Origin: Nitrospirae bacterium JdFR-85 | Lineage (GTDB): Bacteria; Nitrospirota; Thermodesulfovibrionia; Thermodesulfovibrionales; JdFR-85 | Assembly: GCA_002011745.1 (NCBI GenBank) | Contig: MTOU01000011.1 | Coordinates: forward strand, 1 to 62,455 | Length of the DNA: 62,455 nt | Reading direction: 5' to 3' | Part shown: piece after piece, positions 1-62,455 of the stretch | Position numbering within the stretch: the stretch's first letter is position 1 | Layout: each line of letters begins with the position of its first letter | Translations under genes and position numbers: made by a program | Notes under the pieces: generated by a model | What the model was told of the DNA's origin: nothing | Seen by the model: only the letters and a program-made list of their open reading frames with translations | The model's database searches: none

Positions 1-108
1 GTAGTTGGAGCTGTACTGGGTACAGCACTGGCGTATGTAGTTGATGTGGTGAGCACTGCTGCAAAGCCGAAGGCAAAAGAGGCAGAATCAACAGTGTATA
101 ATAAATGA
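1..108 (+). CDS. C-terminal end of an unidentified protein (partial)
   Basis: Frame 1 is open from the window edge to a TGA at 106-108, giving 35 residues. The first half is small and hydrophobic (VVGAVLGTALAYVVDVV), compatible with a membrane or glycine-zipper segment; the tail is Lys/Glu/Ala rich. The rest of the gene lies outside the window, so no function can be named. A strong stem-loop downstream (195-224) fits the end of this transcription unit. Confidence 0.5.
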   Translation, partial: VVGAVLGTALAYVVDVVSTAAKPKAKEAESTVYNK

Positions 109-136
109 TATTTTAAAACTATAAATAATAGGTGTA

Positions 137-162
137 TAGATAATTTTAATAGATAATTTTAC
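137..162. repeat. Tandem 13-bp direct repeat upstream of the cytochrome operon
   Basis: TAGATAATTTTAA at 137-149 is followed immediately by TAGATAATTTTAC at 150-162. It lies about 100 bp before the first cytochrome gene, in an otherwise AT-rich gap. It could be an operator for a regulator binding on successive helical turns, but the downstream terminator-like hairpin lies between it and the gene. No sigma-54 promoter consensus was found in this gap. Confidence 0.35.
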
Positions 163-194
163 ATATCTGTAGGTTAAAATAGTCAGGTGGTAAT

Positions 195-224
195 CCTAAA
201 GGGGGGTGATATACCCCCTTTAGG
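195..224 (+). terminator. Stem-loop between the partial gene and the cytochrome operon
   Basis: CCTAAAGGGGG (195-205) pairs perfectly with CCCCCTTTAGG (214-224) around an 8-nt loop, followed by AGTTTAAAAATTTTA. The 11-bp GC-rich stem with a T-containing tail fits an intrinsic terminator for the upstream gene. It may also act as a 5' UTR structure for the cytochrome operon. Confidence 0.6.
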
Positions 225-257
225 AGTTTAAAAATTTTATAAATGAGAGGTGATGAG

Positions 258-1205
258 ATGCAGAAGGTGGTAATATTAATCTTCATCTGTTTAGTGGTCT
301 TTTTTATCCCCGACTCTGGCAATGCAGACACGAAAGCGGGTTGTTTGGTCTGTCATAATAATATGGGAGGAAAGATTGAGTATCAGGGAAAGGTGATAGA
401 CCTGAACGTAGATGCTGAAAAATTTGAGAAGTCGGTACATGGATTCCTCTCATGTACAGACTGTCATCTTGGATTCAAAGAAAATCCCCATCTACCACCA
501 GAAGGTGCCCTCTCTAAGGAACTACAGCCAATAATGGAAAAGATATCCATAAAGGCCAAAGCTGATCCCACTGCTATGGTTGCGTGTTATAACTGCCATA
601 CACAGATATACAACGATGTACTTGGAAGTGTTCATGGCAAAAATATTGTTGATAAAAAGAGTACTGACGGTGCCTTCTGTCTCGATTGTCATGGAACTGC
701 CCATTATATAACAAAATCTACAGAGAAGTCCTCACCAGTGTATCAGTTCAATGTGGTAGAGACCTGTGGAACCTGTCATGGCAGTCCTGAATTGGCAAAG
801 AAATACAATATAGAGGCAAAGGTGATGAAGAGCTACATGGAGAGTTTCCATGGCAAAAAACATATACTTGGACACAAAAGGGCCCCTACCTGTGTAAATT
901 GTCATGGTGCTCATGAGGTAAAATCAAAGGATGACCCTGCATCACCTGTGTTTGGAAAGAACAAGATCAACACCTGTGGTGGATGTCACAAGGGAGCAAA
1001 TGAAAAGTTTGTTGCTGCCATAACCCATCAGGAGGCAGGACCTATCCCACATTATGCAGAAAAAGGGCTGATTATACTCACAATTTCAGTGATAGCCTTT
1101 ACAGTAACCCATGTGCTTCTTGAAGCATACTCAGATATAAGGGATACATTCTTCAGGAAGAAAAAGGAGGTGGAGCATGAAAGCTCAGAAGAATACACTT
1201 CTTGA
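258..1205 (+). CDS. Seven-haem c-type cytochrome with C-terminal membrane anchor
   Basis: This 315-residue protein has an N-terminal hydrophobic signal sequence (about residues 3-22) and seven CxxCH haem-attachment motifs (CLVCH, CTDCH, CYNCH, CLDCH, CGTCH, CVNCH, CGGCH). One hydrophobic helix near residues 270-292 is followed by a basic cytoplasmic tail. It is therefore probably a periplasmic electron carrier anchored at its C terminus. ATG 258 is preferred over ATG 243 because GAGAGGTGATGAG forms its Shine-Dalgarno region. It overlaps the following cytochrome b gene by 29 bp, so the two are likely coupled and form a quinol-to-periplasm electron conduit. The exact donor and acceptor cannot be read from sequence. 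Confidence 0.85.
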   Translation: MQKVVILIFICLVVFFIPDSGNADTKAGCLVCHNNMGGKIEYQGKVIDLNVDAEKFEKSVHGFLSCTDCHLGFKENPHLPPEGALSKELQPIMEKISIKAKADPTAMVACYNCHTQIYNDVLGSVHGKNIVDKKSTDGAFCLDCHGTAHYITKSTEKSSPVYQFNVVETCGTCHGSPELAKKYNIEAKVMKSYMESFHGKKHILGHKRAPTCVNCHGAHEVKSKDDPASPVFGKNKINTCGGCHKGANEKFVAAITHQEAGPIPHYAEKGLIILTISVIAFTVTHVLLEAYSDIRDTFFRKKKEVEHESSEEYTS

Positions 1206-1917
1206 TGAGACACAAGAGGTTGAAAGATTCAACATTATATTCAGGATTCAGCATGTAATTATGTTTACCACATTTCTTCTTCTGGCATTCACAGGCTGGG
1301 GATTGAAATATGCAGAAATAGATGTGTCAAGTTGGTGGATAAGAATCTGGGGAGGTCCCAAGACAGCAGGTATAATCCACAGGGTAGCAGGTGTGACAAT
1401 GATTCTGGATTTTATCTTTCATGTGGTTTATATCGCTTACTTGTTACTTACTGGTAAGATGAAGATCAGAAAGGAGACCACTGTAATTCCTCTGCCTAAG
1501 GATGTGAAGGATGTGATACATAACTTCCTTTACTTTATCGGCCTGGTAAAGACCAAGCCAAAATTTGGGAGATTCACCTATGCACAGAAGTTTGATTACT
1601 GGGCTGTCTTCTGGGGCATGTTTATAATAGGTCTTTCAGGACTCTGTCTTGCATTCCCGATCCAGGCAAGTTACTTTGTACCTGAGTGGGCAACAGGCTG
1701 GTTCTGGCAGTTGCTCGCAATTATGCATAGTGATGAGGCTCTGTTGGCTATAGTATTTATACTCTTCTGGCACTTCTATAACGAACATCTGAAGCCCGAG
1801 GTCTTCCCCATGAGTTGGGTCTGGCTTACTGGAAAGATCTCTGTGAAGGAGTTGAAGCACAAACATCCCCTGGAATATGAAGTGATGTTAAAAGAACAGA
1901 GTGGCAAGGAGAGCTAA
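1177..1917 (+). CDS. Membrane cytochrome b, formate dehydrogenase gamma/cytochrome b561-like
   Basis: The 246-residue protein has four or five hydrophobic segments with membrane histidines typical of di-haem b-type subunits: an FRIQH start of helix 1, IIHRVAG and FIFHVV around helix 2, and WHFYNEHLKP in the last helix. This pattern matches the FdnI/thiosulfate-reductase cytochrome b group, which passes quinol electrons to a periplasmic partner. An AGGAGGTGGAGC sequence precedes the ATG. It sits between two multihaem cytochromes, so it probably supplies them with electrons from the quinone pool. Substrate is unknown. Confidence 0.8.
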   Translation: MKAQKNTLLDETQEVERFNIIFRIQHVIMFTTFLLLAFTGWGLKYAEIDVSSWWIRIWGGPKTAGIIHRVAGVTMILDFIFHVVYIAYLLLTGKMKIRKETTVIPLPKDVKDVIHNFLYFIGLVKTKPKFGRFTYAQKFDYWAVFWGMFIIGLSGLCLAFPIQASYFVPEWATGWFWQLLAIMHSDEALLAIVFILFWHFYNEHLKPEVFPMSWVWLTGKISVKELKHKHPLEYEVMLKEQSGKES

Positions 1918-1918
1918 T

Positions 1919-2452
1919 ATGAACAAGAGAGTAGTAATGTTGGTTTTGCTCCTCACAGTATTTGTATTACTCACAGGCTGTCAGAATATACCCGAGAGTG
2001 CTAATAGTACACCAGTAAAGGAAGAGGCTCAAGAAACCAAAGAGGTACAGAAGGATATAAGCAACTTACTATGCTTCCAATGTCATTCCTTTGCTGAATT
2101 TAATACAGTCTTTCCCCATGATTCTCATAGGGCGATGGGGTTACACTGCACCCAGTGCCATATAATAGAAGGACATAAAATGGCAAAACTCAATGGAGAT
2201 ACCTGCAATAACTGCCACAATCTGGAACACATGAAACTGAGTATAACTTCCATGCCAGCAAGTTTTAATCACCAGTTCCATGCCCAGATGTTTGAGTGTA
2301 AGGATTGCCATAATAAAAAAGCATTTCCAATGAAGTTAAACAGCAAGAAGATAACAATGATGGATCTACAGGAAGGAAAGTACTGTGGCAAGTGTCATAA
2401 TGGACAGATGGCATTTGCCTCATCAGAGTGTCAGAAGTGTCACCAGATGTAA
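1919..2452 (+). CDS. Six-haem c-type cytochrome lipoprotein (class III / c7-like)
   Basis: From ATG 1919 the protein is 177 residues. A lipobox (LLTGC, Cys about residue 21) marks a lipoprotein. Six CxxCH motifs follow (CFQCH, CTQCH, CNNCH, CKDCH, CGKCH, CQKCH), with upstream FPHDSH and FNHQFH histidines of the kind that ligate haem iron in cytochrome c3/c7 proteins. ATG 1919 is chosen over the in-frame TTG-region start at 1901 because GGAGAGC lies just upstream and the signal peptide then begins MNKR. It is probably the terminal electron carrier of the three-gene module. Confidence 0.82.
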   Translation: MNKRVVMLVLLLTVFVLLTGCQNIPESANSTPVKEEAQETKEVQKDISNLLCFQCHSFAEFNTVFPHDSHRAMGLHCTQCHIIEGHKMAKLNGDTCNNCHNLEHMKLSITSMPASFNHQFHAQMFECKDCHNKKAFPMKLNSKKITMMDLQEGKYCGKCHNGQMAFASSECQKCHQM

Positions 2453-2477
2453 GGGGGATATCATTCCCTCTTACATC
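2446..2477. terminator. Bidirectional stem-loop between convergent genes
   Basis: GATGTAAG (2446-2453) pairs with CTTACATC (2470-2477), with additional GGGGA/TTCCC pairing inside. The hairpin covers the stop codons of the cytochrome lipoprotein and of the convergent response regulator, so it can end transcription from both sides. Confidence 0.55.
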
Positions 2478-3828
2478 ATCCTTCAATCCCTAATCTCTTC
2501 ATCTTTCTGTAGAGTGTAGCAATATCTATCCCGAGACTTCTGGCTGTCTCCTCTTTGTTCCAGTTATACTGAGTAAGCCTCTCAATAATAATCTTCTTCT
2601 CATACTGTGATAGGGTGTCTTTGAGGTTATTGGAAAATGTCTCTGGATGTGTTTTTATCCTGTCAGGCAGATCACGGAGGGTTATGGTATCAGAATTACA
2701 GAGCACTACTGCCCTCTCAATTACATTGCTCAGTTCTCTCACATTACCGTACCAGGGATAGTCCATTATTACCTTCATCGCTTCTTCATCAATCCCCTTC
2801 ACAACCTTATTATTCTCCTGTCCAAATTTTCTTATAAAATACTGAACAAGAAGTGGGATATCCTCTTTCCTCTCTCTCAAGGGAGGAATAAATATCTCTA
2901 TAACATTTAGCCTATAATAAAGGTCTTCTCTAAAGGTCCCCTCATGAATCATCTCCTCTAAATTCTTATTTGTAGCAGCAATTATTCTCACATCCACATA
3001 CTTTGGCTTAGTATCTCCAAGGGGCATCACCTCACCTGTCTCTATAACCTTGAGGAGTTTTGCCTGAAGTGACAGGGGCATATCACCTATCTCATCGAGA
3101 AACAGGGTACCTCCATCTGCCATCACAATAAGACCTGCCTTGTCTGTTGTGGCACCTGTAAAGGCCCCTTTTCTGTATCCAAACAGTTCACTCTCCAGGA
3201 GCTGTTCAGGTATAGCAGAACAATTGATGGTCATAAAGGGATTGTCTCTACGAGGGCTCCTACAGTGGATAAACTCTGCTATAAGCCCCTTACCTGTACC
3301 ACTTTCGCCTCTCAACAGGATATTACTTCTTGTAGGTATAACCTTCTCCAATGTCTCAAATATTCTCTGCATCTGTGGAGATTTGGCTATAATCTCTTTA
3401 CATCCCATCTGTTGGCTCAACTGTCTCCTCAGGGTCTGATTCTCGATCTGAAGCCTCTTGTGCTCTAAAAGTCTCTTGATCCTCAGCTTTACATCCTCAT
3501 TCACAAAGGGTTTCACAATATAGTCTGCTGCTCCCTTCTTCATCGCCTCCACAGCATTCTCCACACTTGCATAGGCTGTCATTATAACTACTACTGTAGA
3601 TGGTGAAACCTCTTTTGTCTTCTCCAGTAACTGTATCCCGTCCATACCTTCCATCTTGAGATCCGTAAGAAGAAGGTCAAAGTCTTTCTTTTTTATCTTA
3701 GTCAGTGCATCTTCTCCGCTGAGGGCAGTATCTACTATATACCCCTCCCTGCTGAGCAAAAACTCGAGGGCTCTACATATATCCCTTTCATCATCTACTA
3801 CCAATATAGAAGGCTTATTCTCCTTCAT
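2476..3828 (-). CDS. Sigma-54-dependent response regulator, NtrC family
   Basis: 450 residues in three domains. The receiver domain (1-120) has the acidic pair D12/D13 and phosphoacceptor D56 (in LLLTDLKMEG). The AAA+ domain has Walker A GESGTGKG, the sigma-54-contacting GAFTGA loop and Walker B GGTLFLDEIGD. A Fis-type HTH ends the protein (KEETARSLGIDIATLYRKMK). It activates transcription by sigma-54 RNA polymerase when phosphorylated by the adjacent kinase, which it overlaps by 14 bp. Convergent placement next to the cytochrome operon suggests respiration control, but no sigma-54 promoter was seen before that operon. Confidence 0.93.
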   Translation of the reverse strand: MKENKPSILVVDDERDICRALEFLLSREGYIVDTALSGEDALTKIKKKDFDLLLTDLKMEGMDGIQLLEKTKEVSPSTVVVIMTAYASVENAVEAMKKGAADYIVKPFVNEDVKLRIKRLLEHKRLQIENQTLRRQLSQQMGCKEIIAKSPQMQRIFETLEKVIPTRSNILLRGESGTGKGLIAEFIHCRSPRRDNPFMTINCSAIPEQLLESELFGYRKGAFTGATTDKAGLIVMADGGTLFLDEIGDMPLSLQAKLLKVIETGEVMPLGDTKPKYVDVRIIAATNKNLEEMIHEGTFREDLYYRLNVIEIFIPPLRERKEDIPLLVQYFIRKFGQENNKVVKGIDEEAMKVIMDYPWYGNVRELSNVIERAVVLCNSDTITLRDLPDRIKTHPETFSNNLKDTLSQYEKKIIIERLTQYNWNKEETARSLGIDIATLYRKMKRLGIEG

Positions 3829-5872
3829 ACGCAGGCAACTTTATTCTGAATGTTGACCCCTTTCCAACAGTAGACTCAACAACTATATTACCACCAAAGC
3901 TTCTAACAATGCTATAACTGACAGCAAGTCCGAGCCCAGTACCCTTGTCTTTTGTGGTAAAGAAAGGATCAAAAATTCTGCTTAGATGCTCTTCAGGAAT
4001 CCCTATGCCTGTATCTGAGAATACTATCTCTACATCACTGTTCAGCCTACGTGCTGATATATTGAGAATACCTCCTTGAGGCATGGCATCAAGGGCATTC
4101 AGCTCCAGATTTATAAACACCTGCTCCATCTGGTTCTCATCAACAAGTATATCAGGGATATCATCGGGTATATCTATATGAACCTCAACATTCTTCATCC
4201 TCTTGTCATACTTAACCAACTCTAAGGTACTGTTGACAAGCTCCTTTATTTTTACACGTTTTATCTCCTCTGCACGGGTCTTTGAAAAACTGGACATCTG
4301 TCTTACAATGCTGGAAATCCTGTTTATATGTTTGGCAATTGTATTTATAGCATCCTTTGTGAATTCATCAAATTCCATCTCCTGTAGGATCTGGATATAA
4401 GAAGATATAGAAGTTAGAGGATTCCCTATCTCATGGGCAACTCCAGCAGACAGTCTTGCAAGGGCCGCAAGTTTCTCTGACTGCATCAGCTGTTGTTCTG
4501 CCATCTTCAGTTCTGTCACATCCTGTAGCAGTATAAGGATATTACACTTGTCATCTGAAGTCCTAAGAGGTGTGGCAGAAAGCTGAAAATACCCCTTTCT
4601 TCTGCCCAGGTCTAAATACATAATCTCTTGGATGTTCCGGTTATTTACAACTGCATTGCACAGGTCAGTAATAACCTTTGAGTCTTTATAGATACTGTCA
4701 ATGGTGAAATTCTTGAGCTTGTCTTCTGAAAGCCACTCCTCCAAGACCTTGTTCAGCCAGACAAGTCTTCTCTTTTCATCAAATATACATATTCCTGCAT
4801 TTACTGAACTCACAATGGCATGGAGTTTCTCCTTTTCTTCCTTCAGTTCTTTTGTCCTTTCGCGGACTATATTCTCAAGTTCAACAGCATATTCCTTTAT
4901 CTTCTCTGTATATTTTGCCTTCTCTTCCGCCTTCACCCTTTCTCTATTTATAACTATCACTATCAATGCCCCTGTAACAGTTATCACCAGAATAGTCAGC
5001 ACCATAAGGGAATGAAAACGCATGCTTCTCTGAATACTTGATGTAACCTCTGAATAAGGCATTGAGACACAGACTATCCAGTTCAGATTCTCCAGTTTTA
5101 CCCTTGAGAAGGCGATGAGTTTATCTTCACCATAGGGAGCTATATAAGAACTGTAACCCACATCTTTAGCTTTAAGAATCTCCACCTCTGTCTTGAAGGA
5201 GGTATGACATTTAAAACAATGTCTGTCTGCCTTGAAGATATTTCGGCCTACCATCTTCTTCTGGGTGGGGTGATATATAAGAGTCCCTGATGAATCCATC
5301 ATCCATGCATAACCCCTTTTTCCAGCCTTAATGGGGGCAAGGAATTTAGTATTTATATCATCCACTGAAATAAGCAATACAAGATTACCCATTAAATACT
5401 CGCCTCTCCTGATCGGTACTATAAGTGTTAGAATCTTTTCAGGAATAGCAGAATAGCTGATATGGTATTTTTCTATATCCAAATCCTTCATCTTCTCAAA
5501 CATACCTTTTTCGATCCATTTTACGGCATCATCTGAGGAGTAGTAGACTATTCTGTCATTGCTGTCCAGAATAACAAGCCTGATCCCTATCTCCTCTTGT
5601 AACTCTGCAAGGGCATAAAGCACAAATTCTTCAAGACCTTCCTTATGCAGACCCCTTCTTGATAGAAGTTCTGCCAGGGCGATAGTCTCCTCTTTAAGAT
5701 GTTTAAGGTTGTTTTGGATAGATTCAGCCACGGTTTTTGCGATGATTAGCTGCTGCTGGCTGAATTGCATTGCCATCTCTGCTTCATAGTTCTGGAGAAA
5801 GAAGACATTGAGAGTAATAATTATGCTGGCCACTATCAGGAGGAAGATTATAAACAGCAATTTGAATTTCAT
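3815..5872 (-). CDS. Sensor histidine kinase with periplasmic Cache-like domain carrying a CxxCH haem motif
   Basis: From ATG 5872 the protein is 685 residues: an N-terminal membrane helix, a large extracytoplasmic Cache-like domain, a second membrane helix, a coiled coil, a PAS domain, then HisKA (H-box AHEIGNPL) and HATPase (N-box NLELNALDAM, G1 DTGIGIPEEH, G2 GTGLGLA). The sensor domain contains CFKCH at residues 219-223, a covalent c-haem attachment signature. Periplasmic haem-PAS/Cache sensors are known in Geobacter-type chemoreceptors, so redox or gas sensing is inferred. The longer open frame to 6004 would overlap the divergent LysR gene and lacks the membrane start. It is coupled to the downstream response regulator. 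Confidence 0.9.
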   Translation of the reverse strand: MKFKLLFIIFLLIVASIIITLNVFFLQNYEAEMAMQFSQQQLIIAKTVAESIQNNLKHLKEETIALAELLSRRGLHKEGLEEFVLYALAELQEEIGIRLVILDSNDRIVYYSSDDAVKWIEKGMFEKMKDLDIEKYHISYSAIPEKILTLIVPIRRGEYLMGNLVLLISVDDINTKFLAPIKAGKRGYAWMMDSSGTLIYHPTQKKMVGRNIFKADRHCFKCHTSFKTEVEILKAKDVGYSSYIAPYGEDKLIAFSRVKLENLNWIVCVSMPYSEVTSSIQRSMRFHSLMVLTILVITVTGALIVIVINRERVKAEEKAKYTEKIKEYAVELENIVRERTKELKEEKEKLHAIVSSVNAGICIFDEKRRLVWLNKVLEEWLSEDKLKNFTIDSIYKDSKVITDLCNAVVNNRNIQEIMYLDLGRRKGYFQLSATPLRTSDDKCNILILLQDVTELKMAEQQLMQSEKLAALARLSAGVAHEIGNPLTSISSYIQILQEMEFDEFTKDAINTIAKHINRISSIVRQMSSFSKTRAEEIKRVKIKELVNSTLELVKYDKRMKNVEVHIDIPDDIPDILVDENQMEQVFINLELNALDAMPQGGILNISARRLNSDVEIVFSDTGIGIPEEHLSRIFDPFFTTKDKGTGLGLAVSYSIVRSFGGNIVVESTVGKGSTFRIKLPAYEGE

Positions 5873-5940
5873 TAAATAATGATAACAAAAATCGGCTCTA
5901 GTTGACAAAAAATTAATATTACTTATATTATAATAAGCAT

Positions 5941-6858
5941 ATGTCATTGGATGACCATAAATTGAGGGTTTTCTGCACAGTAGCAGAGACGAAGAGTTTT
6001 TCAAAGGCCTCGGAGATAATACACCTTACCCAACCGGCAGTAAGTCTTCAGATTCAGGCCCTTGAGGAACTCTATGAGACCAAGCTTTTTGACCGCACAA
6101 GTAGCGCAGTAACCCTTACACCGGCAGGAGAAATACTCTACAAATACGCAAAACATATTCTTGCACTTTATGCCTCAGCAGAAAAGGAGATTGGTGAACT
6201 CACAGGACTGGTTAAAGGGAGTGTTTCTCTGGGAGCAAGTACCACCATTGCCAATTATCTCCTGCCAAAGGTGATAGCAGACTTCAGAAAAACAAGACAG
6301 AAGATAAAGATCCATTTACAGGTAGGAAACACAAAAAGGGTGGTAGAACTCCTAAGGGCTGGTAATATTGATATAGGACTTGTAGAAGGCGAGGTCTCAA
6401 AACAGAAGCTCACCCTGGAGAGACTGATTCAGGATGAGCTGGTACTTATTGTCCCACCTCAACATACCTTTGCCAAAAGGAAGGAGATATCTCTTTTTGA
6501 GATAACAACAGAGCCATTTATTATGCGTGAGGAAGGCTCTGGCACAAGACAGATGATAGAAAAGTACTTTGCGAAACATGGTATAACTCCCCAAAATATG
6601 AAGATATCCATGATCCTTGGAAGCACTGAGGCGATAAAGCATGCAGTAGAGAATGGGATGGGTATCTCTATTGTTTCTCGTTGGGCAGCCTTAAAAGAGG
6701 CAAAGTTTGGCACATTAAAGATGATCAGCTTTAAAGAGGAACCTCTTATAAGAGATTTTACTCTGCTGTTCCATAAATATGAGGTACTTTCACACGCAGC
6801 CGAAGATTTTCTCACCTATATCAAGAATTATGACTTCAACAAATTACTTATTGAGTAA
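5941..6858 (+). CDS. LysR-family regulator, selenium-metabolism-associated type
   Basis: 305 residues with an N-terminal winged HTH (FSKASEIIHLTQPAVSLQIQ) and a LysR substrate-binding domain (from about residue 90). The sequence resembles the CysB/CysL-like branch that is often annotated as selenium-metabolism associated. The link is supported here because the gene converges on selD with only 5 bp between the stop codons. It is transcribed divergently from the histidine kinase, with about 68 bp between the start codons. Its effector and target operators are not determined by the sequence. Confidence 0.88.
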   Translation: MSLDDHKLRVFCTVAETKSFSKASEIIHLTQPAVSLQIQALEELYETKLFDRTSSAVTLTPAGEILYKYAKHILALYASAEKEIGELTGLVKGSVSLGASTTIANYLLPKVIADFRKTRQKIKIHLQVGNTKRVVELLRAGNIDIGLVEGEVSKQKLTLERLIQDELVLIVPPQHTFAKRKEISLFEITTEPFIMREEGSGTRQMIEKYFAKHGITPQNMKISMILGSTEAIKHAVENGMGISIVSRWAALKEAKFGTLKMISFKEEPLIRDFTLLFHKYEVLSHAAEDFLTYIKNYDFNKLLIE

Positions 6859-6863
6859 ATAAC

Positions 6864-7877
6864 TCATACAACCCTGACTATTCCATCTCCCTCTTCCACT
6901 CTTCCTATCACAGCAAAATAGAGTCCGCTTTCCTGGAAGAGTTCTATTTTTTCTTCATTTACAGCAATCAGCAGCCCTCCCGAAGTCTGAGGATCAGAGA
7001 GAATAAGTCTTTTTTCTTCAGGAATACCTTCAGAAAAAGACACCTTTCCATTGAGATACTTCAGGTTATTATATGCACCTTCAGGTACCATACCCACCTC
7101 AACCAACCCTGCCACACCCTTCATAACAGGTACCTTCTCAGACTCAATAACTATATTTATTCCTCCATTCTTGAGCATGTTTAATATATGCCCTAAAAGT
7201 CCAAATCCTGTTACATCGGTGCATGCAGTGGCACCTGCCTTCAATGCAACCTCAGATGCCTTCTTATTAGACATACGCATCCATTCTATAGCTTCATTAA
7301 GGTCTTCATCTTTTATCTTTCCACCTTTAAGGGCAGTGGTAAGAATACCGGTTCCGATAGGTTTGGTCAGGATTATCAAATCCCCTGCCCTGGCCCCTTC
7401 TGTCCTCAGAATATTATCCTTATTTACGATACCTGTTACAGAAAAACCCACCTTGAGTTCTTTATCCTCAAAGGTATGCCCTCCTATCAGTGCCACTGAC
7501 TCCTGATGGAATACCTCCAGCGCACCTTTTAGAATCTCCCTCACAATTTCTATCTCCGTGTCACAGGGAGAAAATCCTATTATACAGAGAGATGTCTTTG
7601 GCACCCCACCCATCGCATAGATATCACTCAACGAGTTGGTTGATGCAATTGTACCAAACAGGAAAGGATCATTCACTACGGGAGTTATGATATCTACAGT
7701 CTCTACAATAGCTGTCTCTTCAGAGAGTAAAAAAACCCCTCCATCATCTCCCACAGGCACAATCACATTCTCCAGCCTCGGAAGACTCAATCGGCAGAGC
7801 AACTCATCCAGGTCCAACGGACCCAGCTTTGCTGCTCAGCCCGCTGCCCTGACCTTCTCAGTTAATCTGGCTTGCAT
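6864..7877 (-). CDS. selD: Selenide, water dikinase SelD, itself a selenoprotein (in-frame UGA = Sec14)
   Basis: SelD makes selenophosphate from selenide and ATP for selenocysteine synthesis. A conventional ORF call starts at TTG 7817 and lacks the catalytic N terminus. Reading upstream in the same frame gives MQARLTEKVRAAG, a UGA at 7838-7836, then AAKLGP, starting at ATG 7877. This restores the Sec-x-x-Lys catalytic pair (Sec14, Lys17) seen as Cys17/Lys20 in E. coli SelD, and brings the length to 337 residues, normal for the family. An in-frame stop lies just before the ATG, so this is the only ATG start. The remaining motifs (PVGDDGG, DIYAMGG, GGHTFEDKELKVGFSVTG, TDVTGFGLLGH, DPQTSGG) are intact. 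Confidence 0.93.
7806..7838 (-). other. Sec UGA codon and bacterial SECIS-like hairpin in selD
   Basis: On the minus strand the UGA (7838-7836) is followed 17 nt later by the loop of a perfect hairpin: GGTCC, loop GTT, GGACC (plus-strand positions 7811-7823). Bacterial SECIS elements sit directly 3' of the UGA, with a small apical loop carrying a G among its first bases about 16-37 nt away; this one satisfies both rules. It would bind SelB inside the coding sequence. Confidence 0.75.
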
Positions 7878-7991
7878 CCTTTAGTTTATCAATCACTTTC
7901 CAAAGCAGTCAAACAAGACCACTTATTTCTAAGACACAAACCTTTTTTCACAATTTTTTCAAACTATGTTCATAACTTCTTCAAAAATTTT

Positions 7992-8031
7992 AATTATCAT
8001 ATAACCAGATAATTAAGACTGCCTTGCAGTC
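7992..8031 (+). promoter_or_regulatory. Inverted repeats in the leader of the Spy-like gene
   Basis: AATTATC (7992-7998) and GATAATT (8008-8014) form a 7-bp inverted repeat with a 9-nt spacer, a typical operator layout. It contains a possible -10 (TATAAC). A second hairpin, GACTGC-CTT-GCAGTC (8017-8031), lies between it and the AAGGAGG of the Spy-like gene. The regulator is unknown; a metal or envelope-stress repressor would fit the gene. Confidence 0.4.
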
Positions 8032-8057
8032 TACAACACTCTAAGAAGGAGGTTATT

Positions 8058-8453
8058 ATGAAAAAGGTTGTGGTGAGTTTAGCAGTGGTAACTGTACTGG
8101 GCTTAAGCGCACTCGCTTTTGCCCATGGTCCAGGATGGTGGAGTGGAAGTCACATGATGGGCCCAGGCATGCACACAACAGGATGGAACTGTGGAGGTGG
8201 AGCATGCTTCGGTCCCTATGGATATGACAAGAAATTTCTAGATGAGACTAGGGAACTGAGAAAACAACTACATGATAAGAGGTTTGAGTATTTCGAGGCA
8301 CTAAGAGATCCAAACATAAAGCCTGAAACAATTACAAAACTGGAGAAGGAACTGTCTGAACTTCAGCAGAAACTCTACGAAAAGGCTCCAAAAACCGCCT
8401 ATATGGGTAGTTACGGCAGATTCGGAACCCGCGGCTGGGGATGCTGGCATTAA
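8058..8453 (+). CDS. Spy/CpxP/ZraP-like periplasmic protein
   Basis: 131 residues: a signal peptide (cleavage after about residue 22, AFA), a Met/His/Gly/Trp-rich segment (GPGWWSGSHMMGPGMH), then a helical region FLDETRELRKQLHDKRFEYFEALRD followed by ITKLEKELSELQQKLYEKAP. This arrangement is characteristic of the Spy/ZraP group of periplasmic chaperones and metal-responsive proteins. AAGGAGG lies 5 nt before the ATG. A paralogue sharing the FLDET-ELR-QLH helix occurs at 32016-32555 beside a copper ATPase, which suggests a metal-related role. Confidence 0.7.
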   Translation: MKKVVVSLAVVTVLGLSALAFAHGPGWWSGSHMMGPGMHTTGWNCGGGACFGPYGYDKKFLDETRELRKQLHDKRFEYFEALRDPNIKPETITKLEKELSELQQKLYEKAPKTAYMGSYGRFGTRGWGCWH

Positions 8454-8473
8454 GCTCACGCCCTCTCTTTTCA

Positions 8474-8500
8474 GGCAGCCAGTTCTAAGAACTGGCTGCC
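8474..8500 (+). terminator. Intrinsic terminator after the Spy-like gene
   Basis: GGCAGCCAGTTCT (8474-8486) and AGAACTGGCTGCC (8488-8500) are perfect complements, followed by TCTTTACCTTTC. The T-rich side is on the plus strand. It also separates the convergent GNAT gene. Confidence 0.75.
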
Positions 8501-8516
8501 TCTTTACCTTTCAGAC

Positions 8517-9059
8517 TCAATCAAGGAACTTCACCATACATATCTCGTCAATATATCTGCTACCGATCCGGAAATGTTTCTGTCTAACACACTCCTCTGT
8601 AAAACCTGCCTTTATGAAGAGGTTCAGTGAGCGTTTGTTTGTTGTAAAAATGCTTGCCACCATCTTTTTAAACCCTTTCTCTCTTGCCCATTCAATCGCA
8701 TACTGCAACATCCTTGTACCTATACCAAGCCCTCTGTATTCTTTGATCAGATGAAGACCCACATCCACCACATGTGTTGACATATCTCTATGGCCACATC
8801 TTGACCGGACTGCAGCAAGGGCACCTATAACAGCACCTTCTGCAACTGCCACAAGTAGCAGATCGCCTGCGTGTTCAATCTCACTGATGTATCTTTTAGC
8901 AGATCCCTCGTCTTTACCGTAACACTCCATCAATACATAGCTTCTTTCTGGAGAGATAGATCTTACAGTCTTTATGATTTCACCAGCATCTTCAGGTTTT
9001 GCAGGTCTAAGAATAACCTCCACACCATTTTTTGCTATGAATTTTTGTATCTCTAACAT
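8517..9059 (-). CDS. GNAT-family N-acetyltransferase
   Basis: 180 residues. The acetyl-CoA binding signature of the GNAT fold is present in YRGLGIGTRMLQYAIEWAREKGFKK (about residues 108-132), preceded by strand-like VAVAEGAVIGALA and followed by the typical C-terminal NKRSLNLFIKAGF segment. GGAGG precedes the ATG by a short spacer. The substrate (amine, amino acid or protein N terminus) cannot be told from sequence. Confidence 0.85.
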   Translation of the reverse strand: MLEIQKFIAKNGVEVILRPAKPEDAGEIIKTVRSISPERSYVLMECYGKDEGSAKRYISEIEHAGDLLLVAVAEGAVIGALAAVRSRCGHRDMSTHVVDVGLHLIKEYRGLGIGTRMLQYAIEWAREKGFKKMVASIFTTNKRSLNLFIKAGFTEECVRQKHFRIGSRYIDEICMVKFLD

Positions 9060-9100
9060 GAATCCTCCTTTCTTACATTATACCTCAAAAAGTTCCAACC

Positions 9101-9118
9101 TTATGACTTATATCATAA
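9101..9118. promoter_or_regulatory. Palindromic site in a divergent promoter region
   Basis: TTATGA (9101-9106) and TCATAA (9113-9118) form a 6-bp inverted repeat with a 6-nt centre, in the 123-bp gap between the divergent GNAT gene and the gene at 9183. Size and spacing resemble CRP/FNR-family half-sites but do not match a specific consensus. Confidence 0.3.
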
Positions 9119-9182
9119 AAATCAGGGTTAATTATTTCATAAAATTCTATTAAGGTAAAACTTTAAATTACAGGAGGTTAAA

Positions 9183-9602
9183 ATGAAAAAAGAGACTTTA
9201 GAACAATGTCCTGCATGTTCCTCTACCACACTCACTCACTGGCCCATACAGATAAAACTGATGGGCACGGTTATACCCTTTCTTAACAATGCTGATCTAC
9301 TTGTTGCTGCTGACTGTACTGCATTCGCTACAAGGGAGTTTCATGACAGGTACCTGAAAGACAGGAAGGTTCTGATAGGCTGTCCAAAACTGGATGATGC
9401 ACAGTTTTATCTGGACAAGTTCACGGAGATCTTCTCCAACATCCCTCTGAAGAGCGTAACCTGTCTGAGAATGGAGGTGCCCTGTTGTGGTGGTATGACA
9501 ATGATACTTAAAGAAGCACTGAAAAGGGCAGGTAAAGACATCCCTTTAAAGGAAATAGTCCTTGGTGTAAAGGGTAACTTTCTTGAAGAGAGAGAGGTTT
9601 AG
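9183..9602 (+). CDS. Fe-S-oxidoreductase-associated domain protein lacking its usual ferredoxin domain
   Basis: 139 residues. The sequence LTHWPIQIKLMGTVIPFLNNADLLVAADCTAF, followed by LIGCPKLDD and EVPCCGG, matches the C-terminal domain of common anaerobe proteins annotated as 4Fe-4S binding protein, in which an N-terminal 2[4Fe-4S] ferredoxin precedes this region. Here the ferredoxin part is replaced by a short CPACSS segment, so the protein is a stand-alone version. GGAGG lies 6 nt before the ATG, supporting a genuine short start. Cysteines at CPAC, DC, GC and PCC could still bind metal. Function unknown. Confidence 0.65.
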   Translation: MKKETLEQCPACSSTTLTHWPIQIKLMGTVIPFLNNADLLVAADCTAFATREFHDRYLKDRKVLIGCPKLDDAQFYLDKFTEIFSNIPLKSVTCLRMEVPCCGGMTMILKEALKRAGKDIPLKEIVLGVKGNFLEEREV

Positions 9603-9625
9603 GTAGTTTATGGTATATTTTATTA

Positions 9626-9922
9626 ATGGAAAAGGAGCTCACCTATCAGGAGATATTTAAAAGTCTCAATAATAAAGGTATTGATTATCTTGTTGTTGTG
9701 GGGGGCTCGCTGTAAACTTCCACGGCATTCCACGGATGACCTATGATATTGACCTTATGATAATGTTAGACCCAGAAAATGTAAAGAAGACTGTTAGAGG
9801 AGTACAGAAGATGGCCTGTGCAGAGGAGGCTTGCTTGGCTTTACCTCGGTAACAAGTTGCGAAGCCACCTGCCAAAAAAGACCATTGAGATACAGGAACT
9901 CTTCAGAAAAGGCATGATATAA
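9626..9922 (+). pseudogene. Broken nucleotidyltransferase (MNT/AbiEii-like)
   Basis: From ATG 9626 the frame reads into IDYLVVVGGS and stops at a TAA near 9713. The adjacent frame continues AVNFHGIPRMTYDIDLMIMLD, the GG and DxD region of DNA-polymerase-beta-like nucleotidyltransferases. The middle is missing, and a third frame ends with LPKKTIEIQELFRKGMI before TAA 9920-9922. At least one frameshift and one internal deletion are needed. It lies directly before the CRISPR-Cas island, and another nucleotidyltransferase flanks the far side. Confidence 0.65.
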
Positions 9923-9951
9923 TCCCGTCTTTGTATGATATACTATTGAAC

Positions 9952-11115
9952 ATGAGGGACATACTTATATGCGTAACAGGAGGGACTCCCCAGATAATTA
10001 CGGAAACCATCTATGCCCTTTCAATGAAATATCCTGAGATTCACTTAAAAGAGTTGTATGTGGTAACAACAGAATATGGCAGGAAACTTATAAAAGAGAG
10101 ACTGCTTAAAGAAGGTATTCTTTCGCAGATGCTCAAGGAATACGGTCTTCCTCCAATTAATTTTACTGATGAAAATATACTTGTAATTAAAGGCCGAGAT
10201 GGAACTCCTCTTGACGACATCCGCAACGAGGACGACAATACCTCCACTGGAAACCTCATTACTGAGTTTATCAGAACCTTGGCAAAAGACCCCGAACTGA
10301 GATTACACTGCTCCCTTGCAGGGGGCCGTAAAACCATGAGCTTTTACCTGGGGGCAGCACTCCAAATGTTCGGAAGACCCTGGGACAGACTTTACCATGT
10401 ACTTGTGAGTCCTGAGTTTGAAAATAACCCTGAGTTTTTCTATCCACCCAAGAAACCGCGTATGATAAAGTGTAGGCTCCCAGACGGCACCGAAACGCTT
10501 CTCTCCACAGCTGAGGCAAAGGTGACAATTGCAGAACTACCCTTCGTAAGACTTCGCGACAAGGTGCCTTTTAGGGAAGAGAGTTTTTTGGACTTGGTGA
10601 AGGAGGCTCAGCAGAGCGTGGATAGTTGTATTCCGCAACTGCCTCTAACGTTGGACTTCAACAGAAGACTCCTTCGTATCGGAATGTATAGGGTCAGACT
10701 CACTCCCATGCAGCTCGCACTCTATGCCATACTTGCCGAGCAGAAGACAGAACATTGTAGTAAATCTGAAAGACCGTACTGTGACGACTGTACCGCCTGC
10801 TATGTGGACATTATTACCCTTTCTGATGTAAAGAATCTTCAGAGGCTCATAAACTTCTACAAAACGATGTTCGGAACAAAGGCATGTTGTCTGGATGACG
10901 AAAGATGGAAGAGGTACGCAAAGAGAGGAGGCATACCGCACGAGGTTGTGAGACAACACCTCTCAAAGATTAACTATGCACTTAAAAGAGGAATAAAAGA
11001 CAAGGGACTTCACTCTCTCTACACCGTACACAAAACAGGCGCCTACGGCTCAACGAGATACGGAATAAGAATAGAAAAGGTTAGAATCTCCTTTGAACCT
11101 CCTACGAAGAGATGA
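9952..11115 (+). CDS. CRISPR-associated CARF protein, NE0113/Csm6 ring-nuclease family, with winged-helix C terminus
   Basis: 387 residues from ATG 9952. The first 200 residues match the Cas_NE0113 (TIGR02584) CARF family: DILICVTGGTPQIITETIYAL at the start, then SLAGGRKTMSFYLGAALQMFG and HVLVSPEFE. CARF domains bind cyclic oligoadenylate made by Cas10. The C-terminal part begins YRVRLTPMQLALYAILAE, like a winged-helix DNA-binding domain, has a cysteine cluster (C-x7-C-x2-C-x2-C near residues 265-280), and ends with a wing-like GSTRYGIRI. A single R-x4-H (RGGIPH) could be a HEPN motif, but the context favours wHTH. It overlaps cas6 by 4 bp. It may be a signal-dependent regulator or a ring nuclease. 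ATG 9931 is an alternative start. Confidence 0.75.
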   Translation: MRDILICVTGGTPQIITETIYALSMKYPEIHLKELYVVTTEYGRKLIKERLLKEGILSQMLKEYGLPPINFTDENILVIKGRDGTPLDDIRNEDDNTSTGNLITEFIRTLAKDPELRLHCSLAGGRKTMSFYLGAALQMFGRPWDRLYHVLVSPEFENNPEFFYPPKKPRMIKCRLPDGTETLLSTAEAKVTIAELPFVRLRDKVPFREESFLDLVKEAQQSVDSCIPQLPLTLDFNRRLLRIGMYRVRLTPMQLALYAILAEQKTEHCSKSERPYCDDCTACYVDIITLSDVKNLQRLINFYKTMFGTKACCLDDERWKRYAKRGGIPHEVVRQHLSKINYALKRGIKDKGLHSLYTVHKTGAYGSTRYGIRIEKVRISFEPPTKR

Positions 11116-12077
11116 TCATTTACTACAGTGTCTACAGGCTTGAGCTACTGCCAGAGGAGAGGATACTTCTCCCTCCTTATAAGGGTTCCACTCTCAGGGG
11201 AGCGTTCGGCACGGTCTTCAAAAGGATTGTCTGTGCTTTGAAGAACAAAAACTGCGAGGAGTGTATGCTGAGTGGAAGGTGCGTTTATGCCTATGTCTTT
11301 GAGTCAAAGCCCCAGGAGAGGATACACATCTTCGGAAGGGTGAATACCATACCGAGACCCTTTGTCATTGAGCCTCCAGAAGGCGAAAAGACGGAGTTTT
11401 CTCCCGGAGAAAGAATAGACTTTGCCCTTCTGCTTGTGGGAAGAGCATCTGAGTATCTACCTTACTTCGTCTACACCTTTGAAGAGCTCGGAAACTGGGG
11501 TATCGGCAAAGGAAGAGGCAGGTACAAGCTTCTTCAAGTAAAAGTTCCAGAAGGCAGAAAAGTCTATAACTCTAAAACAAGGACGATCACTCCTACGGTC
11601 CCTTCACAGATTGACTTAGGAGGGGCTGTCCAGTACTGCATAGATGGTATCAACTCTGCAACCTCATCTCAGAGGGTCACCTTAAGGTTTAAGACTCCTA
11701 CGAGGATAAAGTTCAACAGGAGACTTGTCATTGACCCCCAGTTTCACATTCTTATAAGACAGCTTTTGAGAAGACTCTTTCTCCTTTGGCACTTCCACTG
11801 CCGTGGCTCAGACTCTGCAGAAGAGCTTAAAGACCATCACAAGGAGGTAATCCAGTACTCCTACAAGGTGAAACTTCTCAGTTCGTCGCTCCGCTGGTAT
11901 GACTGGGAGCGTTACTCCCACAGGCAGAAGACGAAGATAAGACTCGGAGGATTCATAGGAGAAGTAACTTACGAGGGACCTGTTGCACCTTTTCTGCCTC
12001 TGCTCAGGGCAGGTGAGGTGCTTCACATAGGCAAGAGTACCACCTTTGGCCTCGGAAAATACGAGATACTGGACTGA
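11112..12077 (+). CDS. cas6: CRISPR pre-crRNA processing endoribonuclease Cas6
   Basis: 321 residues of the RAMP superfamily, Cas6 C-terminal-domain type. The N-terminal PPYKGSTLRGAFGTVFKR, a CxxC pair (CEECMLSGRC), the middle WGIGKGRGRYKL and the C-terminal glycine-rich loop HIGKSTTFGLGKYEI are the usual landmarks. Cas6 cuts within the repeats of the array transcript to make crRNAs for the Csm complex. Its ATGA overlaps the preceding CARF gene. The adaptation operon begins 61 bp downstream after tandem 11-bp repeats. Confidence 0.88.
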   Translation: MIIYYSVYRLELLPEERILLPPYKGSTLRGAFGTVFKRIVCALKNKNCEECMLSGRCVYAYVFESKPQERIHIFGRVNTIPRPFVIEPPEGEKTEFSPGERIDFALLLVGRASEYLPYFVYTFEELGNWGIGKGRGRYKLLQVKVPEGRKVYNSKTRTITPTVPSQIDLGGAVQYCIDGINSATSSQRVTLRFKTPTRIKFNRRLVIDPQFHILIRQLLRRLFLLWHFHCRGSDSAEELKDHHKEVIQYSYKVKLLSSSLRWYDWERYSHRQKTKIRLGGFIGEVTYEGPVAPFLPLLRAGEVLHIGKSTTFGLGKYEILD

Positions 12078-12132
12078 AACATTTCTGAAACATTTCTCTT
12101 CTTGTTCTCTGCCTTGGAATCTTTCATAAAAT
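12074..12132 (+). promoter_or_regulatory. Tandem 11-bp repeats and promoter region of the adaptation operon
   Basis: CTGAAACATTT occurs twice head-to-tail (12074-12084, 12085-12095), starting inside the last codons of cas6. CTCTTCTTGTT follows, with a -35-like TTGTTC at 12102-12107 and a -10-like TAAAAT at 12127-12132 (spacing 19). Nearly the same arrangement occurs at 22185-22242 before cas10, so it is probably a shared regulatory site for both cas operons. Confidence 0.55.
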
Positions 12133-12138
12133 ATTTTT

Positions 12139-12420
12139 ATGAAAAGAGATCTCTACATAATAGCCTATGACATTACGGAGCCAACGAGACTCAACCGCGT
12201 GAGGTATCTCCTGAAGGGCTACAGCACAGGAGGGCAGAAGTCTGTCTATGAGTGTTTTCTTACAAAGGCAGAGTTGAGGTTTGTGGTAAGTGCTCTCCAG
12301 AGACTGATCTATGAAGAGCAGGACAGGGTCCACATCTTTCATCTTGAGGGCCGCTGCAGAACCCATACCCTTGGCATTGCTGTCCAGCCCAAAGACCCGA
12401 GCTTCTTTTACTTCGGCTAA
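12139..12420 (+). CDS. cas2: CRISPR-associated endoribonuclease/adaptor Cas2 (copy a)
   Basis: 93 residues with the Cas2 ferredoxin-like start LYIIAYDI (conserved Asp11 of the first strand), then PTRLNRVRYLLKGY and GGQKSVYECFLTKAEL. The C-terminal strand region ends FFYFG. Cas2 bridges two Cas1 dimers during spacer integration. It opens the cas2-cas1-cas1-cas2 operon, 10 bp ahead of the first cas1. Its sequence is clearly different from the second Cas2 (14210-14488), so the two are not recent duplicates. Confidence 0.92.
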   Translation: MKRDLYIIAYDITEPTRLNRVRYLLKGYSTGGQKSVYECFLTKAELRFVVSALQRLIYEEQDRVHIFHLEGRCRTHTLGIAVQPKDPSFFYFG

Positions 12421-12430
12421 AGGAGCGCAG

Positions 12431-13390
12431 ATGGGCACACTGTACATTGATAGAAAAGGATACTACATAAAAGCTGATGGTGAAACCATTGCCTTCTATG
12501 TAAATGGCAAGAGAGAGGGTGCTGTGCCAGTAAGACCTCTTAAGAGGGTAACGATAGTGGGAAATAACACGATTGATACTGCGGTGCTTCACAAGCTTCT
12601 GAAAATTGGCGCAACAGTGCTTTTTCTGTCAGGAAGGAGACTCCAGTTTATGGGCATCTTGAGAGGAAAGTTTAACAGTAATGGGATACTACGGTTAAAG
12701 CAGTACGAAATGAGCATAAATGGCGAGTTTACCTCTGAGTTTGCCAGACAACTGCTTCTGAGAAAGATCCGTTCTCAAAAGATATTTCTTGAAGAGGCAC
12801 TGAAGGAGAGGAGAGAGTTAAGAATACACTTCATGCAGACCTTTGACACACTGGACAACATATCAGAAGCCTTAAAGAAGAATAATACCTTAGGGATAGA
12901 AACCCTGAGGGGATACGAAGGAGCAGCCTCAAATGCATACTTTTCAGCCTTTGTAAGACTCTTTCCCGAGTATCTCAAGTTTGAAGGAAGAAACAGACGG
13001 CCTCCTCGTGACCCTGTTAATGCAATGCTTTCACTTTGCTACACGATGCTTTACTATGAGATTGTGAGTGAGATACACACTGTAGGGCTTGACCCCACCA
13101 TAGGGTTTTACCATCAGTTTGACTATGGTCGTGACTCTCTTGCCTGTGATATAGAAGAACTCTTTCGCCCCGAGGTAGACAGATTTGTACTGAAACTTTT
13201 TAGACAGAGATATATCAGGAAGAGGGACTTTGTAGAAGAAAAGGGAGGGGTCTATTTAAAGAAGGGGGCACGAACAAGGTTTTATCCTCTTTACGAAGCT
13301 TGGGTTGTGGAGATACGAAGACAGGTGAGAGAAGAACTAAGAGACCTTTCAAGGAGGATCACCGGTGGGAAGGACCCTTTATCTCGGTGA
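12431..13390 (+). CDS. cas1: CRISPR-associated endonuclease Cas1 (copy a, catalytic residues intact)
   Basis: 319 residues from ATG 12431, which has AGGAG just upstream; the longer open frame to 12311 would lie inside cas2. The N-terminal beta domain starts GTLYIDRKGYYIKADG. The catalytic domain keeps Glu in RGYEGAASNAYF, His in GLDPTIGFYHQFDYGR and Asp in SLACDIEELFRP, the metal-binding triad of the integrase. It therefore should be able to insert spacers. It overlaps the second cas1 by 26 bp. Confidence 0.93.
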   Translation: MGTLYIDRKGYYIKADGETIAFYVNGKREGAVPVRPLKRVTIVGNNTIDTAVLHKLLKIGATVLFLSGRRLQFMGILRGKFNSNGILRLKQYEMSINGEFTSEFARQLLLRKIRSQKIFLEEALKERRELRIHFMQTFDTLDNISEALKKNNTLGIETLRGYEGAASNAYFSAFVRLFPEYLKFEGRNRRPPRDPVNAMLSLCYTMLYYEIVSEIHTVGLDPTIGFYHQFDYGRDSLACDIEELFRPEVDRFVLKLFRQRYIRKRDFVEEKGGVYLKKGARTRFYPLYEAWVVEIRRQVREELRDLSRRITGGKDPLSR

Positions 13391-14213
13391 ACACAGAGGT
13401 ATGAAAGTGACAAGAGACGGTCCCTCACTCTGGATCAGGATTCCCGGCCAGGCGGGTCATCGCGTTCCCGTAAGGTTAATTGAGAGGGTAGTAATAGTAG
13501 GCAGAGTAGAAATTGACTCTTCCGTATTAACCCTGTTTGCCAAACACGACATTCCTGTTTTTCTCTTTAACAACCGCGGAGAGGAAATGGCAGTGGCTGT
13601 GTCACTGGAGCATAAACGCCCAAAATACTTTCACAGACAGAGAATATTCTTGGCCTCCGGAGAAAATAAAGAGAGGTACATGAACCTCCTGAGGTCTTGG
13701 AGGAGAAGGTTACAGCTTTATGTAATCAAACGCATCTCAAAGAAGAGACTGGTAGAGCGGTTTGCAGTACAGGGGCTCAAAGAACACGAGTACAAAGGTC
13801 TGGTAAACTCAGTTGCACGCCGATATGGAAATAGATTCAATTGTGTTCATAGAGTCGTAAAGGGACTGTTCAAGGAAATGGTAATATCTCGCATTCAAAA
13901 GGCCGGGCTTGATCCTGACCTGGGTGTACTTTATAAAGGAAGGAGATTCGGCCTCGTACTTGATTTATGTTATGTACTGGAACCTGAACAGGATTTACAG
14001 ACTTTCATGATGATGAAAAGCATATATCTGAATAGGTTCGTAAATCACCAGGGAGTAACTTCCGAAGGTATGAGAGATATTGTCTTAAGATTTGAAAACA
14101 GGCTCGCTTTTTCAACAATTATTACAGACCGAATTATAAGGAACATTATTGAAGCTATGTACGAACTTGAAACAGAAGGGTGTATAACTATTATAGAGAG
14201 GAAACTTTTATGA
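13365..14213 (+). CDS. cas1: Second, divergent Cas1 (copy b) lacking the catalytic histidine
   Basis: 282 residues from GTG 13365, with AAGGAGG at 13351-13357; the start GRTLYLGEHRGMKVTRDG matches the canonical Cas1 N terminus. The fold is conserved through GLDPDLGVLYKGRRFGLVLDLCYVLEP, but the histidine expected at GVLH is Tyr (GVLY) and the acidic/RP tail of the next motif is changed (DLCYVLEP). A Glu (in GLKEHEYKG) and the Asp appear retained. It is shorter than copy a and only distantly similar. It may be an inactive structural partner in a mixed Cas1 complex, or a Cas1 with altered chemistry. It is coupled to copy a upstream and to cas2b by an ATGA overlap. Confidence 0.88.
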   Translation: MGRTLYLGEHRGMKVTRDGPSLWIRIPGQAGHRVPVRLIERVVIVGRVEIDSSVLTLFAKHDIPVFLFNNRGEEMAVAVSLEHKRPKYFHRQRIFLASGENKERYMNLLRSWRRRLQLYVIKRISKKRLVERFAVQGLKEHEYKGLVNSVARRYGNRFNCVHRVVKGLFKEMVISRIQKAGLDPDLGVLYKGRRFGLVLDLCYVLEPEQDLQTFMMMKSIYLNRFVNHQGVTSEGMRDIVLRFENRLAFSTIITDRIIRNIIEAMYELETEGCITIIERKLL

Positions 14214-14488
14214 GAACTAACTATCTTGTCTGTTATGATATCAGAGACCCTGCAAGACTCCATAGAGTTTATAACTATCTTAAAGGCAGAGGCAAACACC
14301 TTCAGTACTCGGTGTTTTGTTGTTTGCTCACTTATGGAGAGCTTCAAGAAATGAAGAGAAATCTTGAAATGATGATAGATACTCTTAGGGACGATGTGAG
14401 AATCTATTCACTGCCTCGGAGGTTTGAGATGATAGTACTCGGATGTGGAGACCGTTTGCCCAATGGTGTACAACTTTTCGAAGAATGA
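14210..14488 (+). CDS. cas2: CRISPR-associated Cas2 (copy b)
   Basis: 92 residues starting at ATG 14210, which overlaps the cas1b stop. The first strand NYLVCYDI carries the conserved Asp, followed by PARLHRVYNYLKGRGKHLQYSVFCCLL, the usual Cas2 helix and second strand. It diverges strongly from the other Cas2. Its stop lies about 200 bp before the first repeat, so the CRISPR leader starts directly behind it. Confidence 0.9.
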   Translation: MRTNYLVCYDIRDPARLHRVYNYLKGRGKHLQYSVFCCLLTYGELQEMKRNLEMMIDTLRDDVRIYSLPRRFEMIVLGCGDRLPNGVQLFEE

Positions 14489-14691
14489 AAAACTTAAGAA
14501 CAATTTGATTTTTGTAAAAAGAAGAGGTATAATTTTACAAAAGTTCTTTGACAACAAAATCTTTTTAATCTTGTTTGTTATAAGAATCGTTTATAGAACT
14601 ATAAAAAAGAGTCTAAGTTATGTAATGATAATAATCTTGGCCGAAAGGAAACTAAACCTATTGATTTTATTTCAGAAAAAGACGATGTGCA
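14489..14691 (+). promoter_or_regulatory. CRISPR leader with array promoter
   Basis: A 203-bp AT-rich stretch between cas2b and the first repeat. TTGATT (14505-14510) and a perfect TATAAT (14528-14533) are separated by exactly 17 bp, predicting transcription start near 14540 and a leader RNA of about 150 nt. A second TTGACA-like element is at 14548-14553 without a well-placed -10. Its position next to the cas genes and at the 5' end of the array marks it as the integration-proximal leader. Confidence 0.72.
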
Positions 14692-17600
14692 GTAGAAACG
14701 AAGACCTCAAAAAGAAGGGATTGCGACAACATGTACTGTTTAACTTCACTTTCAATTTTTTGTAGAAACGAAGACCTCAAAAAGAAGGGATTGCGACTGA
14801 TGCTGGTAGATACAAGACTTGACCTCGGTAGCTTACCGTAGAAACGAAGACCTCAAAAAGAAGGGATTGCGACCTTATAGATGCTTTTGATTGTCATTGA
14901 TCCTCCCGTAGAAACGAAGACCTCAAAAAGAAGGGATTGCGACCCCTATCCCCTTTTAAAGTTATTTACTCTTTTTAGTAGAAACGAAGACCTCAAAAAG
15001 AAGGGATTGCGACCTGAATAAATGGTGTCTGTTTCATAGTTCAACCTTCGTAGAAACGAAGACCTCAAAAAGAAGGGATTGCGACTTGATGTCTCTCTTG
15101 TTGATAGTGGCAAATCCTGCAGTGTAGAAACGAAGACCTCAAAAAGAAGGGATTGCGACAACTCTAACAACTGAACATCAGCCAGTGGACCGTTTGCCAG
15201 TAGAAACGAAGACCTCAAAAAGAAGGGATTGCGACTATTCCAAACAGTATCTGTCTAACTCTTCTTGTAGAAACGAAGACCTCAAAAAGAAGGGATTGCG
15301 ACTTTTTAACACCTTAGCTATTTCTGTTACAACAACCTTGTAGAAACGAAGACCTCAAAAAGAAGGGATTGCGACCCATTAAGGTAAACCTTAATGCTAT
15401 AGATGATGCTGTAGAAACGAAGACCTCAAAAAGAAGGGATTGCGACGTTATAGAATCTTGTGATAGTCTTCTCATCTCTTGTAGAAACGAAGACCTCAAA
15501 AAGAAGGGATTGCGACAGGTTGACTTATGATTGTTATATAGTTGTTTAATGGTGTAGAAACGAAGACCTCAAAAAGAAGGGATTGCGACAACTTGTCAGG
15601 TTGTAAGTCCTTCAACCATGCAAGGTGTAGAAACGAAGACCTCAAAAAGAAGGGATTGCGACCTCCTGGATCACAATTTCTTCTTTCCTGCCGTCGGGTA
15701 GAAACGAAGACCTCAAAAAGAAGGGATTGCGACGGTAGTCATTGGCATCCACCACCTCTACCTTAGCCTGGTAGAAACGAAGACCTCAAAAAGAAGGGAT
15801 TGCGACAAAGAGAGGAGACTTAGTTAGTCTCCTCTACTAGTAGAAACGAAGACCTCAAAAAGAAGGGATTGCGACAATCTTTCAAAGAAATGCGTTTGTT
15901 AGACTTTTTGCGTAGAAACGAAGACCTCAAAAAGAAGGGATTGCGACATCCCCAGCGAATATGTACTTGCTGGGGTACCCTCCCGGTAGAAACGAAGACC
16001 TCAAAAAGAAGGGATTGCGACCTACCGTTCTTATACTGGTAGATTTGTGACGAATCGGGATGGAGTAGAAACGAAGACCTCAAAAAGAAGGGATTGCGAC
16101 CGCCAGTCATTCACGAGATTTGAGAGGGCAAATCTCGTAGAAACGAAGACCTCAAAAAGAAGGGATTGCGACAGGAATAAGAGGGATTCAAATGGAAGGT
16201 CATGTTATGGCCAGTAGAAACGAAGACCTCAAAAAGAAGGGATTGCGACTGAGAGGGCAAATCTCACGCCCTCTTCGAACCCTCTCTGTAGAAACGAAGA
16301 CCTCAAAAAGAAGGGATTGCGACTTTTTATAACTCTATCGGTACTGGTAAAACCAGTTATCCGTAGAAACGAAGACCTCAAAAAGAAGGGATTGCGACCC
16401 CAAATCTGACAATTTGACCCTTTTAGGTACTGATTTTTTCTGTAGAAACGAAGACCTCAAAAAGAAGGGATTGCGACCTGTTATATAAGGTATGGGTTTC
16501 ATAGTTTCACCTTGGTAGAAACGAAGACCTCAAAAAGAAGGGATTGCGACTCATCATACTGTTTGCTTATTTCTCTAATATTTGCCAGTAGAAACGAAGA
16601 CCTCAAAAAGAAGGGATTGCGACCTTTGTGATCCCCTTCTCTTTTGCATAAGTGGTTATTGTAGAAACGAAGACCTCAAAAAGAAGGGATTGCGACGTAT
16701 GCTCACTGCTCCCAGGTTTGCCACCCATGGCATGTAGAAACGAAGACCTCAAAAAGAAGGGATTGCGACTAATACATTATTTCTTTTTCTTGATCTTTCT
16801 TGACTTGTAGAAACGAAGACCTCAAAAAGAAGGGATTGCGACATCCATGTAAGTGTATTCCTTTTCCTCTGAGGGATGTGGTAGAAACGAAGACCTCAAA
16901 AAGAAGGGATTGCGACTGGTCAAACTCAACCCACTGTTTGTAAGTTTTAGTATCCGTAGAAACGAAGACCTCAAAAAGAAGGGATTGCGACAATAGAAAT
17001 CTATCTATTTCTTTGCCGTACAGGGTGTAAAGTAGAAACGAAGACCTCAAAAAGAAGGGATTGCGACCCAGCGCTCCAAGAGAGGGTATCGAAACCCTCT
17101 CTATGTAGAAACGAAGACCTCAAAAAGAAGGGATTGCGACTTAAGCACCATCCTCCACCTCCATAGACTTAATGTAGAAACGAAGACCTCAAAAAGAAGG
17201 GATTGCGACTTTACTAAGTCCTTAACTGTTTTAATCATTTTCCTTACCTCAGTAGAAACGAAGACCTCAAAAAGAAGGGATTGCGACATGGCGTCTTTCT
17301 TGCTTAACTTGTTAATGTCCACATGTAGAAACGAAGACCTCAAAAAGAAGGGATTGCGACGGGATAGAGATATAAATCCCTATCCCTCTTGCAGGTAGAA
17401 ACGAAGACCTCAAAAAGAAGGGATTGCGACTAATATTGGTGTTTCAATGTTTTTTAGAGTAGAGTAGAAACGAAGACCTCAAAAAGAAGGGATTGCGACG
17501 GTCTCCATCCTCTGAGCTTTTCCTCTGCACTATAGGTAGAAACGAAGACCTCAAAAAGAAGGGATTGCGACAATTTATTTTTTATATATTATTAACCCTC

Positions 17601-20600
17601 CAGTGGGTAGAAACGAAGACCTCAAAAAGAAGGGATTGCGACACAGAGTATGGGTAGAGGTTCCCATCGCTGGAACCTTGTAGAAACGAAGACCTCAAAA
17701 AGAAGGGATTGCGACAGGTCTTGATGACGAAAATAAAGGTGAACAGAGCAAGTAGAAACGAAGACCTCAAAAAGAAGGGATTGCGACATCCTACACACTC
17801 AGGGATGGTTGAGGGACTGGCTTGTAGAAACGAAGACCTCAAAAAGAAGGGATTGCGACCCCCTGCGTCCTTCACTGTTTCACAACAGGAAAGGGTAGAA
17901 ACGAAGACCTCAAAAAGAAGGGATTGCGACCTAAGCCCTTGATTACTGAGTGTGCCAATCCTACACACGTAGAAACGAAGACCTCAAAAAGAAGGGATTG
18001 CGACCATCCTGATCGGGTTACCGCCCGATTCGGTAGTTGTGTAGAAACGAAGACCTCAAAAAGAAGGGATTGCGACTTACCGCCCGATTCGGTGTTGCCT
18101 CTGTTTTGTGAGAGTAGAAACGAAGACCTCAAAAAGAAGGGATTGCGACTCCCTTCACTGCATACGCAGTCCTTCAGGATGACTTTGTAGAAACGAAGAC
18201 CTCAAAAAGAAGGGATTGCGACAGTGTGCCAACCCTCACACACTCAGGGATGGTTGAGGGAGTAGAAACGAAGACCTCAAAAAGAAGGGATTGCGACTAC
18301 CCTTGCAGAGTATGGGTAGAGGTTCCCATCCCTGGTAGAAACGAAGACCTCAAAAAGAAGGGATTGCGACGTCTCCATCTTCAATCTTCACAAGTAGACC
18401 ATCGTAGAAACGAAGACCTCAAAAAGAAGGGATTGCGACAGAGGGTGTCAAAACCCTCTCCGTCCTTTTCCCTACAAGTAGAAACGAAGACCTCAAAAAG
18501 AAGGGATTGCGACGTCTGAATTGTGGTTAATACTGGATACTCTTTAATCAGTAGAAACGAAGACCTCAAAAAGAAGGGATTGCGACCTTTTCCCTACAAA
18601 ATATATATTTCGTGGGATGGTAGAAACGAAGACCTCAAAAAGAAGGGATTGCGACCGTCAAAGACGGTTACTTTTGAATGCCTATGCTTGTAGAAACGAA
18701 GACCTCAAAAAGAAGGGATTGCGACAACATGATCTAATACAGTTATAAAACCTCTGCACTGGTAGAAACGAAGACCTCAAAAAGAAGGGATTGCGACTCC
18801 TCTTTGCCTCCTTTTTATGAAATTTAAAAAGCCGTAGAAACGAAGACCTCAAAAAGAAGGGATTGCGACAGAGAAACCGCCGCCCCCATCATTGCACCGA
18901 TGAGGTAGAAACGAAGACCTCAAAAAGAAGGGATTGCGACGGGATTAAATAAAGACAACATTAGTTGTCAAAGAACAACTTGTAGAAACGAAGACCTCAA
19001 AAAGAAGGGATTGCGACAACATGATCGCTATTTCTTCCACTCCTCTCCATTTTGTAGAAACGAAGACCTCAAAAAGAAGGGATTGCGACCCTGCGTCCTT
19101 CACTGTTTCACAACAGGAAAGGGTAGAAACGAAGACCTCAAAAAGAAGGGATTGCGACTAGTATAAGTCAGGATCCCTCTTCAACACCTTAGCAGTAGAA
19201 ACGAAGACCTCAAAAAGAAGGGATTGCGACCAGTGTCCCAAGAGAGGGTATTGAAACCCTCTGTGTCGGTAGAAACGAAGACCTCAAAAAGAAGGGATTG
19301 CGACGAGGGTATCGAAACCCTCTGCATCCTTTCCTCTACAAAGTAGAAACGAAGACCTCAAAAAGAAGGGATTGCGACTGAGCTACAGTATGAAAGTGTT
19401 CAGTTGAAATGGGTAGAAACGAAGACCTCAAAAAGAAGGGATTGCGACCCTCAGTGCCATAGTACTTTTGCCAGTAGACTTATCGTAGAAACGAAGACCT
19501 CAAAAAGAAGGGATTGCGACTTTTCTTAAAGTACTGAGAGTGTCAATCTTTTCCTTCTCGTAGAAACGAAGACCTCAAAAAGAAGGGATTGCGACACAGG
19601 ACAGGGCTCAAAGTCTTTTATACAGGTGACATAGGTAGAAACGAAGACCTCAAAAAGAAGGGATTGCGACCCTCAGAAATGCCGCCACCTTTTTCAGGGT
19701 GGTGGCAACAGTAGAAACGAAGACCTCAAAAAGAAGGGATTGCGACCATCTGTTGACCCCTTTCTTTGAATTATACTCGTCGTAGAAACGAAGACCTCAA
19801 AAAGAAGGGATTGCGACCTCGTAACGGTAGGTTCTCGTTTCTGAGGGATAGGGTAGAAACGAAGACCTCAAAAAGAAGGGATTGCGACTGTCCCTTTAAG
19901 CACTTTTTGTAAAAATTTTCGTATAGTAGAAACGAAGACCTCAAAAAGAAGGGATTGCGACTTTGCCCCCTTTCTTTGGATTATACTTGTCTTGACTATG
20001 TAGAAACGAAGACCTCAAAAAGAAGGGATTGCGACCGAGATCGGCAGGTTCAAGGTGAGCAGGAATTTCAGCGTAGAAACGAAGACCTCAAAAAGAAGGG
20101 ATTGCGACAAGGCTAAATCTTTAAGAGATACTCTTTTATTAGGTAGAAACGAAGACCTCAAAAAGAAGGGATTGCGACCTTTCTTTGTCTTTTGTAATCT
20201 TTTAGCTAATTCGTAGAAACGAAGACCTCAAAAAGAAGGGATTGCGACGGTCCCCTACTCCTCAATCTCCTCATCCTCTTCTGGTAGAAACGAAGACCTC
20301 AAAAAGAAGGGATTGCGACTAATATTTTTTGGTGCTTTTTCTGTTTTTTCTTGTGTAGAAACGAAGACCTCAAAAAGAAGGGATTGCGACCCACTGGCCT
20401 AGGCTTGCTCACTGCTCTCAGGTTTGCCAGTAGAAACGAAGACCTCAAAAAGAAGGGATTGCGACCCGTCAGCCTCCCTACATCTTGGTACGGTAAACCA
20501 CACGTAGAAACGAAGACCTCAAAAAGAAGGGATTGCGACCCTCAGAAATGCCGCCACCTTTTTCAGGGTGGTGGGTAGAAACGAAGACCTCAAAAAGAAG

Positions 20601-22161
20601 GGATTGCGACTATCGAGAGCTTTCTTCCTTTCCATCTCCACCTCCAAAAGTAGAAACGAAGACCTCAAAAAGAAGGGATTGCGACTTTCCTCCGTACTAT
20701 AGATACTTTGAGTATCATTACAGTAGAAACGAAGACCTCAAAAAGAAGGGATTGCGACACTCATCATCATCTTCTTCTTCTGTAGATGGAGTCTCGTAGA
20801 AACGAAGACCTCAAAAAGAAGGGATTGCGACCCAGGAAAACCATAATCCCTTGTCAATTCTTTGATATAAGTAGAAACGAAGACCTCAAAAAGAAGGGAT
20901 TGCGACGAGGTTAGTCAAAGGGTTACTTTTGAATGCCTATACTTAGGTAGAAACGAAGACCTCAAAAAGAAGGGATTGCGACGGTCAATGAGCTGAATCT
21001 GTTTATTTGCTTCTTCTTGTAGAAACGAAGACCTCAAAAAGAAGGGATTGCGACCGTCAGGCAGAGCCTGTTACCTGACGGCCTATGTCTTAGTAGAAAC
21101 GAAGACCTCAAAAAGAAGGGATTGCGACGACTTGTCTGAAGTCTGGATTGTTTCCAATACCTTATGGTAGAAACGAAGACCTCAAAAAGAAGGGATTGCG
21201 ACCCTCACTGTGTGATTTACCCGTCAAAGACGGGACTTGTAGAAACGAAGACCTCAAAAAGAAGGGATTGCGACATTTCATCGTTATAGAGTGTGTACTT
21301 CCTACCTTTATAGTAGAAACGAAGACCTCAAAAAGAAGGGATTGCGACCCAACTCACAGGCTGCCAGGTATTATACCCAGCAGCGTAGAAACGAAGACCT
21401 CAAAAAGAAGGGATTGCGACCCAGCATCTGCAAAGATAAACCTACTGGGATACCCTTCGGTAGAAACGAAGACCTCAAAAAGAAGGGATTGCGACTGTTG
21501 TTATACAACAAAAATTTATACATTTCTTCCCAGTAGAAACGAAGACCTCAAAAAGAAGGGATTGCGACTCTCTCACAGACCTGAAGAGTCTGTGAGATTA
21601 CCTTGAGTAGAAACGAAGACCTCAAAAAGAAGGGATTGCGACGAGGGATGGAAGGAATGTATTGAATAGAAGTAGGAGACGTAGAAACGAAGACCTCAAA
21701 AAGAAGGGATTGCGACTCTTGAATAGTGCCATGACATCCTCCCTGTCTCCCTCCCTGTAGAAACGAAGACCTCAAAAAGAAGGGATTGCGACAAAGGTCA
21801 TGCTCGAAGTGATAGCCAGAAGGACAATATGAGTAGAAACGAAGACCTCAAAAAGAAGGGATTGCGACCCTATCCTTATACCTGATTGTCATGTATGGCA
21901 TAGTGTAGAAACGAAGACCTCAAAAAGAAGGGATTGCGACAAAGGTCATGCTCGAAGTGATAGCCAGAAGGACAATATGAGTAGAAACGAAGACCTCAAA
22001 AAGAAGGGATTGCGACATACAAAGATAAATGTAATTAAGGCAATTAGGGGCTCAAGTAGAAACGAAGACCTCAAAAAGAAGGGATTGCGACTTTGTTTAC
22101 TTTGCTCATTTGCTATATCTACAAGGTAGAAACGAAGACCTCAAAAAGAAGGGATTGCGAC
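14692..22161 (+). CRISPR. CRISPR array, 103 repeats and 102 spacers
   Basis: A 36-bp repeat beginning GTAGAAACGAAGACC and ending AAGGGATTGCGAC recurs with 67-79 bp spacing; I counted 103 starts from 14692 to 22126. No copy with a base change was noticed, including the last. Spacers are about 31-43 bp. The repeat's ATTGCGAC 3' end, resembling the common ATTGAAAC tag, and the leader promoter both indicate plus-strand transcription, the same direction as all cas genes. Spacers 98 (21793-21832) and 100 (21941-21980) are identical; others are truncated or variant versions of each other, and many are hairpins. It serves the type III-A complex encoded downstream. Confidence 0.98.
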
Positions 22162-22242
22162 TTTATTGGCCTCATCTGATCCCTCGGAAACATTTCCGAA
22201 ATATTTCTTTTTGTTATCCCTGAAGGATACCTCTGCTATAAT
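22162..22242 (+). promoter_or_regulatory. End of array, tandem 11-bp repeats and promoter before cas10
   Basis: After the last repeat, CGGAAACATTT (22185-22195) and CCGAAATATTT (22196-22206) stand head-to-tail, followed by CTTTTTGTT and a perfect TATAAT at 22237-22242. The same order (two 11-mers, CTT-TTGTT, about 20 bp, -10) occurs at 12074-12132. CGGAAA-CA-TTTCCG is also a short hairpin followed by a T-rich run, so the site could terminate the array transcript as well. Transcription would start near 22250, leaving a 280-nt leader before cas10. Confidence 0.55.
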
Positions 22243-22337
22243 TAATCCAGTAGGTGACTTCAAGGGAAGAAAATGAATTATTTTATTGATTTTTATAAGG
22301 CTATCCTGATATGATACCTCAGCACTGGAGGGATAGG

Positions 22338-22460
22338 ATGCAGAGCAAGAAAGCGATTAGAGCGAGGGTCAGGATAAACTCAGCAATCATAAAGTCACTG
22401 CATCCAGCAGAACCTAAAACTGCCAACCTTTCTCACCAGGAGGCTCCAGTTGCCCATTGA
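22338..22460 (+). pseudogene. Short ORF/gene remnant in the cas10 leader
   Basis: ATG 22338, preceded by a GGAGGG-like sequence, opens a 40-codon frame (KKAIRARVRINSAIIKSLHPAE) ending at TGA 22458-22460. Another frame downstream reads LTRRLQLPIETVQKITLADLMQKECKVVG to a TGA at about 22521. The pieces look like one small protein interrupted by a frameshift. The first part vaguely resembles Pcc1-type KEOPS subunits, but this is not secure. Nothing else was recognised between 22243 and 22530. Confidence 0.3.
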
Positions 22461-22530
22461 AACAGTCCAGAAGATAACTCTTGCCGATTTGATGCAAAAG
22501 GAATGCAAGGTTGTAGGGTGAGGTTAAAAT

Positions 22531-24978
22531 ATGGATAAGGAGTTTATTCCATTTGTGAAAGGTGCTCTACTCCACGATATCGGAAAAGTGATTCAGAGAG
22601 CCTCTGACCATCCCGCTTATAAAAAACATACTGAATGGGGCTATGATTGGCTCATAGAAAAGGGCTTTGACGAAAATATTGCACTGGCTTCATTGTGTCA
22701 TCACTACCATCCTGATTATACCTATAAAAGTAATGCTGCTCTTATTTGGTATCAGGCAGATAATCTGGCATCAGGTGAGAGAAAAGAGATTGAAGACGAA
22801 GAATTTGAAGAATCAGAATGGCATAGAGATGTTCTGCTTGCATCACCTTTTAGTAGGATAAGGAATCCTCTAAATATAGATGAGATTCCTGAACTTACAT
22901 ATCTACCTCTAATAAAAAATCTTGAAAGTGTAGAAGTAACTTTAAAAGACGAAACAGAAGCCCCTGCTGGAACAGAAGAATATAAAAAACTTTTGAGTGA
23001 TTTTGAGAAGGACTTAGAAGTTGGCAGAAAATATGGGTATCCATTTAATCTCCTTCTCATGCTCTTTGAGAAACACTTCTCAAATGTCCCGTCAATCACT
23101 TCTAAGTATTATTCAAAAGTTACCAGACAAGAAATAAAATCCAAACACCCTGACATTTCCCTTTTTGACCACTCTAAATTGACTGCTGCCATAGCGGGCT
23201 GTATGTATCGCTACTATAGAGAAACCTATCCTGATAGATGGAACACTGAAATGCTTGTAGATGAAATAAAGAATGTACCTGACGACCATAAACCATATCT
23301 TCTCATCGGTGGAGACATTTCAGGCATACAGAAATTTATCTTCACCATAACTTCTAAAGGTGCACTGAAGTCTCTTAAAGGAAGGTCCTTCTTCCTTGAA
23401 CTCCTGACAGAACATTGTGTATCAGAATTGATTGAAAAACTCAACCTAACAAGATGCAATCTGATCTTTTCAGGTGGTGGACATTTTTATATACTTGGCT
23501 ACAATACACACTCAGCAGTAAAGGTTATAAATGAGTTACGAGATAGAATAAACGATCTCCTCTTTAAAGAATTTGAAGGAGCCTTACAGGTCCACATTGA
23601 TTACGAACCATTTCATCCAGACTTATTTTCTAAAAAAGGAACAGAGTTGTCAGAATTGTGGAATGTACTTTCTGAGAAACTTGAGAAGAGGAAAAAGAAA
23701 AAGTGGCTTTTAAGGCTTGAAAAGTATCTAATACCGCAGATGCCCTATGAAGACAAAGATGAAGAGAAAAGTTGCCTGACCCGTTCTTGTGAGATATGCT
23801 TTAGAGAAGATAAACCTCTTGTAGATTTAATAGAAGAAGAGGAGATTAAAGTTTGCGAATCATGCCGAAGTCAGTATTTACTTGGTAGTATGCTCGTAAG
23901 AATCTCTAAAAAACACCAGCCAGTGATATACAAATTCAAAGAAAAACCTCAAATGGATTCTATTAAAATAGCAAACCATTATTACACAATCCTGAATGAC
24001 TGGGATGAAAACCTGGGAAAAACTGCTTTATCTGTTTACAGAGTCAATGACTTTCGTCCAGAGGCTTATGAGCATTCTAATGCTATTTTTTTACCCTTTG
24101 GAATATATCAACACGATGAAATGCAAGAACTTTCTGATGTAAAAGATGAGTTTGGCATATCAAGGCTGGCCGTTTTGAGAATGGATGTTGACAATCTTGG
24201 AAAGATATTCTCTGAGGCTGTCCATCCAGAGGACAGAACCTTCTCCCGTATGGCTTCAATCTCAAGGAGGCTGAACGAGTTTTTTAAATATTACCTTAAC
24301 CACATCGTTGAAGGCAGGGTAATAGAGGATGCCATAGATGTGGCTGGAAGAGGTGTCAAAGACAAAAGAAGAAAGCTCTCAGTAGTGTATTCAGGTGGAG
24401 ATGACCTTTTTATCATAGGACACTGGCTTGATGTTACAGAGGCAGCGATTGATATTAATAGATACTTCAGAAAATACACGGGTAATCCATTTATAAGCAT
24501 CTCTGGTGGAATTGCGATAAACCACCCTAAATACCCTGTTTATCAATACGCCCGCGATGCAGAAAGAGCAGAAACTATAGCAAAGGAAAATAGAAAGAAT
24601 GGTGCTAAAAATGCCATAACGCTTTTTGGAGGTAAGGACTTTAAATGGTACGAGATTAATGAAGTATTAGAAAGAGTTGACCTTTTCCTGAGGTTCCTCA
24701 GAAAAGATACTGATCACATAGAGGTTGATCCTGAAAAACTTCCAAAGACATTTTTTTACAGGTTACTGTCTCTTGCAAGAAGGTTCAACGAAGAAGGAGT
24801 ACTCATTCTGCCCAAAGCAGCCTATCTTATCTCTCGGGCAAATTTTAAGAATGCAATGCCAGATGAGATTCTTAAAATAAAGGAGGTCGTCATGACCAGT
24901 AGCAAAGAACAATGGAAAATCACAGAAACTGCCACATTGTGGACATTAATGATGATGAGAAGAGGAGGTGAGGAATGA
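22531..24978 (+). CDS. cas10: Type III-A CRISPR polymerase/nuclease Cas10 (Csm1)
   Basis: 815 residues. An N-terminal HD nuclease motif (LLHDIGKV, H15-D16) is followed by a first palm domain (GGDISGIQKF near residue 260), a zinc-binding region (CLTRSCEICF ... CESC) and the second palm with GGDD at residues 622-625, the catalytic site for cyclic oligoadenylate synthesis. Both DNase and signalling activities should therefore be present. It is the large subunit of the Csm complex. Its stop overlaps csm2 (ATGA). The signal it makes would be read by the CARF proteins at 9952 and 28568. Confidence 0.95.
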   Translation: MDKEFIPFVKGALLHDIGKVIQRASDHPAYKKHTEWGYDWLIEKGFDENIALASLCHHYHPDYTYKSNAALIWYQADNLASGERKEIEDEEFEESEWHRDVLLASPFSRIRNPLNIDEIPELTYLPLIKNLESVEVTLKDETEAPAGTEEYKKLLSDFEKDLEVGRKYGYPFNLLLMLFEKHFSNVPSITSKYYSKVTRQEIKSKHPDISLFDHSKLTAAIAGCMYRYYRETYPDRWNTEMLVDEIKNVPDDHKPYLLIGGDISGIQKFIFTITSKGALKSLKGRSFFLELLTEHCVSELIEKLNLTRCNLIFSGGGHFYILGYNTHSAVKVINELRDRINDLLFKEFEGALQVHIDYEPFHPDLFSKKGTELSELWNVLSEKLEKRKKKKWLLRLEKYLIPQMPYEDKDEEKSCLTRSCEICFREDKPLVDLIEEEEIKVCESCRSQYLLGSMLVRISKKHQPVIYKFKEKPQMDSIKIANHYYTILNDWDENLGKTALSVYRVNDFRPEAYEHSNAIFLPFGIYQHDEMQELSDVKDEFGISRLAVLRMDVDNLGKIFSEAVHPEDRTFSRMASISRRLNEFFKYYLNHIVEGRVIEDAIDVAGRGVKDKRRKLSVVYSGGDDLFIIGHWLDVTEAAIDINRYFRKYTGNPFISISGGIAINHPKYPVYQYARDAERAETIAKENRKNGAKNAITLFGGKDFKWYEINEVLERVDLFLRFLRKDTDHIEVDPEKLPKTFFYRLLSLARRFNEEGVLILPKAAYLISRANFKNAMPDEILKIKEVVMTSSKEQWKITETATLWTLMMMRRGGEE

Positions 24979-25607
24979 GTAAAGAGCGGACAATAGATGA
25001 TGCGATCACATTAGCTAAAAAATACAATGTAGCTCTGCAAGCAGTAAAAAAGGAAAAAAACGAATATAAATGGAATAAGTTAGAAGAAGCAGAGTATGAT
25101 TTTCGAGTGAAACTTACAGAAGAAGATAAAAATAATTTAAAAAAGGACAGAAAAGAGTTAATTAACGAATTAAACAAAGAGCAACTTCATCTGATAGTAG
25201 CCAGAAATATTCAAAATATTTTTATTTTTGAAAATAAAAAGAATGATGGTGCAACGAAAACTGCTCCTACTAAAGAATCTGCAGAAATGCTAAACAAATT
25301 TTCAGAATTAATTGGGCTTTTGTCTAAAGCTAATGGTATTAGTACTTCACAAATACGAAAGTTTTTAGATGCACTACGAAAGATAAAAACATCTATAAGC
25401 AAAGATGAATTTAATCCTTCAGAAGTTCTATTACTACAAGTTAAAGTAGCTTATACTGCAGGCAGAAACAGAAATTTAAATTTCTTTTACGATGTTATGA
25501 AGCCTGCAATAGAGTATGGAAGTAGGGATAAATTTCATTTTGAACAACTATTGCGATTTGTTGAAGCCATAGTAGCTTACCATAGATTCTACAAAGGCGA
25601 AAATTAA
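24975..25607 (+). CDS. csm2: Csm2, small subunit of the type III-A effector, with N-terminal extension
   Basis: 210 residues. The C-terminal 110 residues have the typical all-helical Csm2 pattern: ISTSQIRKFLDALRKIK, LLQVKVAYTAGRN and LLRFVEAIVAYHRFY. Csm2 lines the target-strand groove of the Csm complex. Usual members are about 120-150 residues, so the first 80 or so residues (highly charged, Lys/Glu-rich) are extra. ATGA overlap with cas10; it ends at 25607, adjoining csm3. Confidence 0.85.
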   Translation: MSKERTIDDAITLAKKYNVALQAVKKEKNEYKWNKLEEAEYDFRVKLTEEDKNNLKKDRKELINELNKEQLHLIVARNIQNIFIFENKKNDGATKTAPTKESAEMLNKFSELIGLLSKANGISTSQIRKFLDALRKIKTSISKDEFNPSEVLLLQVKVAYTAGRNRNLNFFYDVMKPAIEYGSRDKFHFEQLLRFVEAIVAYHRFYKGEN

Positions 25608-25621
25608 TGAAGGAGGCAAAA

Positions 25622-26425
25622 ATGGAAAAGCCAATTTTAGGAAAGATAATTATGATGGGGACAATTGAGTGTCTTACAGGGCTTCACATTGGTGCCTCAA
25701 AAGAAAATATGGAGATAGGGGCAATTGATGCACCCGTTGTGCGTGACCCTGTAACAAGGGAGCCGTATATTCCGGGAAGCTCACTGAAAGGTAAAATGAG
25801 GGCACTTTTGGAGAAGGCTTTGAGTTCAAATAACACTAACATTGCTAATAACAAGCGAAATATTGGCACAAGAAATAATCCAATTTTTATTCATGTCTGT
25901 GATGACTATAATTTAGCTTTATCATGCCAACTTTGTAGAATTTTTGGTTCATCAGGAAAAGAAGGTGGGAAAAATTTTCCTGCTCGCCTGATTGTTAGAG
26001 ACTCTTACTTAGAAGACGAAAGCTTAAAGAAACTCTCAGAAATTGACACAGGTCTTCAATATACAGAATGGAAATTTGAAAATGCTATTGATAGAGTTAC
26101 CTCTGCTGCCAATCCCCGCCAGATTGAAAGGGTACCAAAGGGTGCTGAGTTTAGATTTGAGATGATCTATAATGTTGAAGACAGAAAGCAGATTGAAGAG
26201 GATCTAAAAAACCTCAATCTTGCCATTGAACTTCTAAAACTTGACTCTCTTGGAGGTCATGGCTCAAGAGGTTATGGAAAGGTTGATGTAAAGTTTGATT
26301 GCGTCAAGGCTATGACCGTTGAGCACATAAAAGGTGACTCACCTGATGGAATTAAAGAGGTTAAATCTCTTGAACAGATTAATGAAATTATTAATTTATT
26401 CAAGAATGGCTCAGAGGAAAAGTAA
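25622..26425 (+). CDS. csm3: Csm3, backbone RAMP and target-RNA nuclease
   Basis: 267 residues from ATG 25622, with AGGAGG at 25611-25616. Csm3 forms the helical backbone and cuts target RNA every 6 nt. The catalytic Asp lies in MEIGAIDAPVVRDP, followed by YIPGSSLKGKMRALLE; a cysteine-rich CxxCRIFGSSG segment and the glycine-rich LGGHGSRGYGKV are intact. It therefore should be an active RNase. Confidence 0.93.
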   Translation: MEKPILGKIIMMGTIECLTGLHIGASKENMEIGAIDAPVVRDPVTREPYIPGSSLKGKMRALLEKALSSNNTNIANNKRNIGTRNNPIFIHVCDDYNLALSCQLCRIFGSSGKEGGKNFPARLIVRDSYLEDESLKKLSEIDTGLQYTEWKFENAIDRVTSAANPRQIERVPKGAEFRFEMIYNVEDRKQIEEDLKNLNLAIELLKLDSLGGHGSRGYGKVDVKFDCVKAMTVEHIKGDSPDGIKEVKSLEQINEIINLFKNGSEEK

Positions 26426-26427
26426 AG

Positions 26428-27417
26428 ATGGAAATCTATCTCTTAAAATTAAAGTTTAATGGTCCAACTCACTTTGGTGAGACAGGAATTGACCTTGAGA
26501 ATGTCTCAGAAAGAGTGAGTTCTGATACTTTGTTTTCAGGTCTGGTTAATGCATACAGCACAGTCAGTAGCAGAAAAGAGGTCACGGACTTCCTTCAACA
26601 TTTTAAAGAAAAACCACCATTCTTTATAAGTTCACTTTTTATCTACATAGACGACATCTATTTTTTACCAAAACCTCTTTGGGACAACCACATTGATAAG
26701 GATTTTAAAAGAAGGTTTGGCAAAGAACTCAAAAGACTGAAATGGCTTGATCTATATGGATTCTCAAAATGGCTTCAGGGCGAACTAACAGAAGCAGATA
26801 TAGAAGGTATGATTGAAACCCAGAAAAAATACTATGAAGCTTTTAAGATAGACATAAGACCACGGGTGTCGCTTGATAGAACAACCCAGCAGAGTGCACT
26901 GTATCATGCTGGTTATGTGTACTTCAGCAAAGATGCAGGATTATATGGCCTTGTAGCATTTAAGGAAAGTGGGTTTATTAATGATTTTGAAAGATTGCTG
27001 AGAATCCTTGGCGAAGTAGGTCTTGGTGGTGAAAGAACCTATGGATGTGGCACTTACAAAGTAAAGACTTATGAACAAGTTTCAGGAACATTTGAGAAGA
27101 TATTGTTTGGCAAGTATTCAAATTATATTATTTTATCACTCTACCATCCCTCAGAGAGAGAAATGAAAGAATTAATCAACAATGTACTATCGTATGACTT
27201 AATCCGTAAAAGAGGCTGGATCACAAGCGGCAGAAATGCATTGCCGTACAAGAGAAAATATGCTGGGTTCTTTGTAGAGGGAAGTGTATTTAAAGAAAAA
27301 CCCTTAGGATGCCTTGTGGATGTAACCCCTGATGATAACAATTTACAGAAGGAAATAGGGCATCCTGTTCTTAGATATGGTTATGCTTTTAGTATTCCAG
27401 TAGAAGGAGCATTATAA
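26428..27417 (+). CDS. csm4: Csm4, crRNA-tag-binding RAMP of the Csm complex
   Basis: 329 residues. The N-terminal RAMP strand LKLKFNGPTHFGETGI, SSDTLFSGLVNAY and the later glycine-rich EVGLGGERTYGCGTYKV are typical. Csm4 contacts Cas10 and caps the crRNA 5' tag. It starts 2 bp after csm3 and its stop overlaps the csm5 ATG by one base (TAATG), so the genes are translationally coupled. Confidence 0.9.
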   Translation: MEIYLLKLKFNGPTHFGETGIDLENVSERVSSDTLFSGLVNAYSTVSSRKEVTDFLQHFKEKPPFFISSLFIYIDDIYFLPKPLWDNHIDKDFKRRFGKELKRLKWLDLYGFSKWLQGELTEADIEGMIETQKKYYEAFKIDIRPRVSLDRTTQQSALYHAGYVYFSKDAGLYGLVAFKESGFINDFERLLRILGEVGLGGERTYGCGTYKVKTYEQVSGTFEKILFGKYSNYIILSLYHPSEREMKELINNVLSYDLIRKRGWITSGRNALPYKRKYAGFFVEGSVFKEKPLGCLVDVTPDDNNLQKEIGHPVLRYGYAFSIPVEGAL

Positions 27418-28553
27418 TGAAAGTTTTAGAGAAAACAACTTTAAAGCTTACAACGCAATCGCCCATTCATATTGGTAGCGTTGAGCAAAAATTAACCCCT
27501 TTTGAGTATATACTTAAAGACGGATATGTTTATCCTGTTTCAGAAAATATTCTTTCTGAATTTCTGCTACAACGAAAACTCATAAACTCATATCTCTCAG
27601 CAATTGAAACACAGGGACACAGGTTCAGAATTGAGGATTTCTTTAATCAAAATGGTGTTAAACTTGACGATTCTGAACTACTCAAACTCAGCAATGGCAA
27701 AAGAGTAAGAATATCTGGAAATACATCAAGGCTAACAGAATATAGACCCTTCATCAGAGACGGACTTGGAAATGTATATCTTCCAGGCACGGCAATTAAA
27801 GGCGTAATAAGAACAGCAGTGCTGTACTGTATTCTTAAGAGATATAAAGAATCAGATCCTAAAAATTTCAAAAAACAAATAGAGGAAAGAATAGACAAGA
27901 CTGATATAAGATCTTTTAAACGCAGAGATACCTTCTTATGGCTACAAGAGTTTTATCTTCAAAATTTCACTCTAAACAACAAAAAACGGAGTCCAAATAC
28001 TGATTGGTTCCGTGTTATTAGTGTTTCGGATGCATATTCAGAAAGGGATTTTCAGACAGAAATTATAGGTATTAAAGTCTTAAAAAAAGAAAAATCGGGC
28101 TGGCAGATAAAGAGATTAAATAAAGATCGGGATATGTTGATTTGGGCGGAGTGTGTTCCTGAAGGAGTTACCTTTAGATTTGACATTTGTTTTGATAAAA
28201 ATATCTTAGAAAAATTCAATGATGCTAAACAGAATAAATTTCCACAAAATATTCAAGAGTTGCTAAATATGATTCAAGAATGGGCAAGAGACATACAAAA
28301 ATATGAGCAGAAATTTTTTGATGGTCATCCTTTATCACGATGGTATCAGAGAGAGCTCAACTTCAGAATAGGCTTTGGATCTGGTATGCTCTCAACCACA
28401 ATAGCACTTCTTTTGCCAGAGGATTTAAGAAAAAAGATTCGTAACTACTCAGGCAAAAACAAGGGCAACGAAATCGCACCAAAGTCAAGAAGACTCTGGA
28501 TCAATAATAACAAGTATACTCCTTTAGGATGGGCTAAATTAGATATAACTTAA
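27417..28553 (+). CDS. csm5: Csm5, crRNA 3'-end RAMP of the Csm complex
   Basis: 378 residues. The RAMP start LKLTTQSPIHIGSVEQKLTP, then VYLPGTAIKGVIRTAVLYCIL and the late FRIGFGSGMLSTTIALLL are the usual Csm5 landmarks. Csm5 caps the distal end of the complex and takes part in crRNA 3' maturation with host nucleases. It is the last structural csm gene; the CARF-RelE effector follows after 14 bp. Confidence 0.9.
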   Translation: MKVLEKTTLKLTTQSPIHIGSVEQKLTPFEYILKDGYVYPVSENILSEFLLQRKLINSYLSAIETQGHRFRIEDFFNQNGVKLDDSELLKLSNGKRVRISGNTSRLTEYRPFIRDGLGNVYLPGTAIKGVIRTAVLYCILKRYKESDPKNFKKQIEERIDKTDIRSFKRRDTFLWLQEFYLQNFTLNNKKRSPNTDWFRVISVSDAYSERDFQTEIIGIKVLKKEKSGWQIKRLNKDRDMLIWAECVPEGVTFRFDICFDKNILEKFNDAKQNKFPQNIQELLNMIQEWARDIQKYEQKFFDGHPLSRWYQRELNFRIGFGSGMLSTTIALLLPEDLRKKIRNYSGKNKGNEIAPKSRRLWINNNKYTPLGWAKLDIT

Positions 28554-28567
28554 ACTGGGGAATAATA

Positions 28568-29650
28568 ATGAGTGTCAAACCAACGGTATTTCTTTGTCCT
28601 TCAGGGATATCAATTATTGAATATCTTAAAAGAGAAGGTATGCCTTCCATATCAACACAAACCATTCATGATTTCCTTAAAGATTCCAATGAAGAAACTC
28701 TTAAAAGAGCATCAGCAGAAATTAATTCTTTATACAGAATGGGAATAAATGAAAATGATGTAGTTGTCTTTTTCAGCAGTGATACTGAGGATGGAGAAAT
28801 GGTTGCTGAAATTCTCAGTAATTTTCTAAAAAATAAAATTGGCTGTGATACTTATGTGAAAAGAATTAAGGGTTTACAAATAAATGACAAAAGAAGGTTT
28901 GACAGAGAAGGCATACCTAACCTAACTGAAGAGGTGGTTAACCAGATTGAAAAGTACCAATACTCACATGCAATGGTAATTAATGCTACAACAGGATTCA
29001 AAGCCACTGTGCCCTATCTGACATTTATAGGTATGGTATTTCAAATTCCGATCAAATATATCTTTGAAAGATCAAATGAAATTATTGAATTACCTCCTAT
29101 TCCTATAGATTTTGATCTCAAAAGGTTAGAATCTCTTGCTCCTGTGATTGATCGGATTATTGATGATTTTGCACCTGGTGAAGAAATCACAAAAGAACTA
29201 GGAGTGTCAGAGTATGAATTGAAAACTAACTTCAGTGACATTTTATTAGAAGAAGATGGATTCTTTACGCTCCGTCCCACGGGACGCATTTTATATAAAA
29301 GATACCTCCATATAAAAGGATATAAAAACATCTTTATTTCAGAGAAAGTCTTTAAAAAACTTAATTCAGGCGAATACGATAAAAACAAGTTTGTTTCACT
29401 TTTCAAGAAAATGAAAGATCCCGTACATCTTAAAAGCAAACTCCATAGTGAGGTAAAGAAAAAAGGTAAAATAGACTTAGAATGTTATAAACAAGGAAAC
29501 ACAAACGAAAGAATATTCTTCTATATTGAAAATAATAGTCTCTATATTTGTGACATTTTAATGCACGATGAATACTTGAGATTGATTAATGAAGGAAAAT
29601 TATTAAAAGAGGAATTTCCTCAACGGTTATTTCAAAAGTTACAAACATGA
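28568..29650 (+). CDS. CARF effector with RelE-like C-terminal toxin domain (Cami1-like)
   Basis: 360 residues. The first 190 form a CARF domain of the APE2256 type (FLCPSGISIIEYL; VVVFFSSDTEDGEMVAEIL; VINATTGFKATVPYLTFIGM). A middle helical or winged-helix segment (about 200-260) follows. The C-terminal 95 residues (FISEKVFKKLNSG ... KLHSEVKKKGKIDLECYK ... NERIFFYIENNSLYICDILMHDEYLR) match the RelE/ParE mRNA-interferase pattern, with a basic stretch and the R-hydrophobic-YI-ENN-hydrophobic-HDEY ending. CARF-RelE fusions (Cami1) cut ribosome-bound mRNA upon cyclic-oligoadenylate binding. The domain call is by eye. GGGG precedes the ATG, and the stop overlaps the next gene by 4 bp. Confidence 0.72.
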   Translation: MSVKPTVFLCPSGISIIEYLKREGMPSISTQTIHDFLKDSNEETLKRASAEINSLYRMGINENDVVVFFSSDTEDGEMVAEILSNFLKNKIGCDTYVKRIKGLQINDKRRFDREGIPNLTEEVVNQIEKYQYSHAMVINATTGFKATVPYLTFIGMVFQIPIKYIFERSNEIIELPPIPIDFDLKRLESLAPVIDRIIDDFAPGEEITKELGVSEYELKTNFSDILLEEDGFFTLRPTGRILYKRYLHIKGYKNIFISEKVFKKLNSGEYDKNKFVSLFKKMKDPVHLKSKLHSEVKKKGKIDLECYKQGNTNERIFFYIENNSLYICDILMHDEYLRLINEGKLLKEEFPQRLFQKLQT

Positions 29651-29886
29651 AAATTATTGACATTAGCACATTATACTCAGACACGGCCAAACTTTCTGAA
29701 ATTGACACCTACATTAAAAAGGCCCGTGAACTCGCCGGTGAGGGTAATGAGGTGGTGCTCACGGGAGCGGGGCCTGTGTGGCTGTATCTTAAGATTGCTC
29801 ATGCCCTGCATGGGGTTGCAAGAAAACTGATTTACCGCAGTCCTGTTACAGGGGATGTGGTTATTTTTGACCATAGTCCTTATTGA
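29647..29886 (+). CDS. csx3: Csx3-like small protein, candidate ring nuclease
   Basis: 79 residues. The sequence EVVLTGAGPVWLYLKIAHALHG, followed by a strand and GDVVIFDHSPY, matches the core of Csx3 (GRGPIWL ... AHKYH ... GAVVVQSHS), a family with ring-nuclease activity that degrades cyclic oligoadenylate. It is shorter than usual Csx3 (about 100-110), lacking the C-terminal tail. ATGA overlap with the CARF-RelE gene suggests the effector and its off-switch are co-translated. A decayed relative lies at 31518-31604. Confidence 0.65.
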   Translation: MKIIDISTLYSDTAKLSEIDTYIKKARELAGEGNEVVLTGAGPVWLYLKIAHALHGVARKLIYRSPVTGDVVIFDHSPY

Positions 29887-30085
29887 TCTTTGACAATGCT
29901 ATTAGTCAGAATTAAAGTACAGGATTCCAAAATCCAAATGCCAGATTTCTGGCTAAGTGGTAAAAGCAATTTTACATATTCCAACGGAGTCAAAAGTCAT
30001 GAGTCAGGAGGAAAATTATGTGCAAGCTCGGCTGGGCGGTGGTGGAAATGGTATAATATTGTTACAGTTATCTGGAGACATCGAG

Positions 30086-30277
30086 ATGGACAAGGTATCC
30101 AGAAAGGAATATGAGAAATTTCTTAGGAGATGTTTAAAGATTGAAAAGGAGCTTCATCAGGTCTTCCCTGATATAGACAGACATGACCTTCACCTTATAG
30201 TGAGAAGCCTTCTCATACCAAGAAAGTGGGGGAGAAAATTTCTCCTCAGGAAAAGAGGACAGAGATATGTCCCCTGA
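30086..30277 (+). CDS. Small basic protein upstream of a nucleotidyltransferase
   Basis: 63 residues from ATG 30086 (MDKVSRKEYEKFLRRCLKIEK), helical and basic, ending RKRGQRYVP. A longer frame starts at ATG 29999, and both have a GGAG about 9 nt upstream, so the start is uncertain. A TATAAT at 30052-30057 would favour 30086. It overlaps the nucleotidyltransferase by 11 bp. The pairing of a small protein with an MNT-like nucleotidyltransferase resembles toxin-antitoxin or defence pairs. No family recognised. Confidence 0.5.
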   Translation: MDKVSRKEYEKFLRRCLKIEKELHQVFPDIDRHDLHLIVRSLLIPRKWGRKFLLRKRGQRYVP

Positions 30278-30743
30278 TGAGGTGCTACTTGAAAGAGTTA
30301 TTGCTACACTGAGAAAGGTAAAACTGGAGGCAATCCTGGTGGGAAATGTTGCATCTGTTTTACAGGGTGTTCCTATAATGACTCAGGATATTGACCTCTT
30401 TGTGAGGGATACCGAACTAAACAGAAAAAAGATCAGACTCTTTGCAGAAGAACTCGGCCTTAGTATATTTAAAAGAGACGAAGCAATATCAGAGGTAATA
30501 ACTGCTGAAGGGCATGAATTAGTGGTAGATTTTATCTTCAGGTTATCACATGACCAGAAATTTGAAAGTGTAAGAAGCAGGGCTAAAAGGGTGAAGATAG
30601 GAAGACACTACTGTCTGGTGGCTGACCTTGAAGATATCCTTAAGGCTAAAAAGGCTGCAAACCGTCCCAAAGACCAAGCGGCTTTAAAACTAATAGAGGA
30701 TACTCTGAGGATAAGAAATTATTTACAAAGGAAATCTAAATAA
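30267..30743 (+). CDS. Nucleotidyltransferase, DUF6036/AbiEii-like
   Basis: 158 residues. The nucleotidyltransferase core reads LEAILVGNVASVLQGVPIMTQDIDLFVRD, with the DxD metal-binding pair; the usual GG is GN. A later hydrophobic strand (ELVVDFIF) supplies the third acidic residue, and the C-terminal LVADLEDILKAKKAANRPKDQAAL is typical of AbiEii/DUF6036 proteins. It may modify a partner or RNA in a toxin-antitoxin setting. It overlaps the small gene upstream, and lies just outside the intact CRISPR-Cas genes. Confidence 0.75.
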   Translation: MSPDEVLLERVIATLRKVKLEAILVGNVASVLQGVPIMTQDIDLFVRDTELNRKKIRLFAEELGLSIFKRDEAISEVITAEGHELVVDFIFRLSHDQKFESVRSRAKRVKIGRHYCLVADLEDILKAKKAANRPKDQAALKLIEDTLRIRNYLQRKSK

Positions 30744-30818
30744 GAATTAAATTTTACTATCCCTACAAAATCTTGAGACCCTTTAGTGTCTTTAAAGGTT
30801 TAAAGATTGCGAGCGTAA

Positions 30819-31488
30819 AATGTGCCCTTTAAGATTGAGGGCAAGACCTTGGGAGCAAAACTTTCCTCTTTTGCTATAAGCCAATGGCTTAATGAACAGG
30901 GCTGGTCCCCAGAAGTGGTTCTCCTTTCTCCTGTGACTCTACCCTTTCAACCTCATCTATTGCAAAATGAGCGTTTGCGGAGGGTTTAATGGAGAGTTTT
31001 GAGTGCCTTGAAAATGGCGAATGAAGAACCTGAGAAGTATCTTAAAAATCTTGAAGAGCCGTCCTCAAAGAAGTGTTTAGAATCTCCGAGGAGGGGTAGA
31101 GTTAAGAAGGTTGAGAGAAACCTTCAGAAATATATAGATTACTTAACCTTGGATTAAACAATACCATTGCTGGCAATGAGGTTAATAAGATAACAAAAGA
31201 GGTTGAGCTTATTGCAGGATGAGAACCTTTAATAAAACTCATTAGATACGGTGATAAAGAAGTGAAGCCTCTCCGACCAAAGGTCGGGTCTTCCAGTGCA
31301 AGGAAAAGAAATTTTTGAAAGTCGGGGATGAAGGCAAAGGGCATTGTAATAGAACCTCAGAAAAGAAACTTTTTTGCCCATGCGAGACCGGAGGGAAATG
31401 TGACATACTGCAAGGTAGAGCGTGTAGGAGATAACAAAAAAGTTATGTTAGTTATACCAACAAAGCATCTCCAGAAGATTAAAAGATA
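30819..31488 (+). pseudogene. Decayed Csx1-like CARF-HEPN gene
   Basis: One frame reads VPFKIEGKTLGAKLSSFAISQWLNEQG then VVLLSPVTLPF, like the CARF start of Csx1 proteins, and stops. Later pieces (RLLNLGLNNTIAGNEVNKITKE, PLIKLIRYGDKEVKPL) and finally MKAKGIVIEPQKRNFFAHARPEGNVTYCKVE follow in broken frames. RNFFAHA resembles the R-x4-H HEPN active site of Csx1 (NFxAHAG-x-N). Multiple stops and frameshifts make it non-functional. It is followed by a csx3-like relic. The remainder of 30744-31749 contains no intact gene. Confidence 0.55.
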
Positions 31489-31517
31489 GCTCAATGAGGC
31501 GTTGAATGAGTGAAGTG

Positions 31518-31604
31518 ATGATAAGAGTAGATGAACTCTACAGCGAAAAGGCACTTCTTTAGTCATGTAACAGGGGATGTGGTAATGACCATAGCCCTTA
31601 TTGA
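31518..31604 (+). pseudogene. Remnant of a second csx3-like gene
   Basis: From ATG 31518 the frame MIRVDELYSEKALL parallels the start of the intact gene at 29647 (MKIIDISTLYSDTAKL). After a stop, DNA at 31561-31604 matches 29839-29887 (ACAGGGGATGTGGT and CCTTATTGAT shared) with a 5-bp deletion. About 110 bp of the middle is missing. It is the C-terminal GDVV-DHSPY region of Csx3 in decayed form. Confidence 0.65.
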
Positions 31605-31749
31605 TTATTTGACAAACTCTGCAGAGGTAGAAGGTTGGATGAGGTATCGATCTGAAACAGTTTCTTTCCATTTAAAAACTCAATCTTATTCATAATTTCT
31701 TCGTATTTATCGAATATAATTAAAATAATAGATTGAAAGGAGGAATATA
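31605..31749 (+). promoter_or_regulatory. Promoter region of the copper cluster
   Basis: GAAAC-A-GTTTC at 31654-31664 is an 11-bp inverted repeat. A perfect TATAAT lies at 31715-31720 without a clear -35 at standard spacing, which would fit activator dependence. GGAGG at 31738-31742 is the ribosome site of the first gene. Confidence 0.4.
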
Positions 31750-31992
31750 ATGATGCATTGGGATGGATTTGACATGGGATTTGGAGGCTTTGGATGGATA
31801 TTTATGGTTCTGTCCTGGATTATTCTCATTGTGTTGGCCGTTTATCTGATCAAACATCTGTTCACTGATAGAAGCAAAATTGAATCGTCATCAGAAGATA
31901 CAGCTGAGGAGATTCTCAAAAAGAGATTTGCAAAGGGTGAGATCTCTAAATCCGAGTATGAAGAACATCTAAGGGCTTTAAGACAAAAGTGA
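31750..31992 (+). CDS. Small membrane protein with SHOCT domain
   Basis: 80 residues: a hydrophobic helix (GGFGWIFMVLSWIILIVLAVYLI, about 13-35) and a C-terminal SHOCT motif (AEEILKKRFAKGEISKSEYEEHLRAL). Such proteins are common in copper- and stress-response clusters. The good GGAGG ribosome site and position as first gene before the Met-rich protein and CopB suggest a regulatory or accessory role in metal handling. The Met/His/Trp start (MMHWDGFDMG) may bind metal. Confidence 0.72.
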   Translation: MMHWDGFDMGFGGFGWIFMVLSWIILIVLAVYLIKHLFTDRSKIESSSEDTAEEILKKRFAKGEISKSEYEEHLRALRQK

Positions 31993-32015
31993 TAATAAAG
32001 ATGGGAGGTCAAAGA

Positions 32016-32555
32016 ATGAGAGAGACTATAGGTATGCTTTTAGTAGTTCTCTTTATGTTAGCAGGGACTGCCTTTGCCTATATGGAAGGCAGCCCTATGA
32101 TGGGTGTAGTAGAGAATTCAGAAGCACAAATTAAGGGCTCACAGGAAGGTTGTGGTATGAGTACAGAAACAAAAGGAGACTTTATTTATGGAAGAAACAG
32201 TAAAGGCATGATGATCTCAGGCACGGGTTGTGGTATGATAGGTCATGGTACAGGAGCTGGAATGATGGGAATGATACATAACATGATGGGAACTCCAACA
32301 GGATGTGCAATGATGGGCGCAGTAGTACCAAGCATGCTCTTCTCCAGGAAATACCAGAAGTTTCTTGATGAGACAGTAGAATTAAGAAGACAGCTTCACC
32401 AAAAACAATTCGAGTACTTCGAGGCCCTAAGAAAACCTGATACAACTGCAGAGGCTATTGCCAAGATCTACAAGGAGATTTATGAACTGCAACGCAGAAT
32501 ATCTGAAAAACTTCCAAGAGCAGAATCCAGCCATCATTGTGGGCATTCTCACTAA
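32016..32555 (+). CDS. Met-rich Spy/CpxP-like periplasmic protein
   Basis: 179 residues from ATG 32016 (GGAGGT at 32004-32009). A signal peptide ends near AFA. The mature N-terminal half is rich in Met, Gly, His and Cys (GMMIS, GMIGHGTGAGMMGMIHNMMG), typical of Cu(I)-binding periplasmic proteins. The C-terminal helix KFLDETVELRRQLHQKQFEYFEALRK is shared with the protein at 8058-8453, and the end is HHCGHSH. It probably buffers copper in the periplasm for the ATPase encoded next. Confidence 0.75.
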   Translation: MRETIGMLLVVLFMLAGTAFAYMEGSPMMGVVENSEAQIKGSQEGCGMSTETKGDFIYGRNSKGMMISGTGCGMIGHGTGAGMMGMIHNMMGTPTGCAMMGAVVPSMLFSRKYQKFLDETVELRRQLHQKQFEYFEALRKPDTTAEAIAKIYKEIYELQRRISEKLPRAESSHHCGHSH

Positions 32556-32580
32556 TAGAGTATGAGGAGGGATATATTAT

Positions 32581-34689
32581 TTGAACCATTCAGGACATGA
32601 AGAACATGATCATAACAGCCATCCACCCCCAAAGGGGATGATGGCTGAAGAAGATAACAAACAGGAAATGCATCACCATGAGAGCCCCATAGAAGAGTCT
32701 CATGCCATGCATGAGGGTCACAAGGATAATGGCCAGGTCAGCCACCATGCTCATATGGTAGCTGACTTCAGACGGAGATTCTGGATAAGCCTTGCTGTTA
32801 CACTTCCGATACTGCTTCTCTCACCAATGATACAAAGGTCTCTTGGACTCGAAGAGACATTACGCTTTCCTGGCGACATCTATCTACTCTTCGGCCTTTC
32901 AAGTTTTGTATTCTTCTATGGTGGTTATCCTTTCCTGAAAGGACTATTTGATGAGCTGAGACAAGCACGGCCAGGGATGATGACCCTAATCGCCATTGCT
33001 ATTTCAACCGCCTATCTCTACAGCACTGTTGTGGTGTTTGGTCTTAAAGGTAAGGTATTCTTCTGGGAGCTGGTCACGTTGGTTGACATTATGCTCTTGG
33101 GACACTGGATAGAGATGCGTTCAGTAATGGGAGCATCACGGGCACTTGAAGAACTGGCAAAGCTAATGCCTTCTGAAGCACATCTACTTCTGCCTGATGG
33201 AACCACCACTGATGTGCCATTAAAGGAATTGAAAACAGGTGACAGGGTACTGGTGAAGCCAGGAGAGAAGATACCTGCTGATGGAGATGTTATAGAGGGA
33301 GAGACCTCAGTTAATGAATCAATGTTGACAGGAGAGTCTAAACCTGTGGTGAAGAAGGCAGGTGACAGGGTTATAGGAGGAGCCATAAATGGAGAGGGCT
33401 CTATTGTGGTTGAGATAAAAAAGACAGGCAAGGACTCCTTTCTTTCACAGGTTATAGAGCTGGTGAGGGAGGCTCAGGAGAGCAAATCAAAGACTCAGGA
33501 CCTTGCAAATCGTGCTGCCTTGTGGCTAACACTTATTGCCTTTGCAGGAGGTAGCATAACACTGCTCGTATGGCTCTTTATAATAAATAAGGATTTTGCC
33601 TTCTCTCTTGAACGCACTGTCACGGTTATGGTCATTACCTGTCCTCATGCCTTGGGGCTTGCTGTGCCTCTGGTAGTGGCTGTATCTACTGCACTTGCAG
33701 CAAGAAGTGGACTATTGATCAGAAACAGAGCAGCCTTTGAAAGGGCAAGAAATATACAGGCTATTATATTCGACAAGACAGGCACATTAACAGAGGGTAG
33801 ATTTGGAGTAACAGATGCAGTGATCTTTGATAGTAATATAGACGAGAAGGAACTTCTAAAATATGCCGCCTCTGTAGAGGCACATTCAGAACATCCTATT
33901 GCACAGGGGATTGTTGCATCTGCTAATGATAGACTCCAGATAGAGGACTTCAGAGCCATTCCTGGCAAGGGTGCAGAGGCAAGAGTTAATGGTAAGGAGG
34001 TAAAAGTTGTAAGTCCTGGATACCTTAAAGAAAAAGGCATAAATATAGAAGACGAGAGGATAGATGTACTCTCCTCACAGGGAAAAACAGTCGTCTTTGT
34101 CCTGATAAATAGACAGCTAAAAGGAGCTATTGCACTGGCAGACATTATAAGGCCAGAGTCTAAGGAGGCAATTGCAAAACTTAAAAGGATGGACATCAGA
34201 TGTATAATGCTTACTGGAGATAATGCTCAAGTGGCAAAGTGGGTATCAGACGAGATTGGTCTTGATGAATATTTTGCTGAAGTCCTTCCTCATGAGAAGT
34301 CTGAAAAGGTAAAGGATGTACAATCAAGGGGATTTGTGGTTGCTATGACAGGCGATGGTGTTAATGATGCACCTGCCCTTGCCCAGGCTGATGTGGGCAT
34401 TGCCATTGGAGCAGGAACAGATGTGGCAGTGGAGACCGCAGACATTGTCCTCGTAAGAAGCAACCCTCTTGATGCAGTAGCCATTATTGGTCTTGCCCGT
34501 GCAACATACCGAAAGATGATACAGAACCTTTCATGGGCTACAGGATACAATGCCTTTGCCATACCCCTTGCTGCAGGAGTTATGTATAAATGGGGAGTGC
34601 TGCTCAGCCCTGCGATGGGTGCTATATTGATGTCATTGAGTACAGTAATAGTAGCTATTAATGCAAGGTTTTTAAAAATGGAGGTGTAA
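32581..34689 (+). CDS. copB: Copper-translocating P1B-type ATPase, CopB class
   Basis: 702 residues from TTG 32581 (AGGAGG at 32565-32570). A His/Met-rich N terminus ([18 protein letters not shown]) replaces a classical metal domain. Landmarks: TGES in the actuator domain, the transmembrane CPH motif ([13 protein letters not shown]) that defines the CopB/P1B-3 group, DKTGT phosphorylation site, SEHP, TGDN and GDGVND. Known CopB enzymes export copper from the cytoplasm. ATG 32638 is a possible alternative start but would lose most of the His-rich tail. Confidence 0.92.
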
Positions 34690-34691
34690 AT

Positions 34692-35078
34692 ATGATAGAC
34701 AAAAGTGTAGTAATTGGCAGAAGGCTTAAAGAGGCAGAAGAGAGCCTTTCTGAGGCAGAACTCTTAAAGGAGGAAAAAATCAGTAACATTGCTACGCTTG
34801 CCAAACTCTATCATGCGATGATATACGGACTTCTGGCCCTTTTTGGGATGGATGATATAGGTTCCCTTACGCACGCAGACCTTATCGAAAGGTTTGATAG
34901 AGAATTTGTTAAGAAGGGATTTTTCAAAAAGGAATATCTGGAGGCAATGAAATTTGCCTATGACTTCACACATGAGTGTGACTGTGTCCATATAAAACAG
35001 CCAGAAGACAGAGATATTGATTATCTCTTCTCAATGGTAAAGGACTTTGTGAAGAATGTGAAGAGAAACCTACTCTGA
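34692..35078 (+). CDS. HEPN-domain protein
   Basis: 128 residues, all helical. The pattern RRLKEAEESLSEAELL, NIATLAKLYHAMIYGLLALFG and FAYDFTHECD is that of the HEPN/UPF0332 family. The R-x4-6-H RNase signature is not evident, so it may be a non-catalytic HEPN protein. It starts 2 bp after copB, probably the end of the same operon. No nucleotidyltransferase partner is adjacent. Confidence 0.65.
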   Translation: MIDKSVVIGRRLKEAEESLSEAELLKEEKISNIATLAKLYHAMIYGLLALFGMDDIGSLTHADLIERFDREFVKKGFFKKEYLEAMKFAYDFTHECDCVHIKQPEDRDIDYLFSMVKDFVKNVKRNLL

Positions 35079-35837
35079 TTTAAGAATCTCAACTATTCTT
35101 TCCATCACCTCTGATGCACTCTCACGGAAGAGGATTTTGGCCATATGATCATAAGGCGTTTCAGTCCTGTTGATAAAGATGAGCCTTGCACCAGAATGGT
35201 AGGCGAGCCGGGGTATGGAGGCTGCAGGTTCAACCTGAAGTGAAGAGCCTATCATAAGCAGTACATCAGAACGGTGTGCAGCCTCAATAGCCCTCCCCAT
35301 CTCTTCCTGCGGCATAGGCTGGCCAAAGGAGACAGTGGCAGGCTTGATCAATCCACCACAGTGTTCACATTTGGGATCAAACCCTGTATCTTCAAGAATA
35401 CTATGTATCTCTTCTATAGGCCACGTCCTTTCACAGCTAATACATATGGCCTTCCGGTTGGTACCGTGAAGTTCTATCACGATCTCAGGTGAGTTTCCAG
35501 CCTCCTGATGAAGCCCATCTATATTCTGAGTGATAAGTGATTTAAGCAATCCCATCCTTTCAAGTTCTGCAAGGGCAAGATGTGCCTTGTTGGGTCTGGC
35601 ATCTTTTAGATCTCTAAAGAGTTCATACTTCATTCTCCAGTACTCCATGCGTGCCTCTCTGCTTGACAGAAATTCCTGATAGGTGACTATTCTGTAGCGA
35701 TTCCATATACCACCTGGACTACGGAAATCAGGAATGCCTGACTCGGTAGATATCCCTGCCCCTGTAAAGGCACAGAGATATTGAGAATCTCTGATCAACT
35801 CTGCTGCTTCTGTGACTCTACGGTCAAAAGAATCCAT
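35070..35837 (-). CDS. Sir2-family NAD-dependent protein deacylase
   Basis: 255 residues from ATG 35837. NAD-binding GAGISTESGIPDFR, catalytic region TQNIDGLHQEAG with the active-site His in ELHGT, zinc ribbon CISC ... CEHC, and the terminal GSSLQVEPAASIP are all intact. Sirtuins remove acyl groups from lysines using NAD. The open frame extends upstream to 35921, but the family N terminus fits 35837. It converges on the HEPN gene with a 9-bp overlap. Confidence 0.92.
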   Translation of the reverse strand: MDSFDRRVTEAAELIRDSQYLCAFTGAGISTESGIPDFRSPGGIWNRYRIVTYQEFLSSREARMEYWRMKYELFRDLKDARPNKAHLALAELERMGLLKSLITQNIDGLHQEAGNSPEIVIELHGTNRKAICISCERTWPIEEIHSILEDTGFDPKCEHCGGLIKPATVSFGQPMPQEEMGRAIEAAHRSDVLLMIGSSLQVEPAASIPRLAYHSGARLIFINRTETPYDHMAKILFRESASEVMERIVEILKSE

Positions 35838-35892
35838 AACTTGAGAACTTGCACAGGGTTTTTCTATTATAACAAAGTGAGGTGAATAAAAA

Positions 35893-36129
35893 ATGAAGGA
35901 TAAAAAAGACAAATGGGTCACTCTCAGAATTACCTATGGCCCTCTTGAGGCTGAAATGATTAAGGATATACTGGAAAGTGGAGGCATCGAGGTGATTGTA
36001 CGTTCATCCAAAGTCAGCCCTTATCCAGTGAATGTTGGTAAGATAGGAGAGATAAAGATTCTTGTGAGAGAGAAAGACCTTGAGGATGCAGAAAAGGTTC
36101 TGAGTCAGATAGAAGAGCCTCCTGAGTGA
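35893..36129 (+). CDS. DUF2007 putative signal-transducing protein
   Basis: 78 residues with the DUF2007 pattern: hydrophobic strand KWVTLRITYGPLEAEMIKDILESGGIEVIVR, then IKILVREKDLEDAEKVLSQ. These small PII-like-fold proteins are widespread and poorly understood. It is divergent from the sir2 gene and convergent with the zinc-ribbon gene. Confidence 0.8.
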   Translation: MKDKKDKWVTLRITYGPLEAEMIKDILESGGIEVIVRSSKVSPYPVNVGKIGEIKILVREKDLEDAEKVLSQIEEPPE

Positions 36130-36134
36130 GATAC

Positions 36135-37382
36135 TCAGATATTTCTTCCATACCAGAGCAGACCTCTTCCAAAACTGAGATGTAGTGTCTGTTGAATATA
36201 CCCATGTGAGGTTTCCTGAAAAGGCACAAGTACAATCTCTACTGAAAGGGGCTTTACCTCTATACTATCAATTATGGGCAAAATCTCCTTTTTGGGTACA
36301 GCAAGATCGAAGATGCTTATTTTAACTGCCTCTATAGCCTCTGACTCTGGCAGATTAACTGTAAATATATACCCCTTGGGAAGAGCTAACTCTTTCTGAG
36401 TCTTCAACTGCGCCAAGGTGGCAGATTTTGATGCCCTTAAAAAATGGCGGGGTTGTATTTTGAAAGCAGGCACCCAGAAGGCAATCTCTTGGTTCTCCCA
36501 TTCACTCTTGATTACTTTGGGAAGGTTTGCAAACCTGACCAGGTCTGCATAACTGTTGAGTTGAACAGAAGATACATTGGCCTTTATCTTCCAGAAAGGA
36601 AGAAATATTGAGGCACCCCCTTCCTGAGGTACTACTGAGAACTCTATCTTCTTCAATCCAGACAAAGATGCTTCCCAGGCAGAATTACAGTTTCTACAGA
36701 AGAGCACCAGAGAATCCTTTTCACCCTTAAGGTCCCAGCCACAATAGGGACACAAGGTTGCGAGGAACCTCAGCCCCCAGTCTTTTGCTTTTGTGAAATC
36801 CAGTTGGGTTTCTCTGTTCAAAGGTACAATTGGTTTATCAGTGACAGCATCATAAAAAAAGTTGTTATTGATGTAGGTTGGTAAATAGATAACACTCATC
36901 GTCTCTCCAATAAAGGCACGGTGGAAGACGGTATTTCCTGCAGAAAGAGAAGGTTTCACCTTGAGTTTTTCTATCCTCTGAAACTTTGTCTCCATGGTAG
37001 AGAAGACACTTTTGAAGGGTTTATAAGAAACAAAAAAGTATCTATTCACATCCAAGGTTACATATCTAAGAGGCACTGCCTGGGGTCTTACTCCAAGTGA
37101 TACAGGCATTCCCTTTATATCAGCGGCAATGAGGGTAGTATCAACAATACGCTCTTCTGTCTTTTGTGCCTTACACGAGAATGTCATTCCCTTAAATCGC
37201 CAATAGGGAATAAGGATCAACTCCCTGTCTGTCCGCTTAGGCTGCATCCAGTAGTGGAATGTCTCCTTGGAAGTGATATAGAGCTTCACACGACAGAAGG
37301 CACACTCCAGCAGCCTGTCAGTTTCTTCGAGGGTCACAGGAGCGCTACACTGGGGACACTCATGTGATATTCTTAATTCCAA
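36135..37382 (-). CDS. Double zinc-ribbon protein of unknown function
   Basis: 415 residues from TTG 37382 (AAGAGG upstream). Two zinc ribbons are visible: CPQCSAPVTLEETDRLLECAFC at the N terminus and CPYCGWDLKGEKDSLVLFCRNC near residue 215. The rest is a repeated pattern with LIPYWRFKGM, VIYLPTYINNNFFYD, IFLPFWKIKANV and AFWVPAFKIQPRHF, similar in style to bacterial proteins that accompany SPFH/zinc-ribbon genes. It follows the SPFH gene by 28 bp on the same strand and is likely co-transcribed. No enzymatic motif. Confidence 0.7.
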   Translation of the reverse strand: MELRISHECPQCSAPVTLEETDRLLECAFCRVKLYITSKETFHYWMQPKRTDRELILIPYWRFKGMTFSCKAQKTEERIVDTTLIAADIKGMPVSLGVRPQAVPLRYVTLDVNRYFFVSYKPFKSVFSTMETKFQRIEKLKVKPSLSAGNTVFHRAFIGETMSVIYLPTYINNNFFYDAVTDKPIVPLNRETQLDFTKAKDWGLRFLATLCPYCGWDLKGEKDSLVLFCRNCNSAWEASLSGLKKIEFSVVPQEGGASIFLPFWKIKANVSSVQLNSYADLVRFANLPKVIKSEWENQEIAFWVPAFKIQPRHFLRASKSATLAQLKTQKELALPKGYIFTVNLPESEAIEAVKISIFDLAVPKKEILPIIDSIEVKPLSVEIVLVPFQETSHGYIQQTLHLSFGRGLLWYGRNI

Positions 37383-37410
37383 CCTCTCTGCCTCTTAGAA
37401 AAGAACTGAC

Positions 37411-38529
37411 CTAGAGTTTCTGGCCACACTGATTGCAGAAGACCGACTCAGGAAGATTCTTTGTACCACAATGAGGACAGGTCTTCTCAGCAGGCCTTTT
37501 CTCTACCTCTGTTCCACAGCGTATACAGAACCTTGCATGGGGTGGCAGGTTTTTACCACACTCAGGACACTGCTGAAACACCACAATCTGATGTCCGCAA
37601 TAGGAACAAAACCTTGCATCCACTGGAACAGGGTTATTACATTCTGGGCATTTTTGGGTCTCTTTTGAAACGGCTGCTCCAGACGCCTTCATAATCTCAG
37701 AGAACATCGCTGGCATCATAAATCCAAAACCCATCCCCATACCAGCACCTGCACTTGCCTGAGTCTCAGAGGCTTTCTCCATTGCCATCGCTGCCTTCAT
37801 CTTAAACAGACGATTAAGATCATCAAAGACATGGAGCTTGCTTTTGTCGTCTATCGCCTTTTGTACCTCAGGGGGTGGAGTGATGGAGTTTATATAGAGC
37901 TTTGTTAAACCGAGTCCATAGTGGCTGAAGTCCTCCTCAAGTCTCCTCTGGAGCCCTTCAGAGAGTTCATCATATCTGCCAGGCAGATTGAGAATAGTAT
38001 CAAGATGTTCACCAAGATGGTCATTAAACCGGGAAACTATTACACGGCTTAAATACTCTTCGATCTCTGCAGTGGTATACATCCCTTGAGTACCTACCAG
38101 TCTATTAATAAAAAGCACAGGCTGAAGCACCTGTATATTGAAGACACCAAAGGCCCTCAACCTAACAAGACCAAGTTCAGAGTCCCTGAAGGCTACAGGA
38201 TCTCTCGTCCCCCATTTCAGATTCGGAAAGACCTTCATGTTTACAAAATAGACTTCAGCCCTTAATGGACTGGTCATCCCCCATGGAATACTCAGTATCT
38301 TTGTAAGGATAGGGATGTTTGCTGTGGTGAGAGTGTGTCTACCAGGAGGAAAGGCATCATAGGCCTTTCCGTGGTAAAAGAGCACAGCTGCCTGACTCTC
38401 ACGAACGATTAACTGAGCGCCAAACTTTATCTCTCCTGAGCCCTTTTGTGGTATTCTGTAAACTATCTCATTGCCTGTCTGGTCAAACCACTCCAGTACT
38501 TCAAGAAAAACAATATTATCCTTTCCCAT
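37411..38529 (-). CDS. SPFH-domain protein with C-terminal zinc ribbons
   Basis: 372 residues. An SPFH/Band-7-like region (about 20-250; GAQLIVRESQAAVLFYHGKAYDAFPPGRHTL, typical of the YdjI or virion-core-like group) is followed by a Gly/Ala/Met helix and three zinc ribbons (CPECNNPV..FCSYCG, CPECGKNL..FCIRCG, CPHCGTKN..FCNQCG). GGAGG precedes the ATG. Such proteins assemble at membranes or as scaffolds. It is paired with the double zinc-ribbon gene downstream. Confidence 0.82.
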   Translation of the reverse strand: MGKDNIVFLEVLEWFDQTGNEIVYRIPQKGSGEIKFGAQLIVRESQAAVLFYHGKAYDAFPPGRHTLTTANIPILTKILSIPWGMTSPLRAEVYFVNMKVFPNLKWGTRDPVAFRDSELGLVRLRAFGVFNIQVLQPVLFINRLVGTQGMYTTAEIEEYLSRVIVSRFNDHLGEHLDTILNLPGRYDELSEGLQRRLEEDFSHYGLGLTKLYINSITPPPEVQKAIDDKSKLHVFDDLNRLFKMKAAMAMEKASETQASAGAGMGMGFGFMMPAMFSEIMKASGAAVSKETQKCPECNNPVPVDARFCSYCGHQIVVFQQCPECGKNLPPHARFCIRCGTEVEKRPAEKTCPHCGTKNLPESVFCNQCGQKL

Positions 38530-38648
38530 AGACCCTCCTATTTCAAAGTGAGGCTGGTCTCAATCCTCTGGAGAGAGCCAGCTTCTGAAGATCTCTCAAT
38601 TATAATATCTGGTAATTAAGGAGGAAAGTCAAGCTCCTGTGAAGGTAC

Positions 38649-39881
38649 CTATCCAGAAGTGCGAGGTTTTTGGAGAATGGCAGTAAGTAGAATTGCCAAT
38701 GCTACTGCTACAGCAGCCATGTAGAAACTACTTGAGAAACTATTCGTTTTTTCAGCAAGAACACCCGCCACAGCAGGTCCTGTTATCTGTCCAAGGCCAA
38801 ATATAAAGGTGATAATACCAAAGGCAGAAGATGCCCTCACAGAACCTACATAATCACCCACCACTGCCGCCATTATTGAGGGGATACTCCAGGCAACAAT
38901 TCCATAAAGCCCAATAGAAAGATAAAGAAACACTCCAGGGATTCGAGAGGCGATCAGGAGATAGGAAACCATCTGTATTGAGAAGACAGTTATAATACCT
39001 GCTTTCCTTCCTGCCCTATCGGAAAGGGTTCCGAAAAGAGGACCTGACAGAAGGCTCAGAAGCCCTATCCATGACCATAGATTACCAGCAACCGCCTCTG
39101 GCATTCCCCATTCTTTGACAAGACAGGTCACTATAAAGGTCGCATATATGACATAGGTGAAACCAAAAAGAAAGTATATTACACCAATGTGGTAGATTAC
39201 GAGTTCTTTAAAGACAGTTTTGTCTTTCTGAAGAGGTCCTTTTTGGTGGTTCTTGTCTTCAGGTTTAGCACCAAGGGGCTGTAGACCTAAATCCTCTGGT
39301 CTGTCCCGGAGTAAGATAACACAGACAACAGCAATCACTACCACAACCATTCCAAGCACAAGCCAGCCAGCTCTCCAGCCATCCGTAGGATTTATACTGT
39401 TCAGAAAAGGGATCAATTTTCCACTCAACAATAACCCCAGACCACTACCTATAACTATAAAACCCGCTGCCCTACCCCTTTTCTGTTTCTTGAACCATGA
39501 GGAAACCAACCCCATTATTGGCACATTTGAAGCCCCACTGCCAATACCTGTGAGCATGTAAAGTATGGCCACTGTAAGAACTCCATTGGCTGTACTGATA
39601 AGAGACATTGATACACCAACCAAGACAAGGGCAAGGAAGATAAGCCTTCTTGCACCAAATCTGCTCACAAGAAATCCACTCAAAAGTGCTGCAAAGAGGT
39701 ATCCTCCAAAATTAATTGTACTTATAAAACCCATCTCTGAATAACTAAGCTGCAGGGCCTCTCCCATTGATGGCAAGAGCATCCCTAAGGCGAACCTACC
39801 AAGGCCGATACATGCAAATACACCAAGACAGCCAGTAAGGACAATTATCCATCCATAGTGAAATTTTCTATATTTTTTCAT
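38649..39881 (-). CDS. Major facilitator superfamily transporter
   Basis: 410 residues from ATG 39881 (a GTG at 39893 is possible). About twelve membrane helices in two halves. The loop 2-3 motif (GFLVSRFGARRL), its second-half counterpart (GTLSDRAGRKAG) and a charged central loop around residue 200 are typical of MFS carriers, nearest in style to the oxalate/formate antiporter-like or YbfB-like group. Substrate unknown. Confidence 0.85.
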   Translation of the reverse strand: MKKYRKFHYGWIIVLTGCLGVFACIGLGRFALGMLLPSMGEALQLSYSEMGFISTINFGGYLFAALLSGFLVSRFGARRLIFLALVLVGVSMSLISTANGVLTVAILYMLTGIGSGASNVPIMGLVSSWFKKQKRGRAAGFIVIGSGLGLLLSGKLIPFLNSINPTDGWRAGWLVLGMVVVVIAVVCVILLRDRPEDLGLQPLGAKPEDKNHQKGPLQKDKTVFKELVIYHIGVIYFLFGFTYVIYATFIVTCLVKEWGMPEAVAGNLWSWIGLLSLLSGPLFGTLSDRAGRKAGIITVFSIQMVSYLLIASRIPGVFLYLSIGLYGIVAWSIPSIMAAVVGDYVGSVRASSAFGIITFIFGLGQITGPAVAGVLAEKTNSFSSSFYMAAVAVALAILLTAILQKPRTSG

Positions 39882-39978
39882 CCAAGGTTTCACACTAAGA
39901 GAATATTACCATAAAGTGAAGATGCATTTAAAATCATACTTGTTAATTTATGATCTTTTCTGTCATAATCACTCCTAA

Positions 39979-41133
39979 ATGGGGTTTAACAAAATAAAAT
40001 TCCTTAAATATGTAGATAAAGTACTGGGAAAGCCTCTTGTTTACCTCCTTCCAAGCCTTTATAAATCCGGAATGAATATACAGCGTTCAGCAAAGAGAAT
40101 ACTGATTATCAGGCCAGGTGGCATAGGAGATGCTGTTCTGCTTCTGCCAGCGATTAAAATGTTGAAAAACTCTCTGACAGAAGCAGAAATAGATATTCTA
40201 TGTGAAAAGAGAAATTTCAGCATATTTCAACTTTCAAAAGAAATAAGCAGCCTTTATCTCTATGACAGAGATATGGAGTTATTAAAATGCCTAAGGAACA
40301 AATACGGCATTGTCATTGATACTGAACAGTGGCACAGGTTATCAGCAGTAGTGGCACGACTGACGGGAGCACCTATAAGAGTAGGGTTTAATACAAATGA
40401 GCGTGCTAAGATGTTTACCCATCCCATTCCATACAGTCATGATGATTATGAGGTATACAGTTTCCTGCGGCTAATAAGACCTATAATTGGCAGCCTTGGT
40501 GTAGAGGTAAATTGGCGGCCAGTATTTAACCCTAACAGTACATTTATTGATCCAGAAGAAGAGACGGTGGACAGAGATGTGCTTACAATAGTAGAAGAAG
40601 CCCTAAGTAGATGGCCAAAGGGGCTTGTAGCCATAAGTCCTGGTGCCACAGTTGAAGAAAGAAGATGGGGAGGCAACAGATATGGCAGACTGGCAGAGAG
40701 ACTTGCTGAGGAAGGATATGGTATTCTGATACTTGGAACAAAGGCAGAAAAAGGGGATGCAGAAAGGATGCTGACCTTTGCAGAAGAATGTATAGACCTT
40801 ACAGGCAAGACTGATCTCAAGGCAGCTGCATTTATACTAAAAAAATGCAGACTCTTCATAGGGCCTGATTCAGGACTACTGCATATTGCATATGCCGTAG
40901 GTACCCCGACAGTTTCTCTATTCGGTTCAGGTATCCAGAAGAAATGGGCACCAAGGGGCCATAGACACATAGTAATCAATAAAGGATTACCTTGCAGTCC
41001 CTGCACCAAGTTTGGGTATACTCCTAAATGTAAAAAAGGTGTTGTTTGTCTGAAAGATATTGAGGTCGATGAGGTCTTTCAATCAGCAATGAGGCTTTTA
41101 CATAATGGAGAGAGGAATGAAACCTCTGGTTAG
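39979..41133 (+). CDS. Glycosyltransferase family 9 (heptosyltransferase-like)
   Basis: 384 residues. RILIIRPGGIGDAVLLLPAI near residue 35 and the C-terminal domain AISPGA ... LTGKTDLKAAAFILKKCRLFIGPDSGLLHIAYAVGTPTVSLFG match ADP-heptose:LPS heptosyltransferases (GT9). A C-terminal cysteine run (CSPCTKFGYTPKCKKGVVCL) is common in this group. It probably adds a sugar to a lipopolysaccharide core. It overlaps the next gene by 17 bp. Confidence 0.87.
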   Translation: MGFNKIKFLKYVDKVLGKPLVYLLPSLYKSGMNIQRSAKRILIIRPGGIGDAVLLLPAIKMLKNSLTEAEIDILCEKRNFSIFQLSKEISSLYLYDRDMELLKCLRNKYGIVIDTEQWHRLSAVVARLTGAPIRVGFNTNERAKMFTHPIPYSHDDYEVYSFLRLIRPIIGSLGVEVNWRPVFNPNSTFIDPEEETVDRDVLTIVEEALSRWPKGLVAISPGATVEERRWGGNRYGRLAERLAEEGYGILILGTKAEKGDAERMLTFAEECIDLTGKTDLKAAAFILKKCRLFIGPDSGLLHIAYAVGTPTVSLFGSGIQKKWAPRGHRHIVINKGLPCSPCTKFGYTPKCKKGVVCLKDIEVDEVFQSAMRLLHNGERNETSG

Positions 41134-42016
41134 CGTGGTTTTGAGTGTATATAAAAATACCAATCTCGAGTTTTTCAAACAGGCAATTGATAGTCTTCTG
41201 ACACAGACCTTCAAAGACTTCGAAATAGTACTGATAATAGATGGAGAAATACCCTTTCCTTTGAAAGAGTATATTAATAGTATACAGAAGAAGGATTTTA
41301 TTAGAGTGTTTAAAAATCCTGTTAACAAGGGACTGGCATTTTCATTAAACAAAGGTATAAAAGAGGCAAGAGGCGAGTATATTGCAAGAATGGATGATGA
41401 TGAGATATGTGTTCCGGAGAGGTTGGAGGTTCAATACAGAGTTATGGAGGAAACAGGTTGTGATATATGTTTTTCAAACTCCTGTTTCATTGATGCCTGT
41501 GGGAGAAGACTTTCAATCCTCTATTCAAATAAATTTATTGAAGAATTAAGAAACCTTCTTAAAGACAGATACAAATTTCTTAAAAAAATAATTGTTGATA
41601 ATTTTATCATGCATCCCTCTGTTATGTTCAAAAAAGAAAGAATCTTAGAAATCAGTGGATACAATGAGCATCTGAAACCCCATGATCATGAACTTTGGAT
41701 TAAGGCCATTTTACACAATTTAAGTTTTGAAGTCATTAGTGAACCACTGATACATATCAGAGTGCCTCAGCAGAAGGACTACAAAAGTAGAGTAAATAAA
41801 ATAAGAAGTTATTTTGTCTGGAGTGGCTCTTTAATAAGAAGGCAAAAGAGAGAGATAATCAATGCTGGAAGAAATTATTTAGAAAAATTCTTCTTAGAAA
41901 TAGCCTGCAGAAAGGTTTTGTGTAAAGCAATTATTCTTCAAAAAACCCCTTTAAAAGGACTTTATTTTTTAGCATGGCTAAGAGATTACCTGATAGGATA
42001 TAGGACTACCCGATAG
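41117..42016 (+). CDS. Glycosyltransferase family 2
   Basis: 299 residues from ATG 41117, preceded by GGAGAGAGG. VSVVLSVYKNTNLEFFKQAIDSLLTQT, ARGEYIARMDDDEICVPERL (DxD-type nucleotide-sugar site) and MHPSVMFKK are classical GT2 motifs. It is translationally coupled to the GT9 gene and likely builds surface polysaccharide. Confidence 0.87.
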   Translation: MKPLVSVVLSVYKNTNLEFFKQAIDSLLTQTFKDFEIVLIIDGEIPFPLKEYINSIQKKDFIRVFKNPVNKGLAFSLNKGIKEARGEYIARMDDDEICVPERLEVQYRVMEETGCDICFSNSCFIDACGRRLSILYSNKFIEELRNLLKDRYKFLKKIIVDNFIMHPSVMFKKERILEISGYNEHLKPHDHELWIKAILHNLSFEVISEPLIHIRVPQQKDYKSRVNKIRSYFVWSGSLIRRQKREIINAGRNYLEKFFLEIACRKVLCKAIILQKTPLKGLYFLAWLRDYLIGYRTTR

Positions 42017-42049
42017 CATTTTTTCATAAGTACTCTTCAACGTTATACT

Positions 42050-42988
42050 TTATTTATGAGTTTTATAATAGCTAAGTAAAATCCATGTTATAATTCCAAC
42101 AGCAAGCTTCTTAAGAAAAGACATCTTTTGTTTCCATTCCTCATCTGAGCAAATGGCAATTTCACCTTGTTTAAACCGAAAGGGATTACCTGAGACAGTA
42201 TGGTCAACTCCCATTTTGAGTGTTTTTTCCTCGATAAAAAACTTTAAATCATTATATGTAGTTCCTATCCAATTGATAATTCCTTCAACTGTATCCTTAG
42301 GGAGAGCAGTTAATCTTTCATATAATACCAATTTATAGTAATCCGCCTTCTTCTTCAATAATTGAGTAAACAGATTGAACAGTATCCATTCTTTAACAGC
42401 TTCTAAAAGCCCTCTCTGATGCATATAAGCTTCTGTCCAATATATCTCCGGACGTACTTTCTTCCGCTGCCAGGAATATGCTACAGCCCGACTGTCACGG
42501 ACAAGATGGATAACATACAACTCAACCCCGGGTATCTCTCTCAGAATAAAACCATGGTCTGGTATTTTTGAAGAATCAATCAGAACATTACACCCCGAAA
42601 CTTTAGCAATAGATTTATAGAGTCTTTCTAAAATGCTAACATATTCTGTTAATCTATCCTGATAATTCTTCAAACGAAATTTTGGAAAAGCCAGTTGTGG
42701 TATATATCTAAGTCGGGATACGGATCTCTGTAATTTTATTAAATTTTTTACATCTGAATGGCCTAACTTGCCAAATGTCTCTTCTATGACCTTTTTCCAA
42801 AAATCACATAGCCTAAAGGGCTGTCCACATCCACAAAGTTGGTTCTCAGCCAAACTCCTCTCCCATAAGTGAAACATCTCTCCCAAGGAAAAAAAACCCT
42901 CTGTCTGCCCTAACATACGATCTAATAATGTGCTTCCACTGCGACTTGCACCTCCAATAAATACTAACTTTATTTTAGAATCATTCAT
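42050..42988 (-). CDS. Sulfotransferase-family protein
   Basis: 312 residues from ATG 42988. The PAPS-binding P-loop-like IGGASRSGSTLLDRMLGQ near residue 10 and the 3'-phosphate motif IHLVRDSRAVAYSWQRKK match the Sulfotransfer_3 family. It would transfer sulfate to a carbohydrate, agreeing with its location among polysaccharide genes. It converges on the GT2 gene. Confidence 0.82.
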   Translation of the reverse strand: MNDSKIKLVFIGGASRSGSTLLDRMLGQTEGFFSLGEMFHLWERSLAENQLCGCGQPFRLCDFWKKVIEETFGKLGHSDVKNLIKLQRSVSRLRYIPQLAFPKFRLKNYQDRLTEYVSILERLYKSIAKVSGCNVLIDSSKIPDHGFILREIPGVELYVIHLVRDSRAVAYSWQRKKVRPEIYWTEAYMHQRGLLEAVKEWILFNLFTQLLKKKADYYKLVLYERLTALPKDTVEGIINWIGTTYNDLKFFIEEKTLKMGVDHTVSGNPFRFKQGEIAICSDEEWKQKMSFLKKLAVGIITWILLSYYKTHK

Positions 42989-43044
42989 ATATAAGACCCA
43001 CCTACAGAAAGATGTAATCAAGATAAATCATTAAAGACAGTCCT

Positions 43045-44316
43045 TTATTTATCTTTGTCGTATTTTGTCAACTTTAAATAAGATAACATACACAAAAGGA
43101 GTAGAGCAAAGAAAGTTGCCAAAGGGATTCCCTTTAACCCTATTTTCAATACCACTAAGAAATAATAATCTAATATAAAGTTTAAAATAATTGTAAAAAA
43201 TGCTATTATTGCAACAGGTTTAAAAATCTTTTTAATCTGATATGTACGAAAGAATATAGGCCATAAAGCCATGAGTGGAAGACTTAAGGAATAAAATTTT
43301 GTAGCCTCAGTAGTCAATTGTAAATCTACGAATGAAAAAGCACCGTAGTTAAAAAGGGTTTTTATAATAAAAGGAGAAAAAAGGAAGATTGCCCCAGCAA
43401 GAGGAATATTAAATAGCAAGATCCTTTTAATATAGAAATTCAACCTGTCTAACCTTCCCTCCACTTCAGAAAGGGGAGTTATAAGGATATTTTCTGTCTT
43501 TACTATCCTCAGTGGTACAGTAGAAACTAACCAGCCATAATAAAGAGCTGTCACACTCTTAGAAGGTAAAAGTGATGCAAAGGCTCTATCTGTTAACACA
43601 AGAAGATGAAATAAACTGAACAAAATGGCAAGATAAAAAAAATGTTTTAAGATATCTTTCATCTCCTTGTTTAAAAAAATTTTAAAGTGAAAATATTCCT
43701 TAGATATGACAACCAAATAAAGGGTAGAAACTATCTGAGATAAAGAGAAGGCTATAGGCAAAACCAAAACATTCTTAAAAGTTAATAGACCGATGGTGAT
43801 AAGAATAAAACCTAAAAAAACATTTAGGAAATCGGCTATGAAGAAAGGGGTAAAGCTTTTCAGGCTTCTCAAGATGGCTCCAGCGTGATGAAAGAAAAAA
43901 GAAAAAAACATCCATGGAAGGAGTATAAAATAAGATAGTTTTAGAAGATATCTCGTATCTTCTTTAAATCCTACGGGTATCTTAGATAGTAAAGGATAAA
44001 GTACAATAGCAAGTATCAGAATAACACATGACAGTAGTAATGTAAAACTCAGCAAGATCTCACTTGAACGATGGAATTCTTTTTTATCTTTTCGTGCTCT
44101 AACAAGAGTAGGAACTCCAATAGAATCAAAGATATTTATAAATGTCATAAAAATCCCCATCAACCCAAGAGCCATAAAAAAGGCATCAGTTTTGTAGGAA
44201 AATCCTAACAGGACTGCAATTACCCATGTCTGTAAATATCCAAACCCTCTCGCAAATATATTGATTAAGGAAGATTTTAAGAGAGCCTCTTTTACAGTTT
44301 CAGGAGTTATTTTCAT
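43045..44316 (-). CDS. MurJ/Wzx-type lipid-linked oligosaccharide flippase
   Basis: 423 residues from ATG 44316, with about twelve to fourteen membrane helices. The start SLINIFARGFGYLQTWVIAVLLGFSYKTDAFFMAL matches the MOP-superfamily MurJ/MviN branch. MurJ itself is usually longer (about 500), so a polysaccharide flippase role is more likely than peptidoglycan. It overlaps the GT4 gene by 17 bp. Confidence 0.8.
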   Translation of the reverse strand: MKITPETVKEALLKSSLINIFARGFGYLQTWVIAVLLGFSYKTDAFFMALGLMGIFMTFINIFDSIGVPTLVRARKDKKEFHRSSEILLSFTLLLSCVILILAIVLYPLLSKIPVGFKEDTRYLLKLSYFILLPWMFFSFFFHHAGAILRSLKSFTPFFIADFLNVFLGFILITIGLLTFKNVLVLPIAFSLSQIVSTLYLVVISKEYFHFKIFLNKEMKDILKHFFYLAILFSLFHLLVLTDRAFASLLPSKSVTALYYGWLVSTVPLRIVKTENILITPLSEVEGRLDRLNFYIKRILLFNIPLAGAIFLFSPFIIKTLFNYGAFSFVDLQLTTEATKFYSLSLPLMALWPIFFRTYQIKKIFKPVAIIAFFTIILNFILDYYFLVVLKIGLKGIPLATFFALLLLCMLSYLKLTKYDKDK

Positions 44317-45355
44317 AAGTTCCTTTTTTCTCAAGTATCTTCTCAAACTTTTCACTCTGGTCTTTAAAATTATACTGCTTTACTAAAATAAATGCATTTC
44401 TGAGTAGTGTAGATAACAGATCATCATCATAAAAGACCTTTAGAACACCCTCTGAAAGACTCTCTACATCTTCTATCTCAGAAACCCATGCATTCTCCAT
44501 ATGAGTTACAATACTCACAGCCTTTGTAGTAACAACTGGACACCCACAGGCCATAGCCTCTAATACAAAAAGTGGTAGTCCTTCATGTCTGGAAGGATAG
44601 AGAAACAAATCCGCGCTACTGAGAACATCTCTCAACTTAGTCTCATCAACATAACCAAAGTTCCTCACCCTGTATGGCAGCAGTCCACTGTCTACTTTAT
44701 CTCCAACCACCCATATCTCAAGAGAGTTTTTATTAATCTTATTACTGAGCTCTGAGATTACCTTTAGGGCTATATCCAGTCCTTTCCGATAGTCCTTTCT
44801 TCCAAAAATCAGGATAGCCTTTCTATCCTCCTTTAACTTAAGTAATGAGGGCTCTGGGTTGGGAAAAAAGACCTCAAGGTCTATCCCATTATGGACAACA
44901 TAAAGGTTGTTTTTACTATATTTGCTTAATTCATCTTTCAGTGAATCTGAAACAGCAATACAAGGAATCTTAAACATCCTGAGACCTATAAAATATACCA
45001 GTGCTATCAAACCCTTTCTAAGAATATCATTATAATAAGAGACATCATAATCCTGGGCAAAGTATAGCACCCTTTTGTAATTTCTAATACTCAACAACAC
45101 CGCCATTACAATTATATCAGCAATGATTAAGTCAGCCTTGATCTTATTCACAATAGCCCATAAAATAGTACCCGTTTTATGTCTATATGGGATCTTCTCT
45201 ATCTTTACCTTAGATGATATATAAAGATGTGAATTGAAAATGTTTGTAACAATTCTAACTTTATGACCCTTTTCTGCAAGATGGTTGGCATACAAAACCA
45301 CCATCTTGTCTCCACCCCGATTCAGTAGACTATGTCTATAAAAAACAATCTCCAT
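44300..45355 (-). CDS. Glycosyltransferase family 4
   Basis: 351 residues. The acceptor half contains NRGGDKMVVLYANHLAEKGHKVRIVTN; the donor half has ILIFGRKDYRKGLDIAL, LRDVLSSADLFLYPSRHEGLPLFVLEAMACGCPVVTT (E-x7-E motif). This is a GT-B retaining transferase. It is the first gene of a two-gene unit with the flippase. Confidence 0.9.
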   Translation of the reverse strand: MEIVFYRHSLLNRGGDKMVVLYANHLAEKGHKVRIVTNIFNSHLYISSKVKIEKIPYRHKTGTILWAIVNKIKADLIIADIIVMAVLLSIRNYKRVLYFAQDYDVSYYNDILRKGLIALVYFIGLRMFKIPCIAVSDSLKDELSKYSKNNLYVVHNGIDLEVFFPNPEPSLLKLKEDRKAILIFGRKDYRKGLDIALKVISELSNKINKNSLEIWVVGDKVDSGLLPYRVRNFGYVDETKLRDVLSSADLFLYPSRHEGLPLFVLEAMACGCPVVTTKAVSIVTHMENAWVSEIEDVESLSEGVLKVFYDDDLLSTLLRNAFILVKQYNFKDQSEKFEKILEKKGTYENNS

Positions 45356-45449
45356 CTCTAATTATAATACACTATACAATAACAGACTGGATTATGTATT
45401 ATAGTTTTAGAAACCGGAAAATCTATCCCTTAGTGAGGTTGGCTAAAGA

Positions 45450-45620
45450 ATGATAGAACTCTTTGGTAAGAATGTGATTGTAGAAGCCAATGGTATTATA
45501 TACAGAGGTGTGCTCGTGGAGATAAATGAAATGGAGGTACATCTACAGACAGAGATGGGATGGATAACCATTCCTGTAGAAAATGTAAATAACATAACAG
45601 AAGACACAGAAACACTCTAA
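45450..45620 (+). CDS. Small LSm/SH3-like protein, 56 residues
   Basis: ATG 45450 to TAA 45620. The sequence LFGKNVIVEANGIIYRGVLVEINEMEVHLQTE followed by WITIPVENVNNI alternates strands like an Sm/SH3 barrel. GAGGT lies about 12 nt upstream. It overlaps the convergent rsmE stop by 4 bp. No named family is certain, but the pattern is not random. Confidence 0.5.
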   Translation: MIELFGKNVIVEANGIIYRGVLVEINEMEVHLQTEMGWITIPVENVNNITEDTETL

Positions 45621-46339
45621 AGACTTCCATAGTGATACTGCAGAATAGCAGTAGCAACAATTGCGGCTGTCTCAGCTCGAAGGACCCTCTCTCCAAGAGA
45701 AACCACTTTAAAACCACCCTCTTCTGCAAATCTAACCTCCTCTGGACTGAACCCTCCCTCAGGACCAATAAATAGACAACACTCTTGAATATTTCTGTTT
45801 CTAAAAATATCAAAGGGAGTATTCCCCTCTTCAAAGAATACAAATTTCTCTTCTATCTTTTTAACCTTCTCAATCGCAACAGAAAGTTCTAATGGCTCAT
45901 GAATGTAGGGTACAATGGTCCTTCTGCACTGTTTTGTAGCCTCTTTGGCTACAGCCCTCCAATGCTCAAGTTTCCGTGTATGCCTTACCTGCGTTCTATC
46001 TGTGATCACAGGATATATCTCATTGATACCAAGTTCTGTGGTTTTCTGAATAACAAGATCCATCCTGTCTCCCTTCAGTATTCCCTGAAGTAGAATCATC
46101 CTGACAGAGGATTCTCTACTGTGCTGATACTCACCTACAATATCCACTACTAAAGAGTCTTTCTTAATATCAACTATTCTCCCCCTCAATGCAGTCCCTT
46201 TACCATCAAGAACAACCACCTCATCTGCTTCTTTGAGTCTAAGAACCCTGTGCAGATATCTGAATTCTTCACCACTAATTATGACCTTCTGGGATTTTAT
46301 TCTCAGTTGTGGTAGGATTACCCTTGGAGGCTCATGCAT
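45617..46339 (-). CDS. rsmE: 16S rRNA (uracil-1498-N3)-methyltransferase RsmE
   Basis: 240 residues with a PUA-like N-terminal domain (RVILPQLRIKS ... HYLHRVLRLKEADEVVVLDG-like) and a SPOUT knot: LLQGILKGDRMDLVIQKTTELGI, FIGPEGGFSPEEV and SLGERVLRAETAAIVATAIL. It methylates U1498 of 16S rRNA. It directly abuts dnaJ, an arrangement common in bacteria, and is the last gene of the heat-shock operon. Confidence 0.95.
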   Translation of the reverse strand: MHEPPRVILPQLRIKSQKVIISGEEFRYLHRVLRLKEADEVVVLDGKGTALRGRIVDIKKDSLVVDIVGEYQHSRESSVRMILLQGILKGDRMDLVIQKTTELGINEIYPVITDRTQVRHTRKLEHWRAVAKEATKQCRRTIVPYIHEPLELSVAIEKVKKIEEKFVFFEEGNTPFDIFRNRNIQECCLFIGPEGGFSPEEVRFAEEGGFKVVSLGERVLRAETAAIVATAILQYHYGSL

Positions 46340-47443
46340 TTATTCTCCTGAGAAAAAATCCTTCAGTTTGTCCATAAAGCTCTTCTGAACCTCGTCTCCT
46401 GAAAGCCTTGCAAACTCCTGTAGAAGTTCCTTCTGTCTTGGTGTAAGCTTCTTAGGGACATCTATATAGATGCGCACAATCTGATTCCCTTTCGAATGGC
46501 CTCCAAGCCTGGGTACACCTCTACCTTTAAGGACAAACTCCTTGCCTGAAGGTGTTCCTGCCGGGATTTTAAGTCTTTCTGTTCCATACAGTGTAGGAAC
46601 CTCTATCTCTGCACCAAAGACAGCCTGTGGAAAGGTTATAGGGACTTCACAATACAGATCAAGACCCTGTCTCTTGAAGAACTTGTGAGGTTTAACTGTG
46701 ATGATTATATAAAGGTCGCCTGGTGGTCCACCATGGCTTCCAAGTTCTCCCTCACCCGAGATTCTGAGTCTTGAACCATTGTCAACACCTGGAGGTATCT
46801 TTACTGAAACAGTTCTGTATTTTCTGATCCTGCCCTCTCCATTACAGGCCCTGCAGGGCGTCACAATATATGTGCCTGAGCCTCCACACCTTGAGCATGT
46901 TCTTGATACAGAGAAAAACCCTTGCTGAAACCTCACATAACCTGATCCACCGCACTCAGGACACCTAACAGGTCCTGATCCAGGATTCGCTCCTGATCCC
47001 CCACAGAGATCACAATTCACCCACCGAGGAATGGTAATCTCTTTCTCACAACCCTTGACAGCCTCCTCAAGGCTTATGGAGAGGTCATACCTAAGGTCAG
47101 CACCTCTCTTCGGTCTAGTTCTACGACGCTGACCCGTGAAGGTTCCAAAAAAGTCACTAAAGATATCTTCAAAAATATCTGAAAAGGCAGAAGCAAAAGA
47201 GTCAAACCCTGTATCTGAGAATTCAAACCCCTCAACTGTGCCAAACCTGTCGTATCTTGCCCTCTTTTCTGGATCACTCAGACATGCATAAGCTTCATTT
47301 ATTTCTTTAAATCTCTCTTCTGCTTCTTTATCGTTTGGATTCCTGTCAGGATGATATTTAAGTGCAAGCCTTCTGTACGCCTTCTTTATCTCCTCCTGTG
47401 ATGCATCCCTTGGAACACCAAGAATCCTGTAATAATCCTTCAT
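46340..47443 (-). CDS. dnaJ: Chaperone DnaJ
   Basis: 367 residues: J domain with the HPD motif ([10 protein letters not shown]), Gly/Phe-rich linker, four CxxCxGxG zinc repeats ([32 protein letters not shown]) and C-terminal substrate-binding domains. It stimulates DnaK ATPase. It lies 10 bp downstream of dnaK. Confidence 0.97.
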
Positions 47444-47453
47444 TATACACTAA

Positions 47454-49394
47454 CTACCCCTGTTCTTTATCCTTGTCTACATCCTCAAACTCTGCATCTA
47501 CAACCTCTTCTTCACCTTCGGGCTTGCTACTACCATCACTGGATGAAGCAGTTGCTCCTGCGCTTGCAGAGGTCCCTGCCTGTGCCTGAGCTCCTCTGTA
47601 GAGATGCTCTGCCAGCTTATGGGATGCCTTGGTAAGCTTGTCAATTGCTGCTCTGATCTCCGAAACATCGTTACTTGTGTCTTTTGCCTTTCTACAGGCT
47701 TCCAGTGCTTCCTCTATCTCTTTCTTCTCATCTTCAGTGAGTTTGTCGCCATATTCACGAATAGACTTTTCCACAGTGTAGATAAGATTGTCTGCCTCAT
47801 TTCTGGCCTCGGCAAGCTGTCTCTTCCTTCTGTCTTCTTCTGCATGTTCTTCTGCCTCCTTCATCATTCTCTTGATCTCCTCTTCTGTAAGGCCGCTGGA
47901 AGCTGTGATTCTTATGGACTGTTCTTTTCCTGTACCTAAGTCCTTAGCGGAGACATGAAGTATTCCATTGGCATCAATATCAAAGGTAACCTCTATCTGA
48001 GGCACTCCTCTTGGTGCCGGAGGAATACCAACAAGCTCAAATACACCAAGAAGCTTATTGTCTGCAGCCATTTCTCTCTCGCCCTGATATACCTTTATAG
48101 TAACAGCAGGCTGGTTGTCTGTTGCAGTTGAGAATATCTGGCTCTTTCTCGTTGGTATTGTAGTGTTACGCTCGATTATCTTTGTAAATACACCACCCAG
48201 TGTCTCTATACCCAAGGAAAGCGGTGTAACATCCAGTAGCAGTACCTCCTTCATCTCTCCTTTAAGTACCGCTGCCTGTATTGCAGCACCAATAGCCACT
48301 GCCTCATCAGGATTTATACCCTTATTGGGTGCTTTACGGAATATCTTCTGTACCACTTCTTGGACTTTTGGAGTTCTTGTCTGTCCTCCTACAAGCAGTA
48401 CCTCATCTATATCATCAGGGCTCAGTTTTGCGTCTTCAAGGGCCTGACGACATGGACCGGCTGTTCTCTCCAAGAGGTCCTCTATCATCTGCTCAAATTT
48501 CGCCCTTGTTAACTTCATGACCAGATGTTTGGGACCTGAGGCATCAGCAGTTATAAAAGGCAGGTTGATCTCTGTCTCCATTGCTGATGAAAGCTCAATC
48601 TTTGCCTTCTCAGCCGCCTCCTTGAGCCTCTGCAGTGCCATTCTATCTTGTTTCAGGTCTATTCCATGTTCCTTCTTAAACTCCTCAACCATCCAATCTA
48701 TGATCCTGAGATCAAAATCATCACCACCGAGATAGGTGTCTCCACTTGTGGAGTGAACCTCTATCACTCCCTCTCCTATCTCTAATATGGATATATCAAA
48801 AGTCCCGCCTCCAAGATCATAAACAGCCACCTTCTCCTCTTTTTTCTTATCAAGTCCATATGCAAGAGCAGCTGCAGTAGGCTCATTGATTATTCTCAGC
48901 ACATTCAGACCCGCTATCCTTCCCGCATCCTTGGTCGCCTGTCTTTGGCTATCATCAAAATACGCAGGGACCGTGATTACTGCATCAGTTACAGGTTCAC
49001 CCAAATAATCCTCTGCAGCCTGTTTCAGTTTCTGTAGTATCATTGCAGAGATTTCAGGTGGAGAATACCTCTTACCCAGCACCTCTACATGGGCATCACC
49101 ATTTGGAGCCTCAACGATTTTATAAGGAAGACGCTTCATAGCCTCCTTTACCTGAGGAGAGTCATATTTTCTTCCCATCAATCTCTTAATAGAGAAGATG
49201 GTATTCTGGGGGTTTGTAATTGCCTGACGTTTTGCTACTTGACCAACAAGCCTCTCCCCCTTCTCAGTAAAGGCAACCACCGATGGTGTTGTTCTATTAC
49301 CCTCTTGATTGGGGATTACAACAGGTTCACCACCCTGAACAACGGCTACTACCGAGTTTGTGGTGCCAAGGTCTATGCCTATTGCTTTACCCAT
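47454..49394 (-). CDS. dnaK: Chaperone DnaK (Hsp70)
   Basis: 646 residues: N-terminal [13 protein letters not shown], phosphate-binding [22 protein letters not shown] and the linker [15 protein letters not shown], then the substrate-binding domain and an Ala/Gly-rich tail ending [18 protein letters not shown]-dependent folding chaperone. Second half of the hrcA-grpE-dnaK-dnaJ operon, 53 bp after grpE. Confidence 0.98.
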
Positions 49395-49447
49395 ATTCCC
49401 TACCTCCTTATTTTATAATTTTATTTTTTATAATTTCGAGAGGAAAA

Positions 49448-50071
49448 CTACTCATTATCTATTTCTTCTGTATTTGATTCTTCATGTGTTTCTGGAGATG
49501 TGGCTTCCACCTTCTCTACTTTCTTTGCCACTGCTACAAGAGAAGGTCTAATAACTCTATCCTTTAACATATATCCCTTTCTGTACTCTTCTACCACGGT
49601 CTTGTCTTCCACATCATCCCTTTCTACCTGACTCATTGCATGATGAAATTCTGGATCAAAGGGCTTACCTACTGCCTCTATTTCACTGACACCATACTTA
49701 TTAAGAATCTTCCTCAGTTCTTTAAGGGTTAGATCCACCCCCTCTTTTAGACTCTCCAGAGAAACCTCATTACCTGCATGCCCAAGAGCCATCTCGAGAT
49801 TATCAATTACTGTGAGTAACTCTATTACGAGAGGCTCTACTCCGTATTTTAGCAATTCTTCTTTGTCTTTCTGAACCCTCCTTTTGTAATTTTCAAATTC
49901 GGCATAAAGCCTTAAATATTTATCCTTGAATTGAAGAAGCTCTTCTTCAAGTTCCTTTATTTTTTCTTCTGGTGGCTTTTCTACAGGGATAACCTCTTCC
50001 GCTGTTTCTTCCTTTTTTTCAACCTCTTCTTCCTGTTCTTCTTGTGACTCTTTTATTTCCTTCTCTTCCAT
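49448..50071 (-). CDS. grpE: Nucleotide exchange factor GrpE
   Basis: 207 residues. A highly acidic, coiled-coil N terminus (EEQEEEVEKKEETAEE) leads to the GrpE core RLYAEFENYKRRVQKDKEEL, VIDNLEMAL and PFDPEFHHAM, ending in the beta domain with YRKGYMLKDRVIRPSLV. It releases ADP from DnaK. It overlaps hrcA by 19 bp. Confidence 0.96.
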   Translation of the reverse strand: MEEKEIKESQEEQEEEVEKKEETAEEVIPVEKPPEEKIKELEEELLQFKDKYLRLYAEFENYKRRVQKDKEELLKYGVEPLVIELLTVIDNLEMALGHAGNEVSLESLKEGVDLTLKELRKILNKYGVSEIEAVGKPFDPEFHHAMSQVERDDVEDKTVVEEYRKGYMLKDRVIRPSLVAVAKKVEKVEATSPETHEESNTEEIDNE

Positions 50072-51099
50072 CCTTCCCCTCCTTCTTCAAGTATTTTTGT
50101 TAGTATTCTTGCGGCTGTATCCACTAAGGATATAGCTGAAATATAATTCATTCTCTTTGGTCCAATTATTCCTACCACACCTGCAGGTCGGTCTTTGTCT
50201 TTATAAGTAGAGGCAATCACACTCATTGTATGGAGTTCTTTAATGGGATTCTCTGTTCCTATAATAACCTGTACCCCCTCTGAGTGTGCTATTTTGTCTA
50301 TTAATTTAATAATATTGTGCTTGTCCTCAATTGTTCTGTAGAGTTCTTTAATCCTTTCTATATCGGCAAACTCTGGAAAATCCAATATCTCAGTCAAGCC
50401 TGTAATGAAGATATTTGCTCCATAGGTCTCTATTGCTTCTGTGCAAAGTCTAAGGGCCCTGTCTACAAGGGTATCAAACTCCTCTTTGTCTTTAATCATT
50501 TCATTTATAAGTTCCTCTTTTATATCCTTAATAGTATAACCTGCAAACTCTCTATTTAAAAAGTTGGTTATTCTGCTCAGATCAGAGGCACTCAATCTAA
50601 ACTCATTCTTTATGATATGATGCCTTATAATACCCTCATCAGTAAGAATTAATACAGCAATCCTGTCTTCTTTATACGGTAGCAATTCGATTCTTCTGAG
50701 AGTAACCCCTTCTGGACCAGGAGAGACTGCCATAGCCATATAGTGTGACAGGGCAGAAAGGGTCTTTGTAGTCTCACTGAGTATGCTCTCCATATCCTGC
50801 ATAATACTCTTGAATCTCCTCAGTATTGTCTTTGCGAAATCAGAATGATAACCGATCTCTTCTTCAAGGATATGTTCTACATAAAAACGATATCCTTTAT
50901 CAGTAGGGACCCTACCGGCAGAGGTATGAGGCTGCCTCAGGTACCCCATCTCCTCCAGATCCGCCATTATATTCCTGATCGTTGCAGGAGAATAACCAAA
51001 TGCATACTTCTTTGTTACATACCTCGATCCTACAGGGCCGGGATTGTTGATATAACTCTCAATCACAGCCCAGAGGACCCTTTTGCTTCTTTCATCCAA
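50053..51099 (-). CDS. hrcA: Heat-inducible transcription repressor HrcA
   Basis: 348 residues from TTG 51099 (355 from ATG 51120). The N-terminal winged HTH includes PGPVGSRYVTKKYAFGYSPATIRNIMADLEEMGYL, followed by HTSAGRVPTDKGYRFYV, both hallmark HrcA motifs. HrcA binds CIRCE and represses this operon. The ATG at 51120 lies inside the CIRCE element only about 6 nt from the predicted transcription start and lacks a ribosome site. TTG 51099 has AGGAG 10 nt upstream and the conventional N terminus (DERSKRVL), so I prefer it. Confidence 0.93.
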   Translation of the reverse strand: MDERSKRVLWAVIESYINNPGPVGSRYVTKKYAFGYSPATIRNIMADLEEMGYLRQPHTSAGRVPTDKGYRFYVEHILEEEIGYHSDFAKTILRRFKSIMQDMESILSETTKTLSALSHYMAMAVSPGPEGVTLRRIELLPYKEDRIAVLILTDEGIIRHHIIKNEFRLSASDLSRITNFLNREFAGYTIKDIKEELINEMIKDKEEFDTLVDRALRLCTEAIETYGANIFITGLTEILDFPEFADIERIKELYRTIEDKHNIIKLIDKIAHSEGVQVIIGTENPIKELHTMSVIASTYKDKDRPAGVVGIIGPKRMNYISAISLVDTAARILTKILEEGGEGWKRRK

Positions 51100-51103
51100 T
51101 GCG

Positions 51104-51130
51104 TTAGCACTCCTCTCCATCGAGTGCTAA
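51104..51130 (-). promoter_or_regulatory. CIRCE operator
   Basis: TTAGCACTC (51104-51112), nine bases, GAGTGCTAA (51122-51130): a perfect match to the CIRCE consensus bound by HrcA. It overlaps the predicted transcription start and one potential start codon of hrcA. Confidence 0.97.
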
Positions 51131-51132
51131 TA

Positions 51133-51161
51133 ATTTAACACTAAACACCTCTGTCTGTCAA
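51133..51161 (-). promoter_or_regulatory. Vegetative promoter of the hrcA operon
   Basis: On the minus strand TTGACA (51161-51156) and TTAAAT (51138-51133) are separated by exactly 17 bp. The start point would be near 51126, inside CIRCE, so HrcA binding would block initiation. Confidence 0.8.
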
Positions 51162-51340
51162 GGCCCTTTATTAATCTTAAAATTTATCCTTGGGCCATAG
51201 TCAAATCGTTTTATAGTTAAGTTATTCTTACCTTCTTACCCTCCGGACCTTTTGAATTAAGTCAAATGACAATCTTGGAATTGCCCCAGATATGGTTTTA
51301 GTCAAGTTATACAGATGGACAGGTTTTGTATAATAAAACT

Positions 51341-51838
51341 ATGAAAATCATATCCATATGTGGAGCTCATAGTGGCTGTGGCAAGACAACCGTGGCAGAG
51401 GCGATTCTGCAGGGGCTTGAAGGCAGATGGGGAGCTCTGAAGTATACAAGAACCGCCTTTTATACTACTGTTTCAGATGAAACATATAATGCTTCTCAGA
51501 GTAAAGACACATTTAGACTACGCAGGGCAGGAGCAGAGAGAGTTATAAGAATACAGGCCCCTCCAGAGGAACTCCAAGAGTCCCTTAATATGGCAATGGC
51601 ACTCATGGCAGACTGTGATGGTGTAGTCACAGAGGGAAATTCCTTAATTGAGTTTTTAAACCCTGATATAGTAATATTTGTTTTTGGGAGAGACAGACTC
51701 AGAATCAAACCATCTGCAAAGGACATTCTCCAGAAGGCGGACATTGTGGTAGGATGGTCTGAAACATCGGAGAATATACTTAATATAAATGGTTCCTTAG
51801 ACAGACTTATACAAGAGATAAAAAAGAGATTGCCTTAG
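51341..51838 (+). CDS. P-loop NTPase, MobB-like
   Basis: 165 residues from ATG 51341. Walker A SICGAHSGCGKTTVAEAIL at the N terminus, VTEGNSLIEFLNPDIVIFV in the middle and NILNINGSLDRLIQEI near the end resemble MobB/CooC-like small GTP- or ATP-binding proteins. A TATAAT at 51329-51334 lies only 6 bp before the ATG and no ribosome site is seen, so the transcript may be leaderless. Next genes are ccsA/hem. Cofactor or metal insertion is possible but unproven. Confidence 0.65.
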   Translation: MKIISICGAHSGCGKTTVAEAILQGLEGRWGALKYTRTAFYTTVSDETYNASQSKDTFRLRRAGAERVIRIQAPPEELQESLNMAMALMADCDGVVTEGNSLIEFLNPDIVIFVFGRDRLRIKPSAKDILQKADIVVGWSETSENILNINGSLDRLIQEIKKRLP

Positions 51839-51855
51839 TTTTATTTATAGGGCTC

Positions 51856-52041
51856 ATGAGACAGGAAGAGATTAGGAAAGAACTGAAAGAGGCGCTTCTT
51901 AAGGTTGCAAAGGCCGGTAGAATAACCTGCACAGAGGCGAGAAGACTGGCCGAAAAAAAGAATGTTTCTTACCGTGAGATAGGAAAAACCGCTGACGAAC
52001 TTAACATAAAGATCACAAACTGTGAGCTGGGATGTTTCTGA
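51856..52041 (+). CDS. Small conserved-looking protein upstream of ccsA
   Basis: 61 residues, helical with a possible HTH: EALLKVAKAGRITCTEARRLAEKKNVSYREIGKTADELNIKITNCELGCF. The gene ends exactly where ccsA begins (TGA-ATG), indicating operon membership. Two C-terminal cysteines (NCELGC) could bind metal. No named family recognised; a DNA-binding role is only suggested by the helix-turn-helix-like pattern. Confidence 0.6.
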   Translation: MRQEEIRKELKEALLKVAKAGRITCTEARRLAEKKNVSYREIGKTADELNIKITNCELGCF

Positions 52042-52857
52042 ATGATAATACTTTTTGAGCTTGCCCTTACCCTCTATTTTGCTGCCACGATTGTCGGCAT
52101 ACTGGAACTCTTCCGTAGCAGTAAGGCAACGGAGAGGTTTATGCTCCTGCTGACAGCTACTGGTTTTGTTCTTCATACAGCAAATATTATAGTTAGATAT
52201 TTTGTCGCCGGACACATACCCATAACAAACATGCATGAAGCCACCTCTTTCTTTTCATGGTGTATAGTATTAATATTCTTTTATGTAGAATACCGATATA
52301 AAGTGGGACTTCTCGGCTCATTTATAATGCCACTGGTCTTTCTGCTTATGCTCTCTTCTTCTATGCTACCGAGAGAAATAAAACCGCTGAATCCCATACT
52401 GGAGAGTTATTGGCTCGGTATTCATACCCTTCTTGCCTTTCTTGGTGATGCTTCCTTTGCAATGGCAGCAGGTATTGGGCTTATGTATCTTGTACAGGAG
52501 AGGTTTGTTAAAAGAAAACACCTTGGTAGCCTGTTTCAAAGGCTTCCGAGCCTACAGATGCTTGATGAGATCAACTACAGGCTTATAAGCATAGGATTCC
52601 CTCTTCTTACACTTGCGATCATAACCGGAGCCCTATGGGCAGAAAGTGCTCTCGGCAGTTACTGGAGATGGGACCCCAAAGAGGTCTGGTCATTAATCAC
52701 CTGGTTTATATATGTGTTTGTGCTCCATGCGAGACTGAGGCAGGGCTGGCGTGGAAGAAAAGCAGCATACCTTTCAATACTGGGATTTGGAGCTGTACTT
52801 TTCACATTTTTTGGAGTAAATCTTCTTCTTAAGGGATTCCATGCATTTGTAAAATGA
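52042..52857 (+). CDS. ccsA: Cytochrome c biogenesis protein CcsA (system II haem channel subunit)
   Basis: 271 residues with about eight membrane helices and the haem-handling tryptophan-rich motif GSYWRWDPKEVWSLITW. CcsA exports haem for attachment to CxxCH cytochromes, consistent with the multihaem cytochromes elsewhere in the window. The ResB partner is not in this window. It overlaps hemA by 4 bp. Confidence 0.9.
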   Translation: MIILFELALTLYFAATIVGILELFRSSKATERFMLLLTATGFVLHTANIIVRYFVAGHIPITNMHEATSFFSWCIVLIFFYVEYRYKVGLLGSFIMPLVFLLMLSSSMLPREIKPLNPILESYWLGIHTLLAFLGDASFAMAAGIGLMYLVQERFVKRKHLGSLFQRLPSLQMLDEINYRLISIGFPLLTLAIITGALWAESALGSYWRWDPKEVWSLITWFIYVFVLHARLRQGWRGRKAAYLSILGFGAVLFTFFGVNLLLKGFHAFVK

Positions 52858-54125
52858 ATATACTTGTCACTGGGCTGAACCATAAGACCGCACCTGTAGA
52901 GGTGAGAGAGAAGCTCGCCTTTGATGGTGAGAAGCTCTCAAAGGGGCTTGATGCACTTCTTAAATTGTCTGAAGTCAAAGGTGGTATTATACTCTCTACC
53001 TGTAACAGGGTGGAACTCTACACTGATGTGAATGACCCTGAGAAAGCAAAACTACAGATAAAGGACTTTCTTGCAGAGTTTCACTCATTAAAAAGAGAGG
53101 ATATGGAGAAGTCTCTATATTTCTATATCAATGAAGATGCTATAAGACATATATTCAGAGTTGCTTCAAGCCTTGATTCAATGATAGTAGGAGAACCCCA
53201 GATACTGGGACAGGTAAAAGAGGCATTTGAGTATGCTCTTTCAAAAAAGTGCACCTCTGTTGTTTTGAACAAACTCATGAAGAAGGCTATATCTGTGGCA
53301 AAAAGGGTGAGAACAGAGACGAGGATTGCAGAGAATGCTGTATCAATAAGCTATGCAGCAGTGGAACTTGCCAAGAAGATTTTCACCCGTCTCGATGATA
53401 AAACCTTTATACTACTTGGTGCTGGTGAGATGGCGGAACTGGCAGTAAAACACCTCATAAACAATGGGGTTAAGAATGTGGTTGTAGCAAACAGGACATA
53501 TGAGAGAGCAGTAGAACTGGCAAGAGAATTCTCTGGAAGGGCTGTCCCCTTTGATACCTTTAAGGAGGAGATGGAACATATTGATATAGTTATCTGCTCT
53601 ACCGGGGCACCTACATATATACTCCATAAAAAAGAGATGCAGCAGATCATGAAGAGGAGAAAACATAAACCTGTTTTTATAATAGACATCTCCGTGCCAA
53701 GAAATATAGACCCCGCAATAAATGACCTTGATAATGTATATCTCTATGATGTGGATGACCTTCAGACAGTAGTGGATGCCAATATCTTGGAGAGAAGAAA
53801 AGAGGCTGCCAGAGCAGAGGAGATAGTCTTAGAAGAGGTGGAAAAATTCAAAAAATGGCTTAACTCTCTTGATGCAATTCCCACAATTGTGGCTTTACGC
53901 AGTAGGGCAGAGGAGATAAAAAGGGCAGAACTAAACCGCCTTCTGAACAGACTCCAGGGAGTCGATGATCGTCAGAAGCAGCTGATCGAGTATGCCATGA
54001 CAGCCCTTGTGAACAAACTTCTCCATCCTCCTACAGTAGTACTTAAAGAGGATAGAGAAGACAGGGATATACTTATAGCCGCAATCAAGACACTCTATAA
54101 TTTAGAGGACGGAGAGGATGGCTGA
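52854..54125 (+). CDS. hemA: Glutamyl-tRNA reductase HemA
   Basis: 423 residues. [17 protein letters not shown], the catalytic-Cys motif [25 protein letters not shown] and the NADPH-binding [17 protein letters not shown] are all present. It reduces glutamyl-tRNA to glutamate semialdehyde, the first committed step of C5-pathway haem synthesis. ATGA overlap with ccsA and 8-bp overlap with hemC. Confidence 0.96.
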
Positions 54126-55074
54126 GAGAAAAAAGGTGATAATTGGTACAAGAGGAAGCAAGCTTGCACTATGGCAGGCTGAGTGGGTTAAGGCAGAACT
54201 GCAGAAACATTACCCAGGGCTTCAGGTAGAGCTGAAGAAGATCAAGACAACGGGTGATAAGATTCTGGATGTACCTCTGGCCAAGATAGGAGGCAAAGGG
54301 TTATTTGTTAAAGAGATTGAAGAGGCCCTACTGAGGGGTGAGGTTGACCTTGCAGTACACAGCATGAAGGATGTGCCCACAGAGTTCCCAGAGGGGCTGG
54401 GACTGTCTGCAGTATGCAGAAGAGAAGACCCACGGGATGCCTTTGTCTCAAAGCTAAAAAATAGTACTCCTTTATATAAAAGTCTGGCTGAGCTGCCAGA
54501 AGGGGCTGTGGTAGGTACAAGTAGTCTTAGACGCTCCTGTCAACTGTTGAACAGAAGACCTGACCTCAGAGTACTCCAGCTAAGAGGCAATCTCGATACC
54601 AGACTGAGAAAGCTTGATGAAGGAGAATTTGATGCGGTGATTCTTGCCACAGCAGGGATGAAGAGACTGGGAGTGCAACACAGAATAACAGAGACTCTGG
54701 ACACAGAAGTGCTACTTCCAGCAATAGGCCAGGGAGCCATAGGGATAGAGACAAGGATCGATGATAAATATATGAACAATCTCCTCAGAGCCATAGACCA
54801 TCAAGAGACAAGGGTCTGTGTTATGGCAGAAAGGGCCTTCCTCAGAAGGCTTGAAGGTGGCTGTCAGGTCCCTATTGCAGCTTATGCAAGAGTCTTGAAT
54901 GGCAGGGTAGTAATGGATGCTCTTGTGGGCAGCATCAAGGGTGATAGAATCGTACGGGGAAGAAAAGAGTCTACCCCAGAAGAGGCAGAAAAGATGGCTG
55001 TTGCCCTTGCTGAAGAAATGCTCCAGAAAGGGGCAAAAGAGATTCTTGAGGAGGTCTATGGAAAAAAGGACTGA
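54118..55074 (+). CDS. hemC: Porphobilinogen deaminase HemC
   Basis: 318 residues. [46 protein letters not shown] and the cofactor-binding Cys region [20 protein letters not shown] define the enzyme, which joins four porphobilinogens into hydroxymethylbilane. It overlaps cobA/hemD by 17 bp. Confidence 0.96.
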
Positions 55075-56590
55075 CAGAACCGGGAAGGTATATCTTGTAG
55101 GAGCAGGTCCAGGAGATATCGGACTCCTCACTGTAAAAGGACTCAGGTGCCTGCAGGAAGCGGATGTGGTTGTGTATGATTTCCACCTCAATGCCCAGAT
55201 ACTGAATTATATACATAAGGATGCAGAGTTTATATATGCAGGCAAAAGGGGCGGTCATCACGAGATGACTCAAGAAGAGATAAACAGACTGATTGTGGAA
55301 AAGGCAAAGGAGGGAAAGGTGGTCTGTAGACTTAAGGGTGGAGACCCCTTTGTATTCGGAAGAGGCGGTGAAGAGGCAGAGGTGCTTGCAGAAGAAGGGA
55401 TCGAGTTTGAGGTGGTCCCTGGTGTGTCCTCTGCAATAGCCGTGCCTGCCTATGCAGGGATTCCCCTCACCCATAGAGGGCTGTCTTCATCTTTTGTTGT
55501 TGTACCAGGAAGTGAAGCGACTGATAAGAGACAGAGTCATATAGACTGGGAAGCCCTTGCAAGGACAAAGGGAACAATTGTCTTTCTAATGGCAGTAAGA
55601 AATATAGAAGAAGTAACCAAGAGGCTCATTGACAAAGGCAAAGCTCCTGACACTCCTGTTGCTATAATACGCTGGGGTACAAGGGCAGACCAGAAAACAG
55701 TGATCTCCAAACTGAAGAACCTCCCGTCTGTAGTGAACAATCAGGAGATAAAACCTCCTGCTGTTGTGGTAATAGGAGATGTAGTGAGGTTGAGAGATAA
55801 ACTAAACTGGTATGAAAGGAAACCACTCTTTGGACAGAGGGTACTGGTTACAAGGGAATCTTCTGAGGCTTACAGAAAGCTTGAGGAGGCAGGTGCAGAG
55901 GTCTTTCTATTCCCTACTATTAAGGTGGTACCACCTGAGTCTTGGGAAGAACTGGACAGGTGTATTGAGATGCTTCAGCAGTATCACTGGATAGTCTTCA
56001 CAAGCGGAAACGGCGTTAAATTCTTTTTCCAGAGGTTCTTTGAACTGAAAAGGGATATCAGAGAACTTTCAGGCATAAAACTCTGTGCCATTGGGCCAAA
56101 GACCGCAGATGCACTGGCTGGATTCGGTCTCAGGGTCGATCTGGTGCCTGAAGCATACAGGGCAGAAGGTCTTATTGATACTTTTGGAAAAGATGAGATA
56201 AAGGGTGTAAAGATACTACTTCCAAGGGCAGAAAAGGCGAGAGAGGTCTTCCCTGAAATGGTAAGGGCTCTTGGAGGAGTAATTGATATTCCTGTCACAT
56301 ATAGGACAATCAAACCTGAAGGGCATGCCAAAAGACTGAAGCGTTTTCTCAAAGAAGGCAAGATTACTGTGGCCACCTTCACCTCAGGTGCCACATTCAC
56401 GAATTTCTGTGAAATGCTGGGAGAGGAGGCGGTTGCTCTACTGAATGATGTTACCATAGCAGCAATAGGACCTGTAACAGCAAAGACCATTGAGAAGGCG
56501 GGTCTGAAGGTGCATATAATGCCCAAGGAGACATCGGTTGAGGCTATGGTGGAGGAGATCATAAAATACTTTACAAAGGGTGAGATATGA
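55058..56590 (+). CDS. cobA/hemD: Fused uroporphyrinogen-III methyltransferase / uroporphyrinogen-III synthase (CobA-HemD)
   Basis: 510 residues from ATG 55058, with GAGGAGG just upstream; the longer frame lies within hemC. The first 250 residues are [64 protein letters not shown]. Residues from about 260 are HemD ([34 protein letters not shown]). The fusion makes uro'gen III and methylates it to precorrin-2 for sirohaem, cobalamin or haem-d1/alternative haem routes. Confidence 0.95.
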
Positions 56591-57552
56591 TTCCTCAATG
56601 GATAAAGAGCATCTCTGTGGTTATTCCCCTTTACAATGAAGAAGAGAATGTAGAGGAACTCCACAGGAGACTGACTGAGGTATTAAAGGAGTTACAGAGA
56701 AAGTATGAGATAATATATGTTGATGATGGAAGCACTGATGGGACTCCCCAGTTGTTGGAGACTTTGGCTCATGATGATGAACATGTGATAGTGCTGAGTC
56801 TAAGAAGGAACTTTGGTCAGACTGCTGCCTTTGCTGCAGGTTTTGATTTTGCCAGTGGTGATGTTATTGTAACAATGGATGGAGATCTGCAGAATGATCC
56901 TTCAGATATACCCAAGCTGCTGCAATATATAGATGGATATGACCTTGTAAGTGGCTGGAGAAAAAAAAGGAGGGACCCTTTCTTCAGAAGAAGACTTCCC
57001 TCAATGATAGCCAACTGGCTTATAAGTACTGTAACAGGTGTGAAGCTACATGATTATGGCTGCTCCCTTAAGGCATACCGCAGAGAAGTGATTAAAAACC
57101 TTAGACTCTATGGAGAGATGCACAGGTTTATACCCGCTGTTGCAAGCTGGTATGGCGTAAGGGTAACAGAGGTGGAGACAAAGCACCATCCAAGGCTGAG
57201 GGGTAAATCCAAATACGGAATCTCAAGAACCATAAAAGTTGTTCTTGACCTTATTACTGTGAAATTCCTTCAGAGCTTTTCAACAAAGCCTATTCAGTTT
57301 TTTGGGCCTTTTGGTCTCTTTTTCAGTGCTTTAGGATTTCTTATCTCCCTTTATCTCACCCTAAGGAAATTCCTCTTTGGTGAATCTATCGGTGGCAGAC
57401 CACTTCTACTGCTTGGGGTTCTGCTGATAATTGTGGGTATTCAGTTAATTGGTATGGGACTTCTGGGTGAGATGCTTGTAAGGGTATATCATGAGAGTCA
57501 GAGAAAACCGATTTATGTGATAAAAAAGATAATTGGGAAAAAAGAGAAATAA
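56587..57552 (+). CDS. GT2 glycosyltransferase, polyprenyl-phosphate type
   Basis: 321 residues: ISVVIPLYNEEENVEELHRRL, YVDDGSTDGTPQLL and ITMDGDLQNDPSDIPKLL (DxD) in the catalytic domain, then KHHPRLRGKSKYGISRT and two C-terminal membrane helices. This is the ArnC/GtrB/DPM1-like architecture that loads a sugar onto undecaprenyl phosphate. It overlaps cobA/hemD (ATGA) and the next gene by 20 bp. Confidence 0.88.
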   Translation: MIPQWIKSISVVIPLYNEEENVEELHRRLTEVLKELQRKYEIIYVDDGSTDGTPQLLETLAHDDEHVIVLSLRRNFGQTAAFAAGFDFASGDVIVTMDGDLQNDPSDIPKLLQYIDGYDLVSGWRKKRRDPFFRRRLPSMIANWLISTVTGVKLHDYGCSLKAYRREVIKNLRLYGEMHRFIPAVASWYGVRVTEVETKHHPRLRGKSKYGISRTIKVVLDLITVKFLQSFSTKPIQFFGPFGLFFSALGFLISLYLTLRKFLFGESIGGRPLLLLGVLLIIVGIQLIGMGLLGEMLVRVYHESQRKPIYVIKKIIGKKEK

Positions 57553-58477
57553 GATAGTCTTTTTTGTCCTGAAGGCCACAGTCAGTTTCTTAGCCTTATA
57601 CCTGGTCCTTAAAAAGGCAGGCCTCAGAGACGTAGTATCCCTTCTCCGAGAGATAAAAATCCATTATTTTCTACTGGCAACCTTCCTCTATGTGAGTTCT
57701 GTCTTTGTATCCTCCATCAGATGGCATCTGCTCGCCTCTGTGAAAAACAGAGCCTTGGGGGTGGTAAGACACTTTTTTCTTTACATGATAGGGGCCTTTT
57801 TTAATAATCTGCTGCCAGGTGTTATAGGTGGTGATACAATGAGGATATATTACCTGTACAGGGAGACCTCTGATGCCTCTACAGCCTTTGGTTCCACATT
57901 TCTTGACCGTTATACTGGCTATGCTGGTCTGCTGCTGGTCGGTCTCCTTGCCACTCTTTTAGGATACCACATGATAAAGGAGACATATATTGTATGGTTA
58001 ATACCAGCTCTTGCTGTGACCTTTGTGATTGGCAGTCTACTCATCTTCTCCTTAAGGATAGGCAGAAGATTCTCATTAATTGGTGGATTTTATGACTATT
58101 TTTTGAGTTTCTTTCAGAACAGAATCCTAATTTTAAAAACATTGATGTTATCAGTGTTGATTCAGGTTATAACCATATTCTCTGTTTATGTAATCACAAA
58201 GGGGGTTGGGGCAGAGGTATCATCTCTGGAACTCTTTATATTTCTGCCTCTGATCATAACAGCAACTGCAGTACCCATCTCCATATCTGGTATAGGAATC
58301 CGAGAAGCCGGGTTTGTGATACTTCTGGGACTCTCGGGTATCAGTCCTCAGGTATCAACAACTATCTCATTCGCCTGGTTTCTCTCCCAAGCCTTGGGTG
58401 CCCTTCCAGGCTCAGTGATATATCTATTCTGGAGGTCCAAGACAGGTTCTGCTAAGATGCCTGCTTCGGAGTTGTAG
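57533..58477 (+). CDS. Flippase-like membrane protein (LPG_synthase_TM/UPF0104)
   Basis: 314 residues with about eight membrane helices. The motifs RWHLLASVKN, NNLLPGVIGGDTMRIYYLYRE and TFLDRYTGYAGLLLVGL belong to the lysylphosphatidylglycerol-synthase transmembrane/AglD family. The pairing with a polyprenyl-phosphate glycosyltransferase is common and suggests lipid-linked sugar handling. Confidence 0.82.
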   Translation: MGKKRNKIVFFVLKATVSFLALYLVLKKAGLRDVVSLLREIKIHYFLLATFLYVSSVFVSSIRWHLLASVKNRALGVVRHFFLYMIGAFFNNLLPGVIGGDTMRIYYLYRETSDASTAFGSTFLDRYTGYAGLLLVGLLATLLGYHMIKETYIVWLIPALAVTFVIGSLLIFSLRIGRRFSLIGGFYDYFLSFFQNRILILKTLMLSVLIQVITIFSVYVITKGVGAEVSSLELFIFLPLIITATAVPISISGIGIREAGFVILLGLSGISPQVSTTISFAWFLSQALGALPGSVIYLFWRSKTGSAKMPASEL

Positions 58478-59291
58478 TCTTTCGGTACCTCGGTATAGGT
58501 ATATATTCCACAGTAGGTTGCTGTCTTACAGGCTGTCTGTATAGACTCATGAGCTGATATATCTCCTGTGGAATATTAGTACTCACATTAAGCCCTAAGG
58601 CCTTTGCCTCCTCATAGGTGATGGGATAATCGTGGGTCCATCTACCCTCAGATAGTACAGTGGCTATCTCTTCAGCCTTCTCAGGGGGATATCTACCATT
58701 CAGCAGAGAACGGACCTGTTTTTTTAATTGTTCTATAGCCTTTGCACCTATGTCAGCATATATCCATGTCTTGTCATCCACATCTGCAAGGGGTTTTGTA
58801 TTTACAAGCTTTATTAAGGAAGCTGCAGGATACTCACCTATCTGGGGATCAACCGGCCCGAGCACAGCATGCTCTCCCATCACGATCTCGTCTGCTGCAA
58901 GGGCAATCAAAGTACCTCCTGACATGGCATAATGGGGGACAAATACTGTCACCTTACCTTTATGTTTCTTTATTGCATGGGCTATCTGGTATGAGGCGAG
59001 TACAAGCCCTCCTGGTGTATGTAGTATCAGGTCAAGAGGCAACTCAGGATCGGTCATATGGATTGCCCTTATCACCTCTTCAGAGTCATTGATGTTTATG
59101 TAACGCATAATAGGGAAACCGAGCAGACTCATTGTCTCCTGTCTATGCACAAGCAGTATCACTCTTGAGCCCCGAATCTTTTCAATCTTTGAGATAAGTC
59201 TCTGACGGGAAGACTCCAGCAGTCTCTGCCTTATTATGGGTTGTAGTGCAGAGACTATAAAGAACAACCAAAAGAGACTGAATATATCCAT
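58452..59291 (-). CDS. SDH-family Clp-fold membrane serine protease
   Basis: 279 residues. An N-terminal membrane helix (IFSLFWLFFIVSAL) is followed by the Clp/crotonase fold: LDLILHTPGGLVLASYQIAHAI, VFVPHYAMSGGTLIALAADEI (catalytic Ser in AMSGG) and LGPVDPQIGEYPA. This is the SDH_sah/DUF114 group, best known in archaea and thermophiles and often neighbouring membrane-quality-control genes. It sits 12 bp after the rhomboid gene. Confidence 0.85.
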   Translation of the reverse strand: MDIFSLFWLFFIVSALQPIIRQRLLESSRQRLISKIEKIRGSRVILLVHRQETMSLLGFPIMRYININDSEEVIRAIHMTDPELPLDLILHTPGGLVLASYQIAHAIKKHKGKVTVFVPHYAMSGGTLIALAADEIVMGEHAVLGPVDPQIGEYPAASLIKLVNTKPLADVDDKTWIYADIGAKAIEQLKKQVRSLLNGRYPPEKAEEIATVLSEGRWTHDYPITYEEAKALGLNVSTNIPQEIYQLMSLYRQPVRQQPTVEYIPIPRYRKTTTPKQAS

Positions 59292-59303
59292 GCCCTACCT
59301 CCT

Positions 59304-60029
59304 CTAAATAAAATCTGAGTATACCTCATCAGAGAAGAAGGCTCTATATGAACTCCTTCTCTTCTTGAACAGTGGCAACATAAGAATACCTGCCACAAAA
59401 CCTCCTATATGTGCCCACCATGCTATACCGCCTCCTGCCTCAGGAGACAACAGAGAAAAGGTGCCGGAAAACAATTGTGTCACAAACCAGACCCAGAGAT
59501 ACACAAAGGCAGGTATCTCAATAAAATAAGGGATAAACAGTATAGGTATAAATGTGATAACTCTTGAATGAGGAAACATTATAAAGTAGGCCCCCATCAC
59601 TCCAGCAATAGCGCCTGAAGCCCCCAATGCTGGCACAGTGGAATGGATATTAAAGATATAGTGGGTGATGCTTGCTGCTATGCCAGAAAGCAAATAAAAC
59701 ATGAGAAACCTAAAATGGCCCAGCCTGTCCTCTACATTGTCTCCAAAAAGATAGAGTGTCCACATATTACTTATGAAGTGCATCCAACCACCGTGCAGGA
59801 ACATATTGGTAAGAAAAGGCCAGTAGTTGTCAAAAGAAAGGCCAAAAAACTGTGCCCATTCTGGATGAGAATATCTTGCAGGCACTACTCCAAAATTATA
59901 AAAGACTTTTGTGAGTAGCTCCTTCGGTAGAGAGAGTTCAATAAAAAATACCACTGCATTAACAACAATAATTGCCCATGTGGCACAGGGGAACTCTCTA
60001 CTGGGTATCGTATCTTTTATGGGAAACAT
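59304..60029 (-). CDS. Rhomboid-family intramembrane serine protease
   Basis: 241 residues, six to seven membrane helices. The catalytic Ser is in ALGASGAIAGVMGAYF; the catalytic His is in AWWAHIGGFVAGIL; the loop-1 region has TNMFLHGGWMHFISNMWTLYLFGDNVED. It cleaves membrane proteins within the bilayer. It is adjacent to the Clp-fold membrane protease on the same strand. Confidence 0.93.
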   Translation of the reverse strand: MFPIKDTIPSREFPCATWAIIVVNAVVFFIELSLPKELLTKVFYNFGVVPARYSHPEWAQFFGLSFDNYWPFLTNMFLHGGWMHFISNMWTLYLFGDNVEDRLGHFRFLMFYLLSGIAASITHYIFNIHSTVPALGASGAIAGVMGAYFIMFPHSRVITFIPILFIPYFIEIPAFVYLWVWFVTQLFSGTFSLLSPEAGGGIAWWAHIGGFVAGILMLPLFKKRRSSYRAFFSDEVYSDFI

Positions 60030-60121
60030 AATAATATACCCCCTCTTTTTATTCTCTCTTGCATCCCGCCATTAGTAAACAATAATTAATACTAATATAA
60101 GAAACAAAAAAGAAACAAGAG

Positions 60122-60487
60122 TTATTCTGTCTCTGTCTTTTCTCTGACCCTTCTGTAGGCGAGTTTTGCAATCCCACCTGCTATATGTTCTGATGTATTT
60201 TCTACTTCTCCTCTGAGATATCTATCCACCTCTTCCTCATCTGCATTGAGGATGTTCCTCACTGTATTGGCCGTTATACCCAGTTTCTCTGCAATCTCAT
60301 TATTTGTGAGCATAGATTCATTCTTCAGAACCATCACATATGCAGCCTCTGCCAAAGAGGGTAGCCATGTAAGGTTTCTGTACTGTATCAGGCTTCTAAG
60401 ACCCCCTACCAGTTTTAGGGCCTCCATAAAGACCTCTTCTGCAAGCATATCAATATCCCTTGTATGTTTTTTTACAGTCTCTATCAT
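60122..60487 (-). CDS. HTH protein paired with the KaiC-like ATPase
   Basis: 121 residues from ATG 60487 (TGATG overlap with the upstream gene). A central HTH (MLTNNEIAEKLGITANTVRNIL) follows helices of a conserved region (FMEALKLVGGLRSLIQYRNLTWLPSLAEAAYVMVL). Pairs of such regulators with KaiC/RAD55-like proteins occur in archaea and thermophiles. It probably binds DNA; targets unknown. Confidence 0.65.
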   Translation of the reverse strand: MIETVKKHTRDIDMLAEEVFMEALKLVGGLRSLIQYRNLTWLPSLAEAAYVMVLKNESMLTNNEIAEKLGITANTVRNILNADEEEVDRYLRGEVENTSEHIAGGIAKLAYRRVREKTETE

Positions 60488-61335
60488 CACCTCTCACCTC
60501 CCTGTATAAACTTACTAAGAGGCATCCTTATATCTATCAGTCCCTCAGGTGTTATATCAAAAATCCATGTATTGGTATCATGTGGTGCCAAACGGCAACC
60601 ATCTATCCTGATTGTACGTAGTATACTACCTGGAGGTAGTCTGTAGTAGGAACTCTCCCATTTGTTCTCTATCAGCCTCTTGTCCATTATAATTGTCCCG
60701 TCCACAATATGTGCCACGGCAAGACCTCCTGCTGCCTCAGCAGACTCTCCAGCCTGAGATGATCTCTTCTGGGAAACCACAATCGCGGTCTGATGGAATT
60801 TTTTAAGAAAATTAAAGAAGACCCTTACAATACTTCTAGCCATCATCTCCTTGTGTTCATAGAGGGCTGTTATACTGTCAATCACTGTATTTTTTGTCTT
60901 CTTCTCTTTTATCGCATAGGCCATTGTATCAATCAATGCCTTGGGATTCTCTCTTAACTCCTCATCTTCTGTAACATCTATTACTACAATATTCTTTTCT
61001 AACTTTTTAAAATCTATATCCATCGCCTCTGCCCTTGACTTCAGAGTTACATACAGAAAAGAAGCAGGGTTCTCAGTGGTAACATATAGGACCTTATATC
61101 CACTACTGGCCTGTGTTAATGCAAACTGTTCCACGAGAAGACTCTTCCCCGTGTCTGGTATTCCCGTGAGATTCAGTACTGCATATGAGGGCACTCCACC
61201 CAGAGGCACCTTTTTTACTGTTCCATTCACAAATTCGATTCTATAAAACATTTGATCAAGTCCGGTGCCTGTAGGAATACCAGTAATTCTGTCAGACTCA
61301 GGTTTTATTTCACTTAATTCATAATACTTCTTCAT
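60487..61335 (-). CDS. KaiC/RAD55-family RecA-like ATPase
   Basis: 282 residues. Walker A GIPDTGKSLLVEQFAL, then TTENPASFLYVTLKSRAE, Walker B-like NTVIDSITALYEHK and SQKRSSQAGESAEAAGGLAVAHIVDGTI are typical of single-domain KaiC/GvpD-type ATPases. These usually act in signalling. It is coupled to the HTH gene downstream. Confidence 0.82.
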   Translation of the reverse strand: MKKYYELSEIKPESDRITGIPTGTGLDQMFYRIEFVNGTVKKVPLGGVPSYAVLNLTGIPDTGKSLLVEQFALTQASSGYKVLYVTTENPASFLYVTLKSRAEAMDIDFKKLEKNIVVIDVTEDEELRENPKALIDTMAYAIKEKKTKNTVIDSITALYEHKEMMARSIVRVFFNFLKKFHQTAIVVSQKRSSQAGESAEAAGGLAVAHIVDGTIIMDKRLIENKWESSYYRLPPGSILRTIRIDGCRLAPHDTNTWIFDITPEGLIDIRMPLSKFIQGGER

Positions 61336-61380
61336 GGAATAACCCCTAAGATTAAAAATTTAAAGAATAATAATGAGAAA

Positions 61381-61402
61381 AGGGGCGAGAAACCTCGCCC
61401 CT
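61381..61402 (-). terminator. Intrinsic terminator after the hsp20 genes
   Basis: AGGGGCGAG (61381-61389) pairs with CTCGCCCCT (61394-61402) around a 4-nt loop. Read on the minus strand it is followed by TTTTCTCATTATTATTCTTT, giving a U-rich tail after the second Hsp20 gene. Confidence 0.82.
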
Positions 61403-61415
61403 GAGGAAGGTGATT

Positions 61416-61895
61416 TTAGGACTTTATCTCTATCTTCTTTATACTACGGCCAGTACCTGTCTTTGGGAGTTTGAGTGTAAGCACACCATTTTTGAATTTT
61501 GCCTCTACTTTGTCAACATCCACATCCTCTGGCAGAGGAATGGTCCTTGTGAAGGAGCCATACCTTCTCTCTCTGTAATAGTAGTTCTTCCCTTTGTCCT
61601 CCTTGTCCTCTTTCTTCTCTCCTTTGATAGTTATAGAATGTTCATCCATTGTCACCTCAATATCCTTCTCATTCATACCAGGCAGCTCTGCTGTGATACG
61701 ATATTCCTTGTCATCCTCTGTAAAATCCACCTTCGGTGTAAACAGACCCCATCTTTCTCTTACCGGTTCCAGCTCATAATCACCAAAGAATCTATCAAAG
61801 AGCTCCTCAACCTCCTCGAAGAAACTCCTTACAGGCTCATCCCATCTCCTCAGGCTCCCCCTCCTTCTGAATGGCACAAGGTCTCTGATAGACAT
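61416..61895 (-). CDS. Small heat-shock protein Hsp20
   Basis: 159 residues from ATG 61895, which has AAGGAGGTGAGG upstream. The alpha-crystallin domain is clear: PKVDFTEDDKEYRITAELPGMNEKDIEVTMDEHSITIKGEKKE and GSFTRTIPLPEDVDVDKVEAKFKNGVLTLKLPK. An ATP-independent holdase. N-terminal basic/aromatic segment (FRRRGSLRRWDEP). Second in a tandem pair with a separate Hsp20. Confidence 0.93.
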   Translation of the reverse strand: MSIRDLVPFRRRGSLRRWDEPVRSFFEEVEELFDRFFGDYELEPVRERWGLFTPKVDFTEDDKEYRITAELPGMNEKDIEVTMDEHSITIKGEKKEDKEDKGKNYYYRERRYGSFTRTIPLPEDVDVDKVEAKFKNGVLTLKLPKTGTGRSIKKIEIKS

Positions 61896-61925
61896 AAACC
61901 TCACCTCCTTTTTCAAGGATTCTAA

Positions 61926-61940
61926 AGGGGCAAGGCCCCT
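61926..61940 (-). other. Short intercistronic hairpin between hsp20 genes
   Basis: AGGGGC-AAG-GCCCCT forms a 6-bp stem in the 52-bp gap. On the minus strand it is followed by TTTAG only, so it may attenuate or stabilise the transcript rather than terminate it. Confidence 0.4.
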
Positions 61941-61947
61941 GTTAAGG

Positions 61948-62337
61948 TTATCCTTGTGTGATTTCTATCTTCTTCACCTTGGCCGTCTCTGCCTTAGGTA
62001 GAACCAATTTCAGAACACCGTTTTTTATAGTCGCTTTTATTTTGTCTCTGTCAATCTCATCTGATACAGAGAACGAGCGTTCAAATATACTGGGTGAAAA
62101 CTCCGTGAATCTCGGAGTATACCCTTCTGGCACTTCCTCACGAGCCTCTCCCTTTATAGTAAGCACTTCCTTCTCAAGAGTCACATCAAGCCCCTTCTCC
62201 TCAACGCCTGGGAGGTCTGCATAGAGTATATACTCATTCTGATTCTCTATTACATCAACATGGGGAATACGTTTTCTCTTTTTCTGTACCCTCTCTGTGG
62301 AGGTCTCAGTTCTTTTAATCAACTCCTTTGTAGCCAT
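61948..62337 (-). CDS. Small heat-shock protein Hsp20 (second copy)
   Basis: 129 residues. PHVDVIENQNEYILYADLPGVEEKGLDVTLEKEVLTIKGEAREE and ERSFSVSDEIDRDKIKATIKNGVLKLVLPKAE form the alpha-crystallin domain. AAGGAGGTGAGC precedes the start; a second, out-of-frame ATG lies at 62341. It is divergent from its neighbour, so the pair is not a recent duplication. Confidence 0.92.
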   Translation of the reverse strand: MATKELIKRTETSTERVQKKRKRIPHVDVIENQNEYILYADLPGVEEKGLDVTLEKEVLTIKGEAREEVPEGYTPRFTEFSPSIFERSFSVSDEIDRDKIKATIKNGVLKLVLPKAETAKVKKIEITQG

Positions 62338-62341
62338 CCAT

Positions 62342-62455
62342 GCTCACCTCCTTTCGGTAATGTAAAATCTTCTGTGTAAAATTGAAATTCAAAGAAAAGA
62401 GGGTGTATCCTCCATATAATTTATAGGTTTTAAAACTTTAAGGAAGGAGGAATAC
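62342..62455 (-). promoter_or_regulatory. Upstream region of the hsp20 pair
   Basis: 114 bp to the window edge without a gene. On the minus strand TTGAAT is followed by AT-rich TTTTACA repeats before AAGGAGG. No CIRCE element is present, so these genes are not under obvious HrcA control. Confidence 0.35.

Follow-up and report, generated by a model that had tools for sequence, protein, structure and literature searches.

A conserved four-gene CRISPR adaptation module encodes a second, diverged Cas1 with a substituted active site

When a type III-A CRISPR-Cas locus includes adaptation genes, these are usually a single cas1 and a single cas2. In the stretch of the Nitrospirae bacterium JdFR-85 genome analysed here (62,455 nucleotides, referred to as the window), two of each are found side by side, which raises the question of what a second Cas1 contributes to spacer acquisition when, as the first-pass annotation had it, its catalytic histidine is missing. 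The locus is a complete type III-A CRISPR-Cas system with cas10, csm2-csm5 and an array (Table 1). The overlapping cas2a-cas1a-cas1b-cas2b operon described at 12139-14488, between cas6 and the leader, was read again from the sequence, and its coordinates, gene order and overlaps were all found to be correct. Pfam profiles called the four genes Cas2, Cas1, Cas1 and Cas2, with a far better value for the first Cas1 than for the second (Table 1).

Table 1. Features of the adaptation module and of its surroundings in the window.
Feature	Position	Strand	Evidence
CARF-domain protein, NE0113/Csx1 family	9931..11115	+	TIGR02584 4.7e-68; PADLOC CARF5 8.4e-107; NCBIfam name ring nuclease Csm6
cas6	11112..12077	+	PF10040 2.1e-20; PADLOC Cas6 1.4e-100
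cas2a	12139..12420	+	PF09827 2.4e-16; 78% mean column identity, 15 sequences
cas1a	12431..13390	+	ATG 12431; PF01867 3.5e-80; 319 aa; AlphaFold2 pLDDT 94.2
Ribosome-binding site AAGGAGG for cas1b, within the end of cas1a	13351..13357	+	Direct sequence reading
cas1b	13365..14213	+	GTG start; PF01867 1.2e-15; 282 aa; AlphaFold2 pLDDT 92.9
cas2b	14210..14488	+	PF09827 3.8e-18
Putative A+T-rich leader	14489..14691	+	Position between cas2b and first repeat
CRISPR array, 103 repeats (36 nt), 102 spacers (31-43 nt)	14692..22161	+	
cas10/csm1, type III-A	22531..24978	+	PADLOC Cas10 9.3e-165, Cas10a 7.7e-160
csm2, csm3, csm4, csm5	24975..28553	+	PADLOC matches
CARF-RelE accessory protein	28568..29650	+	PADLOC CARF_RelE 9.3e-57

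The cas1a and cas1b genes overlap by 26 nt, and the AAGGAGG motif reported upstream of the cas1b GTG start was present. The ATGA coupling of cas1b to cas2b was likewise confirmed at the cas2b start; in an overlap census, this 4-nt overlap was found in 35 of 49 loci, and translational coupling within the four-gene operon is thus conserved across loci. All 103 repeats of the array are identical, and the repeat was found in no other array of the genome. One 40-nt spacer is present twice, and the array spacers gave no match to sequenced phages. A separate, ordinary Cas1 is encoded elsewhere in the JdFR-85 genome (G000:C19, L154). Two different CARF proteins flank the system, one of the NE0113/Csx1 type upstream and a CARF-RelE protein downstream. 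Further upstream, on the minus strand at 6864-7880, lies an ORF judged by eye to be selD-like, whose reading frame continues upstream across a single in-frame TGA (KVRAAG-TGA-AAKLGP), suggesting that this selenophosphate synthetase may itself be a selenoprotein.

The two paralogue pairs are divergent, as had been noted: Cas1a and Cas1b align over no more than 68 N-terminal residues, at 34% identity, and Cas2a and Cas2b over 79, at 38%. Cas1a has kept its catalytic residues E163, H228, D240 and E243, which were invariant in all 52 aligned Cas1a sequences, giving the complete metal-ligand set of Glu, His and acid; by reference to E141, H208 and D221 of E. coli Cas1, E243 matches the second acidic position, which is a metal ligand. 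In Cas1b, the reported tyrosine was found at the histidine position (Y190 opposite H228), and the altered acidic motif was traced to Y203 opposite E243, with D200 opposite D240. A displaced catalytic histidine was ruled out, as none is found near residue 190 and there is no other His in residues 181-206. Also, the RRPP loop adjoining the Cas1a active site has no counterpart in Cas1b. With Tyr190 and Tyr203, Cas1b of the window lacks the ligand set of an active Cas1 and very probably cannot act as an integrase by itself.

To place these substitutions in the family, residues were counted in 51 Nitrospirota-type Cas1b sequences. The histidine position is occupied by His in 27 of the 51, by Asn in 12 and by Tyr in four, including the window protein. 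The second acidic ligand is replaced in 50/51 sequences (Tyr in 36, His in eight), D200 is kept in 50/51, and an E or D stands at column 140 in 45/51. An acid at column 140 is combined with both His190 and Asp200 in 26 sequences, and all four ligands are present together in none. The earlier view of histidine loss as the lesion of Cas1b therefore holds for the window protein but not for the family, in which His is retained in about half of the members and the second acid is the residue that is lost; as the defining lesion, loss of His was rejected. Profile alignments placed the catalytic Glu at Q136 of the window protein, a column that is not conserved, and in the AlphaFold model of Cas1b a helix begins at residue 140. 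Family-wide loss of the catalytic Glu was set aside in view of the acid at column 140, even though the profile aligners point to column 136. Given the 26 sequences with acid 140, His190 and Asp200, residual activity in some Nitrospirota-type members is possible. A basic motif, H/N-R-R-x-N-F, is common in Cas1b relatives. In the proteobacterial-type Cas1b, the catalytic motifs are largely gone, with no recognisable His and Glu motifs, and the N-terminal domain is still recognisable.

Single-chain AlphaFold2 predictions were of high confidence for Cas1b as well as for Cas1a (Table 1). A Foldseek search with the Cas1b model matched the Cas1 structures 4xtk_A and 2yzs_A (TM 0.73), and the best 50 matches listed, none with a TM above 0.73, were all Cas1 or casposase chains. 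Cas1b is thus predicted to have an intact Cas1 fold with an N-terminal beta domain and a C-terminal helical domain. Its match to the Cas1 profile PF01867 lies above the Pfam cut-off, and its score against TIGR00287 (52.4 bits) is under the cut-off of 71.7. The PADLOC profile PDLC01185, named "Cas1, diverged variant, second in the loci", carries a label that fits the genomic position of cas1b. It was the best PADLOC match for seven of the eight proteobacterial-type Cas1b tested and matched 12 of 15 of the Nitrospirota type; the window Cas1b was also matched (E 1.5e-6), but ordinary Cas1 models score better, the position as second in the locus being what fits. PDLC01185 is a named profile only.

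The search for the four-gene order in other genomes that the first-pass annotation had proposed was carried out on three samples. Among 61 genomes centred on the taxonomic order to which the window belongs, Cas1b was present in 15, with the exact four-gene order in 14 of 14 relatives. A scan of all GTDB genomes with the conserved Cas2a as probe yielded 80 loci, seven of which end too soon after cas2a to be judged; the order cas2a-cas1a-cas1b-cas2b was found in 67 of the 73 informative loci. Because the same four genes recur in the same order in 67 other loci, the arrangement is not a product of chance. Of the remaining six, five are Nitrospira loci in which cas2a stands alone, and the sixth is a Thiobacillus locus without cas1b. 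The hosts, mostly MAGs, belong to Nitrospirota, Thermodesulfobacteriota, Myxococcota, Aminicenantes, Acidobacteriota and several proteobacterial classes, and the module is thus widespread beyond the near relatives of JdFR-85. Recognisable cas10/csm genes and adjacent arrays accompany it at many loci. In a sample of 396 Nitrospirota genomes, cas1b adjoins all 44 Cas1a genes of at least 430 bits, one of these cas1b copies being truncated. No matches were found in viral contigs or in plasmids. In-frame stops flagged in genes of some relatives do not mark broken genes, as the same genes are intact ORFs.

Two loci, both of the proteobacterial type, carry cas2a-cas1a-cas2b without cas1b, namely L126:8280-9604 in a Thiobacillus denitrificans MAG and L160:1646-3390 in a genome (G204) from the phylum of the window. 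They show Cas2 duplication to be separable from the presence of Cas1b, and cas1b not to be indispensable everywhere. The only clearly damaged copy observed was in L170:1876-2750 (G316, Nitrospirota), where cas1b stops after about residue 200 and the first residues of cas2b are missing, as might result from a deletion spanning the cas1b-cas2b junction. The lone Cas2a-type cas2 genes are in Nitrospira MAGs (L102, L103, L104, L105 and L107) with no module cas1 detected nearby; the one in L103 follows a probable CARF-type gene and is near an array. At L054:8001-10308, the whole module together with cas10 and an array was found in a contig assigned by binning to an Archaeoglobi archaeon (JdFR-42), with a Cas2a of 72% identity, which may reflect either transfer into archaea or misbinning.

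Selection was assessed from pairwise NG86 estimates for pairs with usable dS. The dN/dS values were mostly 0.04-0.19 for cas1b and about 0.03-0.11 for cas1a. A cas1b value of 0.38 came from L082/L083, the closest pair, in which changes are too few to be informative. The cas1b gene is accordingly under purifying selection, close to that on its operon partners. Relaxed selection and frequent loss of cas1b, which had been named as grounds for giving up the original interpretation, were looked for, and neither was seen. The view of cas1b as maintained and not decaying was thus upheld by purifying selection, by its linkage to all 44 Nitrospirota Cas1a genes and by the intact predicted fold. Nevertheless, the rate of evolution of Cas1b is about double that of Cas1a, the tree lengths being 33.6 and 17.8, respectively. 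Mean identity within Cas1b is 38% for the N-terminal and 24% for the C-terminal domain, compared with 48% and 50%, respectively, within Cas1a. Judged by these values, constraint in Cas1b is shifted to the N-terminal domain, which in Cas1 is the dimerisation domain.

The distances of Cas1a and Cas1b were correlated with r = 0.70, which is similar to the other operon pairs (0.60-0.73) and indicates co-inheritance and not specific coevolution. In trees, both Cas1a and Cas1b form two groups, one of the Nitrospirota type and one of the proteobacterial type, and several pairs match between the two proteins, such as window/L048, L116/L112 and L115/L169. Deep support for one origin in the Cas1b tree was weak, with long branches and the L109 Cas1b placed outside; a single ancient origin of Cas1b is likely. 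Alignments revealed Cas2a and Cas2b to be distinct conserved families with distinct C-terminal ends, the C-terminal region of Cas2 being the one that contacts Cas1. This suggests that the Cas2 proteins may form a heterodimer.

On balance, we favour the interpretation that a duplicated Cas1 was turned into a dedicated non-catalytic subunit of the spacer-acquisition module, the loss of catalysis being inferred from the residues described above. In the Cas1-Cas2 hexamer, catalysis would fall to the Cas1a chains and the scaffold role to Cas1b, with Cas1a-Cas1b heterodimers pairing via the conserved N-terminal beta domains and sitting on a Cas2a-Cas2b core in a single complex. A Cas1b homodimer could also form in place of the heterodimer. 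Cas1b would have a role in binding of the prespacer or the repeat, and the product would feed the adjacent 103-repeat array and, through its crRNAs, the type III-A Csm complex. Gene duplication would thereby fix the two roles as a genetically set division of labour, and such a history would leave the site fully conserved in one Cas1 and freed from constraint in the other, which would retain the dimerisation domain, with all genes in one coupled operon. Precedent for the scaffold role comes from ordinary integrases, where two of the four Cas1 chains perform strand transfer and the other two, which are inactive, wall the repeat channel (PMC12259127) and where non-catalytic Cas1 contacts the repeat (PMC6895254), and from an RT-Cas1 complex, in which the conformation of the non-catalytic Cas1 domains is unlike that of the catalytic copy (PMC8102632).

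Other readings draw on the same data. The gene pairing cas2a-cas1a and cas1b-cas2b, the conserved ATGA coupling of the latter pair and the differing Cas1-contacting ends of the two Cas2 proteins would fit a complex built from homodimers, in which Cas1a sits on Cas2a at one end and Cas1b on Cas2b at the other, so that one end is active and the polarity inherent. We regard this as unlikely, since full spacer insertion takes two strand transfers, which a complex with an inactive end could achieve only with a further enzyme or after reorganisation, and since cas2b persists without cas1b in L126 and L160, indicating that Cas2b is not Cas1b-specific. It is quite unlikely, too, that Cas1b is a separate accessory factor for prespacer capture, as a trimming partner, in leader binding or in regulation, and not a stoichiometric part of the integrase; the twofold faster evolution and the basic motif of its own would agree with this, but the invariant place in a coupled Cas1/Cas2 operon and the preferential conservation of the dimerisation domain speak more for a subunit.

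A modified metal-dependent activity of Cas1b would have to rely on the column-140 acid, D200 and, where present, His190. The frequencies of these residues in the census speak for it, as does the helix start in the model, by which E140 could replace the catalytic Glu. We consider such activity decidedly unlikely in view of the nearly universal loss of the second acidic ligand, the additional absence of His from the window protein, the alignment of the Glu with Q136 instead of E140, the missing RRPP loop and the proteobacterial members without recognisable His and Glu motifs. That Cas1b is a decaying, functionless duplicate is extremely improbable; its faster evolution and the truncated copy in L170 are what might be expected of decay, but dN/dS, intact frames in several phyla, the Nitrospirota linkage and the high-confidence fold led us to reject a pseudogene.

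Compared with known systems, the module shares the Cas1 fold, the Cas2 fold and the array-adjacent position with the canonical Cas1-Cas2 integrase (Cas1 tetramer, Cas2 dimer), which is encoded by one cas1 and one cas2 gene and in which the inactive role is set by position in the complex. The four-gene module differs in having a second Cas1 gene from which catalytic residues have been lost and in the duplication of Cas2. The type III Cas6-RT-Cas1 complex also combines catalytic and non-catalytic Cas1 chains, but both stem from one RT-fused gene (PMC8102632); Cas1a and Cas1b are unfused, match Cas1 only and are flanked by cas6 and cas2, and no RT match was obtained among the cas genes of the window, so that the locus falls outside RT-Cas1 adaptation. 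With typical type III-A (Csm) systems, the window has in common cas10, csm2-5, cas6 and CARF accessory genes. The parts are hence of known kinds, and a diverged second Cas1 had already been noted by the PADLOC profile curators. In the open-access literature, we found no description or characterisation of the PDLC01185 protein, its activity or the four-gene module. The module as a conserved set of four genes, the breadth of its distribution, the detail at residue level and the evidence of selection appear to be new and undescribed in the open literature searched.

Cas1-Cas2 complexes are two-fold symmetric, yet spacers need one polarity, and the source of the asymmetry is under active discussion, with PAM, Cas4, IHF or Cas3 as the usual answers. 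We think it rather doubtful, but conceivable, that fixed Cas1/Cas2 hetero-pairs make the integrase asymmetric and thereby distinguish the ends of the prespacer or the repeat. If this were true, type III systems, whose guides must be antisense to transcripts, would gain a means of setting spacer orientation. More generally, the module would add a pseudoenzyme to CRISPR adaptation and may account for some of the loci annotated with two cas1 genes. With the active and the inactive Cas1 split over two genes and Cas2 duplicated, scaffold and catalytic subunits would become mutable independently of each other, and the loci L126 and L160 offer natural controls for the contribution of cas1b.
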